Positions 1 through 64,000 of a DNA stretch of 64,000 nt are shown here, in pieces. The DNA comes from Niveispirillum irakense DSM 11586 (GTDB taxonomy: Bacteria > Pseudomonadota > Alphaproteobacteria > Azospirillales > Azospirillaceae). Every line of letters starts with the position of its first letter. Position 1 is the stretch's first letter. The DNA lies in NCBI RefSeq assembly GCF_000429645.1, contig NZ_KE386933.1, positions 496,001 to 560,000 of the forward strand. The letters are read 5' to 3'. Both the position numbers and the translations under genes were made by a program. The notes beneath the pieces were generated by a model, which worked only from the letters and a program-made list of their open reading frames with translations, ran no database searches and had not been told where the DNA came from.

Positions 1-615
1 CCGGCGGATCACACCCTGATCATGATCGATTTCCAGTCGCAGATGGCCTTTGCGACCAAGTCGATTGATGCGGTGGAGCTGCGCAACAACGCCGCCCTGG
101 TGGCCCATGCCGCCAAGGGTTTCGGCGTTTCCACCATCCTGACCACGGTGGCGGAAAAGAGCTTTTCTGGCCCGATGTTCGGGGAAATCACCGACGCTTT
201 CCCCGGCCAGAAGCTGCTGGACCGCACCTCCATGAACACCTGGGAAGATGCCCCGGTGATTGCGGAAGTGAACAAGATCGGCAAGGATCGTCTGGTCTTC
301 TGCGGCCTGTGGACGTCCGTTTGCATCGTCGGCCCCACCCTGTCGGCGCTGGCCCAGGGCTATGAGGTCTATGTGATCGCCGATGCCTGCGGCGATGTCT
401 CCACCGAAGCGCATGACCGCGCCATGGACCGCATGGTGCAGGCCGGCGTCCGCCCGATGACCTCGCTGCAATACATGCTGGAATTGCAGCGCGATTGGGC
501 GCGGGGTGAGACCTATGACCTGACCACCGGCATCGCCCGGAAGTTCGGCGGCGCCTATGGCCTGGGCATCACCTATGCCAAGACAATGTTCGGTGCGTCC
601 GAAGGCGGGCATTGA
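1..615 (+). CDS. Isochorismatase-family cysteine hydrolase (5' end outside window)
   Basis: The frame is open from base 1 and reads PADHTLIMIDFQSQM, so the true start lies upstream; the ATG at 22 sits inside the conserved first strand and is unlikely to be the start. The MIDFQSQM aspartate and the GLWTSVCIVGPT cysteine are the expected catalytic positions of isochorismatase-like (YcaC-type) hydrolases, which cleave amides or related bonds; the substrate is not predictable. It ends 254 bases before the XapX gene, with a REP doublet between, so it may be the first visible gene of the cluster running to 6554. Confidence 0.85.
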   Translation, partial: PADHTLIMIDFQSQMAFATKSIDAVELRNNAALVAHAAKGFGVSTILTTVAEKSFSGPMFGEITDAFPGQKLLDRTSMNTWEDAPVIAEVNKIGKDRLVFCGLWTSVCIVGPTLSALAQGYEVYVIADACGDVSTEAHDRAMDRMVQAGVRPMTSLQYMLELQRDWARGETYDLTTGIARKFGGAYGLGITYAKTMFGASEGGH

Positions 616-710
616 GGGGTGTAGCAGGCTTGGCCGGTGGAGGCACTGCTTCTCCGGCCAAGCCTGCTTTTGTGAGTGATCGTTTTACTGGATCGTTTCC
701 GCTCCCATCC

Positions 711-797
711 ACCGTCACCCCGGCGAAGGCCGGGGTCCAGGGGCCACAAGCGCTTCGCCCTACGATACTGGACCCCGGCCTTCGCCGGGGTGACGGT
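711..797. repeat. REP doublet (REPIN-like), copy 1
   Basis: Two perfect 30-base inverted arms, 711-740 and 768-797, enclose a 27-base spacer. The arm begins ACCGTCACCCCGGCG, and each arm alone folds into an 8-bp hairpin (ACCCCGGC, loop GAAG, GCCGGGGT). Copy 2 at 3134-3219 has identical arms and a similar spacer in the opposite orientation. This is the form of the dispersed intergenic palindromes common in alphaproteobacteria. It lies between the hydrolase and XapX genes. Confidence 0.9.
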
Positions 798-869
798 GGA
801 AAAAGGGATGGTTGCGGACAGCCCTCATTCAAGACCGCCGGAAAATGCCCCCCACCCAGGAGCCCGCCC

Positions 870-1127
870 ATGAAGCCCTATCTTCTCTCTCTCGCCGCCG
901 GGCTGCTGGTTGGTGTCATCTACAGCCTGTTGAATGTGCGTTCCCCCGCGCCGCCGACCATCGCGCTGGTAGGGTTGCTGGGCATCCTGCTGGGGGAACA
1001 GGTCATTCCCGTGGCCAAGCGTCTGTTCGGGGGTGAATCCGTTGTCTCTTACCTCCGCACCGGCTGCGCCAATCATGTGATGGGCCGCCTGCCGGACGCG
1101 CAGGATAATGAAAGCCGGCCATCATGA
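870..1127 (+). CDS. XapX domain (DUF1427) small membrane protein
   Basis: An 85-residue protein. The ATG at 870 follows AGGAG with good spacing. The first 55 residues form two hydrophobic segments around the NVRSPAPPTIALVGLLGILLG stretch typical of XapX-domain proteins, a small family of unknown role. The remaining 30 residues are polar and unremarkable. Its end overlaps the amidohydrolase start by four bases (ATGA), so the two are probably translationally coupled. Confidence 0.85.
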   Translation: MKPYLLSLAAGLLVGVIYSLLNVRSPAPPTIALVGLLGILLGEQVIPVAKRLFGGESVVSYLRTGCANHVMGRLPDAQDNESRPS

Positions 1128-3076
1128 CCGGGCTGACGCGCCGGGGCACCTTGAAGGGTGCCGCATCCCTTTTCATGACCCCGTTCCTTGCTGACCCTGG
1201 GAGAGCCGCCATGCCCGGCACCGATCTGATCCTCACCAACGCCAAGATCACCACGCTGGACCGCGCCAACCCGCAGGCCCAGGCGGTTGCCATCCGCGAC
1301 GGGCGCTTCCTGGCGGTGGGCACGGAGGCGGAGGTGCGCGCCGCTGCCGCCCCCGATGCCAAGATCATCGATGCCAAGGGCCGCCGCGTTATCCCCGGCC
1401 TGATCGACAGCCACATGCACATCATCCGGGGTGGGCTGAATTACAATATGGAACTGCGCTGGGACGGGGTGCCGACCCTGGCCGACGCCATGGCCATGCT
1501 GAAGAAACAGGCCGAGGTGACGCCGCCGCCGCAATGGGTGCGGGTGGTCGGCGGTTTCACCGAACATCAGTTCGCCGAAAAGCGCCTGCCGACGCTGGAG
1601 GAGATCAACCAGGCGGCCCCGGAAACCCCGGTCTTCATCCTGCATCTCTATGACCGGGCGCTGCTGAACCGGGCCGCCCTGCGCGTGGTGGGCTATACAC
1701 GCGACACACCCAACCCGCCGGGGGGTGAGATCATCCGGGATGGCAATGGGGAGCCGACGGGCCTGCTGCTGGCCAAGCCCAACGCCACCATCCTTTATTC
1801 CACGCTGGCCAAGGGGCCGAAGCTGGCCCCCGAATATCAGCTCAATTCCACCCGCCATTTCATGCGGGAAATGAACCGGCTGGGCGTGACCGGGGTGATT
1901 GATGCCGGTGGCGGCTTCCAGAATTACCCGGACGATTATCAGATCATTGAGAAGCTGCATGGCGATGGCGAGTTGACGCTGCGCATCTCCTACAACCTGT
2001 TCACCCAGAAGCCGAAACAGGAATTGGCGGATTTCTCCGGCTGGTCGAAACAGGTGAAGCCGGGGCAGGGCGATGACACCTATCGCCATAATGGCGCCGG
2101 TGAAATGCTGGTCTATTCCGCTGCCGATTTTGAAGATTTCCGGGTGGAGCGGCCGGAGATGCCGCCCAACATGGAAAGCGACCTGGAACCGGTGGTCCGC
2201 CTGCTGGTGGAAAATCGCTGGCCCTGGCGGCTGCACGCCACCTACAACGAAACCATCACCCGCGCGCTGGACGTGTTCGAAAAGGTGAACCGGGATGTGC
2301 CCTTTGACGGGCTGCACTGGTTCTTCGACCATGCCGAAACCATCGACCAGCGCAATATCGACCGCATTGCGGCCCTGGGCGGCGGCATCGCCGTGCAGCA
2401 CCGCATGGCCTATCAGGGTGAATATTTCGTCGAACGCTATGGTTCCAAGGCAGCCGAGGCGACGCCGCCGATTGCCAAGATGCTGGCATCCGGTGTGCCG
2501 GTGGGGGCGGGCACCGATGCCACCCGTGTTGCCAGCTATAACCCCTGGGTGTCGCTGTCCTGGCTGGTGACGGGGCGCACGGTCGGCGGCCTGTCGCTTT
2601 ACCCCAACACCAACCGGCTGGACCGGGAAACGGCGCTCCGCCTGTGGACGGAGGCCAATACCTGGTTCTCCAACGAACAGGGCAAGAAGGGGCAGGTGAA
2701 GGCGGGCCAGTTGGCCGATCTGGTGGTGCTGTCAGACGATTATTTCAGCGTGCCGGAAAGCGAGATCCTGCACATCACCTCTGTCCTGACCCTGCTGGGC
2801 GGCAAGGTTGTCTATGGGGCGGGTGATTACGGCCCGCTGGCCCCGGCCCTGCCCAAGCCGATGCCCGACTGGTCACCGGTCGCCACCTTCGGCGGCTATT
2901 ACCAGCCGGCGCGGGACAAGGATGGCAAGCTGCTGAAGATGGGCTCGCTCTGCGGCTGCGCCACGGCCTGCGGCGTGCATGGGCATGACCATGCGGCGGC
3001 GCTGGGGGCCGATGTGCCGGCGGCGGATGCCGGTGGGTTCTGGGGTGCGTTCGGGTGCGGGTGCTGGGCGGTGTGA
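1124..3076 (+). CDS. Amidohydrolase family 3 (YtcJ-like) metal-dependent hydrolase, exported
   Basis: A 650-residue protein of the amidohydrolase superfamily. The N-terminus (TRRGTLKGAASLF) looks like a twin-arginine signal. The metal-binding motif GLIDSHMHI lies near residue 100, and later His/Asp positions (FDHAE, AGTDAT) fit the TIM-barrel site. Members hydrolyse amide or related C-N bonds of varied substrates; none can be named here. The last 40 residues are Cys/His rich (CGCATAC, HGHDH, CGCW), suggesting an extra metal site. The start overlaps the XapX gene by four bases. REP copy 2 lies just downstream. Confidence 0.85.
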   Translation: MTGLTRRGTLKGAASLFMTPFLADPGRAAMPGTDLILTNAKITTLDRANPQAQAVAIRDGRFLAVGTEAEVRAAAAPDAKIIDAKGRRVIPGLIDSHMHIIRGGLNYNMELRWDGVPTLADAMAMLKKQAEVTPPPQWVRVVGGFTEHQFAEKRLPTLEEINQAAPETPVFILHLYDRALLNRAALRVVGYTRDTPNPPGGEIIRDGNGEPTGLLLAKPNATILYSTLAKGPKLAPEYQLNSTRHFMREMNRLGVTGVIDAGGGFQNYPDDYQIIEKLHGDGELTLRISYNLFTQKPKQELADFSGWSKQVKPGQGDDTYRHNGAGEMLVYSAADFEDFRVERPEMPPNMESDLEPVVRLLVENRWPWRLHATYNETITRALDVFEKVNRDVPFDGLHWFFDHAETIDQRNIDRIAALGGGIAVQHRMAYQGEYFVERYGSKAAEATPPIAKMLASGVPVGAGTDATRVASYNPWVSLSWLVTGRTVGGLSLYPNTNRLDRETALRLWTEANTWFSNEQGKKGQVKAGQLADLVVLSDDYFSVPESEILHITSVLTLLGGKVVYGAGDYGPLAPALPKPMPDWSPVATFGGYYQPARDKDGKLLKMGSLCGCATACGVHGHDHAAALGADVPAADAGGFWGAFGCGCWAV

Positions 3077-3133
3077 GGTCGCTTCCTTCCACATCGTTTC
3101 CCACTTCACGTTATCCCCAGGCACCCTTCCTCA

Positions 3134-3219
3134 ACCGTCACCCCGGCGAAGGCCGGGGTCCAGTTCGTAGAGCCAGACGCTTGTGGCCCCTGGACCCCGG
3201 CCTTCGCCGGGGTGACGGT
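3134..3219. repeat. REP doublet (REPIN-like), copy 2, inverted relative to copy 1
   Basis: The 30-base arms at 3134-3163 and 3190-3219 are identical to those of copy 1. The 26-base spacer, read on the other strand, begins GGGCCACAAGCG exactly like the copy-1 spacer and then diverges. The copies are therefore whole related units in opposite orientation and not independent hairpins. It sits between the amidohydrolase and DoxX genes. Confidence 0.9.
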
Positions 3220-3289
3220 GAGAGAGATATTGAGCGGGAAGCCCTCTTCGCTGAGCGCCTGTGATGACTACCAATCAACACGCCCCCCA

Positions 3290-3727
3290 ATGAAAGCCCC
3301 ACCCATGCGCGACACGCCGGCCCCCCTGGCCACCCTCCTCACCGCGCCCTGGTTCGATCTGGCGGCGCGTGTGCTGTTGACGCTGCCTTTCTGGACCAGC
3401 GGCATCGCCAAGCTGTTCGACATCCAGGGCGCCCTGGCTGAGGCTGCCCATTTCGGGCTGGAACCGGCCTGGGTGACTGTTATCGCCACGGTGCTGGTGC
3501 AGATCGGCGGATCGGCCCTGGTGATCTGGGGGCGCTTCGTCTGGCTGGGGGCGGGCGCGCTGGGTGTGTTTACGGCCCTGGCCACCCTGATTGCCCATCC
3601 GTTCTGGACCATCGCCGATCCGATGGCCCGCTTTCACGAACGCAATACTTTCCTGGAACATGGCGGGTTGATCGGCGGGCTGGTCCTTGTCGCCATCCTG
3701 TCATGTCGCCGGCGGGGGACCCAATGA
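3290..3727 (+). CDS. DoxX family membrane protein
   Basis: A 145-residue protein with about four hydrophobic segments and the DoxX-type first helix ending FWTSGIAKLFD. DoxX proteins are small inner-membrane proteins, some linked to quinone or redox stress functions; the role here is unknown. The frame extends upstream to 3212, but that part overlaps the REP doublet. ATG 3290 is preferred, and ATG 3305 is possible; neither has a strong Shine-Dalgarno sequence. The stop overlaps the MFS start (ATGA at 3724). Confidence 0.8.
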   Translation: MKAPPMRDTPAPLATLLTAPWFDLAARVLLTLPFWTSGIAKLFDIQGALAEAAHFGLEPAWVTVIATVLVQIGGSALVIWGRFVWLGAGALGVFTALATLIAHPFWTIADPMARFHERNTFLEHGGLIGGLVLVAILSCRRRGTQ

Positions 3728-5313
3728 TGATGACCGCCCCACAATCGTCACCCCCGCCGCGTCCCCTGTCGCTGCCTTTGTTCCGCGCGCTGTGGATCGC
3801 CACCATCGTGTCCAATATCGGCACCTGGATGCATGATGCCGGGGCCGGCTGGCTGATGACCAGCCTGTCGGATGCGCCGATCATGGTGGCGCTGGTGCAG
3901 GCGGCCACCACTTTGCCCATGTTCCTGTTCGCCCTGCCCGGCGGGGCCCTGGCGGATATCGTGGATCGCCGCCGGCTGCTGATTGGCGCCCAGCTTTGGG
4001 CGCTGATGTGCGCGGCGGCGCTGGCGGGGCTGACCTATGCCGGCCTGACGGGGCCGCTGGTGCTGCTGGCGCTGACCTTCGCCATTGCCACGGGCGCCGC
4101 CCTGTCAGCACCGGCCTTCCAGGCCATCGTGCCGGAACTGGTGCCGCGCCCGGCCCTGGCCGATGCGGTGGCGCTGAACAGTCTGGGCATCAATATTTCC
4201 CGCGCCATCGGGCCGGCGCTGGGCGGCTTCATCATTGCGGCTGCCGGCACGCCGGCCGTCTTCGCGTTGAACGCCCTGTCGGTGCTGGGGGTGATGCTGG
4301 TGCTGGTCCGCTGGCACCGGCAGGTGGCAAAGCCCACCCTGCCGGCGGAACGGTTCTTCGGTGCCTTGCGCTCCGGTGCGCGCTATGCCCGCCATTCCCC
4401 GGCCCTGCAAACGGTCTTGATCCGGTCCATCGGCTTTTTCCTGTTCGCCAGCGCGCTCTGGGCCTTTGTGCCGATCATCGCGCGGCGGGAACTGGGGCTG
4501 GGCCCTGCCGGCTATGGCGGGTTGCTGGGCTGCATGGGCGCGGGGGCCGTGCTGGGGGCGATGCTGCTGCCACGCCTGCGCCATCATGTCAGTGCCAATG
4601 GGGTGACTGTGGCGGCGACCATCCTGTTCGCCTTGGTGGCGGTGGGCCTGTCGCAGGCGTGGAATTTTGCCTCTGCGGCCTTATCCATGGCGCTGGCCGG
4701 CATGGCTTGGATCGCCATGCTGTCCAGCTTCAACGTGGCGGCCCAGATGGCGGTGCCGGCCTGGGTGAAGGCCCGCGCCCTGGCCGTCAATCTGCTGGTT
4801 TTCCAGGGGTCCATGGCGGCGGGCAGTGCGCTGTGGGGCTGGCTGGCCGGGCATCTGGGCATCCCCTTGACCCTGATGGTGGCGGCCGCCGGGATGGTGC
4901 TGGGCCTGGTGCTGGCGCTGCGCTGGCGGATCAGCGGGGATGGCGCCGGCAATCTGGCGCCTTCCGCCCACTGGCCGGCGCCGGTCGTGGCAACCGACAT
5001 GCCGGTGGATCGCGGGCCGGTGATGATCACGGTGGAATATCGCATTGATCCTACGCAGGTGCCGGCCTTCACCCAGGCCATGCAGGCCCTGCGCCGCATC
5101 CGCCACCGGGATGGGGCGATAAGCTGGGGCCTGTACGAGGATGCGGCCGCGCCGGGCCGCGTGATGGAAAGTTTCGTGCTGGAAAGCTGGCTGGAACATC
5201 TGCGCCAGCATGAACGGGTGACCCATGCTGACCGGGAAGATCAAGAAGCGGTGCGCGCCTTCCATCTGGGGCCTGAGGCCCCCATCGTCCGCCATCTTAT
5301 CGCCCCGTCATGA
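3724..5313 (+). CDS. MFS exporter (MFS_3 / transmembrane secretion effector type) with C-terminal monooxygenase-like domain
   Basis: About 529 residues. Residues 1-410 carry roughly twelve transmembrane segments of a major facilitator; the region after helix 2 (GGALADIVDRRR) fits the MFS loop motif. The last 100 residues, starting near VMITVEYRIDP, look like a dimeric alpha-beta barrel of the antibiotic-biosynthesis-monooxygenase kind, a layout known for Pfam transmembrane secretion effector proteins (EntS-like). ATG 3724 follows GGGGGA and overlaps the DoxX stop; an upstream ATG at 3703 lacks a ribosome site. The stop overlaps the next start (ATGA). The likely role is efflux of a small molecule. 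Confidence 0.82.
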   Translation: MMMTAPQSSPPPRPLSLPLFRALWIATIVSNIGTWMHDAGAGWLMTSLSDAPIMVALVQAATTLPMFLFALPGGALADIVDRRRLLIGAQLWALMCAAALAGLTYAGLTGPLVLLALTFAIATGAALSAPAFQAIVPELVPRPALADAVALNSLGINISRAIGPALGGFIIAAAGTPAVFALNALSVLGVMLVLVRWHRQVAKPTLPAERFFGALRSGARYARHSPALQTVLIRSIGFFLFASALWAFVPIIARRELGLGPAGYGGLLGCMGAGAVLGAMLLPRLRHHVSANGVTVAATILFALVAVGLSQAWNFASAALSMALAGMAWIAMLSSFNVAAQMAVPAWVKARALAVNLLVFQGSMAAGSALWGWLAGHLGIPLTLMVAAAGMVLGLVLALRWRISGDGAGNLAPSAHWPAPVVATDMPVDRGPVMITVEYRIDPTQVPAFTQAMQALRRIRHRDGAISWGLYEDAAAPGRVMESFVLESWLEHLRQHERVTHADREDQEAVRAFHLGPEAPIVRHLIAPS

Positions 5314-6554
5314 GCAGGTGGGGTGCCCTGCTTTGGGTGATGCTGCTGGCGGCGACACCGGCGCAAGGGGCTGCCCCGGTGCTGGAAACCGGCCTGGATT
5401 TGCGCCTGCGCTGGGAGGATATGGCCCATAATGAAGGGGCGGCGGGGCGCGACGCCTCTCTTTACCAGCGGGCCATGCCGTCGCTGGCCCTGCGCGGCGA
5501 CGGGTTCCGCCTGTTTGCGCAAGCCATTGCGGCGGGTGTCACAGGCATGAAAGGCGATCCCGGCCCGCCTGACCGGACCGGGCTGGACCTGCTGCAAGCC
5601 GGCCTGTCGCTGGATCTGCTGGCACAAGGTGATGTGAACCTGTCTTTCAGCGGCGGGCGGGAATTGCTGGGCCTGGGGTCGGAACGGCTGATTGGCCGCC
5701 GCTATGGCGCCAATGTCCCCCAGGCTTTCGATGGCGGGCGGCTGATCCTGTCGGGCACGGGCTGGCGGGCGCAGGCGCTGGTGGAAAGGCCGGTCATCAC
5801 CCGGTCGGGTGATTTTAACGACCAGCCGGGCCAGGGCCGTTCCGTGCGCGGGGTTTATGCCACGCTGGAGGGGGCCAAAGGCGTGATGGATGCCTATCTG
5901 CTGGCGACTGCGCAGGATGGCGCGCGCTATGCCCAGGGCCGGGGGGATGAACGGCGGCGCACTGCGGGCCTGCGCCTGGCGGGCACGGATGGTCCCTGGT
6001 CCTGGAACTGGGAAGGCATGGTCCAGTGGGGCCGGTTCGCCGGTACGGATATCCGCGCCTGGTCGCTGGCCAGCGAAACCGGCTACAGGCTGGATGGGCT
6101 GCCCTTGTCGCCCCGGCTGTTGCTGCGCGCCAATATTGCCAGCGGGGATGATGATCCGACCGATGGCCGGCTGGGCACCTTCAACCCGCTTTACCCGCGG
6201 GCCAAATATTTTGGCGAACTGACCCCCATCGGCCCGCGCAACATGATCAACCTCCATCCCGGCCTGGAACTGGATATGGGCAATGGGTTCGATCTGTCCT
6301 TTGCCGGCCTGTTCTACTGGCGGGAGAACCGGCGGGACGGGGTGTATAGCCTGCCGGGCCAGGTGCTGCACCCCGGCGACCCCGATGCCGGCCGCTATAT
6401 CGGCCATCAGGGGGAAATGGTGCTGGGATGGGAAGGGCAGGGCTTCTCCATCGCCGCGTCCCTGTCCGCCTTCAAGCCCGGCCCGTTTCTGCGCCAGGGC
6501 GGCAGTGCCCGCACCAACACCCTGCTGGGGGTGGAACTGGGCTGGTCGCTGTAA
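5310..6554 (+). CDS. Alginate-export-family outer-membrane beta-barrel protein
   Basis: A 414-residue protein with a Sec signal peptide (LLWVMLLAATPAQGA) followed by alternating strands. Features of the alginate export domain family are visible: GGRELLGLGSERLIGRR, an NPLYPRAKYFG segment, and a terminal strand ending GVELGWSL. Family members are 16-18-strand outer-membrane channels; the name does not prove alginate as cargo. The start overlaps the MFS stop by four bases, so inner-membrane exporter and outer-membrane channel are coupled, as expected for a transport pair. It converges on the binding-protein gene with a 6-base gap. Confidence 0.82.
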   Translation: MSRWGALLWVMLLAATPAQGAAPVLETGLDLRLRWEDMAHNEGAAGRDASLYQRAMPSLALRGDGFRLFAQAIAAGVTGMKGDPGPPDRTGLDLLQAGLSLDLLAQGDVNLSFSGGRELLGLGSERLIGRRYGANVPQAFDGGRLILSGTGWRAQALVERPVITRSGDFNDQPGQGRSVRGVYATLEGAKGVMDAYLLATAQDGARYAQGRGDERRRTAGLRLAGTDGPWSWNWEGMVQWGRFAGTDIRAWSLASETGYRLDGLPLSPRLLLRANIASGDDDPTDGRLGTFNPLYPRAKYFGELTPIGPRNMINLHPGLELDMGNGFDLSFAGLFYWRENRRDGVYSLPGQVLHPGDPDAGRYIGHQGEMVLGWEGQGFSIAASLSAFKPGPFLRQGGSARTNTLLGVELGWSL

Positions 6555-6560
6555 GGGCGG

Positions 6561-8072
6561 TCAGGGCGTCAGGGACAGGCGGCTGATGGGGTGGATGTCA
6601 TAGACATTGTCCTGCCAGCCCTGGACGCGGGGAGAAACCATGCGCTGGGAACTGCTGAACAGCAGCGGCAGCACATGGTGGCTCTCCAGGATCGCCCGCT
6701 CCTGCGCGCGCAAGCCCTGTTCAGTTGTCGATGTCTCGGCGCCGGGCGGCAGGAATGGGCTGATCGCGTATGAGGGGGCGTAGGAGACCCAGCCTGCGAA
6801 GATGAAGCCCGGATAGTCGCCATCGGCCTCTCGCCGGGTGATTATGCGCGGTTCCTGGGCGACCAGGATCGTTTCCACGCCCAGCACCTGTTTCCATTGC
6901 GCGGCGATGGACACCGCGCGGCGGCGTACCGCTTCGATCCCCGCATAGATCAACTCTACCGGCGGCGGGGTTTTCCCCTCGCCATAGCCGGCCTGGGCCA
7001 GGGCGGCGCGGGCGGCTGCCAGACGCATCTGCGGTTCCGGCACGGGGGCAGGCGGCATTTGCGTCTGCCACAGGCCCAGCGGCACCAGACCATAGGCGGG
7101 GCTGAGGCGGCCCTGGCTGGTCGCGGCGATCTGCTCACGATCAATCGCCAGGGCTAGCGCTGTCAAAAAGGCCGGATTGTCCCGCCAGGCGGGCCCGTTC
7201 AGGTTGACCCGCAGATAGTTCAGCGCGGTCCAGGGGTGGATATGCAGGCTGTCCGGCATATGGCCGCGCGCCCAGTCGACCATGGCGCCGGGCATGGTGC
7301 TGGTGACATGCAATTGTCCGGCACGGAACAGGTTCATCTCCATATCCGGGTTTTCCGACACCACCAGATCGATGCTTTCCACCAGCACCTGATCGCGACC
7401 ATGGTAATGGTCGGCGCGGATCAGCCGATAGCTTTCCTGTAACCGGTGATCGGCCAGCCGGTAGGGACCGTTGCACATGAAGGCGCGGGCCGTGCCAAAG
7501 CCGGTGCCGGCGGCCTGCAGCGTCGGCCCATGGACGGGCAAGGTGACGCGATGGGCCAGCACCATGTCGAAATCGACCATGGGCCGGGATAATCTTACCA
7601 GCAGATTGTGGGCATCCAGGGCCTCAACCCCCAGCCGGTCGGACGGCAGTTCCCCGCGCCGGATGGCCGGGGCATTTTCTACGGCATCCAGCAGATCGGC
7701 AATGCCGGACCGGGTGGCCGGATCAACGGCGCGGCGCCAGGCCTGAACGAAATCATCCGCGGTGACCGCATCCCCGTTCCACCAGCGTGCATCGGGGCGC
7801 AGGTGGAAGCGCCATTCCCGCCCGTCCGCCGATATGTCCCAGCCCGTTGCCGTGCCGGGAACGGTACGGCCGGCGCTGTCTCGGGTCAGCAGCCCTTCAC
7901 ACAGTTCCTGCAAAACGCGCCCCGTCCCCAAGGCCAGACCCCGATGGGGGTCCAGCGTCTCCAGTTCCGGCCCGATACCGATGCGCAAGGTCTCCGCCTG
8001 GGCGCATTGGGGCAGCAGGGTAGCCAGGAACAGGGCGAGGGCGCCGACCAGGACAGCCTTGGTGGGGATCAT
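6561..8072 (-). CDS. Periplasmic oligopeptide-type solute-binding protein (SBP_bac_5)
   Basis: A 503-residue protein with a Sec signal (ALALFLATLLPQCAQA) and the family 5 opening GIGPELETLDPHRG, followed by VTADDFVQAWRRAVDP. Relatives bind peptides for Opp/Dpp ABC importers. No permease or ATPase gene lies nearby, so it is an orphan binding protein. Its ATG overlaps the stop of the upstream winged-helix/ATPase regulator (ATGA), so the two are made together; a sensory role is possible but unproven. Confidence 0.85.
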   Translation of the reverse strand: MIPTKAVLVGALALFLATLLPQCAQAETLRIGIGPELETLDPHRGLALGTGRVLQELCEGLLTRDSAGRTVPGTATGWDISADGREWRFHLRPDARWWNGDAVTADDFVQAWRRAVDPATRSGIADLLDAVENAPAIRRGELPSDRLGVEALDAHNLLVRLSRPMVDFDMVLAHRVTLPVHGPTLQAAGTGFGTARAFMCNGPYRLADHRLQESYRLIRADHYHGRDQVLVESIDLVVSENPDMEMNLFRAGQLHVTSTMPGAMVDWARGHMPDSLHIHPWTALNYLRVNLNGPAWRDNPAFLTALALAIDREQIAATSQGRLSPAYGLVPLGLWQTQMPPAPVPEPQMRLAAARAALAQAGYGEGKTPPPVELIYAGIEAVRRRAVSIAAQWKQVLGVETILVAQEPRIITRREADGDYPGFIFAGWVSYAPSYAISPFLPPGAETSTTEQGLRAQERAILESHHVLPLLFSSSQRMVSPRVQGWQDNVYDIHPISRLSLTP

Positions 8073-9424
8073 GAAGGGCGCGGCATGTTCTGGGCGCAGG
8101 CCCGCACCAACGGGTTAAGGGTGAAACGGTCGCCGGCACTGCGCTCCAGCATGGATTTTTCATGCAGGCTGCCCAGCCATCCCGCTGGGCGGGACGGCTG
8201 GCCCTGGTCGGCCAGCAGCTTTTCCGCCTCCGGCATGGCGAAATCACCCGGCTGATCGGCCAGTGCCCGCAGGGCCTGACGTTCCGAAGGGGTCAGCAAA
8301 TTGAAAGCCCAGCCCATGGCCGCGCTCACGGAATGGTGGCGTGACGGGCCGGGGCGGCGCATGCCGGGCAGGGCATGCATGGGGTCCCGGCTGGCACTGG
8401 CGGTAGCATCCAGCCCCAGCAGGCTGGTGGCGCGGGCCGCAATCTCCACCCCCAGCGGGACGCCGCCCAGATGGCGGCAGATGCGGGCAATCGTGGGGGC
8501 GGCGGCTTGATCGCCATGGAAATCCAGACCGGCGGCGCTGGCCGCCTCCAGGAACAGGGAGGTGGCGGCGGCAGGTGTCCGATCATCCTCCACGCCGGGC
8601 ATCCCCAGGGGGGAAAGGCGCACGCAGTAGGGTCGCAGCCGGCGATGGGCGACATGGGACGTGATCAGGATGCCGGCCTGCGGGCAGCTTTCCATGATCC
8701 GCAGCACAAGGTCCAGTGCCCCGTCGCCCAGCAATTCTGCCCCGTCCAGCACCAGCAGACACTGGCGCTGGCCGATGGCGGCCAGCAGGGTTGCCACCAA
8801 GGCGCCCTGGATATTCAGACCAAGGGGGGCGGCGATCCGGGCTGCCAGCATATCGGCGGCGGGGGCGGGCACGCCATTCAGCCCCACCAGCCATTGACCA
8901 TCGGGGAAATCCGGGGCCAGTGCGCGGGCGGCGGCCAGGGCCAGCCGGGTTTTGCCCGTGCCGGACAGGCCGGTGATGACCAGCAGCCGGTCCCGCCGCA
9001 TCAGCTTCAGCACATTGGCCAGTTCCACCTCGCGCCCGGACAGGGGGGCCAGCGTGTGGGGGATATTGCCGATCGCGTGGGGCTGGTTTGGCACCGCCAG
9101 CCGGTACCCACGGCCATGGACGGTCAGGATCACCGATCCGTCACTGTCGCCGATGGCGGCGCGCAGGCCGGAAATCTGCACCGCCACATTGGCGGGATCC
9201 ACAATCTGGCCCGGCCATACCCGGTCCAGCAGATATGAAGAGGACACCTCCTGCCCGACATGGTCGGCCAGGATGGACAGAAGGGTGGTCGCCCGGCGTC
9301 CCAGCGGTATGGCAGCACCAGCCCGACAGGTCAGCCTTCCGCTGGCCCGGTCAAAGCGATAGGCCCCCACCGGCATATCCGCCGGGGCCGGTTTGTCGGT
9401 TCCACGATCCGTTTCCGGTTGCAT
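8069..9424 (-). CDS. Winged-helix DNA-binding protein with STAND/NB-ARC-type ATPase domain
   Basis: A 451-residue protein. Residues 17-110 are an OmpR/PhoB-type effector domain ending HGRGYRLAV. Residues 130-400 are a P-loop ATPase with Walker A GLSGTGKTR (152-160) and Walker B CLLVLDGAE (222-230). It lacks the long C-terminal helical-repeat region of the related gene at 10466, so it is a short member. The binding-protein gene overlaps its end. It probably regulates transcription, with ATP binding as a switch. No clear operator was identified. Confidence 0.82.
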   Translation of the reverse strand: MQPETDRGTDKPAPADMPVGAYRFDRASGRLTCRAGAAIPLGRRATTLLSILADHVGQEVSSSYLLDRVWPGQIVDPANVAVQISGLRAAIGDSDGSVILTVHGRGYRLAVPNQPHAIGNIPHTLAPLSGREVELANVLKLMRRDRLLVITGLSGTGKTRLALAAARALAPDFPDGQWLVGLNGVPAPAADMLAARIAAPLGLNIQGALVATLLAAIGQRQCLLVLDGAELLGDGALDLVLRIMESCPQAGILITSHVAHRRLRPYCVRLSPLGMPGVEDDRTPAAATSLFLEAASAAGLDFHGDQAAAPTIARICRHLGGVPLGVEIAARATSLLGLDATASASRDPMHALPGMRRPGPSRHHSVSAAMGWAFNLLTPSERQALRALADQPGDFAMPEAEKLLADQGQPSRPAGWLGSLHEKSMLERSAGDRFTLNPLVRACAQNMPRPS

Positions 9425-9489
9425 GTCGCCCCCTTCCCCCGCAGACGACGGTTCCTGTCCTGATAGAGACAGGAACCGCCAATCTATCC

Positions 9490-10317
9490 TTAACTGGTTG
9501 CGAAGGCCAGCAGGTCGGCATTCAGCCGTTCTTTATGGGTATCCGTCACGCCATGCGGCCCGCCTTCATAAACCTTCAACTCCGCATGGGGGACCAGCCG
9601 GGCCACGGCGCGGCCGGCGGCGTCGATCGGCACCACCTGATCGGCATCGCCATGGATGACCAGGGTGGGCAGGCCGTCGAACGACTTCAGATCCTCGGTG
9701 AAGTCGGTTTCCGAGAAGGCCTTGATGCAGTCATAGGTGGCCTTGTGGCTGGCCTGCATGCCTTGCGCCCAGAAACTGTCGATCATCCCTTGCGACGGGG
9801 TGGCGTCGGGCTTGTTGAAGCCGAAGAATGGGCCGGACGCGATATCCTGGTACAGCTTGGACCGGTCGGCCAGGCTGGCCGCGCGCAATCCGTCAAAGAC
9901 CTCCATCGGCAGGCCGCCCGGATTGGCATCCGTCTTCAGCATCAGCGGCGGAACCGCGCCGACCAAGGCGATCTTGGCGACACGGGCCTTGCCATGGCGT
10001 GCGACATAGCGGGTCACCTCGCCGCCGCCAGTGGAAAAGCCGACCAGCACCGCATCGCGCAGGTCCAGCGTTTCCATCAACTGGGCCAGATCGTCGGCAT
10101 AAGTGTCCATGTCATGGCCGTGCCAGGGCTGGCTGGACCGGCCATGGCCGCGCCGGTCATGGGCGATGGCGCGTAGCCCGTTGGAGGCCAGATGGAACAT
10201 CTGGGCTTCCCAGCTATCCGCGTTCAACGGCCAGCCATGGCTGAACACCACGGGCCGTCCGCTGCCCCAATCCTTGTAATAAATCTGCGTGCCGTCATCC
10301 GTGATGATCGTGCCCAT
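9490..10317 (-). CDS. Alpha/beta hydrolase (arylesterase / chloroperoxidase-like)
   Basis: A 275-residue protein with the fold landmarks of non-haem haloperoxidase-like esterases: [11 protein letters not shown] (oxyanion region), [10 protein letters not shown], the nucleophile elbow [20 protein letters not shown] with the acid, and GGPHGV with the catalytic His. Cofactor-free members hydrolyse esters and can perform perhydrolysis. The start at 10317 is the first ATG and the family opening [17 protein letters not shown] follows directly. It is divergent from the large regulator gene, which may control it. Confidence 0.88.
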
Positions 10318-10465
10318 GGATGTTCTCCGCTTTCGTGCTGGCTGCTGGGCCGGCGCTGGCGCCGGGATGGCTCCAGCGGGATCGGCCGATGGAACTATTC
10401 AGCGGAAAAACGGATCGGGGGTGTTAAAAGAAATAAAATCCGTGCCCTATGTACAAAGTCCAGGC

Positions 10466-12991
10466 ATGGTCCCTTGGCCTTCCCCGATGCCCCCTTGCGT
10501 CTTTATGAATATCGCAACGACCGATCGCTATATGCTGGACACTGTCCGTCGGCGCCTGCTGCGGAATGGGGAGCCTGTTGCCTTGGGTGATCGTGCCTTC
10601 GATCTGCTGCTGGCCCTGGCCGGCGGGGAGGGGCTGCCCGTTCCCGCCGATGATTTAACGGCCCGTGTCTGGCCGGGCGTGACGGTCAGTGCCGGCAATC
10701 TACGGGTTCAGATTCGTACATTGCGGCGGGCGCTGGGCGACGATGCGGTGGAGAATGTGCCGGGTGTGGGTTATCGGCTGACGCTGCCCTTGACCCCGGC
10801 GGGCATTGCTGGGCCGGGTTCGTCGGTCCTGGCTGAAGAGGTGCTGGTCGGTCGCGAGGAGGAACTGGCCCGTCTGCAGGACCTGCTGGGGCGGTCCCGG
10901 CTGGTGACGATCATCGGTCCTGGTGGTGTCGGTAAGACCTGTCTGGCCCGTGCCGCAGCGGACCGGTGCGAGGGGCTGCGTGTCGTTCATGTGGAACTGG
11001 CGCCTGTGCGGCAGCCGGGACTGGTGCCGGTGGTCACGGCGGCGGCCTTGTCCATCCCGGTGCTGACCACGGATATGATCGGCGCCATTCAGAAAGCGCT
11101 GGCCGACCAGCCGGCCCTGCTGGTGCTGGACAATGCCGAGCATCTGCTGGACGAGGTGGGGGAGTTCGCCGACAGCCTGCTGGGCACCTGCCCGGATTTG
11201 CGGCTGCTGCTGACCAGCCGTGAACCGCTGAATATCAGCGGTGAACAGTTGCTGCATCTCTGTCCCCTGTCCGTCCCGCCGGAGGATGAGGCGTCGCCGG
11301 CGGTGATCCGTACCTTCGCGGCGGTGGCACTGGTGCTGCGCAACCATCAGCGGGCTGGCTGGCCCGCCCTGGCGGATGCGGAGATGCCCGCCCTGGCCCG
11401 GCTGTGCCGACAGTTGGATGGGTTGCCGCTGGCCCTGGTGCTGCTGGCAGCAAGGCTTCGGGATTGTTCAGTGGCGGATGTGGCCCAGGCGCTGGCCGAC
11501 CGGCTGCATCTGCCCCTGCCTTTGGGTGACGCCTATCGTCATGACAGCCTGGCCCATATGCTGGACTGGAGTTTCGATCTCCTGTCCGGGGAGGAGAAGC
11601 TGCTGCTCTCCCGTCTGGCGATCTTTGCCGGAACGTGGCAGCTCCCGGCGGCGATGGAAGTTTGCGGCGAAGCGCCCCTGTCCCCCCCTATCATCCCGGC
11701 GCTGGTGGCCAATCTGGTGGCGCGGTCGCTGGTGGCGGGGCCGGTGCAGACACAAAATCCTGGCCTGCGCATGCTGGAAACGATCCGCCAATATGTGGTG
11801 GCCCGCGACCCGGACCTGCTGCGGCGTGAGGGGCTGCATGCGCGGCTGGTGCGCCGGGTGGGCCATGACGCGCAGAGTTACTATTGGCAGTCTCAGCGCC
11901 TTGGATTGTCAAAAGCCGGATTGGAATCCGATTTTGCGGATCTTCGTACCGCGCTGGACTGGGCGCTTGGCGGCGGGGACATCCTGGCCGGTCAGGCTTT
12001 GGTTCCCGATGTGCTGCAGCCCTTTAACCGGGAGGGGCTTTATGCGGAGAGCGCCAGATATCTGACCCAGGCTTGGCTGGCGTGCGATGCCACGACGCCA
12101 CCGGTCCTGCGCGCGATGCTGGGGCTCGCCCTGCATGGGGAAGGGGTCCCGATCCGGCTGCCGTATCACGCCTATCGGCGGGATTATGCCCGTGATGAGC
12201 TTTGGGATGCTGTTGCGGCCTTGGAGAGTGGGCGGGATTATCCGGCATATTGGCTGGCCAGAGGATTGGTTAATGCCGGATGGGTTTTACGTTACACGGG
12301 CGACCCCGCACAGACGCAGATCTTATGGGCACGGGCGGCTGCGGTTGCTGAAGCCGCCGGCAGTTATAACGATCAGTCGGCGGTCCTGTCCCTGATTGGG
12401 TGGGCGGCGGGGTGTGATGGCGACATGGAAACCGCGCGCCGCAGCTTTGACCAGTCGCTGGAGATTGCCGGGCGTATTGGGCTGCAGGGAAACCTGACCT
12501 TGTTGCGTTATGCCGATGCCGAGTTCACCAATGGCTTCACCGATCGGGCCATCGCGATGGCACAGGAGGCCATTAAGGATATGGCGGGCCTGCAGCCGGC
12601 CCTGCGCCAGACCCTTTCCGCCAACCTTGCAAGCTATCTGCTGTTAAATGACCGGCTGGAAGAAGCGGTGCCCCATGCCCTTCAGGCGTTGCGGGTATTG
12701 ATCCGCCATCAATATACCCATGCCTTTGCCTGGACCTTCGAGCGCGGAGCCCTGATCGCGGCCCGGTCAGGCGAGATGGTTTTTGCAAGGCAGTTGATGA
12801 TGCTGGGCGAGGAGCATCTTATTCGTGACCATCGCGACCGGACAGGCCCGGAAAAGATGGTGCATCAGCGTCTGGTCGCCGCCTTGGGCACTGACCATGC
12901 CGGCGTGCCCGTGCTGACACAGGAAGAAGCGCTGGAGCGGCTGGTCCTGCTGCTGGAAATGGGCCAGGCCGCCGCGCCTGTCTCGGGTTAA
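10466..12991 (+). CDS. Large winged-helix / predicted ATPase regulator with C-terminal helical repeats
   Basis: About 841 residues. The N-terminal OmpR/PhoB-type effector domain (RRRLLRNGEPVALGDRAFD to VENVPGVGYRLTL) is followed by a STAND ATPase with Walker A GPGGVGKTC and Walker B LLVLDNAE, then about 400 residues of TPR-like helical repeats. This is the usual length for the predicted-ATPase regulators. The start is uncertain: ATGs at 10466, 10487 and 10505 and GTGs at 10421 and 10442 all lack a convincing ribosome site; 10505 is the latest that keeps the whole domain. It is divergent from the alpha/beta hydrolase and homologous to the shorter regulator at 8069. Confidence 0.85.
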   Translation: MVPWPSPMPPCVFMNIATTDRYMLDTVRRRLLRNGEPVALGDRAFDLLLALAGGEGLPVPADDLTARVWPGVTVSAGNLRVQIRTLRRALGDDAVENVPGVGYRLTLPLTPAGIAGPGSSVLAEEVLVGREEELARLQDLLGRSRLVTIIGPGGVGKTCLARAAADRCEGLRVVHVELAPVRQPGLVPVVTAAALSIPVLTTDMIGAIQKALADQPALLVLDNAEHLLDEVGEFADSLLGTCPDLRLLLTSREPLNISGEQLLHLCPLSVPPEDEASPAVIRTFAAVALVLRNHQRAGWPALADAEMPALARLCRQLDGLPLALVLLAARLRDCSVADVAQALADRLHLPLPLGDAYRHDSLAHMLDWSFDLLSGEEKLLLSRLAIFAGTWQLPAAMEVCGEAPLSPPIIPALVANLVARSLVAGPVQTQNPGLRMLETIRQYVVARDPDLLRREGLHARLVRRVGHDAQSYYWQSQRLGLSKAGLESDFADLRTALDWALGGGDILAGQALVPDVLQPFNREGLYAESARYLTQAWLACDATTPPVLRAMLGLALHGEGVPIRLPYHAYRRDYARDELWDAVAALESGRDYPAYWLARGLVNAGWVLRYTGDPAQTQILWARAAAVAEAAGSYNDQSAVLSLIGWAAGCDGDMETARRSFDQSLEIAGRIGLQGNLTLLRYADAEFTNGFTDRAIAMAQEAIKDMAGLQPALRQTLSANLASYLLLNDRLEEAVPHALQALRVLIRHQYTHAFAWTFERGALIAARSGEMVFARQLMMLGEEHLIRDHRDRTGPEKMVHQRLVAALGTDHAGVPVLTQEEALERLVLLLEMGQAAAPVSG

Positions 12992-13084
12992 AAGTTCTAA
13001 AGCCGGTTGCTGCGCCCGCGCAAGGGCGGGCCTGGGGATTCTAGGATCGGGGTGTCTTCCCTGATTTCCCGGAACGGTCTTCCC

Positions 13085-13453
13085 ATGGCATATCGGCATG
13101 ACGCTTGCGAACCGGCCCTGCGTGGCGGGCTGGCGCCCTGGCAGATAAAGCGGGTTCTGGCGACGATGGACGCAAACCCCGTCAGTGTGCCCGCCATTGC
13201 CGATCTGGCGCAGGCCTGCGGCGTTTCCCCCGGCCATTTCTCCCGCGCCTTCAAGCAGACGACGGGCAAGCCGCCGCACCAATGGTTGATGGAGAGGCGG
13301 GTGGAGCGGGCCAAGGGTCTGCTGCTGGCCCTGGATGTCACCATTTCCACGGTTGCGCAGGAATGTGGCTTTGCCGACCAAAGCCACCTGACCCGCGTGT
13401 TTGAGCGGGTGACGGGCACCACCCCCGGCCGTTGGCGCCGTGCCCGTTCATAG
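13085..13453 (+). CDS. AraC-family DNA-binding protein (DNA-binding domain only)
   Basis: A 122-residue protein made of two helix-turn-helix units: IADLAQACGVSPGHFSRAFKQTTG and VAQECGFADQSHLTRVFERVTGTTP. There is no sensor domain, as in MarA/SoxS-size regulators. The frame is open back to a TTG at 13007, but ATG 13085 is the first good start. It converges on the M61 peptidase gene with a 6-base gap and follows the large ATPase regulator on the same strand. Target unknown. Confidence 0.88.
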   Translation: MAYRHDACEPALRGGLAPWQIKRVLATMDANPVSVPAIADLAQACGVSPGHFSRAFKQTTGKPPHQWLMERRVERAKGLLLALDVTISTVAQECGFADQSHLTRVFERVTGTTPGRWRRARS

Positions 13454-13459
13454 CCCGAT

Positions 13460-15181
13460 CTATCGGGCGGGTGCGCGTTCCCATTGCCAGGCATCCACCT
13501 CTTCCCCGCGCGGCTGATAGCGGATTTCCAGCCGTTCTTCCCCCCGCTTGATATCCAGCACCAGCCAGCCTTCCTGCTGCCCCTGCAACCCGTCCTGGCC
13601 GACCGGCTTCATGATCTGGTCGCCATCGCGCAAGCCCGCGCGGTCCGCGGCAGAACCGGGGATCACGCCACTGACCATGCGGGGGTTACGGGTCAGGCTG
13701 GTGGGGTCGAAACCCAGTTCATAGCGGCGCAGGCGCTTCGTCGTGCGCTGGAACTGCGGCCCGAACGCATCTGATGCAGGCAGGACCAGAGCGCCCTTCA
13801 TCATGGCCTGGAATTCGGTCAAGCCCTGGGTGCCCAGTTCCTTCGTGATCAGGCTTTCCCAATCCGCCTGGACCAGCTTTTCCCCGGCTTTGCGCCGGGC
13901 CAGCAGCAGATGGACCAGATCGTCCAGCGACCGCTTGCCCTTGCTTTGCTGGCGCAATTGCCAATCGACATGGGCGAAATAGAGCGAAGCGCGGTCATAG
14001 GGCAGCACGCGCACCCGCGTATCCGCCCAGAAGCGGCTGGGGATCTCGTCATTGGGCGTATTGGCCAGCGCGTTGGTGTAGTAGCGCCCGGCATGAAAAT
14101 TCAGATCCTTCAGGAACTGGTCTTCGTCGATCATCCCGGCGCGCAGCGGTAGGGCGCGCTGGTAGAACACGGCCAGCCCCTCCCCGAACCAGGAAGAGAG
14201 CAGTCCCTTGGGTTCATCCAGGGAATTGACCCAGGTGTGCAGCATCTCATGCGCAAGCGTGATTTTCAGATCATCCAGGTCGGTCTTGTCATCGAAGGTG
14301 AGCGCGAAGGAATTGGTCAACTCTACCCCGCCGCCGGGATTGACCGGGTTGGGCCGCATGAACACGCCGTAAGCGCCGGGCGTGCTGTCACCGAAGAAGC
14401 GGGAATAGAAGGCGTGCAGCGTGTCACCCCAGGCCAGCAGCCCCCCGCCATCAAAAGGCGGGTTGCCCTGCCAACTGCCAAAATAGCCTTTGGACTGTCC
14501 ATCGGCCGGATAAAGCCCGACCGTGCCCGCCATGTAATAGGTGTCGCTCAGCCGTTCTGCCGGTTGATCTGTCAGGTTGGCATTGCCGATGCCCAGGCTG
14601 GACAGGCCCACCGCCCCTTGCGGCTGTGCCGACAGGTCCCAGCGCAGGCTGATATCATAAGGACGGCTGCTGTCGGCGGGCAGGATCACGAAATTATTGC
14701 CGGCGGCGGAAAAGCCACCCGTCTCGCTGCGCAGATTATAAGGCGGGGCCGCCCCGCGTACCAAGGGCGCGTTGGTAATGGGGGCACGATAGCGCACCGT
14801 CACGGTGCCGGACACAGCCCGGTCCGCGTGCCAGATGCGATAGGCGGTCAGGCCCTGTTCCGGTTCGTCATGACTGGTCAGGGAGAGGGGGCCCTGGCTG
14901 TCTGTGGCGGTCAGGCCGGTGATGGCATCGGCCACGGTCACGACATTGCTGGCGACCGTGGGCAGGCGCAGCAGCCCTTCGCCCGCCGGCGTCTGCATGT
15001 CCGTCAGGGTGATTTCCACATCGACATACGGGACAAGGCTCGTTGCCTCCGCTGACGCTGGCTTCAATACCAGGGAGAGGGCGGGTCCGGCCGTCTGGGC
15101 CCAGGCTGCCGGCATGGCTGCCAGCATCGGCAATGCCAGGGTGGTGATCAGCAGGCTTCGCCGCAGAACAGCAGACATCAT
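13460..15181 (-). CDS. M61-family zinc aminopeptidase with PDZ domain, secreted
   Basis: A 573-residue protein. A Sec signal (LLITTLALPMLAAMPAAWA) precedes an N-terminal beta domain. The zinc motif HEMLHTW is followed by WFGEGLAVFYQ, supplying the third ligand Glu, as in glycyl aminopeptidase M61. A C-terminal PDZ-like segment (MVSGVIPGSAADRAGLRDGD) completes the family layout. ATG 15181 or 15178 follows AAGGGGAAG, deciding the start over the upstream ATG at 15202. It probably acts in the periplasm or outside. Monocistronic. Confidence 0.88.
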   Translation of the reverse strand: MMSAVLRRSLLITTLALPMLAAMPAAWAQTAGPALSLVLKPASAEATSLVPYVDVEITLTDMQTPAGEGLLRLPTVASNVVTVADAITGLTATDSQGPLSLTSHDEPEQGLTAYRIWHADRAVSGTVTVRYRAPITNAPLVRGAAPPYNLRSETGGFSAAGNNFVILPADSSRPYDISLRWDLSAQPQGAVGLSSLGIGNANLTDQPAERLSDTYYMAGTVGLYPADGQSKGYFGSWQGNPPFDGGGLLAWGDTLHAFYSRFFGDSTPGAYGVFMRPNPVNPGGGVELTNSFALTFDDKTDLDDLKITLAHEMLHTWVNSLDEPKGLLSSWFGEGLAVFYQRALPLRAGMIDEDQFLKDLNFHAGRYYTNALANTPNDEIPSRFWADTRVRVLPYDRASLYFAHVDWQLRQQSKGKRSLDDLVHLLLARRKAGEKLVQADWESLITKELGTQGLTEFQAMMKGALVLPASDAFGPQFQRTTKRLRRYELGFDPTSLTRNPRMVSGVIPGSAADRAGLRDGDQIMKPVGQDGLQGQQEGWLVLDIKRGEERLEIRYQPRGEEVDAWQWERAPAR

Positions 15182-15488
15182 CTTCCCCTTGGTATGGATC
15201 ATGCGCCCTTATGGTCGCCAACAGGGCCCGGTGGCGGCAATGGCCGCCAGGGCGGGGTTTTGAAATATCCATCCCCCAGCGGCTGGTCGCGCGCATAGAA
15301 ATTCCTGACATCTGTGGGCAACTACCCTCGATCCCCGGATTTTGCGATGCAGCATAAAAATGTCATGAAATGGCATGCCAACTGTAAAAGATCGCGTGAA
15401 GATGCCTGTTTTCCTGTGTCTTAGGCAGGATATTGCGGTGCGGGAGTCTTATGATCGGCCCTATATAGCGAGAGGGGCCTGACCGATC
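15182..15488. other. Intergenic divergent region, 307 bp
   Basis: It lies between the divergent M61 peptidase and YitT genes, so it should hold both promoters. The part at 15340-15400 is visibly AT-richer than the surroundings. I could not pick out a convincing -35/-10 pair, operator, RNA gene or terminator. Confidence 0.4.
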
Positions 15489-16133
15489 ATGATCCGCATC
15501 CATCACCGGCTTTACGAGGATGTTTTTGCGCTGGCGCTGGGCACGCTGCTCGTCTCCTTTGGCACCATGATCTATTCCCAGTCCCTGTTGCTGGTGGGCA
15601 GCATGGCGGGGCTGGCACTGCTGCTGCAATATGTGACGGGGGCTGGTTTCTGGCTGCTGTTCTTCGTGCTGAACCTGCCCTTCTATGTGCTGGCCTGGAA
15701 ACGGATGGGCTGGCGCTTCACGGTGCGCACTTTCATCGCGGTTTGTCTGGTATCGGCCCTGACCCGCCTGACCTCGCAATGGGTCGCATTTGCCAATATC
15801 CACCCGCTTTACGCCGCCCTGATTGGTGGCGGCTTGATCGGCACGGGCCTGTTGATCCTGTTTCGCCACCGGATCGGGTTGGGTGGGATCAACATTCTGG
15901 GCCTGTTCTTGCAGGAACGGTTCGGCATCCGGGCAGGCTATGTGCAACTGGCCTGGGATGGGCTCATCCTGCTGGGCGCCTTCTTCGTGCTGCCGCTGGA
16001 CAACCTCGCCCTCTCCGTTCTGGGGGCCGTCATTGCCAATATGATCATCGCTTTGAACCATCGGCCCGACCGTTATGTCGCCCGCAGCGCCGATCAGGCT
16101 CAATTATCTTCAGATCGGCCCCAGGCGGCATAA
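15489..16133 (+). CDS. YitT family (DUF161) integral membrane protein
   Basis: A 214-residue protein with five to six hydrophobic segments and the typical YitT pattern: FGTMIYSQSLLLVGSMAGLALLL near the N-terminus and RIGLGGINILGLFLQERFGI in the middle. Function in the family is not established. The start ATG at 15489 is preceded by GAGAGGGG about ten bases upstream. An Lrp-type regulator follows 88 bases later on the same strand and may be related functionally. Confidence 0.85.
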   Translation: MIRIHHRLYEDVFALALGTLLVSFGTMIYSQSLLLVGSMAGLALLLQYVTGAGFWLLFFVLNLPFYVLAWKRMGWRFTVRTFIAVCLVSALTRLTSQWVAFANIHPLYAALIGGGLIGTGLLILFRHRIGLGGINILGLFLQERFGIRAGYVQLAWDGLILLGAFFVLPLDNLALSVLGAVIANMIIALNHRPDRYVARSADQAQLSSDRPQAA

Positions 16134-16221
16134 ATGAACCGGAAACCATGTCTGCGCGGCATTAAATCTATTGCCGATGCCGGATAATAAGGGTTAGCGT
16201 ACCCCTGAACACGGAGGTATG

Positions 16222-16704
16222 ATGTCAGAAGAACTAACCCCAAGCGACATCCGTATTCTGGAACAATTGCAAAAGGACGCCTCGCTCTCCACCAGCGAAC
16301 TGGCGGACAAGGTGGGGCTGTCGCAATCGCCCTGCTGGCGGCGCCTGCAGCGATTGAAGGAAGAAGGTTATATCAAGGGGCAGGTGGCCCTGCTGGACCG
16401 GGAAAAGCTGGGGCCCAGCATGGTGATCTTCGCTGTCATCAAGATGGCGACCCTGAGCGAGGAACAGCGTTCCCAATTCATCCGCACCATCGAACTGACC
16501 CCGCAGATATTGGAGTGCTACACGATCTTCGGCGAGATGGACATCATGCTGAAGATCGATGCGCTTTCCATGTCCTGGTATCAGGATTTCATCTTCAACG
16601 TGGTGCTGAAGCTGCCGGGCGTGGTGGATGTGCAATCCACCGTGACGCTGAAGGAACTGAAATATACCACGGCCCTGCCGCTGCGGGGCAGCCGCGCTTT
16701 ATAA
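16222..16704 (+). CDS. Lrp/AsnC-family transcriptional regulator
   Basis: A 160-residue protein. The N-terminal helix-turn-helix (LSTSELADKVGLSQSPCWRR) and the C-terminal RAM ligand-binding domain (ILECYTIFGEMDIMLKI, VVDVQSTVTLKELK) give the whole family layout. These proteins respond to amino acids and control their transport or metabolism. Two adjacent ATGs exist at 16219 and 16222; the second has better spacing from GGAGG. The neighbouring YitT membrane protein is a plausible target. Confidence 0.92.
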   Translation: MSEELTPSDIRILEQLQKDASLSTSELADKVGLSQSPCWRRLQRLKEEGYIKGQVALLDREKLGPSMVIFAVIKMATLSEEQRSQFIRTIELTPQILECYTIFGEMDIMLKIDALSMSWYQDFIFNVVLKLPGVVDVQSTVTLKELKYTTALPLRGSRAL

Positions 16705-16710
16705 GGCGAG

Positions 16711-16739
16711 CGGCCCGCCGGGTTCTCCCCGCCGGGCCG
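16711..16739. terminator. GC-rich hairpin between convergent genes
   Basis: CGGCCCG at 16711-16717 pairs with CGGGCCG at 16733-16739, with a further CGGG/CCCG helix inside. No T-run follows on either strand, so it is a weak candidate for an intrinsic terminator shared by the Lrp-type gene and the leftward STAS operon. Confidence 0.35.
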
Positions 16740-16768
16740 GTTCGTCGCCATCGGAAATCAGCCAGGGC

Positions 16769-17107
16769 TCAGCCCAAAGTGGCGAGAGCTGCGGCACGGT
16801 CGGGCTGGATGGCGAAGATGGTGGAGAAGCCGCTGATATCGAACACTTCGCGCACATTGGGATGCAGGGCGCACAGCACCAGCTTCACCTGCCGGGCCTT
16901 GGCCTGTTTTGCCGCTTTCAGCAGGATGCGCAAGCCCGCGCTGCTGACATAATCCAGCCCGCCCATATCAATGATCGTGGCCGGCGCGCCAGCGATGGCG
17001 GCTGTCAGGGGGGCGTCAAGGGCGACGCTGGTCGTGCCGTCCAGCCGGCCATTCAGGCCGACCAGATTGGTGCTGCCGACCTGTTCCAATGCAATATCCA
17101 TCGCCAT
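16769..17107 (-). CDS. STAS-domain anti-sigma factor antagonist (SpoIIAA/RsbV type)
   Basis: A 112-residue single STAS domain. The phosphorylation loop DYVSSAGLR places the target serine at 55 or 56. Such proteins bind the kinase in unphosphorylated form, releasing its partner, and are reset by a PP2C phosphatase. ATG 17107 follows AGGGA with 7-base spacing and overlaps the kinase stop by one base; GTG 17110 is possible. It is the last gene of the leftward five-gene operon. The phosphatase at 23896 is the obvious partner. Confidence 0.92.
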   Translation of the reverse strand: MAMDIALEQVGSTNLVGLNGRLDGTTSVALDAPLTAAIAGAPATIIDMGGLDYVSSAGLRILLKAAKQAKARQVKLVLCALHPNVREVFDISGFSTIFAIQPDRAAALATLG

Positions 17108-18855
17108 CACTCGTTCCCTGTTGCGTCGTTTTTCCAGCCGGCCACGCGCTGGCCGAAACGGAAATGATTGTGATCGTCCTGCCGGCGATAGGACACCATG
17201 TCCATCATCGTCCGGACCATATGCACGCCCAGCCCGCCAATCTCCCGCTCCTCAAGATCGGCATCGATATCGACCGGCGGGCGGGCCAGCGGATCGAAGG
17301 GAGGGCCGTCATCCACGATCTCGGCCTGGAGCATGATATCGCTCAGCACCAGGGATACCTTGATCTCCCGCCCGGCGGCCCCGTCCAGACCATGCTGGAT
17401 GACATTGGTCAGCAACTCATCGAAACAGAGATTGAACTGGAAGGTCGGGCGGGGTGGGATGGCGTTATGGTCGCAGAAGGCCTCCACCGCGTCAGCCAGC
17501 CGGGGGATTTCCTCCACCCGGCTGTCCAGCACCATGTCGAGGCGGGCGAGTTCGTCCATTCCAACAGGTCTCCGGTTCAGGGCGGTGGTGGAGGCGGGGT
17601 TGGTGATCAACGCATAGACGCCGACACAACGCCGTTGAAGGATGGTTGAGAGATCGGCAGCCCGCGCTTCCAGCGCCACATCGACGAACCGTTCCATATA
17701 TTGGTGCAGCAGTCTTTCGCCGCCGCCGGTCAGCAGGCCGACGGAAAGAATAGCCTCATCCGCTGGGATATTCTCCTGAATCTTGCCAGCGCGCAGTTCC
17801 ACCAGGCTGGTTGCTGCGCTGTCATGATCCCAACTGACGACAAGCAGCCGCTCCCCGGTCATGCTGCTGGCCATCTCTGCCAAGACCTGGGCCGGCGGGG
17901 AGCCTTCGGCCAACCGTGCGGCCAGAAGGTCGCCGATGGCACCGGCGCGGATCGCGCGGTCCAGCGGATCGGCCAGTTGCACGCTGCCCAGCAGAAGATG
18001 GCTGCGGCCGGGCTGGCGCACCAGACGCAGGATCTGGCCGGCATCCCCACCCACCCGCTGCACGATCAGGCGCCGCCCGCCGCAGAAGGTGTCGATATCG
18101 GGCTGGGTTGCCTCTACCAATGTGCCCACAAGGTCATGCACGGTGCGGAACTGTTCATTTTCTATGCATAGCCGTTCTGACCGGGCGCGGCGGGCCCGCA
18201 GCACGCTGTGCATGGTGCGCAGCGCATCGTCCAGATCCTCGATCTCCGTGATGCCGGTCAGGTCCGGGTCGCTGTCCAGCCGGTCGCTGGACATCAGGCC
18301 CATACGGCGCTTCAGCGCCCGCAGGCGCCCAGCGATGCGACCGGCCACCAGCAGTGCCGCCACCAGCCCCAGCAGGGCGCCTGCGGCCAGAAGTCCGGCT
18401 GCAACCATGTGCAGCCGTTGTTCTTCTGCTCCCTGCCGCGCGGTGGAAAGCTCCAGCACCAGCCAGCCGCCATCGGCAAGCGGTGCGATGGCCGTGGCCA
18501 CCGTGTCTACCGTGAGATCATCGGGCAGACTTATGCCCACCGTCGTGGGGGCGCTTGGCGGGGATGGGGTTATGGATGTGCCGATGGACAGCGTTTGCCC
18601 GCCGGCCGCATCAAACAGACGCAGTCCGACAATCTCATTGCGTGCCGCAATATCGGCCAGTGTTGCTTCCGGTGGGTTGCTGCTGGATGGCACCAGTTCC
18701 GCCAGTGCCACGGCGGCAGCGCGCGCCTGTTCGTTCAGGCCCCATATAGCCTCGGTTCGGTGGCCCAGCAGGACCAGCCCGGCACCCAGGCCGGACAGGA
18801 CCAGCAGCAGCGGGACAAACAGAAGGATGATGCGGGTGCGGAGCGACAGGATCAT
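17107..18855 (-). CDS. Membrane anti-sigma-type serine kinase (sensor, HAMP, degenerate PP2C-like region, HATPase)
   Basis: A 582-residue protein. Transmembrane helices lie near 9-30 and 150-172 around a small periplasmic sensor; a HAMP-like region follows. Residues 440-582 are an RsbW/SpoIIAB-type ATPase with N-box FDELLTNVIQHG (478-489), DDG (515-517) and GGLGVHMV (540-547). The segment 250-420 keeps VGGD (268-271) and then HLLLGSVQLADPLDRAI, which parallels GGDLYDYF...HLVFIVGDVSGKGVPAAL of the neighbour phosphatase but without the second metal Asp; I read it as a dead PP2C domain. It overlaps both neighbours. It probably phosphorylates the STAS protein. No sigma factor is nearby. Confidence 0.85.
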   Translation of the reverse strand: MILSLRTRIILLFVPLLLVLSGLGAGLVLLGHRTEAIWGLNEQARAAAVALAELVPSSSNPPEATLADIAARNEIVGLRLFDAAGGQTLSIGTSITPSPPSAPTTVGISLPDDLTVDTVATAIAPLADGGWLVLELSTARQGAEEQRLHMVAAGLLAAGALLGLVAALLVAGRIAGRLRALKRRMGLMSSDRLDSDPDLTGITEIEDLDDALRTMHSVLRARRARSERLCIENEQFRTVHDLVGTLVEATQPDIDTFCGGRRLIVQRVGGDAGQILRLVRQPGRSHLLLGSVQLADPLDRAIRAGAIGDLLAARLAEGSPPAQVLAEMASSMTGERLLVVSWDHDSAATSLVELRAGKIQENIPADEAILSVGLLTGGGERLLHQYMERFVDVALEARAADLSTILQRRCVGVYALITNPASTTALNRRPVGMDELARLDMVLDSRVEEIPRLADAVEAFCDHNAIPPRPTFQFNLCFDELLTNVIQHGLDGAAGREIKVSLVLSDIMLQAEIVDDGPPFDPLARPPVDIDADLEEREIGGLGVHMVRTMMDMVSYRRQDDHNHFRFGQRVAGWKNDATGNE

Positions 18856-19244
18856 GGCTGCGTACTCACCAGATCACCGGCCGTGTCGAAAAAGGCCACC
18901 AGCAGCCCCGGGCATTCATTGATTATGGTGAAGAAATGCCCGCGCGCGATGGCGAGCCCGGCGGCACCCTGCACCGGATCAGCCAGCAGGGGTGCGGGTA
19001 CACCCCGTTCAAACAGCAGCGCGGCGGCCCCGATCACCGGCGGCAGCCGCTGGCCCGCCATGATCACCGCCCCTTCACGTATGATCAGCAGATGGCGCAG
19101 TTCGTCTTCCGGGGTGGCGATGGTCTCCCCCGGTCGCCAGGACATCTCGCGGGAGATGTCGGCGATCACGGCCAGCTCGTCGCTGCGCAGCCGGTCGAAG
19201 GGTGGTGTCATGCGAAGCTGGAACAGCCGGTCAATCGCGCTCAT
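18852..19244 (-). CDS. Small cNMP-binding-like protein
   Basis: A 130-residue protein resembling one cyclic-nucleotide-binding fold: FDRLRSDELAVIADISREMSWRPGETI, then LLIIREGAVIMAG. The phosphate-binding cassette (GE...R-A-A/T) is not visible, so classical cAMP binding is doubtful. It has no DNA-binding domain. Start and stop overlap the flanking genes by four bases (ATGA), placing it in the partner-switching operon between two membrane proteins. It resembles the C-terminal domain of the 20551-23709 protein and may work as a small regulatory subunit. Confidence 0.6.
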   Translation of the reverse strand: MSAIDRLFQLRMTPPFDRLRSDELAVIADISREMSWRPGETIATPEDELRHLLIIREGAVIMAGQRLPPVIGAAALLFERGVPAPLLADPVQGAAGLAIARGHFFTIINECPGLLVAFFDTAGDLVSTQP

Positions 19245-20554
19245 GCCGACAACTCCGCCTGTGGCCGGAAGACCATGCTGCGTCCTTCACCCGTCAGGCA
19301 CAGGGACTGGCCGGGTGGCAGCGTCAGGTGATGTTCACCCGGCGCCATCCGGGTGCCATCCGGCAGCGCAAGCGTGATGGTATTGCGCAATGTCAGGCTT
19401 GTGCCATCCAGGGCGAACAGGGCCAGCAACCCGTGCCCCAGCAGCGGCGCTGTCCGTTGCAGGGCCAGCCTGGGCAGGGGCGGGCTGGTGGCGGCCAGAT
19501 GGGTCACTTGCAGGGCGCGGATGCGGGCGCGCAGCGGATCGGCTTCCGCCATGGCGATCCAGGCAATCACCCCGCCTTTGCCCAGCGGGACGGCCCCATC
19601 CAGCGAGGGGTGGCTGAGCGTGACCAGCGGTGTGCCACCGCCGGGCCGGCCATTCAGCAGGCGCAGCAGGCCGCTTGTACGCCGTTCCCACTCTGTCCGG
19701 TGATCGGCGGCCTCCGTCCGCGCCATCTCCTGCCGCACGGTTTCGCGCATATTGTTGAAAGCATGGGCCAGATCAGCCAGTTCGCGCGCCCCGCGTGGCG
19801 GCACGCTGACGGATGTTTCCCCCGCCGCCAGACGGAAGCCAGCCAGCTTCATACCAGCCAGGGGGCCGGCGATGCGCCGCGCGGCCAGTACCGCGATCCC
19901 CACAGCCAGCAGCAGGGAAGCCGCGCCGATCAGTCCGGCGCTGACAAGGGCCACCCGCAATTTTCGATTGATCGCAGAGATATCCACGTCGGCCCCGGCC
20001 ATGGCCTCGGCCCGTCGGCCCTGCCGGGGCAAAGGCACAAAAGCTGTCTTGATCAGGCCCCATTGCTCCCATTGCTGGATATCGGTGATGTAGGGCTGAC
20101 CGGTATCCAGGACAGACAGGATATTACGGGCATCGCTTTCCGGCAGGCTGTCCATGGTGCCTGGCGGGGAATGGTTGTCGTCCGTATTGGCATCCAGCAC
20201 GTAAACGATATCCAGCCCGCCCATTGGGGCCTGGGTATAAAGGTAGGTTAATGCCAGTTGCTGTTTGATCCGGCGCAGCGGGGCGACCGCTTGCTGGAAG
20301 GCTTCCGTCTGTTCCAGCGCGTCCCCCGGTTCCCCGGCATGGATGGCGGCCAGAAGATCGCGATGCACCTGCGGATCAATCAGGGCAGCGGTAACGGTGC
20401 CGACAGCGGTCAGCTTGGCATCAAAGCCGGCGATGATGCTGCGGCGCATTTCTCCATAAGCGGTGATGGCGACGGCCAGTGTGGTCAGGACCAGCGCCGG
20501 CACCAGGGCCAGCAGCAAAAGCCCCTGAAGGCTGAAGCGTGCGCCCCGGTTCAT
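19241..20554 (-). CDS. Membrane sensor with HAMP and a degenerate PP2C-like C-terminus
   Basis: A 437-residue protein. Helix 10-32, a periplasmic domain (33-200), helix 203-226 and a HAMP region match the layout of the phosphatase at 23896. Shared sensor landmarks are TYLYTQ versus TYVYTY and GLIKTAFVPL versus GTFRTVFVPV. The C-terminus GHGLLALFALDG...APGEHHLTLPPGQSLCLTGEG can be laid along the end of the phosphatase domain (GHDAPIVLSADG...LSPGDTLLLYTDG), but TDG has become TGE and the metal-binding first half is missing. It is probably a pseudophosphatase or decoy. ATGA overlaps occur at both ends. Confidence 0.65.
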   Translation of the reverse strand: MNRGARFSLQGLLLLALVPALVLTTLAVAITAYGEMRRSIIAGFDAKLTAVGTVTAALIDPQVHRDLLAAIHAGEPGDALEQTEAFQQAVAPLRRIKQQLALTYLYTQAPMGGLDIVYVLDANTDDNHSPPGTMDSLPESDARNILSVLDTGQPYITDIQQWEQWGLIKTAFVPLPRQGRRAEAMAGADVDISAINRKLRVALVSAGLIGAASLLLAVGIAVLAARRIAGPLAGMKLAGFRLAAGETSVSVPPRGARELADLAHAFNNMRETVRQEMARTEAADHRTEWERRTSGLLRLLNGRPGGGTPLVTLSHPSLDGAVPLGKGGVIAWIAMAEADPLRARIRALQVTHLAATSPPLPRLALQRTAPLLGHGLLALFALDGTSLTLRNTITLALPDGTRMAPGEHHLTLPPGQSLCLTGEGRSMVFRPQAELSA

Positions 20555-23500
20555 GCCGCCACCCTGTGCCGGAACAGGCGGATGGCCAGCCGGGGATAAG
20601 CCTTTGCCGATTCAAGGATGGCCTGGGCGGGGATCACCAGCACCTCGCCCGCCGCCATGAAGGCCTCGCTTTCATAGCGGGCGCTAGTCAGTGCCTCCAT
20701 GCCGATCAGGCTGGGTGTATCATGGTCACTTACCTGTCCGTCCGGGGCCGTTACGCGTGCGTGGCCCCGCAATAGAAGGAACAGGCTGTCCGCCCGTTCA
20801 CCGGGCTCGAACAGGGAGGTGTCGTCGATCTCGCATTGTTCGCTGGCCCCGACAATGATCAGCAGGTCACGCAAGGGCGAAGACTGGAAAAGATCGCACT
20901 GCGCCAGTGCCGCCAGCTTCGCCACGGGTGTCAGGCGTTGATTGCTGGCTTCCAGATGCAAAAGGTCCAGCACTGTCTGCTGGGCCACATCGTGCCGGCC
21001 GGGGCGCAGGCGGCTGCGCAGGTCGGGCAGGGCCTTTTCCCGCTCCATATCCCACAAGGCCTGGGCGGCGGCTGCTGCTTCCAGGGGGACATCGCTGTTC
21101 AGGGCGGTCCGGAAGATGCTGTCGGGCCTATTTGCCCCTTTCAGACGGTGGTAATTTGCCAGACGGGCGGCCTGGGCCTGCGCATCGCTCAAGCCCCGGA
21201 TCAGGGTGAAGACCTCGTAATCCGCGGCCTGTTCCAGCGCCTCCAGCGCGTTGCCGCGCGCCTTGGGATTGCTGGATTGCAACGTTGCCATCAGCAGTTC
21301 GAAATTGGGCAGGCCGCCGCCCAGGGTCAACAGCAGCAACGCAAATTCCAGCCCATCGCGCTGCTGGTCCTGATAGACCCGGCGCAGCATGGCGCTGCCG
21401 GTGGAGCCGGCAATTTCCGGGACCAGCGATCCGTCCCGTTCTGCGGCATAGGCCCGGCGCAGTTCCGCCGCCGGCAGCCCGCCTGCCGTGGCGGCGAACT
21501 GGGCGGGCGACAGCCGGGCCAGCGCGCGGGCAGCCACGGCCCGGCTGGAAAAGCCATAATGCCGGTCGCGCAACACCCGCACCAGAACCGGGATGGCCGC
21601 TGTGCCCAACCCGGCAGCCGCCTGTTCCATCGCGCGGCGCTCGAACGGGGTCAGCAGATCGGCCAGTTCCAGCAAAGGCAGCAGCACGGCTGGGTCCCTG
21701 GTCGACGCCAGCACCTCAATCCCCACCGACCGGGCCTCCGGCGATGCCCGGCGGATGGCATTGAGGATATGACCGGTCAGGTGCATCGTCTTCAGGGCGC
21801 CCATTTCCTGCAAGGCGACCAGGGCGCCATGGCGCACCTCCGGGGCCGCGTCGGTCAGGAAATCGGCGATCAGGTGGGCGAACCTGTCTTCCTCCAGCCG
21901 CCCCAGCGCCTGGACAGCGGCCAGTCTCTCCGCCTCGTCGCCATGGCGCAGTTCCGTCAACCGGTCCAGCGCCAGCTTGCAATTGGCAGGGTCGCTGCTG
22001 TGCCAGAGGGCAATCACGGCGGCGGCGGCCATATCGGGTTCCATCAGCCGGTCGCGCAGCGCTTCAACCCGGCCGCGATCCAGCAATTTATGCACGCCAA
22101 GTTCCGCCACCATGGCCGCCTGCGACCAGAGCCGGGCCAGGGTAGGGTCATCTGCCAGGCGCAGCACGGCGCGGCCGGCCCCGTCCTCCAGTGCGCGGCG
22201 CAGCACCGGTCGCGCTGCCACCTGTCCCCTGGGGCCGGCGACGGCAATGAAATGCAGCAAGGCCTTCAGGTCAGCCAATGTCCAGGCGCCCGGCTGGATC
22301 AGCATGTCCAGGGCGGCGATCCGGACATCTTCAGGGTTGTCGGCGTCCAGCGCCAGGGCGCGCAGGGTCAGTGATTCCTGGTCATTGCTGAGGCCGCGCC
22401 GGGGATTGCCGAAATCCAGCCAGCCCCGGCGCAGATTATTGACCATGGACTGGCGATAGGCGTTCCGTAGCGCCAGGACCAGCAGGATCAGCGCCAGCGC
22501 CAGCAGGATACCGACGGCGGAAAGCTGTTCCGGGCTCAGGTCGTCTTGCAGAAGCAGCAGGATGACACCGGCAAAGGCGGTGACGAACGGCTCGCACAGC
22601 CCCTCCACGACGGTGCGGACCTGCTTGCGGTACCGTTCGTCGATGGCGTTGAACAGGAAGTTGAAATTATTGAAATCAATGGCCGGCACTATGCCCTGAA
22701 GCAGCAGGAAGCCCAGCAATGCCGGGCCCAGGCCGAAATCGCCGAAATAATAGGTGAAGATCAACACATAGGTGGCGGGAACGATCAAGGCCACCGACCG
22801 CACGCCCAGCCGCAGGACCAGACGGTTGAAGATGAAAAGATTGATGAGCAAGGTCAGCGCACTGGCCGTGCCGTAAAGCTGACCGAACATCCGTGCCAGT
22901 TCCTGTTCGTCCCGCCCTTGGGCAAAGACGGACAGATATTGGAACTCGTTGATATTGCCCAGCAGCAGGGACAGCAGAAAGACGCCGACCACAATCGGGA
23001 TGTAGCGGGACCGGCGTAGCCCTTCCCGGATGGTGGCCAGCGTGCCACCGGCGGCTTCTTCTTCGGCACCCGGATCGTCACTTTCGCTCAACCGCACCCA
23101 GCGCTGCCGGATCAGCAGCACCAGCGGCAGGGTCATCAGCGCCAGTCCGGCCCATACCAGATAAAGGGAAGCGATGGATAAGCTGCCGGCCAGCATTGTC
23201 ACGGCGCCGCCACCGGCAATGCCGCCAATGGCGGCGCCCGCGCTTAACAGCGCAAACAGCCGCTTGCCGTCCTGCACATCGAAATAATCGTCAATAAAAT
23301 TCCAGTAAAGCGTATAGAGGCCGATGAACCAGACTGCCGCGTAAATCCGCACGGCATAAGACAGGCCATCCGCCAGCAGCGGCGGCAAATGGCTGGCATT
23401 GGTCAGCCCCAGCCAAGCCAGCACCCCGCCGCCCACCAGCACGCCCAAGGCCAGCATCAAGGCCCCATCCGCGCCAAACCGCCCGGATATATAGGCCATG

Positions 23501-23709
23501 GCCGGCGTATAGAGCAGCATGGCAACGGCTGTCACCATATAGACATAGGGCAGGCTGGCGGCCCCGGCCGCTGTCAGGAACAGGGCATCGCCCGCACTCA
23601 TTCCGATGCTGAGGCCGGCCTGCAGCAGAAATGAAAGGGCGGCGAACGGAATGACCTTTGCCAGGTCGCGCCGTTCCAGTCGCAATGCGCGCAGGACCGT
23701 GTTGATCAT
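20551..23709 (-). CDS. NTT/ATP-ADP-translocase-like transporter fused to HEAT repeats and cNMP-like domain
   Basis: About 1052 residues. The first 430 hold eleven to twelve transmembrane helices of an MFS-like, Npt1/Npt2-type nucleotide-transporter fold (including LYTLYWNFIDDYFDVQDGKR and AIDFNNFNFLFNAIDERYRKQ). Residues about 460-930 are alpha-helical HEAT-type repeats (such as DAAPEVRHGALVALQEMGAL). The last 100 residues are a cNMP-like barrel (LFEPGERADSLFLLLRGHARV) without a clear phosphate cassette. ATG 23709 is preferred over the TTG at 23760. It is first in the leftward operon. Whether it transports or only senses nucleotides is unknown. Confidence 0.75.
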   Translation of the reverse strand: MINTVLRALRLERRDLAKVIPFAALSFLLQAGLSIGMSAGDALFLTAAGAASLPYVYMVTAVAMLLYTPAMAYISGRFGADGALMLALGVLVGGGVLAWLGLTNASHLPPLLADGLSYAVRIYAAVWFIGLYTLYWNFIDDYFDVQDGKRLFALLSAGAAIGGIAGGGAVTMLAGSLSIASLYLVWAGLALMTLPLVLLIRQRWVRLSESDDPGAEEEAAGGTLATIREGLRRSRYIPIVVGVFLLSLLLGNINEFQYLSVFAQGRDEQELARMFGQLYGTASALTLLINLFIFNRLVLRLGVRSVALIVPATYVLIFTYYFGDFGLGPALLGFLLLQGIVPAIDFNNFNFLFNAIDERYRKQVRTVVEGLCEPFVTAFAGVILLLLQDDLSPEQLSAVGILLALALILLVLALRNAYRQSMVNNLRRGWLDFGNPRRGLSNDQESLTLRALALDADNPEDVRIAALDMLIQPGAWTLADLKALLHFIAVAGPRGQVAARPVLRRALEDGAGRAVLRLADDPTLARLWSQAAMVAELGVHKLLDRGRVEALRDRLMEPDMAAAAVIALWHSSDPANCKLALDRLTELRHGDEAERLAAVQALGRLEEDRFAHLIADFLTDAAPEVRHGALVALQEMGALKTMHLTGHILNAIRRASPEARSVGIEVLASTRDPAVLLPLLELADLLTPFERRAMEQAAAGLGTAAIPVLVRVLRDRHYGFSSRAVAARALARLSPAQFAATAGGLPAAELRRAYAAERDGSLVPEIAGSTGSAMLRRVYQDQQRDGLEFALLLLTLGGGLPNFELLMATLQSSNPKARGNALEALEQAADYEVFTLIRGLSDAQAQAARLANYHRLKGANRPDSIFRTALNSDVPLEAAAAAQALWDMEREKALPDLRSRLRPGRHDVAQQTVLDLLHLEASNQRLTPVAKLAALAQCDLFQSSPLRDLLIIVGASEQCEIDDTSLFEPGERADSLFLLLRGHARVTAPDGQVSDHDTPSLIGMEALTSARYESEAFMAAGEVLVIPAQAILESAKAYPRLAIRLFRHRVAA

Positions 23710-23895
23710 GGGCCCTAGGTCATGGAGCCGCAGGATTGCGGATGGAGGACAGTTGTACAACGACGTATGACCACGCCATCGTCATTTTGCAAGCGTGCCG
23801 ATTTTACGGCATGATGCCCACCTCTTTCAGGGGGAAACAGACGTGGGTATGGCTAATACCAGTTCGGACCTGTCGCGAAGCCGGCAGGTGTCGGC
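23710..23895. promoter_or_regulatory. Divergent control region of the partner-switching operons
   Basis: These 186 bases separate the two divergent operons and must hold both promoters. They contain a perfect 10-base palindrome GTTGTACAAC (23752-23761) and a short inverted repeat TGCCG-ATTTTA-CGGCA (23797-23812). Either could bind a regulator. I could not assign -35/-10 boxes with confidence. Confidence 0.45.
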
Positions 23896-25551
23896 ATGAG
23901 ACTTGGTCTGGGCATACGGGGCAAGCTGCTGTTGCTGCTTTTTGTTGCCAGCATTGCCACTTCCGCCAGCTACACATGGTTCACCTATCATCGTGAACGC
24001 AATGCCGTACTGGCGGGTATTGATGCCCGCCTGCTGGCAGCCGCCCGCGCGGTGGAGCTTTATACCGGGGTTGATTATCACGACCGTATCGACGGGGCAG
24101 GTTCGGTTCCGCTAGCCCAGTATCAGGCCATGATGCAGCGCCTGAACACCTATGCCCGGCAGACCGGCTTTACCTACGTTTATACCTATATGCAGTTTGA
24201 CGGGAATATCCGCACCACCGCGACCAATGCCACGGAGGAGGAACTGGCGGACGGCACGTATGACCGTTTCTTCCACCATTACGACACGGCGTCTCCTGTC
24301 CTTTTCCGCGCCTTCCAGACGGGGCAGATCCAGTTCGAGGATCTGGTGGACAGCTACGGCACTTTCCGCACTGTTTTCGTGCCCGTCACCACCCCATCGG
24401 GCAAAGTGTTTGTCGCGGGCGCCGACCTGAGCATCGATTTTGTTGAACAGCAGATGAGAGCGGCGCTGCGGGGCGCCCTGCTGATCGGCGGGGCCGGCTT
24501 CGTGCTGATGATGGTGCTCGGCCATTTCGTGATTTCCCGCATCATTCAGCCCCTGACGGTCTTGACGGGCAAGACCAAGCTGCTGGTGGGGGACAGTATC
24601 GACCGGGATATCGCCGACCAGATCCGCGCCATCATGGCGCGCCGCCGGGATGAGGTGGGGGCGCTTGCCGCTGCTTTGACGGAGATGATCCGCCGCCTGG
24701 ATCTTTATGTCATCCAGTTGCAGGAAACCACGGCGGCGAAGGAGCGGGTGGAGGGCGAGTTATCAGCGGCCCGTGAAATCCAGCTTGGCCTGCTGCCCTG
24801 CCGGGAACCGCCCTTTCCCCAGCATCCCGAGTTTGAGCTGCATGGCCTGATGGAGCCGGCCAAGGCGGTAGGCGGCGACCTTTATGATTATTTCATGGTA
24901 GGTGAGGACCATCTGGTCTTCATCGTGGGGGACGTGTCGGGCAAGGGCGTGCCAGCGGCTTTGTTCATGGCCGTGGCCAAGACCCTGTTCAAAGGCAATT
25001 CCGCGTCGGCCCCGCCGCCGGCCCCGCCCGACATCGCCTCTGTGGTCGATCTGTTGAACCGGCAGCTTTGCGATGAAAACCCGCAGGAACTGTTCATCAC
25101 CGTCTGTGCCGGCATCCTGAATATCCGCACGGGTCAGGTGGATTATTGCGATGGCGGCCATGACGCCCCCATCGTGCTTTCCGCTGACGGACAGATAAAG
25201 CGGGTGGACAAGGTGCCCGGTCTGGTCCTGGGCGCCATGGATGATTATGACTATCAGGCGGGCCGCATCATGCTGTCGCCGGGTGACACGCTGCTGCTTT
25301 ATACTGACGGCATCACCGAGGCGATGGACCCGACGGGCCGCACCTTCACCTATGAAGGGCTGCTGGAACGGTTGATGGCGATGCCCGCGGACCTGACGCC
25401 GCGCGGCGTCAACGGCTGGGTCCGGGACAGTGTCGCCGCCTTTGCGGAAGGGGCTGAACAGTCCGACGACCTGACATTGCTGACAATCCGTTATCTGGGT
25501 GACGCGCAGCCCTCGTCTGTGGTGGAGAGCCGGGAGAGTGTTTTTGCCTGA
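23896..25551 (+). CDS. Membrane sensor-HAMP-SpoIIE (PP2C) serine phosphatase
   Basis: A 551-residue protein. Helix 8-27, periplasmic sensor 28-190, helix 193-215, HAMP to about 270, a short coiled linker, then a PP2C/SpoIIE domain. The metal-binding acids are present: GGDLYD (D328, D331), VGDVSGKG (D346), TDG (D471) and SDD (524-525), so it should be active. It would dephosphorylate the STAS protein encoded at 16769, reversing the kinase at 17107. It is first in the rightward operon; the next gene starts before it ends. Confidence 0.9.
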   Translation: MRLGLGIRGKLLLLLFVASIATSASYTWFTYHRERNAVLAGIDARLLAAARAVELYTGVDYHDRIDGAGSVPLAQYQAMMQRLNTYARQTGFTYVYTYMQFDGNIRTTATNATEEELADGTYDRFFHHYDTASPVLFRAFQTGQIQFEDLVDSYGTFRTVFVPVTTPSGKVFVAGADLSIDFVEQQMRAALRGALLIGGAGFVLMMVLGHFVISRIIQPLTVLTGKTKLLVGDSIDRDIADQIRAIMARRRDEVGALAAALTEMIRRLDLYVIQLQETTAAKERVEGELSAAREIQLGLLPCREPPFPQHPEFELHGLMEPAKAVGGDLYDYFMVGEDHLVFIVGDVSGKGVPAALFMAVAKTLFKGNSASAPPPAPPDIASVVDLLNRQLCDENPQELFITVCAGILNIRTGQVDYCDGGHDAPIVLSADGQIKRVDKVPGLVLGAMDDYDYQAGRIMLSPGDTLLLYTDGITEAMDPTGRTFTYEGLLERLMAMPADLTPRGVNGWVRDSVAAFAEGAEQSDDLTLLTIRYLGDAQPSSVVESRESVFA

Positions 25552-26359
25552 CACACAATCCTTCAGTGCCGATATCACGGCCGAATTCGCCCGCCTTTAT
25601 CCTGCGGCCTGGGCCCGGCAGGCGATCCCCGCAGATGAACTGGCGCTGCTGGCGCAAGCGGCAATGGGGAATGGCAACCAGTTCCGCCGTTTCCTGAAAC
25701 GCCGCCTGCATGGTGACCCGGTGGCCTATATCCTGGGCCATGTCACTTTCGCCGGCCGTCGCTTCACCATGGACCGGCGCGCCTATGTCACCGATCCGGA
25801 GACGGTGCATCTGGTGGGGGCCGTGCGGCAATGGGCCAGCCCCCGACAGGGGCCCCTCTATGCGGCGGAAGTGGGGGTAGGCGCGGGCGCCCTTGCCATC
25901 ACTCTGTTGCTGGAGGTGCCGGACCTGCGCATCACCGGTCTGGAACTGGATGACGCCGCTGCCGCCCTGTGCCGGGAAAATGCCGCCCATCATGGCGTGG
26001 CTTTGGATGTGGTGGAAAGCGACCTGTTCGCCGCCTGGGGCGACCGGCCGGCCCCGGACCTGATCTATGGCGACCTGCCTTGGGGCGATGATACGACTTT
26101 GTATGGTCAGGATCGGGATGCCGATCATTATCATCGTATGCCGCCGACCACGGCCTTCCCCTTGTCTGGCCGGACAGGCGCGCATCAGGATCTGATAATG
26201 GCGGTGCGCGACCGGGGGTGGGCTGCCCATATCCTGTTAAATTGCGGCACCTTGCCGGATGGCGATATCGCTGATGTCGTAGCGGCAGCCAGGGACATGC
26301 AAGCCCGCTTGCTGTCGCCAGCGGCCACGGCGCGCATTCTGCACCTTTTCCCGCTGTGA
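25538..26359 (+). CDS. PrmC/HemK-like class I SAM methyltransferase
   Basis: About 273 residues. An N-terminal helical region (RRFLKRRLHGDPVAYILGHVTFAGRRF) resembles PrmC's substrate domain; AEVGVGAGALAITLLLEVPDLRITGLELD is the SAM-binding motif. The catalytic motif, normally NPPY in PrmC, reads GDLPWGDD, closer to the DPPW type, so the substrate may not be release-factor glutamine. Start uncertain: GTG 25538 overlaps the phosphatase; TTG 25544 has better spacing from GGGAGAG; GTG 25499 is also open. It is coupled to the SET gene by a GTGA overlap. Confidence 0.75.
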   Translation: MFLPDTQSFSADITAEFARLYPAAWARQAIPADELALLAQAAMGNGNQFRRFLKRRLHGDPVAYILGHVTFAGRRFTMDRRAYVTDPETVHLVGAVRQWASPRQGPLYAAEVGVGAGALAITLLLEVPDLRITGLELDDAAAALCRENAAHHGVALDVVESDLFAAWGDRPAPDLIYGDLPWGDDTTLYGQDRDADHYHRMPPTTAFPLSGRTGAHQDLIMAVRDRGWAAHILLNCGTLPDGDIADVVAAARDMQARLLSPAATARILHLFPL

Positions 26360-27000
26360 CCTTTGAGCAAGGTGAAGGAAAGGATAAATTTTCTCTCAAT
26401 GCGCACTTGCAAAAAACAGTTTCAGACGCAAGGCTTACCCCATCCGAACTGTTTTGGTTCTGTCCCGATGGGTTGCCTGTGATGCTTCTGTCCCAAGCCC
26501 GGCGTGCCGCACCCATTGACACCTCTCCAGCTACGGCGGATCGCAGTGTGGCCCGGCCCCTTTATCCGATGGGATTCGTGCTGGGGGCAGGATATCCGAC
26601 CGATGCCGATTGCATCGTTCACCGGCAGGACGCGGGCAAGGGCCTGGGGGTTTATGCCCGCCGCGCGTTCCAGCGGGGCCAGCTTATCTGTCGTATCAGC
26701 GGATCGATCACGCATGAGGTGATGCAGCACACCTTGCAGATCAGCCCCGGTGTGCATCTGTATGATCCGTTCTTCACCGGCTATCTGCTGCATGCCTGCG
26801 ACCCGAACTGTTTTCTCGATATGCAGCGGTTCGAGCTGTGGGCCCTGAAGGATATCGCGCCGGCGGAGGCGATGACGATGGATTATGCCAGCACGGAGGA
26901 TGTGCTGTTCAAGCAGTTCCGCTGCCTGTGCGGCTCCGCCAATTGCCGGGATTGGATCACGGGCCGGCGGGAAGCGCCGCAGCGGCCGGCATCGGAATAA
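26356..27000 (+). CDS. SET-domain protein lysine methyltransferase
   Basis: A 214-residue protein. Residues about 95-205 form a SET domain: GKGLGVYARRAFQRGQLI, the pseudoknot region HACDPNC, MDYAST, and a post-SET zinc motif CLCGSANC. Such enzymes methylate lysines in proteins; bacterial targets are mostly unknown. GTG 26356 overlaps the upstream stop (GTGA), suggesting coupling. The first 50 residues match nothing I recognise, and an internal ATG at 26482 is possible. The decarboxylase-like gene begins 14 bases later. Confidence 0.82.
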   Translation: MTFEQGEGKDKFSLNAHLQKTVSDARLTPSELFWFCPDGLPVMLLSQARRAAPIDTSPATADRSVARPLYPMGFVLGAGYPTDADCIVHRQDAGKGLGVYARRAFQRGQLICRISGSITHEVMQHTLQISPGVHLYDPFFTGYLLHACDPNCFLDMQRFELWALKDIAPAEAMTMDYASTEDVLFKQFRCLCGSANCRDWITGRREAPQRPASE

Positions 27001-27013
27001 ACGGGATATCGTG

Positions 27014-28234
27014 ATGGTGGATTTCTGGTGGGCGCGGCCGGACCTGCGCTATGTCGGCGGGCGGCTGCATCTGGCCGGCACCGATCTGGCGCAGGCCGCG
27101 GCGGCTGCCGGGGGTCCGGCCTTTTTCTATTCCGGTGCGCGGGTGCTGGATAATCTGCGCCGGCTGCGCGCGGCCCTGGACAGTACCGGGCTGGATGGGG
27201 CCATCCGCTATGCCATGAAGGCCAACCGCTTCGCCCCGTTGCTGACCTGGATGAAACTGTCAGGCCTGTGCGGCATCGACGCCTGCTCCCCGGCAGAAGT
27301 GCGCCATGCCGTGCAATCCGGTTTCCGCACGGGGGATATCTCTTATACCGCTACCTCGGTTTCCGATGCCGATCTGGCGGTGCTGGCGCGCCAGCCCGAT
27401 ATCTGGATCAATGCCGACAGCTTGTCCATGATCCGCCGGCTGGGCCGGCTGATGCCGGGCCGTGCCATCGGCATCCGGGTCAATCCGGCGCTGGGCGTGG
27501 GGTATGGGGAGAACCAGTTGCTGCGCTATAGCGGCGACCGGACCTCCAAATTCGGCATCTATCGCGAACAGTTCCCCGAGGCCTTGGCCCTGGCGCGGGA
27601 GGTCGGGCTCTCCGTGGAGGGCATCCATTTCCATGTCGGCTGTGGCTACCTGAACGGGCAGTTGGAAGCCTGGGGTCAGGTGCTGCGGGAATGCCGCTGG
27701 TTTCTGGAACAGGTGGACAGGCCGCGTCTGGTCAATCTCGGCGGTGGCCTGGGTGTGCCACATGTCGCGACGGACCAGCCGCTGGACCTGGACCGTTGGG
27801 CCGGCTTGATCCGGAATGCTTTTGCGGGCCTGGGTGTGGCCGTGTGGGTGGAGCCGGGGGATTACATCGTCAAGGATGCCGGCTTGCTGATGCTGCAGGT
27901 GACCCTGGCGGAGCGTAAGCGCAACACCCTGTTCTATGGCGTGGATGGCGGTTTCAATCTGGCGATCGAGCCGGCCTTCTACAGCCTGCCATGTGAGCCG
28001 GTGCCGGCCGTGCTCGGCGCGGAGCCGGCCATTGCCTGGGCACCCGATGCCCTGACACCTGCCACCATCGCCGGCAATATCAACGAGGCGCTGGACCTTT
28101 TCGCCCAGGATGTGCCGCTGCCGGCGATGCGGGAAGGCGATTATCTCGCCTTGCTGAATGCCGGTGGTTATGCCGCCGCCATGGGGTCGAACCATTGCAT
28201 GCGCGGCACGGCGACTGAGCATCTTTTGGTGTAA
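27014..28234 (+). CDS. Type III PLP-dependent decarboxylase-like protein (LysA/ODC fold) lacking the catalytic Cys
   Basis: A 406-residue protein. The PLP lysine is in RYAMKAN (K69); HFHVGCG, NLGGGLG (241-247) and EPGDY (280-284) bind the cofactor phosphate and ring. In LysA the second active-site loop reads like GPxCESGD; here it is GNINEALD, with N357 where Cys should be. The end GGYAAAMGSN fits the LysA GAYxxxMSSN motif. It may decarboxylate an unusual substrate, act as a racemase-like enzyme, or be non-catalytic. Last gene of the rightward operon. ATG 27014 chosen; GTG 27011 is adjacent. Confidence 0.82.
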   Translation: MVDFWWARPDLRYVGGRLHLAGTDLAQAAAAAGGPAFFYSGARVLDNLRRLRAALDSTGLDGAIRYAMKANRFAPLLTWMKLSGLCGIDACSPAEVRHAVQSGFRTGDISYTATSVSDADLAVLARQPDIWINADSLSMIRRLGRLMPGRAIGIRVNPALGVGYGENQLLRYSGDRTSKFGIYREQFPEALALAREVGLSVEGIHFHVGCGYLNGQLEAWGQVLRECRWFLEQVDRPRLVNLGGGLGVPHVATDQPLDLDRWAGLIRNAFAGLGVAVWVEPGDYIVKDAGLLMLQVTLAERKRNTLFYGVDGGFNLAIEPAFYSLPCEPVPAVLGAEPAIAWAPDALTPATIAGNINEALDLFAQDVPLPAMREGDYLALLNAGGYAAAMGSNHCMRGTATEHLLV

Positions 28235-28284
28235 TTCATCTGCTGGTCACAATTTTATTCCGACCTTCTATGGCCGGGCGGTGC

Positions 28285-28312
28285 GGTGGGGTGGTTTGTG
28301 TTCCACCCCACC
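28285..28312. terminator. Perfect hairpin between convergent genes
   Basis: GGTGGGGTGG (28285-28294) and CCACCCCACC (28303-28312) form a perfect 10-bp stem with an 8-base loop, between the decarboxylase-like gene and the leftward DUF892 gene. The T-run is missing, so efficiency is uncertain. Confidence 0.5.
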
Positions 28313-28321
28313 AGTTCAGGC

Positions 28322-28822
28322 TCAGGCTGCCTTGGCCTGATTATTGACGCTGCTTGTGGCCAGCTTGCTCAGCAGCGTGTCGGTGCGCTTCTCCTCTTCC
28401 AGCGTTTCATCCAGAAGGGATGCTGCTTCAGTCAGGCCCAGTTGCGTGGCCCAGGTGCGCAGGGTGCCGTAACGGCTGATCTCGTAATGCTCCACCGCCT
28501 GGGCTGCGGCCAGCAGGCCGGCATCCAGGGCGTCGCTATTGGCGAAATCCTCCATCACCTCCTTGCTTTCATCGATGATGCCGATAATCGCGTCGCAGGT
28601 CTTGCCGCGCGGGGATTTGCCGATGCTCTCGAACACTTTTTCCAGCCGTTCGATCTGGCCTTCCGTTTCCGTGCGGTGCTGTTCAAACGCCTGGCGCAGC
28701 TCGTCCGATTGGGCGTTCTTCGCCATGCGGGGCAGGGCACGCAGGATTTGCTTTTCCGCGTAATAGATATCCTTCAGCGTCTCGTGGAAAAGGTCGTTCA
28801 GGTCCTTGGTCTGCTTGGCCAT
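28322..28822 (-). CDS. DUF892 (YciF/YciE-type) ferritin-like stress protein
   Basis: A 166-residue, almost wholly helical protein. LNDLFHETLKDIYYAEKQI, the EQHRTETEGQIERLE helix and AVEHYEISRYGTL carry the Glu/His pattern of the DUF892 di-iron four-helix bundle. Family members are linked to general stress. The frame runs further upstream, but ATG 28822 matches the family start. Its neighbours, a PfpI protein and a DUF2934 protein, are also stress-type genes, transcribed divergently. Confidence 0.88.
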   Translation of the reverse strand: MAKQTKDLNDLFHETLKDIYYAEKQILRALPRMAKNAQSDELRQAFEQHRTETEGQIERLEKVFESIGKSPRGKTCDAIIGIIDESKEVMEDFANSDALDAGLLAAAQAVEHYEISRYGTLRTWATQLGLTEAASLLDETLEEEKRTDTLLSKLATSSVNNQAKAA

Positions 28823-29043
28823 GGCTTTACTCTGTTTCCGAGGTGGACAGGATAGTGGCCGGCGACAAGAAGTCGACGGCACGCTGCAGCAACCCCGGCC
28901 ATGCTGCATGGTTCCTTGATGGAAACCAGTATCATTGGGGGCACCCCGCCCTGGCGCTCTTGTCCGGAATCGGGTTGGAACGGGGGTGATGGCGCCAGCG
29001 TTTCCTTCTGACACTCTCCCTGACCATCATGGAGACTGTCATT

Positions 29044-29604
29044 ATGACCGCCATTGAGAATGCCCGTATCCTGATTGTGGCCACCCACGGGTTCGAGCAA
29101 TCGGAACTGATGGTTCCGCGGGATGAGTTGCGGGCCAAGGGAGCGAAGGTTGATGTCGCCTCCCTGGACGGCCAGCCCATCCGGGGTTGGGACAAGAAGG
29201 ATTGGGGGGAAACCGTACCCGCCGATCTGCGCATCGCCGATGCCAAGGCCGACGATTATGATGCCATCGTTTTGCCGGGCGGGCAGATCAACCCGGATAT
29301 ATTGCGCGCCGATGCGGACACGATGGCGCTGCTGGGCCGCTTCCTGTCCAGCGGCAAGACAGTGGCCGCCATCTGTCATGCCCCCTGGCTGCTGGTGCAG
29401 GCTGATGCCCTGCGGGACCGCAACGTTACCTCCTACCCCTCCATTCGCAAGGATGTGGAAAATGCCGGCGGCCGGTGGGTTGATCAGGAGGTGGTGACCG
29501 ATAAGGGCATCATCACCAGCCGGTCGCCGGATGATCTGCCGGCCTTCGTTGCCAAGATCGTGGAAGAGGTGGGCGAGGGTATCCACCGCCGCCGTGCGGC
29601 CTGA
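29044..29604 (+). CDS. DJ-1/PfpI-family protein (protease or glyoxalase-like)
   Basis: A 186-residue protein. The nucleophile elbow AAICHAPW holds the reactive Cys; the upstream Glu in THGFEQSEL and IVLPGGQ complete the PfpI (YhbO/YraA-like) pattern. Members are stress proteins with reported deglycase, glyoxalase or protease activity. ATG 29044 follows GGAG at 9-base spacing; ATG 29029 is an alternative. The DUF2934 gene follows 14 bases later, so both are probably co-transcribed. Confidence 0.9.
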   Translation: MTAIENARILIVATHGFEQSELMVPRDELRAKGAKVDVASLDGQPIRGWDKKDWGETVPADLRIADAKADDYDAIVLPGGQINPDILRADADTMALLGRFLSSGKTVAAICHAPWLLVQADALRDRNVTSYPSIRKDVENAGGRWVDQEVVTDKGIITSRSPDDLPAFVAKIVEEVGEGIHRRRAA

Positions 29605-29618
29605 CGGGAGCAGCCATC

Positions 29619-29918
29619 ATGGACCGTCAGGAGGAAGAGGCGCTGGAACAGCGCATTCGGGAGAAGGCGCACAAACTCTGGCAGCAGGAAGGGTGCCCGC
29701 CCGGACAGGCGGACCGACATTGGCAGGCCGCCCGCCAACTGCTTGCCATTGAGACGGAGGCCGATACGGCTTTGATCCCAGTGGAAGAGAGCTTTCGGGA
29801 AGCGTCGGAGCCGATCAGCGTTGTGGAGGCGCAGGGCGATGTGCCCGGTCTGACCGATCAGGGTGAGAAACAGCAATATCCGTCCAGCCCCGACAGGGGC
29901 GATTGGCCGGAGCGCTGA
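29619..29918 (+). CDS. DUF2934 domain protein
   Basis: A 99-residue protein. Residues 10-45 (RIREKAHKLWQQEGCPPGQ, then RHWQAA) match the short DUF2934 helical motif of unknown function, often found near stress genes. The rest is acidic and probably disordered. The ATG follows GGGAGCAG. It sits just after the PfpI gene and before a strong hairpin, so it ends that two-gene unit. Confidence 0.8.
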   Translation: MDRQEEEALEQRIREKAHKLWQQEGCPPGQADRHWQAARQLLAIETEADTALIPVEESFREASEPISVVEAQGDVPGLTDQGEKQQYPSSPDRGDWPER

Positions 29919-29928
29919 TAATCCCCTG

Positions 29929-29964
29929 GTGCCGGCCGCAGGGTGCCCCCCTTGCGGCCGGCAC
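29929..29964 (+). terminator. Strong hairpin after the DUF2934 gene
   Basis: GTGCCGGCCGCA (29929-29940) pairs perfectly with TGCGGCCGGCAC (29953-29964), 12 bp with a 12-base loop, followed by ATTTCT. A probable intrinsic terminator with a weak T-run. Confidence 0.6.
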
Positions 29965-30036
29965 ATTTCTGTGGGCCTTTCCTTCCCGATCCGGCTTGCC
30001 TAATGTGCCGGCCTTCTGCGGTAGGAGAGCAAGCGG

Positions 30037-30990
30037 ATGAACAGCAGCCCCATTCCCATGATCATGGACGGCGATCCCGGCACCGATGATCTGCTGACCT
30101 GGATGTGGGCGCTGGCGCGACCGACACAGGTGGAGATGCTGGGCATCGCCACCGTTCACGGCAATGTGCCGTTGGCCCGCACGACGGAAAATGCCCTGGC
30201 TTTGCTGGATTTCCTGGGCGCTGCCGATATTCCTGTCCATGCGGGCGCCCCGGCGCCGGCGGATCAGGACCGGGCGCCGGAGGGCGATGGCGCTTTTGCC
30301 GAAAGCGGGCTGGGCGCCTTGACCTTGCCGCCGGCCCGCCGGACTATTGCCTCTGACAATGCGGTGGCCTGGATGGCGCAGACCCTGCGTGCCCATCCGG
30401 CGGGCAGCATCACCATCTGCGCCACCGGCCCCTTGACCAATCTGGCCCTGCTGCACCGGCGTGATCCGGAGGCGTTCGCCCGGATCGGCCGGATTGGCGT
30501 GATGGGCGGTTCCTTCAACCTGCTCCCGCCCAACCATGTGCGGCGGGGCAATATCACCCCCTGGGCCGAATTCAATTTCTATATGGACCCGGTGGCAGCA
30601 CAGGAAGTGTTGAATGCCGGCGTGCCGGTCCTGCTGCTGCCGCTGGATGTGACGCATCTGTTTGTCAGCACGCCCGACCGGATGGCCCGCGCCCGCACCC
30701 TGCCGCGCCATGGGCAGGAAGTGGCCTTGATGCTGGATGCGGCAGCCCATCTGGACCGACCGAAATTTGGCGCGGACGGTGCCTTTCAGCATGACACGAC
30801 GGTGTTGGCGGCCCTGCTGTACCCGCATCTGTTCCAGACAATGCGGGGGCAGGTGCAGGTGGTGACCACGGGGCCGGCGGCAGGGGCCTGCCTGCTGCTG
30901 CCGGATGACGCGGCACTGGTGGAGGTGGCGACCGGGGTAAAAGACCCAGCCGCCTTCTTCGACCTGTTGTTTGACGCGCTTTCGGGTTGA
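30037..30990 (+). CDS. Inosine-uridine-preferring type nucleoside hydrolase
   Basis: A 317-residue protein. The calcium-binding aspartate cluster is DGDPGTDD at residues 11-18 (the family consensus is DTDPGxDD), with a later ATGPLTNLAL and ITPWAEFNFYMDPVAA. It cleaves the N-glycosidic bond of ribonucleosides for salvage; base preference cannot be read. No signal peptide. The ATG follows GGAGAG. It is a single gene ended by a hairpin shared with the convergent GH3 gene. Confidence 0.9.
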   Translation: MNSSPIPMIMDGDPGTDDLLTWMWALARPTQVEMLGIATVHGNVPLARTTENALALLDFLGAADIPVHAGAPAPADQDRAPEGDGAFAESGLGALTLPPARRTIASDNAVAWMAQTLRAHPAGSITICATGPLTNLALLHRRDPEAFARIGRIGVMGGSFNLLPPNHVRRGNITPWAEFNFYMDPVAAQEVLNAGVPVLLLPLDVTHLFVSTPDRMARARTLPRHGQEVALMLDAAAHLDRPKFGADGAFQHDTTVLAALLYPHLFQTMRGQVQVVTTGPAAGACLLLPDDAALVEVATGVKDPAAFFDLLFDALSG

Positions 30991-30998
30991 ACGGAAAA

Positions 30999-31028
30999 CC
31001 CTGGGGGCGGGTTAGGCCGCCCCCAGGG
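30999..31028. terminator. Bidirectional terminator between nucleoside hydrolase and GH3 genes
   Basis: CCCTGGGGGCGG (30999-31010) and CCGCCCCCAGGG (31017-31028) form a perfect 12-bp stem with a 6-base loop. On the minus strand it is followed by TTTTCC, giving the better terminator for the GH3 gene. Confidence 0.75.
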
Positions 31029-31034
31029 GAACCT

Positions 31035-33293
31035 CTATTGCTGACCCTTTACCGCCGACAGGCGGGATGCCGCCAGGGTGACGGGTACGCTGCTGACGAT
31101 GTCGGTGGCCGATCGGGCGAGATGGACCTGATAATCGCCCGCCGCGATGTTCCAGGCCCGGCCCGCCACATCATAGGTGGCCAGCAGGCGCGGATCGACG
31201 GTCACTTCCACTTGCTTGGATTCGCCCGGCGCCAGGGCCAGTTTCTGGAAACCGGCCAGCCGCTTCGGCGCTTCCCAGCCGCTGGCCGCCGGGCCGACAT
31301 AAAGCTGCGGCACCGCCTGCCCATGGCGGCTGCCTGTGTTGGTCACGCGGGCGCTGATGCGCAAACCGTCCGGCGTCGCGCTGGCTTTCAGGTCGCCATA
31401 CTCGAATGTCGTGTAGGACAGGCCATGGCCGAACGGGAACAGGGGCTTGTGTCCTTCCCGATCGAACCATTTATAGCCGACCGCAGCGCCTTCCTGATAG
31501 GTCACGTCGAACGGTTCATCCTGCTTCTTGTCCGTGCCGTCCAGCACCGGGCGTGGCAACTGGTCCAGCGATTGCGGGAAGGTGACGGGCAGGCGCCCGC
31601 TGGCGTCAATCTCGCCATACAGCACGCGGGCAATGGCCTCGCCCCCGCGCGTGCCGGGATACCAGGCTTCCAGCACCGCCGGCACCTGATCCAGCCAGGG
31701 CATCAGCACCGGGCCGCCGGTTTGCAGTACGACGACGACATTCTTGTTCGCCTTGGCAACGGCCTGGATCAGCCCTTCCTGACCATCGGGCAGGGTGAGG
31801 GAGAAATCCATCGCCTCGCCCGTCCATTGGTTGGCGAACAGGATCACCAGATCGCTCTCCGCCGCCAAAGCCGCCGCTGCCGCCGGGTCGGTGCCGGGGT
31901 CGAACCGGACCTGATCCTTGCCGGCGCGCTTGGCGATGGCGTTCAGCGGGGCGGAGGCGTGGAAGACGACAGGACCCGGGAAATGCTGCGGCCCCAGGCC
32001 CGGCACCGGGTTGCCGCCAGGGCCGAATACGGTGGAGGAACCGCCACCCGACAGCACCCCCTTATCGGCATAGCCGCCGATGACGGCGATGCGCTTGGCG
32101 CTGGCGGCCAGCGGCAGCAGGTTGCCCTCATTCTTCAGCAGCACGATGCCTTCCTCGGCATCGGCCTGTGTGATGATGGCGTGGGCTCCCATATCGATGG
32201 GGGCGATTTCTACCGGGTTATCCATCGCGCCGGTCGCGAACAGCGCATGCAGGATGCGCCGGTTCATATCATCCAGCCGTTCCATGGGGATGGAACCATC
32301 CTTCAGTGCCGCCCCCAGCAATTCCGCCCCGAAGAACTGCTTCTTGTCGAAGATATAGCCCGATTGCTGGTCAAGCCCGGCATTGGCGGCGGGGGCTGTG
32401 CTGTGGACAGCGCCCCAGTCGGACATGACATACCCCTTATAGCCCCAATCCTGTTTCAGCACCCGGTTCAGCAGGAAATCACTCTCGCAGGCATAGGGAC
32501 CATTGTAGCGGTTATAGGCGCACATGACGGAGGCGGGCTCGCCCTTTTCCATCGCGATCTCGAATGCCAGGAGGTCGGACATGCGGGCGCCCGCCTCGTC
32601 GATCTTGGCGTTCAGGACAAAGCGGCCCGTTTCCTGCGCGTTCAGGGCGAAATGCTTGATGGTGGAGATGATGTTGTTGGATTGGATGCCCTTGATCTGG
32701 GCGCCGACCATGATGCCGGCCAGCAGCGGATCTTCCCCGCCATATTCGAAATTACGGCCATTGCGCGGCTCACGCACCAGATTGATGCCGCCGGCCAGCA
32801 TGACATTGAAGCCGGATGCCCGCGCTTCCTTGCCGATCATGGCGCCGCCCTTTTCGGCCAGGGCCGGATTCCAGGTAGCGGCCGTGGCGATGCCGGCGGG
32901 CAGGGAGGTGCGCTCCCGGTATGGTGCCAGACTGTCGCGCTGTGTCGCGACACCCACCCCGGCATCGGTCAGCCATTGTGGCGGGATGCCCAGGCGCGCA
33001 ATGCCGGGGACATAGCCGGCGGAGCCCATCCGCGCCTCTTCAGGGGGGAAATAGCCCTTATCCTTCATCGGCGATCCGAAATAGCCGAAGACGAGCAGCT
33101 TCTTCTCTTCCACCGTCATGGCCCGCAGCAGCAATTCGGCCCGCTGATCAGGGGAAAGCTGACGGTCGCCCCAGGGCTGGGCGTTGGTCTGGCTGTTCAT
33201 GGTGGCAGCACTACTGGTGGCGGCGGGCACTGTCATGGCGGCGGTTGTCAGCAAAAGACAAGACAGCAGCAGGCGCATCTTCCTGGTTTGCAT
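31035..33293 (-). CDS. Glycoside hydrolase family 3 beta-glucosidase (BglX-like), exported
   Basis: A 752-residue protein. A Sec signal (LLLSCLLLTTAAMTVPAA) precedes a GH3 N-terminal barrel with the nucleophile Asp in GYVMSDWGAVHS and substrate-side motifs KHFALN; a GH3 C-terminal domain follows (GGGSSTVF, LFPFGHGLSYTTFEYG), with a terminal fibronectin-III-like domain. It hydrolyses beta-glucosides or similar in the periplasm. ATG 33293 has GAGAGA at better spacing than ATG 33299. It is divergent from the TonB receptor gene, with LacI-type palindromes between, suggesting joint control by a sugar. Confidence 0.9.
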   Translation of the reverse strand: MQTRKMRLLLSCLLLTTAAMTVPAATSSAATMNSQTNAQPWGDRQLSPDQRAELLLRAMTVEEKKLLVFGYFGSPMKDKGYFPPEEARMGSAGYVPGIARLGIPPQWLTDAGVGVATQRDSLAPYRERTSLPAGIATAATWNPALAEKGGAMIGKEARASGFNVMLAGGINLVREPRNGRNFEYGGEDPLLAGIMVGAQIKGIQSNNIISTIKHFALNAQETGRFVLNAKIDEAGARMSDLLAFEIAMEKGEPASVMCAYNRYNGPYACESDFLLNRVLKQDWGYKGYVMSDWGAVHSTAPAANAGLDQQSGYIFDKKQFFGAELLGAALKDGSIPMERLDDMNRRILHALFATGAMDNPVEIAPIDMGAHAIITQADAEEGIVLLKNEGNLLPLAASAKRIAVIGGYADKGVLSGGGSSTVFGPGGNPVPGLGPQHFPGPVVFHASAPLNAIAKRAGKDQVRFDPGTDPAAAAALAAESDLVILFANQWTGEAMDFSLTLPDGQEGLIQAVAKANKNVVVVLQTGGPVLMPWLDQVPAVLEAWYPGTRGGEAIARVLYGEIDASGRLPVTFPQSLDQLPRPVLDGTDKKQDEPFDVTYQEGAAVGYKWFDREGHKPLFPFGHGLSYTTFEYGDLKASATPDGLRISARVTNTGSRHGQAVPQLYVGPAASGWEAPKRLAGFQKLALAPGESKQVEVTVDPRLLATYDVAGRAWNIAAGDYQVHLARSATDIVSSVPVTLAASRLSAVKGQQ

Positions 33294-33476
33294 CGGCATT
33301 CTCTCACGGCTCGGCTTTCGGGCGCCGGCGGGGTTGCCCCCGTTCCTCCCGGCAATGGGGCCGGATGATGGCCCCTGGACAGGGACGGCTCCGGCTTTAT
33401 CCTATCAATGACGGCCTTTGGGGGCCGGTGATTGGCACTCAGGATAACATCCTGGCTGATTCAGGCCATAGAAAAC

Positions 33477-33490
33477 AGACAACGTTGTCT
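33477..33490. promoter_or_regulatory. Perfect 14-base palindrome, LacI-type operator candidate
   Basis: AGACAACGTTGTCT is self-complementary with a central CG, the form of LacI/GalR-family operators. It lies about 180 bases upstream of the GH3 start. The site at 33690 shares GACAACG. The regulator gene is not in this window. Confidence 0.55.
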
Positions 33491-33689
33491 AAAAATATGA
33501 CAACCAATCACCTTCTGTCAGGTTGCATCTGCCTGTATGTCTGTCGGGCAGAGGGCTCCGCCAGGGTGGTTTTCTCCCGCATAACGGAAAATCCTTCGCT
33601 TTTGCGAGAAAATGCGGGGCGTTGCCAGGCTCTGTCGGGCATCGCCTCAAAAGGGGTGTGTATTTCAGGTCACGCTCTGTCCGCCGATC

Positions 33690-33703
33690 TGACAACGCTG
33701 ACA
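33690..33703. promoter_or_regulatory. Imperfect palindrome, second LacI-type operator candidate
   Basis: TGACAACGCTGACA is symmetric at 10 of 14 positions and shares GACAACG with the perfect palindrome at 33477. It ends eight bases before the -35 box proposed for the receptor gene. Confidence 0.45.
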
Positions 33704-33711
33704 TAAATTCC

Positions 33712-33739
33712 TTGACACCCTTCTGTCTGTCCGTAATCT
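33712..33739 (+). promoter_or_regulatory. Sigma70-type promoter candidate for the TonB receptor gene
   Basis: TTGACA (33712-33717), 16 bases, then TAATCT (33734-33739). The -35 box is perfect, the -10 box fair. The flanking palindromes fit a repressed promoter. Confidence 0.5.
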
Positions 33740-33934
33740 CTGTCAGACAAAGTGAAAGCGTGCGGTTTCAAGCGCGCCGTTTGTGGGTGGGAACAAGGGC
33801 CTTAACGGGCGGAATTTCAAAAGCCGATAAGTCCATAAGGTGCCGGGCGACTGTCCGGTTGCCGTGCGGTCCCGCGCGCCGACGCGCCAATAATCGTAAT
33901 CGCCTGTCAAATCAGGGAAACGAGGGAGGAACTC

Positions 33935-36900
33935 TTGAGGGGCGGATATTCTCTCCTTGGCCGTACAGCGGCCATTGCATTGCTGGCTGGCGCAGCGCCG
34001 ATGACGATGGCCGGGGCGGCCTTCGCACAGGCTGCCAGCGGCAATGCGTCGGATATGATGGAAGAGATCATCGTTACCGGCGTTCGTGCATCGCAGCAGC
34101 GCTCTGTCGATCTGAAGCGCAATGAAACCGCGATGGTTGATGCGATCAGCTCCGAAGATATCGGCAAGCTGCCCGACGTCACCATTGCTGACGCGCTGCA
34201 GCGTGTCTCCGGTATCCAGATCCGCCGCGAGGCGGGCGAGGGCACCACGGTGAACGTGCGCGGCCTGCCGCAGGTCATCACCATGCTGAATGGTGAACAA
34301 TACCTGTCCGCCGGCAATCTGGGTGAGGCGCGGCCGAACCTGAGCGATGTGCCCGCACAGTTGATGAATGCCGTTGTCGTCTACAAGACGACAGAGACGA
34401 CCAATGCCCTGTCCGGCATTTCCGGCACCATTGATCTGCGCACCCGTCGTCCATCCGATATGCCTTCGGGCCTGACGATTACCGGTGCCGCCGAAGGGCA
34501 GACCGGCGAGGATACGAAGGAAAAGGATTATCTGGCCAACGGTCTGGTATCCTGGCGCAATGACCGGGTCGGCGTGCTTGTGTCCGGTGCTGGCAGCAAG
34601 GCCAATCTGGGCAATAATTATTCCGGCGTCGCCGGTGGCCTGTCCGGCAACAATGACTGGGGCGGGTCCGCGCCGACCAACTTCATCTCTCCGCATGGCT
34701 TTGAAAGCTTCAAGCGTGAGGTGGAGCGCGAGCGCCTGTCCCTCTCCGGTGCGTTCGAGGCCGATCTGGGTGAAGGTTTCACCTTCGTCGCGGAAGGCTT
34801 CTACACCAAGATGGACGAGTTCAACCGCTCGGCCGGTATCAACATCTCCAACCGCTGGTCCAGCGATGCCTATGGTATCTGGACCATCCCGACCGCCACG
34901 ACGCCCGTCGGCACGGGCAACTGGGTCTCGGTGGATGAGTATGATATTGACGCCTGGTGGGTGAACTCCTTCAGCGTCAACCGCGTCAACAAGTCGGAAT
35001 CGAAGAACTATAACGCCGAGCTGAATTACGATAATGGCGGGCCGTTCACGTTTGAATTCCGCGCCATGCGATCGGATGCCAATCGTCTGTCCATGAACGG
35101 TCAGGCCCAGGGCGATTTGTCCAACTGGGAATACGGCCCCAACCGTTTCAACCTGTTCCGCGATGCCAATGACCGCACCCGCGGTACCTTCTACCCCGCC
35201 GCCATCGCGTCGAAATTCGACCCGTCCCGCTATTCCAACGGGATCGTTGGCAGCCAGGGCGGCCGGTATGTCGACCCGAACCCGCTGGGCTATGGCGAAA
35301 ACCCGCGTCTGCACTATGATATTTCCGGTGGCCATCCGGTCTGGTCCGGCTTTGACCGGCCGATTTCCGGTGGGCTGGGTGCGGGCAAGTCGCTGACCGA
35401 TTACATGGCCAACCAGGACAGCTACGCCATCGGCGCCTTCTCTTCCGAAGGCAATAACGAGGCGAAGTCGGACCTGTCTGTCTATCGTGCTGATGGTCAT
35501 TATGATTTCGAGGAGCCGCTGTTCGGCTTCTTGAACAAGGTGGATGTGGGTATCCGCCGTTCCGACCGCTCTGTCTCGATCGAACAGTTCCACCTGTTCT
35601 CCACCTTCTACAAGGGCCAGGGCGTGAATGCCGCCGGCCAGCCGAACACGTCCGGTTGTTCGGCCCAGTGGAAGGCCATCGACGTGGTGATGAACCAGAA
35701 TCAGTGCCAGGCGGGTGAGTTTGTGCGCGATCCGGTGACGGGTCTGCCGGTGTTCCAGGGCTATACGATCAATGCGCCGACGCGCCTGGACACTTATAAC
35801 AATGTCATCTGGGTGGATGATCTTGGTTCCATCACCTCGGGCATTCCGGGCTTCTGGGCCATCGATCCGCGTGACTTCGACGATCCGGCGGCCTTCCACC
35901 GCAAGGTCTTCGGCGGGGCGGAGCGGGTCATCGTGCCCGGCCAGTCCTATGATGTGGACCTGTGGGAAGATAGCGGCTACTTCAATACCCACTTCGCCTA
36001 TGGGGCTCTGTCCGGTACGGCTGGCCTGAAGATCATCCGCACGGAATTGCAGGTCCGCCAGAACATCACGGGCGAGACCAAGAATTACGGCGACACCAAC
36101 AATGATGATGGCGATGTCACCAGCCGCCGCAGCTATTACGACTATCTGCCGGCGGTGAATGCCAGCTACGACATCAATGACAATCTCCGCCTGCGCTTCG
36201 GCTATTCCAAGACCATGCAGCCGCTGGATCTGCTGAAATATGGCGGTGCGTTGAAGATCAACACGGCGGACGATCCCACCTTGGGCATTCGTATCGTCAC
36301 CAGCGCGGAATCGCAGGGCAACCCGGATCTCGATCCGTGGCGGTCGGATAACTGGGACGCGGCGATTGAATATTATATCGGCCGGGCCAGCATGCTGAAC
36401 CTTGCCGTGTTCCGCCTGAATATCGACAGCTATGTCGTAACCCGCACCACCCAGGACGGTCAGTTCGCCGACCAGGACGGCATCATCCGCCGCACTGTGC
36501 CGGTGACCCGCCCGCAGCAGGGTGAAGGCGGCAAGGTGGAAGGCATTGAAGTGGGCGCCAAGCTGTCCTTCAAGGACTTCCTGGATGAGAACAGCTTCTT
36601 CTCCAACTTCGGTGTGGACACCAACTACACCTATTCGCCCAGCGAGCAGACGCTGACGAATGGGACCAAGGTGGCGTTCAACGATAATTCCAAGCATCAG
36701 TTCAACCTGATCGCCTGGTATCAGGATGAGAAGTTCCAGACCCGCGTCGCTTATAACTTCCGTAGCAAGCGTCTGCAGGACGTGTTCACGAACCAGTTCC
36801 CGGTCTACCAGGAATCCTCACAATATGTGGACGTGAATGTCAGCTACGACGTGACCGACAACATCACTGTCTATGCCAATGGATCCAACGTCCTTGGTGA

Positions 36901-37003
36901 GAAGGAAGATTACGTCGTCCAGTTCGCGCCCGGCATCAAGCAATATGCCTGGCAGAACGAATATGAGCCCCGCTACACGCTGGGCGCTCGCTTCCGGTGG
37001 TAA
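33935..37003 (+). CDS. TonB-dependent outer-membrane receptor
   Basis: A 1022-residue protein. The start is TTG 33935, decided by the strong AGGGAGGA just upstream. A signal peptide ends near GAAFAQA; the TonB box is in EEIIVTGVRAS; the plug spans about residues 55-170 (IADALQRVSGIQIRR, NVRGL); a 22-strand barrel ends in the aromatic FRW. The size and TonB-box type are those of carbohydrate-class receptors in alphaproteobacteria and xanthomonads. Two halogenase-family genes follow and a GH3 gene is divergent, so the ligand may be a glycoside or aromatic conjugate. Confidence 0.92.
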   Translation: MRGGYSLLGRTAAIALLAGAAPMTMAGAAFAQAASGNASDMMEEIIVTGVRASQQRSVDLKRNETAMVDAISSEDIGKLPDVTIADALQRVSGIQIRREAGEGTTVNVRGLPQVITMLNGEQYLSAGNLGEARPNLSDVPAQLMNAVVVYKTTETTNALSGISGTIDLRTRRPSDMPSGLTITGAAEGQTGEDTKEKDYLANGLVSWRNDRVGVLVSGAGSKANLGNNYSGVAGGLSGNNDWGGSAPTNFISPHGFESFKREVERERLSLSGAFEADLGEGFTFVAEGFYTKMDEFNRSAGINISNRWSSDAYGIWTIPTATTPVGTGNWVSVDEYDIDAWWVNSFSVNRVNKSESKNYNAELNYDNGGPFTFEFRAMRSDANRLSMNGQAQGDLSNWEYGPNRFNLFRDANDRTRGTFYPAAIASKFDPSRYSNGIVGSQGGRYVDPNPLGYGENPRLHYDISGGHPVWSGFDRPISGGLGAGKSLTDYMANQDSYAIGAFSSEGNNEAKSDLSVYRADGHYDFEEPLFGFLNKVDVGIRRSDRSVSIEQFHLFSTFYKGQGVNAAGQPNTSGCSAQWKAIDVVMNQNQCQAGEFVRDPVTGLPVFQGYTINAPTRLDTYNNVIWVDDLGSITSGIPGFWAIDPRDFDDPAAFHRKVFGGAERVIVPGQSYDVDLWEDSGYFNTHFAYGALSGTAGLKIIRTELQVRQNITGETKNYGDTNNDDGDVTSRRSYYDYLPAVNASYDINDNLRLRFGYSKTMQPLDLLKYGGALKINTADDPTLGIRIVTSAESQGNPDLDPWRSDNWDAAIEYYIGRASMLNLAVFRLNIDSYVVTRTTQDGQFADQDGIIRRTVPVTRPQQGEGGKVEGIEVGAKLSFKDFLDENSFFSNFGVDTNYTYSPSEQTLTNGTKVAFNDNSKHQFNLIAWYQDEKFQTRVAYNFRSKRLQDVFTNQFPVYQESSQYVDVNVSYDVTDNITVYANGSNVLGEKEDYVVQFAPGIKQYAWQNEYEPRYTLGARFRW

Positions 37004-37021
37004 TGATCCGGTAGCCTGACG

Positions 37022-37057
37022 GGGCGCCCCTGAGCCTTGATCGGTTTGGGGGCGCCC
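37022..37057 (+). terminator. Hairpin after the TonB receptor gene
   Basis: GGGCGCCCC (37022-37030) pairs with GGGGCGCCC (37049-37057), followed by only TTT. It probably trims or partly terminates transcription before the halogenase genes, which start 47 bases later. Confidence 0.5.
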
Positions 37058-37103
37058 TTTCGTATGAAAGCGGTCCACCCTTTTTCCGGGAAGGTGCGGG
37101 GGC

Positions 37104-38621
37104 ATGGATAATCGCATACGCGATCTGGTCATTGTCGGCGGTGGTACTGCCGGCTGGATGACAGCGGCGGCCTTGGCCGACCATTTCCGGGGCAGCGGGC
37201 TTGCCATCACTCTGATCGAAAGCTCGGCCATCGGCACCATCGGGGTGGGGGAAGCGACGATCCCCACCATCCGCCGCTTCTATCAGGCGTTGGGTCTGCG
37301 TGACCTGGATGTGCTGAAGGCAACCCATGGCACGGTGAAACTGGGCATCCGTTTTGATGGCTGGACGGGCGACGGGGCCGGTTTCCTCCATCCGTTTGGC
37401 GTTTATGGCCAGGATTTGCGGGGTATCCCGTTCCATCAATACTGGCTGCGGCTGAACAAGGCGGGCCATGCGACCGATCTTGGCGATTATTCGCTGGCCG
37501 TTGCCCTGGCCCAGGCCGGGCGTTTCACCCTGCCATCGCCCAATCCCCCCTCCACCCTGTCGGTCTTTGACTGGGCGCTGCATTTCGATGCCGGCCTGTT
37601 TGCCCAGATGATGCGGCAGGTGGCCGAACAGCGCGGTGTGCGCCGGATCGATGCCCGGATCGAGAAGGTGGAGCGGCGGGGCGAGGATGGCCACATCACC
37701 CATCTGCTGCTGGATGATGGCCGCCATATCGCCGGTGATCTTTTTGTCGACTGTTCCGGCTTTCAGGGCCTGTTGATCGAAGGGGCGATGCAGGCGGGCT
37801 ACGAGGATTGGAGCCAGTGGCTGCTCTGTGATCGGGCGCTGGCCGCACAGGGCCATGCCCTGACCCCGCCCCCGCCCTTCACCCGCGTGACGGCGCAGAA
37901 GGCCGGCTGGCGCTGGACCATCCCGCTTCAGCACCGCACCGGCCATGGCTATGTCTATTCCAGCCGCCATATCAGCGACGCGGATGCCGAGGCGGAATTG
38001 CTGGGGGCCATCGGTCCGGATCTGAAGATGGCGCCGCGCCGTATCGCCTTCACCCCTGGCCGCCGGTCCCAGGCATGGAAGGGGAATTGCGTCGCTATCG
38101 GCCTGTCATCGGGCTTTCTGGAGCCGCTGGAATCCACCTCCATCGCCCTGATCGAAACGGGGATCGAGAAGCTGAAGCAGCTTTTCCCCCGCCAGGGCAT
38201 TGATCCCTATCTGGTGGATGAGTTCAACGACTGGTCCCGGCGGGAGATGGAGCGGGTGCGCGACTTCATCATCCTGCATTACTGGCTGAACCAACGGGGC
38301 GAGGATTTCTGGCGGGATTGCCGCGCCATCGACCTGCCGGACACGCTGCGCCACAAGGTGGAACTTTTCCGCCGCCGGGGGCATCTGGTGCGCTATCGCT
38401 GGGAGATGTTCCAGCCCGCAAGCTGGCTGGCCATCTTCGCCGGTTTCGGTTTCCTGCCGGAAGAAAGCGATCCTGCCCTTGAGGGGGCAGACATCGCCGG
38501 CCTGCGCCGGGGCCTGGATGGCATGCGCCAGGCCGTGGCCCAGGCGGTTGCCGATTGCCCGACCCATCAGGAATTCATCGACCATTATGCGCGGGTGGAA
38601 ATGCCCGGCGGCAGACAATAA
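37104..38621 (+). CDS. Flavin-dependent tryptophan-halogenase family protein, first copy
   Basis: A 505-residue protein. FAD-binding GGGTAGWM (12-19); the catalytic lysine position K79 in GTVKLGIRF (the same number as in PrnA/RebH); the halogenase signature WRWTIP (269-274); and the Glu of FLEPLEST (E340). All residues needed for flavin-dependent halogenation are thus present. In TonB-receptor neighbourhoods such enzymes are often orphan halogenases of unknown or indole-like substrate. FADH2 must come from a reductase not seen here. The second copy follows after 23 bases. Confidence 0.88.
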   Translation: MDNRIRDLVIVGGGTAGWMTAAALADHFRGSGLAITLIESSAIGTIGVGEATIPTIRRFYQALGLRDLDVLKATHGTVKLGIRFDGWTGDGAGFLHPFGVYGQDLRGIPFHQYWLRLNKAGHATDLGDYSLAVALAQAGRFTLPSPNPPSTLSVFDWALHFDAGLFAQMMRQVAEQRGVRRIDARIEKVERRGEDGHITHLLLDDGRHIAGDLFVDCSGFQGLLIEGAMQAGYEDWSQWLLCDRALAAQGHALTPPPPFTRVTAQKAGWRWTIPLQHRTGHGYVYSSRHISDADAEAELLGAIGPDLKMAPRRIAFTPGRRSQAWKGNCVAIGLSSGFLEPLESTSIALIETGIEKLKQLFPRQGIDPYLVDEFNDWSRREMERVRDFIILHYWLNQRGEDFWRDCRAIDLPDTLRHKVELFRRRGHLVRYRWEMFQPASWLAIFAGFGFLPEESDPALEGADIAGLRRGLDGMRQAVAQAVADCPTHQEFIDHYARVEMPGGRQ

Positions 38622-38644
38622 TAAATCAGGGGAAGGAAAAGCCG

Positions 38645-40150
38645 ATGAAGCCGTTGCGCAAGATCGTCATCGCCGGCGGGGGCACGGCGGGCTGGATCAC
38701 GGCCGCCATGCTGTCGCATATGCTGAAAGGCGCGGCAACGGCGGTGGAACTGGTGGAATCCGATGAGATCGGCACCATCGGCGTGGGGGAAAGCACGATC
38801 CCGCCCTTCATCACCCTGTTACGCAATCTCGGCATCGATGAGCAGGATTTCATCCGTCAGACCTGTGCCAGCTTCAAGCTGGGTATCCGTTTCCGCGACT
38901 GGCTGAGCCTGGACAGCACTTATTTCCACCCGTTTGGCGCCATTGGCGGTCAGATCGACATACACGAATTCTATCAATGCTGGCTGCGGGCCAAGGCCAA
39001 TGGCCATCCGTCCAGCCTGATGGATTTTGCCCCCGCTGCCGCCATGGCCGATGCAGGGCGCTTCATGCTGCCTTTCAAGGCACAGCGCACCATGATCGGC
39101 GGCGCCTCCTATGCGCTGCATGTTGATGCCAAGCGGGTGGCGACATATCTGCGCCGCTATGCGGAGGAACGCGGGGCCATTCGCACCGAAGGCCGGATTG
39201 ACCGGGTGCGTACCCGGCCCGATGGGGCCATCGAGGCGCTGGTCCTGCGCGACGGGCGGGAGGTGACGGGCGATTTCTTCATCGACTGCACCGGCTTCCG
39301 CTCGTTGCTGGTCGGGCAGACGCTGGGCGTGGGCCTGATTGACTGGTCCGACCAGCTTCTTTGTGACCGTGCCGTGGCCGTGCAGACGGAGAATGTCGGC
39401 GACACCCATCCCTATACCTTGTCGGAGGCGCTGGGCCATGGCTGGCGCTGGCGCATCCCCCTGCAGCATCGGGCTGGCAATGGCTATGTCTATTCCAGCC
39501 GTTTCCTGTCCGATGATGAAGCGGTGGCCACGCTGATGGCCAAGGTGCAGGGCCGCGCCCTGACCCAGCCGATGATCATCCCCTTCAAGACCGGCATGCG
39601 GGCACGCATGTGGGAGAAGAATTGTCTGGCCCTGGGCCTTGCCGCCGGCTTTATCGAGCCGCTGGAATCCACCGCCATCCATCTGGTCTATCGCGCGGTG
39701 GATTATCTGCTGCGCTTCTTCCCCGACCAGGATTGCGATCCGGCATTGGCGGCGGAGTTCAACCGCCGCATGGGCGCGGAATATGAGGAGGTGAAGGATT
39801 TCATCGTCCTGCATTACTGCCTGACCCGGCGCGACGACACGCCCTTCTGGCAGGAATGCCGCCGCACGCCGATCCCGCCCAGCCTGCGGGCGCGGATGGA
39901 CCTGTTCCGCGCCAGCGGGGTGTTGCGGGAGGGGCTGGATGAGCTGTTCCGCGCCGTGTCCTGGCAAGCAGTCTATGACGGGATGGGCGTGCGGCCCGCC
40001 CGCTATCAGGGCATGGTGGAGCGGATGCCGCTTTCGGTGATTAAAGAAACGCTGGATCGCACACCCGACCTGTTGCGCGCCCAGGTCCAGGGCCTGCCCA
40101 GCCACGACGATTTCATCCGCGCCCATTGCGCAGCGGAAAAGGATTTTTGA
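38645..40150 (+). CDS. Flavin-dependent tryptophan-halogenase family protein, second copy
   Basis: A 501-residue paralogue of the preceding protein. GGGTAGWI (11-18), lysine K78 in SFKLGIRF, signature WRWRIP (267-272) and E338 in FIEPLEST are all kept. ATG 38645 follows GGGGAAGGA. The two are clearly related but not recent duplicates. Together with the receptor they form a rightward transcription unit; different regio- or substrate selectivity for each is an inference. Confidence 0.88.
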   Translation: MKPLRKIVIAGGGTAGWITAAMLSHMLKGAATAVELVESDEIGTIGVGESTIPPFITLLRNLGIDEQDFIRQTCASFKLGIRFRDWLSLDSTYFHPFGAIGGQIDIHEFYQCWLRAKANGHPSSLMDFAPAAAMADAGRFMLPFKAQRTMIGGASYALHVDAKRVATYLRRYAEERGAIRTEGRIDRVRTRPDGAIEALVLRDGREVTGDFFIDCTGFRSLLVGQTLGVGLIDWSDQLLCDRAVAVQTENVGDTHPYTLSEALGHGWRWRIPLQHRAGNGYVYSSRFLSDDEAVATLMAKVQGRALTQPMIIPFKTGMRARMWEKNCLALGLAAGFIEPLESTAIHLVYRAVDYLLRFFPDQDCDPALAAEFNRRMGAEYEEVKDFIVLHYCLTRRDDTPFWQECRRTPIPPSLRARMDLFRASGVLREGLDELFRAVSWQAVYDGMGVRPARYQGMVERMPLSVIKETLDRTPDLLRAQVQGLPSHDDFIRAHCAAEKDF

Positions 40151-40181
40151 GGGGGCTACGATAAATTCTTCATAAGCTCTC

Positions 40182-40209
40182 TTGACAAACGCCTACAAGG
40201 TAATAGCTT
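40182..40209 (+). promoter_or_regulatory. Promoter candidate for the small AT-rich gene
   Basis: TTGACA (40182-40187), 16 bases, then TAGCTT (40204-40209), 39 bases before the ATG at 40248. The TTG of the -35 box also opens the frame upstream, so that TTG is unlikely to be a start codon. Confidence 0.45.
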
Positions 40210-40247
40210 TAAATTCCTATCGCAGCTTGATCGTGGAGATTTTTGTC

Positions 40248-40448
40248 ATGAGTAAATTCGGTGTGGAGCCTTACCATATTGAGGATAAGGAAGAGGCGTT
40301 AGATTATTTGAGGAACTTGCTTGCTAAGCCCAAATATAGATCGGAATGCGAGCTGATATGGAGGGCTGTTAATTTAGTTTGGGATGAGGATTTGCGGAAA
40401 TATTTTATCGACGAAGGCCGAAAAATGCTGAAATCTCCTTATATGTGA
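40248..40448 (+). CDS. Unrecognised small protein in an AT-rich island
   Basis: A 66-residue, charged, probably helical protein with no signal peptide or membrane segment (EDKEEALDYLRNLLAKPKYR, then WDEDLRKYFIDEGRKML). ATG 40248 has GGAGA about 8 bases upstream. Base composition and codon use (many A/T third positions) differ sharply from every neighbour, pointing to acquired DNA. It has its own promoter-like and terminator-like elements. I do not recognise the family. No partner gene is beside it. Confidence 0.6.
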   Translation: MSKFGVEPYHIEDKEEALDYLRNLLAKPKYRSECELIWRAVNLVWDEDLRKYFIDEGRKMLKSPYM

Positions 40449-40474
40449 GTTTATTTTTGATTCTATGTGCATGA

Positions 40475-40508
40475 AAGTCGGCCTTCTTTTCTGTAAAAGG
40501 ACCGACTT
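40475..40508 (+). terminator. Hairpin after the small AT-rich gene
   Basis: AAGTCGG (40475-40481) pairs with CCGACTT (40502-40508), with an inner helix from CCTT/TTTT to AAAAGG. It is followed by a moderately T-rich stretch. Confidence 0.5.
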
Positions 40509-40549
40509 CTCAACTTTATCGGGTCGGGGGTTTTGGTATAAATTTCCCA

Positions 40550-41494
40550 TCACCCCAGGTTCAGCTTCCTACGCACATCGTAATCGTGGGTTTTGGCCCA
40601 TTTTTCGATGAAGCTGGTCAGTTCGGCATCCGGCTTTTCCGGCAGCATCACCATCAGGCGCACATATTGGTCGCCGGTCACTTTGCGCTCGGCATTGGCG
40701 ATGCCCTTGCCCTTCAGGCGCAGGACGGTGCCGCTATTGGCGCCGGCAGGCACCTTTACCGCCACCTGACCATCCAGGGTGGGCACCTTGATCGGCGCGC
40801 CCAGCACGGCTTCCTGCAAGGTGATGGGCACGTCGATATGGATATCGTCGTCGCGGCGGGTGAAGAGCGGGTGGCTGTCCACATGCACTTCCACGATGGC
40901 GTCACCCGCACCGGCCCCGCCCAGGCCCGGCAGGCCCTGGCCCTTCAGGCGCAGTTTGCTCTGGTCCCTGGTGCCGGCGGGGATGGTGATATTGATGGTC
41001 TTGCCGGTGGACAGGGCCAGTTGCCGTTTCACGCCCAGGCAGGCATCGGTAAAGCTGACCGTGACGGAATAGCTGACATCGCTGCCCTTCGCCTTCACAC
41101 CCGCACTGCCGCCGGCGGAATAGCGGCGGCGGGCGGAGCCGAAAAAGTCGGAGAACGGATCATCATCCTCAAAAGGATCGGCGCCGCGCGGGCCTGTCCC
41201 GGCACCTGCCCCTGCACCCCGTCCGGCGCCAGCCCCGGCATGGGTGCGGCGGTGGGTACGCTGCGGTCGTTCGGTCCCATTGGCGTCGATCTCACCCCGG
41301 TCGAACCGGGCGCGCTTATCGGGGTCGGACAACAGGCTGTAGGCGCTGTTGACCTCCTTGAATTTCAGCTCGATATCCTGCCGGCCGGGATTGAGATCCG
41401 GGTGGTACTGTTTGGCCAAGCGCCGGAAAGCCTGCTTGATGTCATCGGCCGTCGCCGTCCGTGTCACACCAAGGACTAGGTAGGGGTCGCGCAT
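40550..41494 (-). CDS. DnaJ-class co-chaperone (CbpA-like, no zinc finger)
   Basis: A 314-residue protein. A J-domain (residues 1-70) has the HPD motif in [10 protein letters not shown]; a Gly/Ala/Arg-rich linker and [12 protein letters not shown] follow; then two DnaJ C-terminal beta domains ([29 protein letters not shown]). The Cys-rich zinc finger of DnaJ is absent, as in CbpA. It stimulates a DnaK-type Hsp70. ATG 41494 begins the J-domain directly ([10 protein letters not shown]). Confidence 0.92.
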
Positions 41495-41600
41495 GGTCAC
41501 CACAAGCAATAGGATATCAGACGCCGCATCCTACGCTGCGCCCGACGCTGGTCAAGCGGTGGCAACAGGCGGTGCCGCGATCATCCGTATAAAATAATTG

Positions 41601-41627
41601 CCCCCGGCCATCGGGGATGGCCGGGGG
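41601..41627 (-). terminator. Intrinsic terminator of the glycine-zipper lipoprotein gene
   Basis: CCCCCGGCCATC (41601-41612) pairs perfectly with GATGGCCGGGGG (41616-41627) around a 3-base loop. Read leftward it is followed by CAATTATTTTAT, a T-rich tail. Confidence 0.8.
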
Positions 41628-41653
41628 CTGAACAAAGGGGCTGATAGCCGCCC

Positions 41654-42127
41654 TTAGCTGACGATCTTCCAGCTTCCATCCGGCTGCTGGCAGGCGCGAC
41701 CAAAAGCCTGCTCGCTGCGTCCGCCGACGGTGATCGTCTGCTGATATTCGCGGCAATAGGCGTTGGTGCCCTGCTGGCGACCTTCCGCCGTCGGGGTGAC
41801 GACGACGCGGTTGCTGTTATTGGGGTTGTCCCAGACGATCGGCTGGTTCAGGGGCGCGCTGAAGCTGGCATAGGTGTTGCGCTCCAGGGCAGCCTGGTCG
41901 GCACGGTCCAGAGAGGAGCCGATTTCCGAACCCAGCAGAGCGCCCAGCACCGCACCGGCGCCCGTGGCCCACAGCTTGCCGGAACCGCCACCGATCTGGC
42001 TGCCGGCCAGACCGCCGACGAGGCCGCCCAGCACCGCGCCACCGGTCTGCTTCTGGCCGGCATTGCTGTTCTGGCAGCCTGCCAGCATGGCCACCATGGC
42101 GGTGGCGATTACGACCTTCTTCAACAT
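41654..42127 (-). CDS. Glycine-zipper outer-membrane lipoprotein (17 kDa antigen type)
   Basis: A 157-residue protein. A lipoprotein signal (VVIATAMVAMLAGC) gives Cys18 as the lipidated residue. Residues 28-70 form a glycine zipper (GGLVGGLAGSQIGGGSG, GAGAVLGALLGSEIG) expected to insert as a hairpin in the membrane. The C-terminal part (YCREYQQTITVGG, GRACQQPDGSWKIV) matches the Rickettsia 17 kDa surface-antigen family. It is monocistronic with its own terminator. Confidence 0.88.
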   Translation of the reverse strand: MLKKVVIATAMVAMLAGCQNSNAGQKQTGGAVLGGLVGGLAGSQIGGGSGKLWATGAGAVLGALLGSEIGSSLDRADQAALERNTYASFSAPLNQPIVWDNPNNSNRVVVTPTAEGRQQGTNAYCREYQQTITVGGRSEQAFGRACQQPDGSWKIVS

Positions 42128-42258
42128 TTTTTGACCTCTCTTGCATGTCCCCCCGGACTGGAAGACCGCGACACATCGTCTACGGATACAGCCATGCGGG
42201 GGGAGGCATGGACATTCGTTCGACGCTGCTTATCCTCAACACAAATTCAGGCGCAACT

Positions 42259-42867
42259 ATGACGAAGATCACGAAGATGTCTCTTGCTGACGCCACCGAT
42301 CCCTTCGACCTTTTCCGCTCCTGGTTTGCAGAGGCGGAAACCACCGAGATAAACGACGCAAACGCCATGTCGGTTGCAACGATCGGTGAGAATGGTCGCC
42401 CAACCTCCCGAATCCTACTGTTGAAGGGGTTGGATGACCAGGGCTTCGTCTTCTATACCAATACACGCAGCGCCAAGGGTGGTCAGTTGGCGGCACATCC
42501 AGTCGCGGCCCTGAATTTTCACTGGAAGTCGCTGCGCCGTCAGGTGCGCATTGAAGGTGTGGTCGAACCGGTCAGCGAGTCGGAGGCGGATGCCTATTTC
42601 GCCACCCGCCCGCGCGGCAGCCAGATTGGTGCCTGGGCCAGCCAGCAGTCTCAGCTTCTGGACAGCCGGGAAACGCTGGAACGGGAACTGGCGGTGGTGG
42701 AAGCCCGGTTTGCCGGCAAGGATGTGCAGCGCCCGCCGCACTGGTCGGGCTACCGTGTCGTTCCCGACCGGCTGGAATTCTGGCAGGACCGTGAGTTCCG
42801 CCTGCATGACCGGATCATCTTCACCGCCGCCGATGGCGGCTGGGTCCGCACCCGGCTTTATCCGTGA
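42259..42867 (+). CDS. pdxH: Pyridoxamine/pyridoxine 5'-phosphate oxidase
   Basis: About 202 residues. FMN-binding segments SRILLLKGLDDQGFVFYTNTRS and FHWKSLRRQVRIEG, and the C-terminal substrate/FMN region PPHWSGYRVVPDRLEFWQ...RLHDR, identify PdxH. It oxidises pyridoxine or pyridoxamine phosphate to pyridoxal 5'-phosphate with FMN and oxygen in the cytoplasm. ATG 42259 matches the family length; ATGs at 42277 and 42208 are possible. It is coupled to the cation efflux gene (TGATG overlap). Confidence 0.95.
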   Translation: MTKITKMSLADATDPFDLFRSWFAEAETTEINDANAMSVATIGENGRPTSRILLLKGLDDQGFVFYTNTRSAKGGQLAAHPVAALNFHWKSLRRQVRIEGVVEPVSESEADAYFATRPRGSQIGAWASQQSQLLDSRETLERELAVVEARFAGKDVQRPPHWSGYRVVPDRLEFWQDREFRLHDRIIFTAADGGWVRTRLYP

Positions 42868-43799
42868 TGACAGGCGGGGAGGGGACGGTGCAGGACGGCA
42901 TGGCCGATGCCATCTGGCGTCGGCGTGCGACCTATGCCAGCGTCGCGGTTGCCATGACGCTGATCGCGGCCAAGCTCGCCACCTATATGGTGACGGATGC
43001 GGTTTCCATCCTCTCTTCCCTGATCGACAGTTCGGTTGATCTGCTGGCTTCCGTGGTTACCCTGCTGGGCGTGGCGCAGGCGCTGCAGCCGCCCGACCAC
43101 ACCCACCGGTTCGGCCATGGCAAGGCGGAACCGCTGGCCGCCTTGGCGCAGGCGGCCTTTGTTGCCGGTTCCGGTGTGTTTCTGGGCTATGAGGGGATTG
43201 GCCGCATGGTCGATCCGCGACCCGTGGTGGAAACCCGGTTCGGCATTGCCGTCATGCTGTTTTCCATGGTCCTGACCACACTGCTGCTGCTGTTCCAGCG
43301 CTGGGTGATCCGGCGGACCGGGTCCATGGCGATTGATGCCGACCGGCTGCATTATAGCGGCGATCTGTTCATGAATGCCGCGGTCATCGCCGCCCTGGTT
43401 CTAACGGCCTGGACAGGTTGGCCGCTCTGGGACCCTCTGTTCGCGCTGGGCATTGCCGGCTTCCTGGTCTGGGGCGCGACCCGTATCGTCCGCACCGCCC
43501 TGGATGTGCTTATGGACCGGGAATTGCCGGACGAGGAGCGGCAGCGTATCAAGGATATTGTCCGGGGGCATGCCCAGACGCGCGGCCTGCACGATCTGCG
43601 CACCCGTTCCACCGGCACCGGCCAGCATGTGGAGTTCCACTTGGAGCTGGACCCGGACCTGACACTGGCCCAGGCGCATGACATCACCGACGAGATCGAG
43701 CGGGAATTGCGCGCCGCCTTCCCGACGGCTGAATTTGCCATCCACCAGGAACCGGCGGGCCTGGAGGATGAGCGTCTGGATCACCGGTTGCGCAAGTGA
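42867..43799 (+). CDS. Cation diffusion facilitator (FieF/CzcD-type metal efflux)
   Basis: A 310-residue protein with six transmembrane helices. The metal site is visible as SLIDSSVDLLAS (DxxxD, helix II) and DADRLHYSGDLFMN (HxxxD, helix V), typical of the FieF (Zn/Fe/Cd) group. HRFGHGKAEPLAALAQA follows helix II. The C-terminal domain ends ELDPDLTLAQAHDITDEIE. It exports divalent metal by proton antiport. ATG 42867 overlaps the pdxH stop by one base. Confidence 0.92.
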   Translation: MTGGEGTVQDGMADAIWRRRATYASVAVAMTLIAAKLATYMVTDAVSILSSLIDSSVDLLASVVTLLGVAQALQPPDHTHRFGHGKAEPLAALAQAAFVAGSGVFLGYEGIGRMVDPRPVVETRFGIAVMLFSMVLTTLLLLFQRWVIRRTGSMAIDADRLHYSGDLFMNAAVIAALVLTAWTGWPLWDPLFALGIAGFLVWGATRIVRTALDVLMDRELPDEERQRIKDIVRGHAQTRGLHDLRTRSTGTGQHVEFHLELDPDLTLAQAHDITDEIERELRAAFPTAEFAIHQEPAGLEDERLDHRLRK

Positions 43800-43814
43800 A
43801 GGCACTGCTGGCGA

Positions 43815-44789
43815 TCATCGCCAGGCGCCCACCAGTTCCACCTCTTCCCCGCCCATGCCGCGTTTGAAAGCGGTCACACCCGGTGCGGCATCGGGCAGGA
43901 TGCCGCCCAGATCCAGCCATTCCCTTCCCTGTGCCTTCAGTTCCAGGGCGGCCCGCCACAGCAGCAGATTATGGGCGCGCGTCGTGCGGCCGGCAGCGCC
44001 GGCCCAGCCGATCTGATATGTGGCCGCCTTGCCATGGCCCAGCATCATGATGCCGGCCACTGGCACGCCATCCTTCATCGCCCGGAGCAGCAGGATGTCG
44101 CCATCCTTATACATGCCGGTCCGCATGCGGGTGACCAGGGCAGAGGAGGGGCCGCGATAGCCCTTGGCTGCCTTGTCTGCCTGATATTGCTCCAGCAGCC
44201 AGGGGATCTGCGCTGATCCGTCGCGGTCGATTTCCACTGCCAGGCCGGCGCGTTCCGCCTGGTTCAGCGCGTTGCGCCATTTCTGCGCCAGGCCGGCGCG
44301 CAAGCCCGCCTCATCCTGCCGCAGATCCAGCCAGATGGTGCGGTAGCCCGGCCCCTTGTCGCGCCGCCAGCCGGCCCAGCGCATCATGGCCTCTGCCTCT
44401 TCCCCCGCCGGCCATTCCGGCACCACGGCCACCCAGCAGAAGGGGCCGGGGCGATATTCCTGGCGCAGCAGCTTCATCACCGTGGCGAAGACCACCGGCT
44501 TGCGGGCGGCGGGCAGCAGCAGGGGGCCTCGATGCAGCCGCACCACCCGCACCAGTCGGGCAATGCGCTTTTCCGTCACCACCACCAGCCCCACGGGCCG
44601 GTCGGCCAGTTCGATGATGCCCAGCCGCGGGCGGGTGCGTTCGGTCGTGAACAGCGCCTGGGAATAGCCGAACCCCTGGGTCAGCGTGCTTTGCCCGCAA
44701 TCGGCCAGCAGGCGCGCCCATTCCGACAGGCGGCCCACATCCCAGACGATGCGGATGGGGGGCGGGGTTTCCGGCGTGGGGCTCGACAT
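43815..44789 (-). CDS. FemAB/GNAT-type aminoacyl- or acyltransferase
   Basis: A 324-residue protein with two GNAT-like halves. WRNALNQAERAGLAVE is the conserved helix of FemAB/Acetyltransf_6 proteins; later GIMMLGHGKAATYQIGWAG and LLLWRAALELKAQGREWLDLGGILPD complete the pattern. Relatives add amino acids to peptidoglycan precursors or act in polysaccharide export. The substrate is unknown. ATG 44789 is preferred to the TTG at 44798. It is divergent from epmA. Confidence 0.8.
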   Translation of the reverse strand: MSSPTPETPPPIRIVWDVGRLSEWARLLADCGQSTLTQGFGYSQALFTTERTRPRLGIIELADRPVGLVVVTEKRIARLVRVVRLHRGPLLLPAARKPVVFATVMKLLRQEYRPGPFCWVAVVPEWPAGEEAEAMMRWAGWRRDKGPGYRTIWLDLRQDEAGLRAGLAQKWRNALNQAERAGLAVEIDRDGSAQIPWLLEQYQADKAAKGYRGPSSALVTRMRTGMYKDGDILLLRAMKDGVPVAGIMMLGHGKAATYQIGWAGAAGRTTRAHNLLLWRAALELKAQGREWLDLGGILPDAAPGVTAFKRGMGGEEVELVGAWR

Positions 44790-44868
44790 GGGCGGCAAGG
44801 CATGACAGATCAGGGAATTATCCCGGCGAGAGTGCCCGGCTTTTCCATCCCCGTCGAGAACACAAGCG

Positions 44869-45921
44869 ATGCATCAACGCCCTGTCTGGTGGCACAAGGA
44901 CCATTTTTCCGCCAAGCGCCCGCATCTGGTGGTGCGTCAGCAGGTATTGCGCAGCCTGCGCCGCTGGTTCGAGGGGGAGGGGTTCGACGAGGTGGAGACG
45001 CCGGCCCTGCAGCTTTCACCGGGGCTGGAAGTCCATCTGATGGCGTTTGCCACCGATCTGGTCGGTCCCCATCCTGATGACCGCCGCCGGCTTTATCTCC
45101 ATACCAGTCCCGAATTCACGATGAAGAAGCTGCTGGCGGCGGGCGTGTCCCGGCTGTTCCAGCTTTCCCATGTCTATCGCAACGGGGAGCGCTCGCGCAC
45201 TCACCACCCCGAATTCACCATGCTGGAATGGTATCGCGCCGGGGCCGGCTATCGCGACCTGATGCAGGATTGCATTGCTTTGACGCGCGCAGCCTGCCGG
45301 GCGGCAGGCCGGGAAATGCTGCGCTTCCGGGGAACGGAAAGCGACCCTTTCGCGGAGTGGGAGGTGCTGACCGTGCAGGATGCCTTCCTGCATTATGCCG
45401 GGATCGACCTGCTGGCGACCGCGCCTGATCCGTTGCGCCCCGACCGTGATCGGCTGGCGGCGGAAGTGACGCGGATCGGTATCCGGGTGGCAGAAAGCGA
45501 TACGTGGGAAGACCTGTTTTTCCGCGTCAGCCTGGACCGGATCGAGCCGCATCTGGGCTTCGGTAGGCCCACCTTTCTGACCGATTATCCGGTTTCCATG
45601 GCTGCCCTGGCCCGTCCCCGGCCTGATGATCCGCGGGTGGCGGAGCGGTTTGAGCTATATGGTTGCGGGGTGGAACTGGCCAATGCCTTTGGGGAATTGA
45701 CTGACCCCGTGCTTCAGCGCCAGCGCTTCCAGGCCGATATGGCGGAAAAGCAGCGCATCTATGGGGAGGCCTACCCGATTGATGAGGATTTCCTGGCAGC
45801 CCTGGCCCATATGCCGGACAGCGCCGGCATTGCGCTGGGCTTTGACCGGCTGGTGATGCTGATCGCCGACGCGGCGGAAATTGATCAGGTCCTGTGGGCG
45901 CCGGTGATTCCGGCCACCTGA
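44869..45921 (+). CDS. epmA: EF-P (R)-beta-lysine ligase (PoxA/GenX/YjeA)
   Basis: A 350-residue protein with the class II lysyl-tRNA synthetase catalytic core and no anticodon-binding domain, which distinguishes EpmA from LysS. Motif 2 is VYRNGERSRTHHPEFTMLEWYRAG, and motif 3 is GIALGFDRLVML; LHTSPEFTMKKLL lies between. It attaches beta-lysine to elongation factor P, helping ribosomes pass proline runs. epmB and efp are not in the window. The gene ends at a terminator shared with pal. Confidence 0.93.
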   Translation: MHQRPVWWHKDHFSAKRPHLVVRQQVLRSLRRWFEGEGFDEVETPALQLSPGLEVHLMAFATDLVGPHPDDRRRLYLHTSPEFTMKKLLAAGVSRLFQLSHVYRNGERSRTHHPEFTMLEWYRAGAGYRDLMQDCIALTRAACRAAGREMLRFRGTESDPFAEWEVLTVQDAFLHYAGIDLLATAPDPLRPDRDRLAAEVTRIGIRVAESDTWEDLFFRVSLDRIEPHLGFGRPTFLTDYPVSMAALARPRPDDPRVAERFELYGCGVELANAFGELTDPVLQRQRFQADMAEKQRIYGEAYPIDEDFLAALAHMPDSAGIALGFDRLVMLIADAAEIDQVLWAPVIPAT

Positions 45922-45927
45922 TAAAAA

Positions 45928-45955
45928 AGGCGGCGCCGGAATGCCGGTGCCGCCT
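45928..45955. terminator. Bidirectional terminator between epmA and pal
   Basis: AGGCGGCGCCGG (45928-45939) pairs with CCGGTGCCGCCT (45944-45955), one G-T pair, 4-base loop. Leftward it runs into TTTTTT, a strong signal for pal; rightward only TTT follows. Confidence 0.8.
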
Positions 45956-45978
45956 TTGGCGTTTCAAAACGGAAGACT

Positions 45979-46512
45979 TCAGTTCACGACGCTGACGGCC
46001 CGGCGGTTTTGGGCCCAGACCGCATCGCCGGTGCCGGCCACGGCGGGACGTTCCTTGCCGAAGCTGACCGTCTGCAAGCGGCTGGCATCAATGCCCGCGG
46101 CCATCATATAGCGGCGCACACTGTCGGCGCGGCGCTGGGCCAGGGCAAGGTTATATTCGCGCGTGCCCCGCTCGTCGGCATGGCCTTCGATGGTCAGGGT
46201 GATGGCGGGGTTGGAGCGCAGGAAGCCGACCTGCTTGTCCAGCGTGGCGGCAGCCTCGGCCGATACCTCATACTGGTCCAGCGAGAAGAAAACCCGGTCG
46301 CCGATATTGGCGAGTTGCTGCTGCGGGGACAGGTTGCTGTCCAGGCCGCTGCTATCCACGGGGGCCGTGCCCACACCCTGCTGGCCGCTGCCATAGGGCG
46401 TGCTGTAGCCGCCTTCGCCGCCGGCCGATGCCTGACTGTCATCGTCACGCACGCTGCTGCACGCTGCCAGCATCATCAGGGGGGCCAGCAACAGGAGATG
46501 GGATCGCTTCAT
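45979..46512 (-). CDS. pal: Peptidoglycan-associated lipoprotein Pal
   Basis: A 177-residue protein. A lipobox MLAAC gives the lipidated Cys, a Gly/Ser-rich linker follows, then the OmpA-like peptidoglycan-binding domain with TIEGHADERGTREYNLALAQRRADSVRRYM. It anchors the outer membrane to peptidoglycan as part of Tol-Pal and supports constriction. ATG 46512 (after GAGAGAAG) is chosen; 46533 is possible. The rest of tol-pal is not adjacent, and both flanking genes point away from or end before it, so it is monocistronic here. Confidence 0.93.
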   Translation of the reverse strand: MKRSHLLLLAPLMMLAACSSVRDDDSQASAGGEGGYSTPYGSGQQGVGTAPVDSSGLDSNLSPQQQLANIGDRVFFSLDQYEVSAEAAATLDKQVGFLRSNPAITLTIEGHADERGTREYNLALAQRRADSVRRYMMAAGIDASRLQTVSFGKERPAVAGTGDAVWAQNRRAVSVVN

Positions 46513-46692
46513 GTGTCGCTTCTCTCGCTTCATTGTCGGCCACACCTTCCCGCATGACCACGGTCCTGCCGGTCCGCCATCACAAGACAGCGCAAGATTG
46601 CGGCTGTCTTGCGACAAAAGGCAGGCAGGGCCGGGGCGGATGGGGCCGCCGGGATGGGTAACACACCAACCACCCTGATCGGTTCCCCCGGA

Positions 46693-47283
46693 TCAGGCGT
46701 GGCCGACATCCACAGAAAGCATGGACAGGTCGATCCCAAGCTGGGCCAGGGCCCGGTCCCATTTGCTGTCCATGTCGGCATCGAACAGGATGCTGCTGTC
46801 GGCGGGCACGTTCAGCCAGCCATTGGCCTGCATTTCCTCGTCCAACTGGCCGGGGCCCCAGCCGGCATAGCCAAGGGCCAGCAGGGCCTGTTTCGGGCCG
46901 GTTCCCTCCGCCACGGCGCGCAGCACATCGACCGTTGCGGTCAGGACGACGCCATCGGCCACTTGCATGCTGCCTTCGCGCATATAATCGGCGCTGTGCA
47001 GCACGAAGCCGCGTCCCGATTCGACCGGCCCGCCGTAGTGGACACGCAAGCTGCCGCCCGCTGGCTGGTCAAGTTCGATCTTCAACTGGGCCAGAAGGTC
47101 GGGAAAGGCGATACCGTCGAACAGGCGGTTCACCACCAGACCCATGGCGCCATCGCCGGTATGGGCACAGATGTAAATGACGGTACGGGCGAAGCGGGGG
47201 TCGGGCATTTGCGGCATGGCGACCAGAAACTGGCCGACAAGGCATGCCGGGACGCCGATCTTGGCTGTGTTCTTCATGGGCAT
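46693..47283 (-). CDS. yqgE: YqgE/AlgH family protein
   Basis: A 196-residue protein with all family landmarks: LVGQFLVAMPQMPDPRFARTV, GAMGLVVNRL, HYGGPVESGRGFVLHSADY and LGYAGWGPGQLDEEM. The family is conserved in proteobacteria; its biochemical role is not settled (AlgH was linked to alginate regulation in Pseudomonas). Soluble, no signal peptide. It is divergent from the peroxiredoxin gene. Confidence 0.93.
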   Translation of the reverse strand: MPMKNTAKIGVPACLVGQFLVAMPQMPDPRFARTVIYICAHTGDGAMGLVVNRLFDGIAFPDLLAQLKIELDQPAGGSLRVHYGGPVESGRGFVLHSADYMREGSMQVADGVVLTATVDVLRAVAEGTGPKQALLALGYAGWGPGQLDEEMQANGWLNVPADSSILFDADMDSKWDRALAQLGIDLSMLSVDVGHA

Positions 47284-47325
47284 ATGCTCAAGGAAGGGTG
47301 GCCGATCCTATGATAACAGTCGTTC

Positions 47326-47339
47326 ACCCCATGTGGGGT
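47326..47339. promoter_or_regulatory. Perfect 14-base palindrome in the yqgE / peroxiredoxin divergent region
   Basis: ACCCCATGTGGGGT is self-complementary. It lies 43 bases upstream of the yqgE start and 122 upstream of the peroxiredoxin start, where an operator could sit. Its binding protein is unknown; it could also be chance. Confidence 0.3.
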
Positions 47340-47460
47340 AAATTCCTGTGATTTCCATGACCCGTCATCGACACCCCCGGAGTTCCGCTTGCCGCCCGGC
47401 GGGGGGCGGCCTAGAACCTTAACCCTATGTTCCATCACTCACCCTGTGGGGAGACCAAAG

Positions 47461-47943
47461 ATGTCCGTGAAGGTTGGCGATCATATTCCGTCGGTCACGC
47501 TGAAGCACCTGACCGAGTCGGGCATGCAGGAGATCAGCACCGACGATCTGTTCAAGGGCAAGAAGGTGGTCCTGTTCTCCGTCCCCGGTGCCTTCACCCC
47601 CACCTGCTCCGCCAAGCACCTGCCGGGCTTTGTCGAGCAGGCAGAGGCCCTGAAGGCCAAGGGTGTGGAAGAGATCGTCTGTCTGGCGGTCAATGACCCG
47701 TTCGTGATGCAGGCCTGGGGCAAGTCGGCCAATGTCGCCGGCAAGGTCACCATGCTGCCGGATGGCAATGGCACCCTGACCAAGGCTCTGGGCCTGGAAA
47801 TGGACGGCACGGCCTATAATCTGGGCCTGCGCGGCCAGCGCTTCGCCCTGGTGGCCGAAGATGGCGTGGTCACCCGCGTTGAGGTGGAGAAGCCCGGCGC
47901 GTTTGAAGTGTCCAGCGCCGATTACATCCTGAAGCATCTCTGA
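47461..47943 (+). CDS. Prx5-type peroxiredoxin
   Basis: A 160-residue protein. The peroxidatic Cys lies in VPGAFTPTCSAKHLPGF; FSVPGAFTP and the downstream GLRGQRFALVAEDGVV are typical of the Prx5 group, which reduces hydrogen peroxide and alkyl peroxides using thiols such as glutathione or glutaredoxin. ATG 47461 follows GGGGAG. It is followed by its own terminator. Confidence 0.93.
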   Translation: MSVKVGDHIPSVTLKHLTESGMQEISTDDLFKGKKVVLFSVPGAFTPTCSAKHLPGFVEQAEALKAKGVEEIVCLAVNDPFVMQAWGKSANVAGKVTMLPDGNGTLTKALGLEMDGTAYNLGLRGQRFALVAEDGVVTRVEVEKPGAFEVSSADYILKHL

Positions 47944-48000
47944 TCCTGCCGGCCCTTCACGCCCTTCTCAAGGGCTGATGGGCTTGCATGTTCTGCGCGT

Positions 48001-48047
48001 AAAGCCCATCATGGCCACCATCCCTGGCTGTGGTGGGCTTTTATTTT
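48001..48047 (+). terminator. Intrinsic terminator after the peroxiredoxin gene
   Basis: AAAGCCCATCA (48001-48011) pairs with TGGTGGGCTTT (48031-48041), one G-T pair, and is followed by TATTTTG, a T-rich tail. It overlaps the presumed start of the next gene. Confidence 0.7.
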
Positions 48048-48621
48048 GCTGGCCGCGAATCATTTCGACGTCATTGTCGCTTTCCTTCGACAGGTCGGCA
48101 TTGGTGTCCATGTCGGGGATTATGGGCCCGATGGCTTTCTGCCTGGCGTGCGGATCGTGGATGGTGCGCTGTGGGTCGATCCTGCCCATCTTTATATTTC
48201 TGGCGATCTGCTGCATGAGGCGGGGCATCTGGCGGTCATTCCCGGTCGCTATCGGGCCCAGGTGGGGTCGGATGTGACCGCCACGCTGGAGGCGGCATTG
48301 GACGATGATCCGGAGCCAGAGCCGATAAGCCGTGCCATTGCGGAGCGCGCCCTGGTGAGTGGGGAAGTGATGGCGCTGGCCTGGTCCTGTGCCGCGCTGA
48401 CGGCCTTGACCCTGCCGCTGGATACGGTCTTTTTCGAGAATAGCTACAAGATGGACAGTGCCGGCCACACGCGGCTGTTCCAACTGATCCATCAGGGGAA
48501 CTATCCGGGCCTGATGCACCTGATCGCCAATGGCATGACCGGCCCTTGCGGCATCGCCGCGCTGCTAAGCAACAGCAGCTTGCCACCATTCCCCACCATG
48601 ACGCGGTGGGTGCTGCCCTGA
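48046..48621 (+). CDS. Conserved-looking protein with HEAGH zinc-protease-like motif
   Basis: About 191 residues. DLLHEAGHLAVIP contains HExxH, a zinc-binding motif of metallopeptidases; a third ligand is not obvious. No signal peptide or membrane helix is clear. There is no ATG in frame; TTG 48046 is the best start, but it lies at the tail of the peroxiredoxin terminator, so start and promoter are uncertain; the frame is open from the peroxiredoxin stop. The final third (YPGLMHLIANGMTGPCGIAAL) is not recognised. Confidence 0.65.
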   Translation: MLAANHFDVIVAFLRQVGIGVHVGDYGPDGFLPGVRIVDGALWVDPAHLYISGDLLHEAGHLAVIPGRYRAQVGSDVTATLEAALDDDPEPEPISRAIAERALVSGEVMALAWSCAALTALTLPLDTVFFENSYKMDSAGHTRLFQLIHQGNYPGLMHLIANGMTGPCGIAALLSNSSLPPFPTMTRWVLP

Positions 48622-48633
48622 GAGGCGCTTTCC

Positions 48634-50316
48634 TTACAGCAGCGGTGGGGAAGAGAGCAGGCTTTCCGCCGCGGCGCGGGCGGCCTGGGTCACTTCTGCG
48701 CCGGACAGCATGCGGGCCAGTTCTTCCAGCCGCTCCGTCCGGGACAGGGGATGAACCTCCGTGACGGTACGCCCCCCGGCGGCCTTCTTACGCACCTGCC
48801 AATGGTGGGCGCCGCGTGCGGCCACCTGCGGGCTGTGTGTCACCACCAGCACCTGCAAATCATGGCCACCCAGCCGCGCCAGCCTTTCGCCAATGGCATC
48901 GGCCACGGCCCCACCGACGCCGGTATCCACCTCATCGAACACCAGGGTGGGTACGGTGCCGACCTGGGCCAGCACGACCTTCAACGCCAGCATGAAGCGG
49001 GCCAATTCACCACCGGAAGCGATCTTGGCCAGCGGGCCGGGCGGGGCACCGACATTGGTGGCCACCTGGAAGGCGACATCGTCGATGCCGCCGGGGCCCC
49101 AGCCTTCTTCTTCCAGCGGCGCCACCTTGGTGACGAATCGCGCCTTTTCCAGTTTCAGTGGCTTCAACTCGCCGGCGACGGCCTTGTCCAACTGTGCGGC
49201 AGCCTTGGTGCGGGCGGCGGACAGGGCCTTGGCGGCGGTGACATAGGCGGCCTTGGTGGTTTCGGCCTGACCGGCCAGCTTCTGCAACAGGTCGCCCTGA
49301 TCCTCGATCAAGGAGAGCTTGCGGCCCATCTCCGCCCGCAGCCCGACCAGCCCGTCCACATCCGTGCCATGTTTGCGTGCCGCAGCGCGCAGGGCAAACA
49401 GCCTTTCCTCAATCCGGTCCAGGTTGCCGCCGTCGCTATCCATGTCGGCAGACAAGGCCTGCAGGGACCGCGCCGCCTCACTGACATCATTGGCGGCTTC
49501 GTCCAGCGCGGTGATCACCGGATCCAGCCGGCCCCCGGCCCGCTCTGCCAGTCGTGACAAGGTGCGAAGCGCGCTGGCCAGCGCGCGTTCTGCGCCGCGC
49601 TCGCCGGATAACTCGCCATAGGCCTGGGTGATGCCGTCAATCAGCTTTTCGCGGTGCTGAAGTACCACGCGCTTTTCCGCCAGCGCGGTCTCTTCACCCT
49701 CTTCGGGGGCAAGCTGGTCCAGTTCCTCCACCGCGTGGCGCAGATATTCTTCTTCCGCGCGGGCGCGGGCGGCATCCTCGGCGGCGGTCAGGCGGGCCTG
49801 TTCCACCTGCCGCCATGCCCGCCAGGAAGCAGCCACCTGCTGGCCCTGCGTCGCGATCTGGGCGTAATCATCCAGCAGGTCGCGATGGGTGCGGGGGTCC
49901 AGCAGACCATGGGTATCAAACTGGCCGTGGACTTCCACCAGCGTCTCGCCCAGCCGGCGCAGCAGCGTGACGCCAACCGGCTGGTCGTTGATGAAGCAGC
50001 GCGACCGGCCATCCGCGGTCAGGGTCCGGCGGATAACCAGCGTGTCTTCCACCTCCAGCTCCTGCTCCCGCAGGATGGCGAAGGCGGGGTGGTCGGGCTG
50101 GCGGGACAGGTCGAATTCCGCCGTCACCCCGGCCTGGTCGCTGCCATGACGGACGAGGCTGCTGTCACCGCGGGCGCCAAGCGCCAGACCCAGCGAATCC
50201 AGAAGGATGGATTTACCGGCCCCCGTCTCCCCGGTCAGAACGCACAAGCCGGGCTGAAAGGCCAATGTCAGCCGTTCGATCAGGACGATGTCGCGGATCG
50301 AGAGGGTTACCAGCAT
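48634..50316 (-). CDS. recN: DNA repair ATPase RecN
   Basis: A 560-residue SMC-like protein. Walker A GETGAGKS near residue 32, LSLIDDQ-type coiled-coil arms in the middle (about 155-355), then the ABC signature region KIASGGELARFMLALK and Walker B TLVFDEVDTGVGG. RecN acts in double-strand-break repair with RecA, tethering DNA. The start ATG 50316 directly precedes the domain. It lies downstream of bamD in the same direction, the common order in alphaproteobacteria. Confidence 0.95.
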   Translation of the reverse strand: MLVTLSIRDIVLIERLTLAFQPGLCVLTGETGAGKSILLDSLGLALGARGDSSLVRHGSDQAGVTAEFDLSRQPDHPAFAILREQELEVEDTLVIRRTLTADGRSRCFINDQPVGVTLLRRLGETLVEVHGQFDTHGLLDPRTHRDLLDDYAQIATQGQQVAASWRAWRQVEQARLTAAEDAARARAEEEYLRHAVEELDQLAPEEGEETALAEKRVVLQHREKLIDGITQAYGELSGERGAERALASALRTLSRLAERAGGRLDPVITALDEAANDVSEAARSLQALSADMDSDGGNLDRIEERLFALRAAARKHGTDVDGLVGLRAEMGRKLSLIEDQGDLLQKLAGQAETTKAAYVTAAKALSAARTKAAAQLDKAVAGELKPLKLEKARFVTKVAPLEEEGWGPGGIDDVAFQVATNVGAPPGPLAKIASGGELARFMLALKVVLAQVGTVPTLVFDEVDTGVGGAVADAIGERLARLGGHDLQVLVVTHSPQVAARGAHHWQVRKKAAGGRTVTEVHPLSRTERLEELARMLSGAEVTQAARAAAESLLSSPPLL

Positions 50317-50359
50317 GACGTCACCGCATCCGGGAAGGGAAGGGGGCTTGGGAGAAGGG

Positions 50360-51187
50360 TTAGAACAGCCAGTCCACGGCGCGGGTCATGAAGGAGGGCT
50401 TTTCCCCCCGTTCCGTGCGCGAGATCAGGGCATAGCTGTACTGATACCACGTGCTGCCGGGATAATTATGCCCCAGCAAGGCGGCGTTCACCTGTGCCTC
50501 TTCGCGGATGCCAAGCGCCAGATAAGCCTCCACCATGCGATGCAGCGCCTCCGGCACATGGCTGGTGGTCTGATACTCGTCAATCACGCGGCGGAAGCGC
50601 TTGATGGCGCCCATATATTCACCGGTGGCGAGGTAGAAGCGACCGACCTCCATGTCCTTGCCGGCCAGATGATCGCGGGTCAGGTCGATCTTCAGCCGCG
50701 CGTCGCGGGCATAAGGCGTGGTGGGGAAGCGGCGCACCACCTCGTTCAGGGCGTTCAGCGCTTCATAGGTCGTGGACTGGTCGCGGCGCACATCGGTAAT
50801 CCGCTCATACTGGCACAGCGCCTTCAGATAGAAGGCGTAAGCCGCACTGCGGTTGCCGGGATGCAGCGAGATGAAGCGATCCAGCGCGGCGATGGCGTCA
50901 TCGTAGCGCAGCGCCTGATAATGGGAATAGGCGGACATAAGCTGCGCCCGCACAGCCCATTGGCTGTAGGGGTGCTGTCGTTCGACCTCGTCGAACAGCA
51001 GGGCCGCCTTTGTGTAGTTCCGGCTGTCGATGGCGTTCGACGCCTCGGCGTAGATCTGCTCCACCGGGCGTTCCACATAGGGAATCTCCTCCTTCTTGCC
51101 GGAGCAAGCGGTGAGGAACAGCAAAGCGGCCGGCACCATGTAACGGGCAACGGACAGCGGGCGGGTGGAACGAGGCGTACGAAGCAT
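50360..51187 (-). CDS. bamD: Outer-membrane assembly lipoprotein BamD
   Basis: About 275 residues. The lipoprotein signal ends FLTACSG; five TPR-like repeats follow (YVERPVEQIYAEASNAIDSRNY, LFDEVERQHPYSQWA, ALRYDDAIAALDRFISLHP). BamD is the essential partner of BamA in barrel insertion at the outer membrane. ATG 51187 gives a basic n-region; ATGs at 51214 and 51139 are possible. It sits between lpxC and recN. Confidence 0.93.
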   Translation of the reverse strand: MLRTPRSTRPLSVARYMVPAALLFLTACSGKKEEIPYVERPVEQIYAEASNAIDSRNYTKAALLFDEVERQHPYSQWAVRAQLMSAYSHYQALRYDDAIAALDRFISLHPGNRSAAYAFYLKALCQYERITDVRRDQSTTYEALNALNEVVRRFPTTPYARDARLKIDLTRDHLAGKDMEVGRFYLATGEYMGAIKRFRRVIDEYQTTSHVPEALHRMVEAYLALGIREEAQVNAALLGHNYPGSTWYQYSYALISRTERGEKPSFMTRAVDWLF

Positions 51188-51378
51188 CGGCAGGGACAAC
51201 CAAGCTGCGGGCATTAATGCGGGAAGCCTTATAGCACGCGTGGGACCGCACCCGCCAAGCGGCAAACTGTGCGAATGGCCCCAACCCGATCGCTTTTGCC
51301 GTTAAATCAGGGCGGAAGCGTGGCAGAGAGGCCTTTATCCGGCGTGTCCAGCCCTTTTCAGGGGTAGGGAGGCCAAGA

Positions 51379-51412
51379 AAAAGGGCGGGCCCTGTCGGGA
51401 ACCCGCCCTTTT
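51379..51412 (-). terminator. Intrinsic terminator of lpxC
   Basis: AAAAGGGCGGG (51379-51389) pairs with CCCGCCCTTTT (51402-51412). Read leftward, the stem runs into CCCTTTTTCTT. It ends the dcw-lpxC transcription unit before bamD. Confidence 0.8.
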
Positions 51413-51427
51413 CTGATCGATACTGAA

Positions 51428-52324
51428 TCAGGCCACCGTGGCCAGTTCCTCATGCCAGACCGGGGCATCCTCGATCCGGTAAGCGGTGGGATCGGCAAAC
51501 AGGACGCGCAGGATGGCGTTGTTCATCGCATGACCACCCCGGATGCCATGGTAATGGCCCAGGATCTGGCCGCCGGCCAGATAAAGGTCGCCCACTGCGT
51601 CCAGGATCTTATGGCGGATGAACTCATCCGAATAACGCAGGCCGCCCTCATTCAGCACCCGGTCGCCTTCAATGACGATGGCATTGTCCAGGGAGCCGCC
51701 GAGGCCCAGGCCAGCCTTGCGCATCTGCTCCACCTCATGGGCGAAGCCGAAGGTGCGGGCGGCTGAAACCTCGTTCTTGAAGCTGCCATCGGTCAGGCGA
51801 AGCGAGCTTTCCTGGCGGCGGATAAGGGCCGTATTGTCATAGACAATCTCCGCCCGGAAGCTGGAAACAGGGGCCGGGCTCAGCGTCACGACCTTGTCAC
51901 CATCTACCGCCTGCACTTCCTTCAGCACGCGGATCACGCGGCGGGCCTTCTCCTGCGTGGCGATGCCAGCGCATTCGATCAGGAAGATGAAGGGGGCGGA
52001 ACTGCCGTCCATGATCGGCACTTCAGGCGCGCTCACCTCAACATACAGGTTGTCGATGCCGCAGCCGCGCAGTGCCGCCATCAGATGTTCCACCGTGCCG
52101 ATGGTCACATCATGGTCGTTACGCAACAGGGTGCAGAGACGGGTGTCGGACACGAGGTCCCAGCGCGCCGGAATCACAGCCTTTTCGGCCGGAACATCGG
52201 TGCGGATGAAGACGATGCCGGTATCGACCGGAGCCGGGCGCAGGGTCAGGTGGACCTTACGGCCGCTATGAAGGCCGATGCCCATGCAATCGATCGATGA
52301 TTTCAGAGTCTGTTGCCAGGACAT
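51428..52324 (-). CDS. lpxC: UDP-3-O-acyl-N-acetylglucosamine deacetylase LpxC
   Basis: A 298-residue protein. Zinc and catalytic motifs are present: TVEHLMAAL, EVPIMDGSSAPF, RHKILDAVGDLYLAG and HYHGIRGGHAMNN. It performs the committed step of lipid A synthesis in the cytoplasm. ATG 52324 follows AAAAGGGGA and matches the family start (QQTLKSSIDCMGIGLHSG). It follows ftsZ at the end of the dcw run, as in many proteobacteria. Confidence 0.95.
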   Translation of the reverse strand: MSWQQTLKSSIDCMGIGLHSGRKVHLTLRPAPVDTGIVFIRTDVPAEKAVIPARWDLVSDTRLCTLLRNDHDVTIGTVEHLMAALRGCGIDNLYVEVSAPEVPIMDGSSAPFIFLIECAGIATQEKARRVIRVLKEVQAVDGDKVVTLSPAPVSSFRAEIVYDNTALIRRQESSLRLTDGSFKNEVSAARTFGFAHEVEQMRKAGLGLGGSLDNAIVIEGDRVLNEGGLRYSDEFIRHKILDAVGDLYLAGGQILGHYHGIRGGHAMNNAILRVLFADPTAYRIEDAPVWHEELATVA

Positions 52325-52654
52325 GGGATGTCCCCTTTTCCGATCAATTCTAGACACGCCCCCGAATGTGAATGGGTGCGCCGCCTGTACCAGCCCTCCC
52401 AGGCTTTTGCATCCCATCACCTCCCACAGGTGCTGCGATGCGGCGTCGGCAACCGTTCACACCATCAACATGCCGCCCCACCGCGCCATATACAAATCAC
52501 TCTTTATTACCGATTGTTACATGGACGGATGGTAACGCGCTGATCCAGCGTCACAATTTCGCCCTGTTTCATCGAGGTGGAATCAAAAAGGGCCGACCCC
52601 CGCCGGGCCGGCCCCTCTTGTGCGACGCGATAAACTATTGATTTCGAACGTTGT
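52325..52654. other. lpxC / ftsZ intergenic region, 330 bp
   Basis: The right part holds the ftsZ terminator at 52590-52614. The stretch 52480-52540 is AT-richer than its flanks and is the likely place of a separate lpxC promoter; I could not fix -35/-10 boxes. No gene is supported. Confidence 0.5.
52590..52614 (-). terminator. Terminator after ftsZ
   Basis: GGGCCG (52590-52595) pairs with CGGCCC (52609-52614); read leftward it is followed by TTTTTGATT. A short but standard intrinsic terminator. Confidence 0.65.
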
Positions 52655-54394
52655 TCAGTTCGCCTGCCGCCGCAGGAAGGCGGGAATGTCCAGCATGTCC
52701 TCCTCGCTCTGCGGGGCCTGAGCGCGGGGGGCCTGCTCCACCTGCTGCGGGGCGGGGTGATGGGGCTGCTGCTGCGGGGCCGGTGCATGGGCAGCCTGCT
52801 GGGGCTGCTGCGGTGCGCGGGGGGCCTGGGTGAACTGCTGCTGCGGTGCCTGGGGCGCCGGGGCCGGTGCGCGCTGGGGCTGCGGGGCCGGCTGGCTGTT
52901 GCCACCCAAACCGAACATCCGGCTGAACAGGCCGCGCTTTTCCTGCGGCTGTGCATGCGGCGGGTTGAAGCGTTCCGGCACGGTCTGGCTGCGCGGTGCT
53001 CCTTCTGCCGGACGGGGCGGAATGAAGGCCTCGTCCCGGCGCGGCTGGGCCGGCGGATGCTGCGGATGCATGTCCATCGGTCGCAATTCACGCGCGACGG
53101 GCTGCGGTGCGGCAGGGGCCTGCGGTGCCGGGACAGTTTCAACCGGGGCTTCCGCCACCTGTTCGGCGGCCGGCTGGGCAGGGGCCTGCGGGGCGGGCTG
53201 CATGGCCACGCTGCCGGGCACCGGTGCGGGGGTCATAGCGGCAAAGTGATTGCCAGCAGTACCGGGAATCGGCGCCGGCTGCATGGCCGGACGCGGCGGA
53301 ATGGGGGTGCCGGCCGTGGGGATGGCCGGTGCCGGCGGGGCCGCCGGACGACGGGCGGCGCCAGCAGCGCCATTGCTGCCAGCAACGACCTGAAGCTGCG
53401 GTTGGGCCGGCGGGCGAAGCTGCTGAGCATTGTCGATGCCGGTGGCGACGACAGAGACCCGCATCTTGCCGGACATATCCTCGTCGAAGGTGGAACCGAA
53501 GATGATGTTGGCTTCGGGGTCCACCTCGTCGCGGATACGGTTGGCGGCCTCGTCCACCTCGAACAGGGTCATGTCGTGGCCGCCGGTGATGTTGATCAAC
53601 ACCCCGCGGGCACCCTTCATGCTGATATCGTCCAGCAGCGGATTGTTGATTGCGGCCTCGGCGGCGTCGATGGCGCGGTTGCCGCCCTCGGCCTCGCCCG
53701 TGCCCATCATGGCCTTGCCCATCTCGCTCATCACGGTGCGGATGTCGGCAAAGTCCAGGTTGATCAGGCCGGGCATGACCATCAGGTCGGTCACGCCACG
53801 CACGCCGGCATGCAGCACATCGTCGGCCATCTTGAAGGCGTCCGCGAAGGTCGTCTTCTCGTTGGCGATGCGGAACAGGTTCTGGTTCGGGATGATCAGC
53901 AGCGTATCGACATACTGGGCCAACTCGCCAATGCCGCTTTCCGCCGTGCGCATCCGGTGCGCACCTTCAAAATTGAAGGGTTTGGTGACCACGCCGACGG
54001 TCAGGATGCCCTGTTCGCGTGCGGCCCGTGCAATCACAGGGGCGGCACCCGTACCCGTGCCACCGCCCATGCCGGCGGTGATGAAGCACATGTTGGTGCC
54101 GTTGAGGTGACCCAGGATCTCCTCAAGCTGTTCTTCCGCGGCGGCGCGGCCCACATCAGGGCGGGAGCCGGCGCCAAGGCCGCGGGTGATGGTGCTACCA
54201 AGCTGCACCCGCTTGCTGGCCAGGTTGCCCTGCAGGGCCTGGGCGTCGGTGTTGGCCACCACGAACTCGACCCCTTCCAGGTTGGAACGGATCATGTTGT
54301 TGACGGCGTTGCCGCCAGCGCCACCAACACCGAACACGGTGATGCGGGGCTTGGTCTGGACTTCAACGCTGGGGATACCGAGTTTCAGGGACAT
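52655..54394 (-). CDS. ftsZ: Cell division GTPase FtsZ
   Basis: A 579-residue protein. The GTP-binding loop is [26 protein letters not shown] and [14 protein letters not shown] lie either side in the tubulin fold (residues 15-320). Then comes an unstructured linker of roughly 240 residues rich in Pro, Gln and Ala, and the conserved C-terminal peptide DIPAFLRRQ that binds FtsA and others. It forms the Z-ring. A good AGGAG precedes the ATG at 54394. Confidence 0.97.
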
Positions 54395-54547
54395 GGCGGG
54401 GCTCCTCTGGCGGGGGAGGGAATTGGTGTGCCCGTTAGGCTTGGGCGGCGCGGGCTGGCGATTGGCGGAGTGGCGTTAAGGATCAGGCTGTCGGCTGCCG
54501 AGGGGCGGGCACTGGCCTGGGCCACGGTCTTCGGGCGGATCGTCGGG

Positions 54548-55828
54548 TCATAGATTTTCCCTCAGCCAGTGCTGGACACGGGTGAACAGGCCCGTGCCCC
54601 TTTCCTCGGCCGGGGGAAGGACCGGCAATTCGTGATTCTGTTGCAGGGCATAGGAGAGCAGCCCGGCGGCGGCGGCAAAGGAGGGGCCGGAGACATTGGC
54701 CGCCAGCCCGCCGATGCGCAGCGGACGGCCCAGCCGCACCTGCTTGTCCAGCACGCTGGCCGCCAGTTCCCGCACACCGGAAAGCTGGCTGGCACCGCCG
54801 GTCAGCACGACGCGGCGCCCGGCAGCCTTGGCGACGCCGGATGCATCCAGCCGTCCGGCCACCAGTTCGAAAATCTCTTCCAGCCGAGGCTGGATGATGC
54901 CGACCAGCAGCGATTTGGGCGCATGGTTGGACAGGCCGCGCTCTTCCTCGCCCACCTGGGGCACGTCGATCATCTCCCGCTCGTCGGAGACGGCGGCGAC
55001 GGCGCTGCCATGCAGGGTCTTCAGCCGTTCGGCCTGGACCACCGGCGTGGTCAGGCCGCGCGCAATATCGTTGGTGACATGCACACCGCCCAGCGGGATG
55101 CTGTCGCACCAGATCATCTTGCCATCATTGAAGACGGCCATGGAAGTTGTGCCGCCGCCCATATCAATGACGGTGACGCCCAACTCCATCTCATCTTCCA
55201 CCAGACAGGACAGGCCGGCGGCGTAGGGGCTCATCACGAAGCCCTCTACCCCCAGATGGCAGCGCCCGACGCAGGTGGAGATGTTGCGCACGGGGCTGGC
55301 GGCGGCGGTGACCACATTCATCCGCACGCCCAGCCGTTCTCCCACCATGCCGCGCGGATCGCGGATACCGCGGGACCCGTCAATGGCATAGCCGATGGGG
55401 ATGGAATGGATCAGCGCCGCATCGGGCGACACGTCCAGCTTTCGCGCTTCTGCCAGGGCGCGGCGCACATCGCCGTCGCCGATCTCCGGCGCCGTGACCA
55501 GCGTTTCAACTGTCAGGGTCTGACTTTCGGGCTGGCCGCCGGACAGGCTGACCAGAACCTCGCGGATCTGTTCCCCGGCCATGGTCTCCGCCGCATGCAC
55601 GGTGGTGCCGATGGCGGTTTCCGCCAACTCCATATCCACGATGCCGCCGGACCGCACGCCGCGGCTGACCTGATGGCCAATGCCGGTCACACGAATGCCG
55701 CCGGCCTCTTCCACCTTGGCGATGAAGCAGACGATTTTGGTCGAGCCGACATCCAGGGCGGCGATGGTGCCGCCCCGCGTCACCTTGCGCGGACCTTTGC
55801 GTTGGGTGAGGGCGCCGGGAAATGCCAT
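54548..55828 (-). CDS. ftsA: Cell division actin-like ATPase FtsA
   Basis: A 426-residue protein. Actin-fold phosphate loops IAALDVGSTKIVCFIAK and VIDMGGGTTSMAVF, adenosine motif VVLTGGASQLSG, and the C-terminal amphipathic helix FTRVQHWLRENL that anchors FtsZ to the membrane. A strong GGAGG precedes the ATG at 55828. It lies 15 bases after ftsQ and 153 before ftsZ. Confidence 0.96.
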   Translation of the reverse strand: MAFPGALTQRKGPRKVTRGGTIAALDVGSTKIVCFIAKVEEAGGIRVTGIGHQVSRGVRSGGIVDMELAETAIGTTVHAAETMAGEQIREVLVSLSGGQPESQTLTVETLVTAPEIGDGDVRRALAEARKLDVSPDAALIHSIPIGYAIDGSRGIRDPRGMVGERLGVRMNVVTAAASPVRNISTCVGRCHLGVEGFVMSPYAAGLSCLVEDEMELGVTVIDMGGGTTSMAVFNDGKMIWCDSIPLGGVHVTNDIARGLTTPVVQAERLKTLHGSAVAAVSDEREMIDVPQVGEEERGLSNHAPKSLLVGIIQPRLEEIFELVAGRLDASGVAKAAGRRVVLTGGASQLSGVRELAASVLDKQVRLGRPLRIGGLAANVSGPSFAAAAGLLSYALQQNHELPVLPPAEERGTGLFTRVQHWLRENL

Positions 55829-55843
55829 GTTCTCGCCGCCTCC

Positions 55844-56758
55844 TCAGATCTTCTGTTTCTTTTCGGGCGGCTTGCGCCGGATATCGGCGGCCATGGCCGA
55901 GGTCTGCACCGCCATACGGTCGGGCATCCTGAGGTCTATCGCCACGACATCCTTGTCCAGCACCTGATTGGTCTGCTGGACCATGGCGAGCTGGTGCAGG
56001 GCGGCCGCCACATCATGTTCGGGCAGGCGCACATCCACCTTGTTCTTCAGCCGCAAGTCCCAGCGCCGGCCATTGACCAGCACGGCGGCTTCAACCCGGT
56101 CCGCAATGGTCGGTTCCGCCGCCAGCAGGCGCAGCAGTTCCGGCCCGCGTGCCGGGGCATTGGCGCCCACCAGCAGCGGCAGGTTGGGCCAGCGCGACAG
56201 GTCATCCGCCGTCAGCACTACGCCATCGGCATCAATCAGCGACAACTGCTGGTCATTCTGCCACAGCGCCATCGGCACCCGTTCCCGGATAGCGACGAAG
56301 ATCGTGTCCGGCAGCCGCCGTTCAACCCGCGCTTCCTCCACCCAGGGAATGGCCTTCAGCGCCGCGCGCGCGGCATGGGGGTCGAAAGCCAGGATGGGGC
56401 CGCCATATTCCACGCCAAGCGCCGCCAGCAATTGCGGGCCATCGGCCTTTTCCCGTCCGGTGACAAAAACCTCGCGCACCGACAGGCCAGCCTCCACAGA
56501 AGCGTGCATGAATTTATCGACCGCCACACTGGTCACCATCTGCGCCTGCCCGCTGGCCCAGCCCCAGATACCGACCACGCCCAGCAACAAGGCCGGGGCA
56601 AGGCGGCGGCCGATCCGCATGGCGGGGCCGGCCCAGCGCGGCATGGCGCGGCGGCGGTTGGCCTCCTGCGTTGCACGCAAGGTCGCCCGCTTCGTCTTTT
56701 CGGCGAAACGGGCGCGGGGATTATCCGGGATGGGGCTGGCAGACGCTACGCGTGGCAT
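55844..56758 (-). CDS. ftsQ: Cell division protein FtsQ
   Basis: About 304 residues. A basic N-terminal cytoplasmic part, one transmembrane helix (LAPALLLGVVGIWGWASG), then the POTRA domain (VREVFVTGREKADGPQLLAALG) and the beta domain (IPWVEEARVERRLPDTIFVAIRERVP). It links early and late divisome proteins. ATG 56758 overlaps the ddl end by 13 bases; GGAG lies 12 bases upstream, within ddl. Confidence 0.95.
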   Translation of the reverse strand: MPRVASASPIPDNPRARFAEKTKRATLRATQEANRRRAMPRWAGPAMRIGRRLAPALLLGVVGIWGWASGQAQMVTSVAVDKFMHASVEAGLSVREVFVTGREKADGPQLLAALGVEYGGPILAFDPHAARAALKAIPWVEEARVERRLPDTIFVAIRERVPMALWQNDQQLSLIDADGVVLTADDLSRWPNLPLLVGANAPARGPELLRLLAAEPTIADRVEAAVLVNGRRWDLRLKNKVDVRLPEHDVAAALHQLAMVQQTNQVLDKDVVAIDLRMPDRMAVQTSAMAADIRRKPPEKKQKI

Positions 56759-57678
56759 CGGGCATGCTCCACTATCCAGGCACATAGATCGGCATAGGAG
56801 ATGCCCACCGCCGCCGCCTGTTCCGGCAGCAGGGAGGTGGGGGTGAAACCGGGCTGGGTATTGGTTTCCAGGAAGCAGAGGCCGCTGGCGCCGGGCTTGC
56901 TGTCATCCCAGCGGAAATCGGACCGCGACACGCCGGTGCAGCCCAGCGTTTCATGCGCCAGCAACGCCAGACGCTTGGCTTCCGCCGTCACGTCATCGGG
57001 GATTTCTGCCGGGCAGACATGGATGGAGCCGCCCTGGGCATATTTGGCGTCGTAATCGTAAAAGCCCTTCACGGGCACGATTTCCGTCACGGCCAGGGCG
57101 CGGTCGCCCATCACGCCCACGGTCAGTTCGCGGCCGGGGATGAAGGTTTCCACCATCACACGGGCACCGTAAAGCCAGCCATCCTCGGCCAGCACGGTGT
57201 AATTGTCGCCCTGCTGCACAATGCGCACACCCACGGACGAGCCTTCATCCACCGGCTTCACGACATAGGGCGGGGGAAGCACATGGCCGGCCAGCACCTG
57301 TTCCTTGGTCACGATCACCCCTTCGGCCACCGGCATGCCGACGGTGGCCAGCAGGCGCTTGGTCATCGCCTTGTCCATGGCCAGGGCGGATGGCATGGCG
57401 GGGGAATGGGTATAGGGCAGGCCCATATATTCCAGCACGCCCTGGATCAAGCCGTCCTCACCGCCCTTGCCATGCAGGGCGTTGAAAACGACGTCAGGAC
57501 GGGGGCTGAGGTCGCGGATCAGGGCGGCCAGATCGCGGCGGACATCCACGCGCGTGACGCGGTATCCCTTCTGCTCCAGCGCCTTGGCGATGTTGGTGCC
57601 GCTGACCAGGGATACTTCACGCTCGGCAGACCAGCCCCCCATCAGGACGGCGACATGCTTCGCGTGGACTTCACTCAT
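56746..57678 (-). CDS. ddl: D-alanine--D-alanine ligase
   Basis: A 310-residue ATP-grasp enzyme. KHVAVLMGGWSAEREVSLVSG, NALHGKGGEDG, YVVKPVDEGSSVGV and CFLETNTQPGFTPTSLLPEQA are the Ddl motifs. It joins two D-alanines for peptidoglycan precursors. ATG 57678 follows GGGGGAG; the frame continues upstream without family similarity. A 239-base gap separates it from murB and contains an AT-rich inverted repeat (57841-57860). Confidence 0.95.
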   Translation of the reverse strand: MSEVHAKHVAVLMGGWSAEREVSLVSGTNIAKALEQKGYRVTRVDVRRDLAALIRDLSPRPDVVFNALHGKGGEDGLIQGVLEYMGLPYTHSPAMPSALAMDKAMTKRLLATVGMPVAEGVIVTKEQVLAGHVLPPPYVVKPVDEGSSVGVRIVQQGDNYTVLAEDGWLYGARVMVETFIPGRELTVGVMGDRALAVTEIVPVKGFYDYDAKYAQGGSIHVCPAEIPDDVTAEAKRLALLAHETLGCTGVSRSDFRWDDSKPGASGLCFLETNTQPGFTPTSLLPEQAAAVGISYADLCAWIVEHARCHA

Positions 57679-57917
57679 AATACCAGACTCCCCCTCGACC
57701 ACGCCTTCGTCAGGTGTGGCCGCCCCAACCGGACTTCCTGTTACAAAAGTCGCTACCGCAAGATTTGGTGTGGTGACGTCCCGTTCGTCCCACAAAATCC
57801 GGTGTAAGCGACGATTCGTGCCGCCGCAAGCGCCAATCTGCCGCCCTTTTAAAAAAGGCGAGGGCGATGAACCGAAAGCAAGAGCGACGGAGTCGTGGCC
57901 GGGGCTTATGGGATATG

Positions 57918-58853
57918 TCATCCGGCCCCTCCGGTCGAACGGGGTAAGCCGATGCGACGTATTTCCCACCGGAGGTCGATACCGCTGGTTGCTTTTACCC
58001 GGCGACGTACTTCCTCGCCCAGGGACTCGATATCCGCTGCTGTTGCGGTGCCGAGATTGAGCAGGAAATTGCAGTGTTTCTCGCTGATCTGGGCGCCGCC
58101 GATGGTCAGGCCCCGGCATCCGGCCTGGTCGATCAACTGCCAGGCCTTGTGCCCTTCCGGGTTGGCGAAGGTGGAACCGCCGGTGCGGGCGCGGACCGGC
58201 TGGCTGTCGGCGCGGGCCTGCTGGATCGCCTCGATCCGCTGTTTCACGGCATCGGCATCGTCGGGGCGGCCGCGCAGGGTGGCGGCGGTGAAAACCACAT
58301 CATCCGCGAGGCCGCAATGACGATAGGTCAGGTGCAGCTCCTCGCGGGTCCAGCGGCGGTGATTGCCCTGCCGGTCCACGCCGTCGGCACTGTCAATCAC
58401 ATCCACCAGTTCGGCACCATAGGCGCCACCATTCATGCGGATGGCACCGCCGATGGTGCCAGGGATGCCGGACAGGAATTCCAGCCCCGCCAGCCCCGCC
58501 TGCTGTGCCGTCAGCGCGACATTCAGGTCCAGTGCGCCAGCACCGGCAATGATCATGTCGCCTTCCACACGGATATCGGCGAAGGGACCGCCCAGGCGGA
58601 TCACCACGCCGGGCACCCCGCCATCACGGACCAGCAGGTTGGAGGCGACGCCGATCACCGTCACCGGCACATCGGCGGGACAGCGGGCCAGGAAATAGGC
58701 CAGATCATCGGCATCAGCCGGACGGAACAGCAGTTCCGCAGTTCCGCCGACACGGAACCAGGTGGTCGGGCCCAGCGGAGCGTCGGCGGTCAGCCGCCCG
58801 CGCAGGTCGGGCGCTTCTTTCCGGATCCGGTCATGCAGCGACGGCGCGGACAT
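57918..58853 (-). CDS. murB: UDP-N-acetylenolpyruvoylglucosamine reductase MurB
   Basis: A 311-residue FAD enzyme. TTWFRVGGTAELLFRPAD, VIGVASNLLVRDGG, LSGIPGTIGGAIRMNGGAYG and GGSTFANPEGHKAWQLID are the type I MurB motifs. It makes UDP-MurNAc. ATG 58853 overlaps the murC stop (TGATG), so start choice is firm. Confidence 0.96.
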   Translation of the reverse strand: MSAPSLHDRIRKEAPDLRGRLTADAPLGPTTWFRVGGTAELLFRPADADDLAYFLARCPADVPVTVIGVASNLLVRDGGVPGVVIRLGGPFADIRVEGDMIIAGAGALDLNVALTAQQAGLAGLEFLSGIPGTIGGAIRMNGGAYGAELVDVIDSADGVDRQGNHRRWTREELHLTYRHCGLADDVVFTAATLRGRPDDADAVKQRIEAIQQARADSQPVRARTGGSTFANPEGHKAWQLIDQAGCRGLTIGGAQISEKHCNFLLNLGTATAADIESLGEEVRRRVKATSGIDLRWEIRRIGLPRSTGGAG

Positions 58854-60274
58854 CAGATGGCGCCCCCCAGCGTGTGCAGCTTGTCCAGTTCCGCCGGCAG
58901 GGCATTGGCCCATTGGGTAATGGTGCCGGCGCCCAGGCAGACCACCATATCGCCGGGCTTGGCGATCTCCCGCACCAGGGCGGGCAGGGCATCGGGGCCG
59001 GACAAGGCGCGCACGTCGCGATGGCCGTGAACGCGCAAGCCTTCCACCAGATCATCGCGCGACGCCCCCTGGATGGGTTGCTCCCCGGCGGCGTAGATGT
59101 CGGACACGATCACCGTGTCTGCATCGTTGAAGCAGGTGCAGAAATCGGCAAACAGGCTTTGCAGGCGGCTGTAGCGGTGCGGCTGGACCACGGCGATGGT
59201 ACGCCCCGACCCGGCCATGCGCGCCGCCTTCAGCACGGCGGCAATTTCCACCGGATGGTGGCCGTAATCGTCGATCACCACAACGCCATTGCTTTCCCCG
59301 GTCTTGGTGAAGCGGCGCTTCACCCCGGTGAATTTGGCGAAGGACTGACGGATCGCCTCGTCATTGATGCCCAGATTGACGGCTACGGCCACGGCAGCCA
59401 GGGAATTCTGGACATTGTGCAGCCCATACATGGGCAGATGGATGCCGGTAATGGTCCGCGCCTCGTCCTGGGCGCGGTCATTGATGGCGACATCATAGAA
59501 GCAGCCGCGGGTATTGGTTTCCACATTCACCGCGCGCACATCGGCCTGGGGGGAGAAGCCATAGGTCACGACGCGGCGGTCGATGCGGCCCAGCATGGCC
59601 TGCACTTCGATATGGTCGATGCACAGGGCGGCAAAACCATAGAAGGGGATATTCTCGACAAACCGGTCGAAGGCCTTCCGCTCCTCCTCGAACGTGCCGT
59701 AATGGTCCAGATGCTCCGGATCCATATTGGTCACGATGCCGATGGTGGAGGGCAACTTGGTGAAGGTGCCGTCGCTCTCATCCGCTTCCACCACCATCCA
59801 TTCACCGCTGCCCAGCTTGGCATTGGTGCCGATGGAATTGATGATGCCGCCATTGATGATGGTCGGGTCCATGCCGCCGCCTTCCAGCAGGGCCGCGACC
59901 AGGCTGGTGGTGGTGGTCTTGCCATGGGTGCCTGCCACGGCGATAGACCATTTCAGGCGCATCAGTTCGGCCAGCATTTCCGCCCGGCGGACCACGGGGA
60001 TCATGCCGGCGCGGGCGGCGACCACCTCGGGATTGTCCTTCTTCACGGCGGAAGAGATCACCAGCACCGCCGCTTCGCCCAGATTTTCCGCCCGGTGCCC
60101 GATCTCCACCTTGATGCCCAGCTTACGCAGCCGCTGGACATTGTAGTTGTCGGACATGTCACTGCCCTGGACGGCATAGCCCAGATTGTGCAGCACCTCG
60201 GCGATGCCGGACATGCCAATGCCGCCAATGCCGACAAAATGCAGCGTTCCGATATTCAGCGGCAGGGCCCGCAT
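58853..60274 (-). CDS. murC: UDP-N-acetylmuramate--L-alanine ligase MurC
   Basis: A 473-residue Mur ligase. [17 protein letters not shown] binds [19 protein letters not shown] is the ATP loop; EADESDGTF and [11 protein letters not shown] follow, and the C-terminal [11 protein letters not shown] and VQPHRYSR are typical of MurC. It adds the first L-Ala to UDP-MurNAc. Upstream, 94 bases separate it from murG and hold two GC-rich hairpins. Confidence 0.97.
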
Positions 60275-60368
60275 GGCTTACACTCCAACCAAAGGACGCG
60301 GATGGCGGTCCGCGGAAAATGCACAAAGGCGCGTGGGGCGGGTTGATGGCCCGCCCGGCGGCATCACG

Positions 60369-61472
60369 TCAAGCACCGGCCCCGTCGGCCAGGGCCAATA
60401 CACGGTCGGCCAAATGGTCAGCCGCTTCCGGGATGGCCCAGGCGGCGGCGGCCTGGGCGGCACGGGACAGGGCCGATGGATCGGCCATCAGGGCTTTCAG
60501 CTTTTCCGCCAGCACCAGGGGCGAAAACTCATCCTGCGGCATGATCCAGGCCCCGCCCGCCGCCGCGATGGCGCGGGCATTGGCGGTCTGGTGGTCATCC
60601 ATCGCATGGGGGTAGGGGACCAGGATGGACGGGCGCCCGGCCACCGTCAGTTCCGCCACCGTACCGGCACCGGACCGGCCGATCATCAGATGGCAGCCGG
60701 CCAGCCGGTGCGGCATGTCCTTGAAGAAGGTCGCCAGCTCATTGTCGATGCCCATCTCGTAATAGGCTTTGCGCGCGACCTCGATATTCTCCGCTCTCGC
60801 CTGCTGCACGATCTTCAGCCGGTAGCGCAGATCGTCAGGCAGCATCTCAATGGCGCGGGGCACGACCTCGCCGAAGATGCTGGCACCTTGGCTACCGCCG
60901 GTGATCAGCAGGTTCAGCGGCCCGCCCGGAACGGGGGCAGGATAGGGGGCATCGCGTAAAGCCTGGATATCGGCGCGTACCGGGTTGCCGGTGCGGATGA
61001 TGCGCTGCCCGTCGGCGGCGCCCAGGCCCTGCACCTCTTCAAAGCTGGTGCAGATCAGCCGCGCCTTGCCGGCCAGCAGCCGGTTGGCCCGGCCCAGCAC
61101 GGCATTCTGTTCATGCAGCACGGTGGCGATGCCAGCGGATTGGGCGGCAAAGATGGTGGGGACGGAAGGGTAACCGCCAAAGCCCACAGCCACGGCCGGG
61201 TTCAACCGCCGCACCAGCCGCCGCGCCTCTGCCGTGCCGCGCACCAGATCCACCATCATGCGCAGCTTGGCGCCAATGCCGGCCCCGCCATTGGAGGCGG
61301 GGATGCGTTCCACCTGCACATCGGGCAGCGCCTCACCAAACGCCTTGCCGCGCAGGTCGGTGACCAGGATCGGCGTGCGGCCGCGCGCCATCAGGGCACG
61401 CGCCAGCGCTTCTGCCGGGAACATGTGGCCGCCGGTGCCGCCGGCCGCCAGGATGATGGGTCTGCGGCTCAT
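60369..61472 (-). CDS. murG: UDP-GlcNAc:lipid I transferase MurG
   Basis: A 367-residue GT-B glycosyltransferase. The G-loop ILAAGGTGGHMFPAEALA, VGFGGYPSVP, ITGGSQGASIFGEVVP and GRSGAGTVAELTVAGRPSILVPYPHAMDDHQTANA are the family motifs. It converts lipid I to lipid II at the inner face of the membrane. Its ATG overlaps the ftsW stop (ATGA). Confidence 0.97.
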   Translation of the reverse strand: MSRRPIILAAGGTGGHMFPAEALARALMARGRTPILVTDLRGKAFGEALPDVQVERIPASNGGAGIGAKLRMMVDLVRGTAEARRLVRRLNPAVAVGFGGYPSVPTIFAAQSAGIATVLHEQNAVLGRANRLLAGKARLICTSFEEVQGLGAADGQRIIRTGNPVRADIQALRDAPYPAPVPGGPLNLLITGGSQGASIFGEVVPRAIEMLPDDLRYRLKIVQQARAENIEVARKAYYEMGIDNELATFFKDMPHRLAGCHLMIGRSGAGTVAELTVAGRPSILVPYPHAMDDHQTANARAIAAAGGAWIMPQDEFSPLVLAEKLKALMADPSALSRAAQAAAAWAIPEAADHLADRVLALADGAGA

Positions 61473-62608
61473 ACACTCTCTCCAGGGCCGAAGCGTTTGC
61501 GCGTCAAGGCCAGCACCATGCCCATGCCGATCCCCAGCGCCAGCAGGGACGAACCACCATAGGAGATGAAGGGCAGGGTCATGCCCTTGGTCGGCATCAG
61601 ATGCAGTGCCGAGCCCATATTGATCAGCGCCTGCAGGCCGAACTGCATCGCCAGCCCGCTGGCGGCCAGCATGACGAACAGGCTTTGGTCATTGGACGCC
61701 CGGGCGAAGCTGCGCAGCACGATGAAGCCGAACAGGCAGATGATGATCGCGCAGGAAATCAACCCCAGCTCTTCCCCCGCGACGGAGAAGATGAAGTCGG
61801 CATGGGCGTCGGGGATGGACATTTTCACCTTGCCCTGGCCCGGCCCGGTACCCCAGACGCCACCATTGGCAAAGGCTTCCAGCGACCGGGCGACCTGATA
61901 ATTGTCACCCGCTGCCGGGTCCAGGAACCGGTCGATACGGCTTTGAACGTGCGGGAACAGGAAATAGGCGCTGACCAGACCGCCAACGCCCAGCACGACC
62001 AGGCTGGCCACCAGCACGATGGGCAGGCCCGCCAGGAAAAACTGGCCGAAGAAGACGGCTGTGATGACAAAGGTTTGCCCCAGATCGGGCTGGCTCATCA
62101 GCAGCAGCACAATCATGGCATACAGCCCGATGCAAATCTGGATGCCGGGAAACTGCCCGCCCTGGCCGTTGCCGCTGCGATGCAGGGAGAACATCCAGGC
62201 GGCCACCACGGCAAAAGCCGGCTTCAGAAACTCCGACGGCTGGACCGAGGACAGGCCCGGCACATGGATCCAGCGCGTGGCGCCCTTGATCTCTTCCCCG
62301 ATGAACAGGGTCAGCACCACGCCGGCGACGGAGCCCAGGAACAGGCCAATGGCCAGTCGGCGGACACCCCGTGGTGTCATCAAGGACACGGCGAACATCA
62401 GCCCCAATGCCGGGATCAGCATCATCAGGTGACGTTCGATAAAGTGGAATGTGGTCAACCCGATGCGGTTGGCCACGGCGGGGCTGGCCGCCTGGATCAG
62501 CACGACGCCGATCACGGCGATCAGGATCACGGTGGCCAGGGTCCAGCGGTCAACCGTCCACCACCAGCGGCCCAGAATGGATTGGTCGGTCCGGGAAAAG
62601 GAGATCAT
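61469..62608 (-). CDS. ftsW: SEDS-family peptidoglycan glycosyltransferase FtsW
   Basis: A 379-residue protein with ten transmembrane helices. SEDS landmarks include VQPSEFLKPAFAVVAAW, QPDLGQTFV, the large loop with AHADFIFSVAGEELG, and PTKGMTLPFISYGGSSLLALG near the end. It polymerises septal glycan with its partner PBP. It overlaps murD (ATGA at 62605) and murG. Confidence 0.97.
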   Translation of the reverse strand: MISFSRTDQSILGRWWWTVDRWTLATVILIAVIGVVLIQAASPAVANRIGLTTFHFIERHLMMLIPALGLMFAVSLMTPRGVRRLAIGLFLGSVAGVVLTLFIGEEIKGATRWIHVPGLSSVQPSEFLKPAFAVVAAWMFSLHRSGNGQGGQFPGIQICIGLYAMIVLLLMSQPDLGQTFVITAVFFGQFFLAGLPIVLVASLVVLGVGGLVSAYFLFPHVQSRIDRFLDPAAGDNYQVARSLEAFANGGVWGTGPGQGKVKMSIPDAHADFIFSVAGEELGLISCAIIICLFGFIVLRSFARASNDQSLFVMLAASGLAMQFGLQALINMGSALHLMPTKGMTLPFISYGGSSLLALGIGMGMVLALTRKRFGPGESV

Positions 62609-64000
62609 GCGCCGTGCCCTTCCGCTGCCGTCAGGCTGCGGACGGCAGCCACGAAGGCATCACCCCGCACCTCGAAATTCGGATATTGGTCAAAGCTGGC
62701 GCAGGCGGGCGACAACAGCACGACAGGGGCCGTCGCCCCATCTGCCTTCGCGGCGGCAAACGCGGCTTCCACCGCCTTTTCCATCACGCCGCAGCGCGTA
62801 TGCGGCACGCCCTTATCCGCCAGCCAGCCGGCGAACGCTTCCGTCGCATCGCCAATCAGGAAGGCGTGGCGGACATCACCGACCAGATCTTCCAGCCCGG
62901 CCAGCCCGGTATCCTTGGCCTTGCCCCCCAAAATCCAATAGATCGGGCGGTAGCAGACCAATGCCTTGGCGGCGGCATCGGCGTTGGTGGCCTTGCTGTC
63001 ATTGATGAAGCGCACCCCGTCCAGCGTGGCCACCTGCTGCTGGCGATGGGCGAGACCCGGGAAGGTGCGCAGCCCGTCCAGGATATCGGCATGGGTCAGC
63101 CCACCGGCCCGGGCCAGGGCATAGGCGGCCAGCGCATTTTGCCAATTATGCTGACCGGGCAGGGTGGGCAGTGTCGTCAGGTCGGTGAAAGGGTGGGGGG
63201 CGCCTTCCGTGGCATCCACCAGCACGCCTTTTTCCACGCCGATGCCGCCGGGGGGTACGCCTTCAACCGACAGGCGGATGACACGTCCGTCAAAATCGCG
63301 CTCCAGTTCGTCGGCCATGCGGCGGCAGGGTTCATCATCGATGCTGATGATGGCGACCTGGGTGCGGCCATCGCCCTTCTGGAACATGCGCTTCTTGGCG
63401 GCGATATAGCCTTCCATCCCGCCATGCCGGTCCAGATGGTCGGGCGTGATGTTCAGCAGCACGGCGGCATCGAAGCCCAGCGAAGGGGTCAGTTCCAACT
63501 GGTAGCTGGACATTTCCAGCACATAGACACCGTCCTTGCCCAGCTTGTCGAAGCTGAGCGCCGGAATGCCGAAATTGCCGCCGATCTGGGTGGGCCGGCC
63601 CGTGCCGGCGAAGATATGCGCCGTCAGCGCCGTGGTGGTGGATTTGCCGTTGGTGCCGGTGATGCCGACATAGAAGGGTGCCGGCACGGCGCGGAACAGC
63701 AGTTCCACATCGCTGACCAGCGGGATGCCGGCGGCCTTGGCGCGGGCGGCAACATTATTGGGCTGGGGATAGGTGTGGGGGATGCCCGGCGACAGGACCA
63801 GGGCTTCCACACCTGTCAGGTCGGCGCTGTTCAGATCGGTCAGCGGGATGCCGGCATCGGTGGCGGCCTTGCGACCGGCGGCACCATCATCCCAGGCCAG
63901 CAGATCGGCCCCGGCATCCAGCAGGCTGCGCGCAGCGGTCAGGCCCGACCGCGCCAGACCCATCACCGCCACTTTACGCCCTTTGAGGATGCCGAGATCG
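62605..64000 (-). CDS. murD: UDP-N-acetylmuramoyl-L-alanine--D-glutamate ligase MurD (5' end outside window)
   Basis: The frame stays open to the last base (reading DLGILKGRKVAVMGLARSG), so the first few residues lie beyond the window; the GTG at 63972 is internal. GITGTNGKSTTTALTAHIF is the ATP loop, NITPDHLDRHGGMEGYIAAKKRMF follows, and the C-terminal FINDSKATNADAAAKAL and LLSPACASFDQYPNFEVRGDAF are MurD-specific. It adds D-Glu to UDP-MurNAc-L-Ala. Its end overlaps the ftsW start. Confidence 0.97.
   Translation of the reverse strand, partial: DLGILKGRKVAVMGLARSGLTAARSLLDAGADLLAWDDGAAGRKAATDAGIPLTDLNSADLTGVEALVLSPGIPHTYPQPNNVAARAKAAGIPLVSDVELLFRAVPAPFYVGITGTNGKSTTTALTAHIFAGTGRPTQIGGNFGIPALSFDKLGKDGVYVLEMSSYQLELTPSLGFDAAVLLNITPDHLDRHGGMEGYIAAKKRMFQKGDGRTQVAIISIDDEPCRRMADELERDFDGRVIRLSVEGVPPGGIGVEKGVLVDATEGAPHPFTDLTTLPTLPGQHNWQNALAAYALARAGGLTHADILDGLRTFPGLAHRQQQVATLDGVRFINDSKATNADAAAKALVCYRPIYWILGGKAKDTGLAGLEDLVGDVRHAFLIGDATEAFAGWLADKGVPHTRCGVMEKAVEAAFAAAKADGATAPVVLLSPACASFDQYPNFEVRGDAFVAAVRSLTAAEGHGA

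Follow-up and report, generated by a model that had tools for sequence, protein, structure and literature searches.

A region of Niveispirillum irakense DSM 11586 (positions 16769 to 28234 of the window, the 64,000-nucleotide stretch of contig NZ_KE386933.1 that was analysed) probably forms one conserved unit, in which a receptor-driven partner switch and an NTT-HEAT protein are linked to a two-enzyme sulfonium module. The nine open reading frames described in the initial annotation are all present, mostly at the coordinates it gave. Its proposal of a nine-gene system stands for eight genes, which make up the conserved unit; the ninth, encoding a PrmC-like methyltransferase, lies outside it.

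Organization of the locus

The genes are arranged in two arms that diverge from a 186-bp intergenic region (23710..23895), delimited from the sequence and presumed to carry promoters for both arms. A promoter scan of this region gave nothing clearly above chance, a terminator scan was likewise uninformative, and an Rfam search of the region returned no match. The reported gene overlaps were confirmed at four minus-strand junctions (ATGA at three of them, GTGATG at the STAS start) and between the PP2C and PrmC-like genes. The GTGA overlap at 26356, at the start of the SET frame, is doubtful, because the first ~45 residues read from there show no conservation and the corresponding frame of Azospirillum sp. 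RU38E contains stops upstream of the SET start. The SET gene more likely starts near 26482, separated from the PrmC-like gene by ~120 bp, an arrangement also seen in RU38E.

The partner switch and its receptors

The locus encodes the full partner-switching set claimed for it, with an active-type PP2C phosphatase, a GHKL kinase domain and a STAS protein. The PP2C protein (23896..25551, plus strand) is a membrane receptor with a C-terminal SpoIIE/PP2C phosphatase domain (SpoIIE, 9.1e-43); the motifs GDVSGKG, TDG.sEA and Q.DD are kept in 34 orthologues, and the metal-binding Asp motifs are intact. The STAS protein (16769..17110, minus strand) is of the anti-anti-sigma type (Pfam STAS, 3.2e-18; TIGR00377, 81.9 against a cut-off of 53.45), and its phosphoacceptor motif YVSSAGLR is kept in 28 orthologues. 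The sensor-HATPase (17107..18855, minus strand) comprises two transmembrane segments, a periplasmic domain, a weak HAMP domain, a middle domain and an RsbW-type HATPase kinase domain (HATPase_c_2, 2.4e-20), in which the N-box DE..N, DDG..FDP and the GGLG box are conserved. In Sphingomonadales, Phenylobacterium and Aerophototrophica, sensor and HATPase are encoded by a gene each; the split was seen in S. paeninsulae and Aerophototrophica. All three proteins keep their functional motifs; phosphotransfer and partner exchange between them are putative. No sigma factor was recognized among the conserved neighbour families of the unit, in agreement with the initial annotation.

The HAMP receptor (19241..20554, minus strand) contains two transmembrane segments, a Cache/PAS-like periplasmic domain, a HAMP domain (1.5e-8), a coiled coil and a C-terminal domain. 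Its AlphaFold model (pLDDT 87) matched the sensor domains of DctB and CitA with Z scores of 13-14, identifying it as a Cache-type receptor. The HAMP and PP2C proteins have a receptor N-terminus in common and gave a full-length profile match with a probability of 100; both are related, though more distantly, to the sensor upstream of the HATPase. The C-terminal domain of the HAMP protein may be a degenerate PP2C domain. That domain alone gave a weak profile match (22.1), and no phosphatase appeared among the matches listed in fold searches with the model, which span residues 15-219 only. A pseudo-phosphatase identity for the middle domain of the sensor was rejected, the profile comparison giving a probability of 0.1 for the domain only and 95.5 at full length. 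The small cNMP-domain-like protein (18852..19244, minus strand) carries a conserved C-terminal H.FT..E.P motif and is present in 42 loci. It scored 13.5 against the Pfam PF00027 cut-off of 27.5 and showed no sign of nucleotide binding.

The NTT-HEAT protein

The large protein of the minus-strand arm (20551..23709, ATG at 23709) had been described as an NTT-like membrane protein, and its fold bears this out. An NTT-fold transporter domain (residues 1-428) is followed by HEAT repeats (443-936; HEAT_2, 2e-9) and a C-terminal cNMP-like barrel (957-1027), the latter scoring 24.0 with PF00027, below the same cut-off. In the AlphaFold model (pLDDT 88.9), the transporter domain superimposes on AtNTT1 (9j3m) with a Z score of 40.9 and an rmsd of 2.8 over 414 aligned residues, and thus the modelled domain has the ATP/ADP-translocator fold. 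Profile scores are low, at 14.2 bits against a cut-off of 387.2 for TIGR00769 and 21.7, barely above the cut-off of 21.0, for Pfam TLC. The domain may move the sulfonium product, or a nucleotide.

Conservation of the unit

When GTDB genomes were scanned with the NTT protein as query, 44 loci were obtained. Counted together with one plasmid locus, 28 of 32 alphaproteobacterial loci (Sphingomonadales, Phenylobacterium) have all components, namely PP2C, NTT-HEAT, HAMP receptor, cNMP-like protein, sensor, HATPase, STAS, SET and PLP enzyme. One copy of the unit is carried by a large Sphingomonas plasmid. Among 199 Caulobacteraceae genomes, all seven with the PLP gene fall within the eight with the NTT gene, and the two genes lie 4-6 kb apart (hypergeometric 3.6e-12, uncorrected for kinship). 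The unit thus stays together in many bacteria of soil and freshwater. Its linkage exceeds chance, and the SET and PLP genes of related genomes are linked to the phosphatase rather than found mostly apart from it. A phage origin was rejected, the NTT profile finding no relative in a viral collection.

These distributions also bear on the reading that two independent modules merely travel together, the NTT protein, receptors and switch having another output (such as a sigma or anti-sigma factor encoded elsewhere) and the neighbouring sulfonium pathway being regulated by transcription only. The NTT/receptor core is common to Verrucomicrobia, Kiritimatiellae, one deltaproteobacterial MAG and Leptolyngbya, and the cores of Kiritimatiellae and Leptolyngbya have no SET or PLP gene within the DNA examined, so that the switch must also function without these enzymes. 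The SET-PLP pair and the switch of Aerophototrophica lie on different contigs, which indicates that the modules can come apart; the STAS gene of RU38E is ~60 kb distant. Eleftheria, Rhizobium and Rhodovulum hold SET/PLP-type genes without a switch. Against independence, the tight linkage in 28/32 loci is maintained over two orders with a gene order unlike that of the window, co-presence in Caulobacteraceae is patchy, and a PLP relative adjoins the core in a Verrucomicrobiia genome as well. We regard independent modules as unlikely, though with an appreciable chance of being correct.

The SET and PLP enzymes

The SET protein (26482..27000, plus strand; frame open from 26356) has BurB (9l4t) as its closest solved relative, with an E-value of 1.5e-44; the next is a histone methyltransferase at 1.5e-6. 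BurB is a proven methionine S-methyltransferase (PMC12542666, PMC7496086), and a 2026 review reports it from B. thailandensis only (PMC13360808). Equivalents of BurB residues H72, T73, H93, Y124 and V130 are kept in the window protein. Differences in the pocket are R42K, A44L, M132F, R133K and H138L, several of which contact SAM (R42K, R133K, H138L); the methionine contacts of BurB are made with the main chain (PMC12542666). The SET protein is predicted from this kinship to be a methionine S-methyltransferase of the BurB type. SET genes adjoining distant NTT-HEAT genes of Azospirillaceae relatives lack the BurB LDM/TED motifs and were set aside.

The adjacent PLP enzyme (27014..28234, plus strand) was considered as a paralogue of LysA, the diaminopimelate decarboxylase, and this identity was rejected by cut-off, tree and motifs. 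It scored 198.3 bits with TIGR01048 (cut-off 297.9), has GNINEALD and EPGD where LysA has CE(S/T)GD/EPGR, and falls in a clade that separates from each genome's own LysA with 100/100 support; all four genomes checked have a separate LysA-like gene. The motifs EPGD, GN(I/V)NEALD and (N/D)HC(M/L)R are common to the PLP protein and decarboxylases of bur-like and mmtN clusters. Such a decarboxylase is clustered with a BurB-like SET gene in Eleftheria terrae, adjoins MmtN (E 3.9e-105 to 7vvv) in Rhizobium lusitanum and adjoins a class I methyltransferase domain in Rhodovulum P5, and a similar aminotransferase is found in each of these clusters. The PLP enzyme is thus a predicted S-methylmethionine decarboxylase of the BurI type, a label that rests on these bur-like and mmtN-cluster enzymes, BurI itself lying outside the comparison. 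Since the SET protein is akin to BurB and the PLP enzyme belongs by clade and motifs outside LysA, the pair most likely makes S-methylmethionine and then DMSP-amine. The end product is uncertain, because the unit holds no dedicated BurD or BurE gene and the best aminotransferase in the window genome is a generic 40% match.

The same enzymes could instead supply a precursor of some specialised metabolite, with the switch controlling that pathway, much as DMSP is used in malleicyprol-type assembly lines. Relatives of the PLP and SET proteins sit in PKS/NRPS clusters; both Opitutaceae and one Verrucomicrobiia genome have NRPS or adenylation-domain fragments next to the core; and STAS paralogues adjoin a PKS in RU38E and, in the window genome, lie close to an A-domain match. 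No recurrent assembly-line genes were seen beside the alphaproteobacterial units, however, and we consider this reading improbable.

The PrmC-like class I methyltransferase (25538..26359, plus strand; frame open from 25499) was rejected as a core component, being present in only three Azospirillaceae loci and one Opitutales locus; it is lineage-specific. Lysine methylation is common among SET domains, and release factors are the substrates of PrmC. The initial reading, in which the SET and PrmC-like proteins methylate proteins in a post-translational control circuit, draws on these family activities but is very improbable, as the small-molecule enzyme BurB is the closest solved relative of the SET protein by 38 orders of E-value, the neighbouring decarboxylase groups with S-methylmethionine decarboxylases of the predicted BurI type, and the PrmC-like protein has D(L/P)PW instead of NPPY and lies far below the PrmC cut-off (TIGR03534, 91 bits against 199), a genuine PrmC of 266 bits being encoded elsewhere in the genome.

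A possible mechanism

For the unit as a partner switch joined to a sulfonium module, the following scheme can be drawn. An extracytoplasmic small molecule would bind the Cache-type receptors. The HATPase would phosphorylate the STAS protein and the PP2C protein would dephosphorylate it; free STAS protein would then sequester either the HATPase or a different partner, which would alter the target. Both the HAMP receptor and the cNMP-like protein may act as modulators of this complex. Most likely the target would lie within the unit, being either the NTT-HEAT protein, whose HEAT repeats could provide a docking surface, or the supply of S-methylmethionine and DMSP-amine. The SET protein would convert methionine and SAM to S-methylmethionine, the PLP enzyme would decarboxylate this to DMSP-amine, and a housekeeping aminotransferase and dehydrogenase may carry DMSP-amine to DMSP. 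We tentatively suggest that this sigma-free switch might directly control the NTT transporter and the methionine-to-sulfonium pathway, so that in terrestrial and freshwater bacteria an extracellular ligand would set how much S-methylmethionine, DMSP-amine or DMSP is made or exported; related versions of the switch in other phyla would be coupled to other methyltransferase or NRPS modules. The combination of a switch and an NTT-like protein with sulfonium enzymes was not found in the literature searched, subscription papers lying outside it.

Comparison with known systems

The reading of the region as one unit has, if true, three implications, all directly testable in strains that can be cultured. 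The first concerns the DMSP methylation pathway of Burkholderia thailandensis, which consists of BurB, BurI, BurD and BurE (PMC7496086, PMC12542666). The window likewise has adjacent genes for a BurB-type SET protein and a DAPDC-like PLP decarboxylase; it lacks BurD, BurE and a BurA-type assembly line and has a partner switch, receptors and the NTT-HEAT protein. BurB-type S-methylation would thereby extend beyond one Burkholderia species to several alphaproteobacterial orders of soil and freshwater. In the MmtN-type DMSP clusters, a PLP decarboxylase of the same clade also adjoins a methionine S-methyltransferase, but MmtN belongs to the class I methyltransferases and has no relation to SET proteins, and the parts of the source consulted report no partner switch (PMC9135737).

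Second, NTT-HEAT-cNBD proteins would gain a concrete functional context. Fusions with the domain order of the window protein have been described, with a cNBD gene that can also follow NTT-HEAT; their function was given as unknown, and no link to partner switching or sulfonium enzymes is drawn in the sections consulted (Major et al. 2017, PMC5381601).

Third, a partner switch could have a transporter or a metabolic step as its output instead of transcription. The unit shares the PP2C phosphatase, HATPase kinase and STAS antagonist with SpoIIE/SpoIIAB/SpoIIAA and RsbU/RsbW/RsbV. It differs from these switches in having no sigma factor and a kinase fused to a receptor, and in adding a PP2C-related HAMP receptor, an NTT protein and metabolic enzymes.

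Conservation of the divergent gene unit

The initial annotation placed nine genes in two divergent arms at 16769-28234, and all nine open reading frames are found in the window. Domain searches matched its outline of both arms, with STAS, sensor-HATPase, cNMP-like, HAMP and NTT/HEAT/cNMP proteins on the minus strand and PP2C, PrmC-like, SET and PLP proteins on the plus strand. The minus-strand gene overlaps and that between the PP2C and PrmC-like genes are also present in the sequence. The GTGA at 26356, taken for the SET start, is probably not a true start, because the N-terminal stretch is unconserved and carries stops in the closest relative.

The window genome belongs to the Azospirillaceae, and Azospirillum sp. 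RU38E is a relative grouped in the same genus. A tblastn search with the NTT protein revealed a rearranged unit on a Sphingomonas paeninsulae plasmid, the PrmC-like gene being the sole one missing. An NTT profile built from four sequences and scanned against GTDB genomes gave 44 loci, 31 of which, together with the S. paeninsulae locus, constitute 32 alphaproteobacterial loci. PP2C, NTT, HAMP, cNMP-like, sensor, STAS, HATPase, SET and PLP all lie within the retrieved DNA in 28 of the 32; the exceptions are RU38E (STAS gene ∼60 kb off), Aerophototrophica (SET-PLP pair on a separate contig) and two Phenylobacterium MAG loci reaching contig ends. Sensor and HATPase are fused in the window and RU38E and split into two genes in the remaining alphaproteobacterial loci. 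Among 199 Caulobacteraceae genomes, NTT occurs in 8 and PLP in 7, all 7 belonging to the 8, with the two genes 4-6 kb apart in each. NTT-HAMP-cNMP, usually with the sensor, is common to Verrucomicrobia, Kiritimatiellae, one deltaproteobacterial MAG and Leptolyngbya; PP2C was seen in three of these core loci. EctB-type transaminase and NRPS genes adjoin the core in Opitutaceae/Verrucomicrobia (L048 16862-23107; L079 16848-19265).

Elsewhere in the window, a TonB-type receptor gene (33935-37003) lies upstream of two neighbouring genes resembling FAD-dependent tryptophan halogenases (37104-40150), and 52655-63972 holds a cell-division/cell-wall cluster (ftsZ, ftsA, ddl, murB, murC, murG, ftsW, murD), all by sequence appearance.

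A putative methionine-to-DMSP-amine route

The SET protein matched BurB (9l4t) with an E value of 1.5e-44, versus 1.5e-6 for histone methyltransferases. BurB S-methylates free methionine (PMC12542666, PMC7496086); equivalents of its H72, T73, H93, Y124 and V130 are kept, and several SAM contacts are altered. Against two copies outside its own order (S. paeninsulae and Phenylobacterium), the PLP protein shows 56-57% identity, and against a copy adjoining the core in one Verrucomicrobiia genome 53%. It shares 50-52% identity with decarboxylases from three clusters: a bur-like one of Eleftheria terrae (which also contains a PKS, a SET gene, an aminotransferase and an aldehyde dehydrogenase), one on a Rhodovulum plasmid (with aminotransferase, class I methyltransferase domain and dehydrogenase) and one of Rhizobium lusitanum (with MmtN). 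The Eleftheria cluster is itself plasmid-borne (L096; NZ_CP106953.1, 180000-214000). The PLP protein splits from LysA at 100/100 in the tree and lacks the LysA motifs CE(S/T)GD and EPGR; among plant candidates, diaminopimelate decarboxylase is closest to BurI and SMMDC (PMC11464771). Given the BurB match and the kinship with bur-like and mmtN-cluster decarboxylases, we assign the two proteins, by sequence, to a putative conversion of methionine to S-methylmethionine and then DMSP-amine.

No dedicated aminotransferase or dehydrogenase was found for this route; generic aminotransferase homologues are encoded in the genome. Burkholderia thailandensis burD and burE mutants still form the product, which the authors credit to housekeeping enzymes. 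The PrmC-like protein scores under the PrmC cut-off and has D(L/P)PW where PrmC has NPPY, and a genuine PrmC is encoded elsewhere in the genome. Its nearest solved proteins by sequence include a PrmC-like one labelled apramycin-pathway N-methyltransferase; as a guess, it may add a further methyl group to the small molecule. As to what the pathway may do for the cell, DMSP in general is described as an osmolyte and antioxidant; neither function is assumed here because the hosts, judged by name, are mostly soil and freshwater bacteria.

Receptors, partner switch and neighbours

Functional motifs are intact in PP2C, STAS and HATPase. At the N terminus, the PP2C and HAMP proteins have a receptor half in common (hhalign E 7.7e-62), and their full-length alignment reaches probability 100; the sensor aligns with both at 95-98 in profile comparison. 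The HAMP protein model (pLDDT 87) contains a periplasmic Cache/PAS-like domain resembling DctB and CitA (Z 13-14). Related signals are therefore probably read by the active-type phosphatase and by one or more other receptors akin to it. The full-length alignment and the strand/helix order of the model raise the possibility that the HAMP protein ends in a degenerate PP2C domain; compared alone, that domain gave a probability of only 22.

STAS and HATPase paralogues lie near a PKS in RU38E (L125 6770-7710). In the window genome (C6; L126 7407-7736), genes for an MsbA-like ABC transporter and a NodU-like protein, along with an adenylation-domain match, lie close to a STAS paralogue.

A class III nucleotidyl-cyclase-like gene, convergent to the PP2C gene, accompanies the unit in 27 alphaproteobacterial loci (L015 7357-8157 and 26 others), and a TorF/Gcw_chp porin-like gene lies nearby in 21 (L015 6696-7343 and 20 others). 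The cyclase-like protein, for which Pfam gave no match, retains the metal-binding Asp motifs, the catalytic Asn apparently being replaced by Asp. A search for it found none in the window genome or Aerophototrophica, and in RU38E only a 48-residue fragment with stops. These neighbours hint at nucleotide signalling and outer-membrane passage.

The NTT protein and known systems

In the NTT protein model (pLDDT 88.9), the transporter bundle superposes on the ATP/ADP translocator AtNTT1 (Z 40.9, rmsd 2.8, 414 residues) and is followed by HEAT repeats and then a cNMP-like barrel; in the Sphingomonas copy the first HEAT stretch is largely missing, as is much of the barrel. K149, R150 and E369 of the bundle are invariant and E255 near-invariant. 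A second NTT-HEAT lineage (∼900 aa) occurs in same-family relatives (L018-L024, e.g., L024 8728-14438), directly downstream of a different SET gene that is not BurB-type. A receptor gene follows it in L018 and L024, in the latter a sensor histidine kinase and then a response-regulator-like gene.

NTT-HEAT-cNBD fusions are already known, as uncharacterised proteins (PMC5381601). Conservation, homology, motifs and two predicted protein folds are what the analysis shows; the enzyme activities, the direction and target of the switch, the substrate transported and any physiological role are inferred. Undescribed as a combination in the accessible literature, the unit is a real and conserved assembly of known parts.

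Follow-up and report, generated by a model that had tools for sequence, protein, structure and literature searches.

What role could a phosphatase-like domain that appears to have lost its catalytic site play between a membrane sensor and the kinase that an active phosphatase would oppose? This question is raised by a single intact open reading frame of 582 amino acids at 17107–18855 (minus strand) in the 64,000-nucleotide stretch of Niveispirillum irakense DSM 11586 analysed here (the window), for which an earlier note had proposed an anti-sigma-type kinase with an apparently dead PP2C domain between HAMP and ATPase segments. Using reading-frame analysis, Pfam, a predicted model and fold searches, we arrive at the reading, which we hold to be rather likely, of a partner-switch kinase anchored in the membrane, with a pseudophosphatase as relay, in which the dead phosphatase has been kept, probably for relaying a signal to the kinase.

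From its N terminus the protein runs through a transmembrane segment, a periplasmic PAS/Cache-like domain, a second transmembrane segment, a weak HAMP, a linker, the pseudo-PP2C domain and an RsbW/SpoIIAB-type kinase. The kinase assignment of the earlier note holds: residues 437–566 (17158–17547, minus strand) match PF13581 (E 2.4e-20 over 445–566) and carry the N-box E480/N484 together with the G boxes DDGPPFDP and GGLGVH, and no other kinase of this subfamily is present in the genome. In the predicted model, the periplasmic sensor (residues 31–138; 18442–18765, minus strand) resembles the extracellular domain of WalK/YycG, with VIA-align Z scores of 10–11 against 4ywz, 7dud, 5is1 and 3cwf. 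It is followed at 18109–18351 (minus strand) by a HAMP-like segment (169–220) and a helical linker to residue 249, modelled as a long helix at low pLDDT. The HAMP that the note had placed before the PP2C-like domain is thus seen, but as a weak Pfam match below cut-off (E 0.066). Pfam detects nothing else in the protein besides the kinase and this HAMP; no receiver domain was found in the scan, the input being a membrane sensor instead.

The gene lies in a five-gene operon on the minus strand, each overlap of which is 4 bases, in the order transporter–HEAT gene, Cache–HAMP sensor, small cyclic-nucleotide-binding-like protein, pseudo-PP2C–kinase gene and STAS gene. The STAS anti-anti-sigma-type protein (16769–17110, minus strand; PF01740 E 3e-18, TIGR00377 above cut-off) bears the phospho-site motif YVSSAGLR, its gene overlaps the 3' end of the kinase gene, and it is the presumed substrate of the fused kinase. 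Upstream, at 18852–19244 (minus strand), the small protein shows weak likeness to a cyclic-nucleotide-binding domain (PF00027 E 0.074, below cut-off); it has 130 residues, is kept in the relatives L027 and G003 introduced below, and its phosphate-binding cassette is unrecognisable by eye. The sensor at 19241–20554 (minus strand) and the ATP/ADP-translocase-like transporter with HEAT repeats and a cyclic-nucleotide-binding-like C terminus at 20551–23760 (minus strand; PF03219, PF13646, PF00027) complete the operon; distant relatives of the transporter (27–31% identity) occur in other genera of the family, and in blastp the remaining cluster genes were absent from their neighbourhood. Divergent from the operon, at 23896–25551 (plus strand), a Cache–HAMP–PP2C protein (PF07228 E 9e-43) retains intact metal motifs (VGGD, GDVSGKG, TDGITE and SDDLT) and is presumably the opposing phosphatase. 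The 3' end of its gene is overlapped by an open frame at 25499–26359 (plus strand) that looks by eye like a HemK/PrmC-like methyltransferase, and a similar gene adjoins the PP2C gene in the same two relatives. Elsewhere in the window, two regulators with winged-helix and ATPase parts, also recognised by eye, stand in opposite orientation at 8069–9424 (minus strand) and 10289–12991 (plus strand), one of them adjoining a gene for an oligopeptide-binding-type protein.

Among 82 genomes of the family, a sensor–pseudo-PP2C protein occurs in three, with two further matches that are marginal and partial; a marginal match in G059 falls in a membrane protein resembling a glycosyltransferase and was dropped. 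One relative (L027) is a fused ortholog, 57% identical, whose contig carries a second kinase and a STAS gene some 75 kb from it. No STAS gene adjoins the L027 fusion, which counts against the relay reading. In a second relative (G003), of the same genus as the window, the gene order is the same and the protein ends after the pseudo-domain, without a kinase; kinase and STAS form a separate pair 14 kb away. An ENEQ motif in the HAMP-like and linker region is common to the three relatives. In a further genome (G006), a standalone kinase (57% identity) adjoins a STAS gene (60%). Across a class sample of 385 genomes with up to three candidates each, the matches listed outside the protein's own genome fall in the kinase part, and none of those listed covers the sensor plus most of the pseudo-PP2C region; a plasmid search likewise matched the kinase part only. 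A number of long open frames near kinases in the class turned out to be extensions in the wrong frame and were set aside.

That residues 250–424 (17584–18108, minus strand) form a PP2C-like domain is a reading drawn from structure prediction. Residues 240–425 gave neither a PF07228 match nor any other credible match in Pfam or NCBIfam, the segment alone retrieved nothing from Pfam or with a PDB sequence profile, and hhalign of 250–424 against SpoIIE and PPM profiles, starting from a shallow alignment, returned no match. Local alignment of 250–424 to the divergently encoded active PP2C is not above chance (17% of shuffles reach its score), and pairwise shuffle tests against six active PP2C domains were better than chance for one of the six only. 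With shuffles and hhalign negative, a sequence-only proof of PP2C in this segment was dropped. In the AlphaFold2 model, built on three sequences with one aligned row (L020) taken from a genome search, pLDDT is about 80 across most of 250–420, and the order of elements there (beta4-alpha2-beta4-alpha2-beta) fits PP2C. Foldseek against the PDB places the PP2C domain of Pseudomonas aeruginosa RssB (3f79) in the top six rows, with E from 6.9e-6, followed by the Rv1364c RsbU–RsbW structure (3ke6) and RsbX (3w40), and 11 of the 12 matches at E ≤ 0.001 are PP2C; VIA-align ranks 3ke6 first (Z 15.0, 171 residues, rmsd 2.8) and RsbX second (Z 14.2), with many PP2Cs after them. Because the best matches of the model are PP2C folds, the PP2C reading, not above chance by sequence, is rescued, and residues 250–424 are shown by the model to take this fold. 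The earlier note had matched motifs in 250–420 to the active phosphatase of the locus, a PP2C reading that the model supports but pairwise sequence does not, and had proposed profile–profile search and structure prediction of 240–425; the prediction yields a PP2C fold with the metal acids absent, the profile–profile search with its shallow alignment was negative, and the contrary outcome it named, a confident match to a GAF or PAS fold, did not appear. Since kinase and linker have pLDDT below 50, contacts between the domains are unreadable from the model.

The core metals of SpoIIE are bound by D628 (together with the carbonyl of G629), D746 and D795 (PMC5468089). Assigning positions by motif and predicted secondary structure, without superposed coordinates, we find none of these three aspartates retained in the window protein, leaving peripheral D271 alone. 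At residues 289–300 (17956–17991, minus strand), LGSVQLADPLDR stands in place of VGDVSGKG, so that GDVSGKG has become GSVQLAD and the D628 position is occupied by S291, which is N in L027 and R in G003. By motif comparison, TGGGE (17716–17730, minus strand) replaces TDG(I/V)TE at the D746 position; residues 402–424 are free of Asp and Glu, which leaves the last core Asp missing in any register. VGGD is kept at 268–271, and its D271 corresponds to SpoIIE D610, which is not counted among the core ligands. Some metal binding is possible since D271 remains and D296 and D299 are conserved nearby, all three being invariant across the three relatives, and the unfused G003 protein may retain one extra Asp because it has SSDASE near the TDG position. 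The motifs quoted in the earlier note, VGGD, LGSVQLAD for VGDVSGKG and the subsequent AIRAGAIGDLL, are all present, and its reading of an apparently dead PP2C is supported by the three replaced core aspartates together with the modelled fold.

Between the window protein and L027, residues 226–424 give dN 0.31 and dS about 1.1, a dN/dS of about 0.3 (Nei–Gojobori, with synonymous sites near saturation), and identity reaches 82% over 365–420 against 66% in the kinase; a conserved DPxDR starts the first switch helix. This comparison of coding sequences indicates that the pseudo-PP2C is under purifying selection, as a maintained pseudophosphatase.

The sibling sensor at 19241–20554 points to how the domain may be connected to active phosphatases. 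With hhalign, the N-terminal half of the pseudo-PP2C protein is homologous to that of this sibling through the linker to residue 250 (E 6.8e-7), and the sibling is homologous over 8–388, into the PP2C domain, to the active PP2C protein (E 9.9e-12), suggesting an indirect chain of homology from the pseudo-PP2C protein through the sibling to the active enzyme. The C-terminal part of the sibling (about 309–431) is without the metal motifs of the active PP2C; VIA-align ranks PP2C structures first for it (Z 5–6, on a model of moderate to low pLDDT), and plain Foldseek gives nothing significant. We regard it as a probable second, shortened pseudo-PP2C. By eye, a DPL motif is common to the pseudo-domain and the sibling, at the start of the helix after the lost GD motif.

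In related PP2C proteins, linkers (coiled-coil) carry N-terminal signals to switch helices, in RssB the same linker and switch elements work without catalysis (PMC5468089; PMC12143880), and HsbR-type proteins show that the state of a single STAS protein can be set by a PP2C and a kinase sharing one chain (PMC6482189). Because related PP2Cs and RssB use linker and switch helices in this way, we infer a similar path to the fused kinase: a signal from the periplasm would travel along the HAMP segment and helical linker to reach the switch helices, and the dead PP2C would in turn hold the fused kinase on or off. The kinase would phosphorylate the serine of the STAS protein, a step that the separately encoded active PP2C would undo. 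From the three genomes we further envisage that a sensor–PP2C paralogue lost catalysis first, giving a standalone pseudophosphatase sensor, and that the kinase of a kinase–STAS pair was later joined onto its C terminus. Death before fusion is read from one unfused relative, and G003 may alternatively have lost its fused kinase. We propose only tentatively, as somewhat short of an even chance, the full account in which the pseudophosphatase is an allosteric gate of its fused, opposing RsbW-type kinase through linker and switch helices and the unfused relative represents an intermediate that has survived. If it is true, one genus shows steps of a pseudoenzyme route that reuses PP2C allostery for new outputs.

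The pseudo-PP2C could instead be a dimerisation partner of the active PP2C or of the sibling, regulating the phosphatase and thereby bringing the kinase into the complex. PP2C domains of this type dimerise via linker and switch helices (PMC12143880), and the G003 protein, without a kinase, is nevertheless clustered with an active PP2C gene; yet the most conserved block, 365–420, sits away from the switch helices, and between the sensor halves of the pseudo-PP2C protein and the active PP2C protein no similarity was detectable; we consider this arrangement unlikely. Somewhat less likely still is a STAS-docking platform that has lost catalysis and continues to bind the substrate and present it to the fused kinase: PP2Cs of this family do bind STAS substrates and the STAS gene overlaps the kinase gene in the window, but the active-site motifs have changed greatly and a STAS gene adjoins neither the L027 fusion nor the unfused G003 protein. 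That 250–424 has remained a metal-dependent phosphatase, its unusual metal site built on the invariant D271, D296 or D299, is very improbable given that there is no acid at 402–424, where the last core Asp would lie, or at the core GD position. Equally hard to credit is an unrelated alpha/beta domain (GAF, PAS or roadblock) with the PP2C match a model artefact, for which speak the nil sequence signal to PP2C and the roadblock and Ntn-like folds lower down the Foldseek list, but against which PP2C chains take the top ranks with about 150–190 residues aligned at Z 11–15, the element order fits PP2C and PP2C also comes first for the sibling, which was modelled separately.

The reading of a sensor-bearing kinase with a pseudophosphatase relay can be set against several known systems. 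Escherichia coli RssB likewise has a PP2C fold without phosphatase function, regulated from an N-terminal input by way of a helical linker (PMC5468089; PMC12143880), but it contains a receiver domain and its task is the delivery of sigma-S to ClpXP, in contrast to the membrane sensor before and the kinase after the pseudo-PP2C in the window protein. HsbR of P. aeruginosa and CrsR of Shewanella share the chain of input, PP2C and RsbW-type kinase with a STAS partner (PMC6482189); they differ in having an active PP2C and a receiver as input, the PP2C of the window protein being dead and the active one being encoded apart, by the divergent gene. TAB1, named as a human pseudo-PP2C (PMC5468089), is also a dead PP2C in kinase (TAK1) regulation, and differs in being a separate eukaryotic adaptor for another kinase family. 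Rv1364c of Mycobacterium tuberculosis (RsbU–RsbW), our best structural match, resembles the window protein in having a PP2C joined to a kinase. Unlike the window protein, Rv1364c has a working phosphatase and is not known to have a membrane sensor with HAMP. The HsbR/Rv1364c-type architecture, PP2C and kinase in one chain, is present by fold and profile, but the pairing of two competent enzymes is not, the PP2C core acids being absent. The same domain order is seen in a PAS–GAF–PP2C–kinase fusion from another family of the same class (G041, L012), whose kinase is 38% identical and whose PP2C, unlike ours, is intact (VGGD, GDVSGKG, TDG and DD), with a cytosolic PAS/GAF input judged by eye from the part seen.

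Since intact PP2C–kinase fusions are known elsewhere, the window protein appears to be a variant of the sensor–PP2C–kinase switch in which the phosphatase is dead but kept; searches of open-licence papers brought up no fusion of a dead PP2C with an RsbW-type kinase. Regulated phosphatases are what usually sets a partner switch; in this protein the sensor appears to sit on the kinase side, by way of a dead phosphatase copy. A 2017 structural study suggested that PP2C allostery can reach new outputs via pseudoenzyme intermediates, RssB being its chief example from bacteria (PMC5468089). With fused and unfused natural forms at this locus and an intact fusion elsewhere in the class, that pseudoenzyme idea becomes testable.
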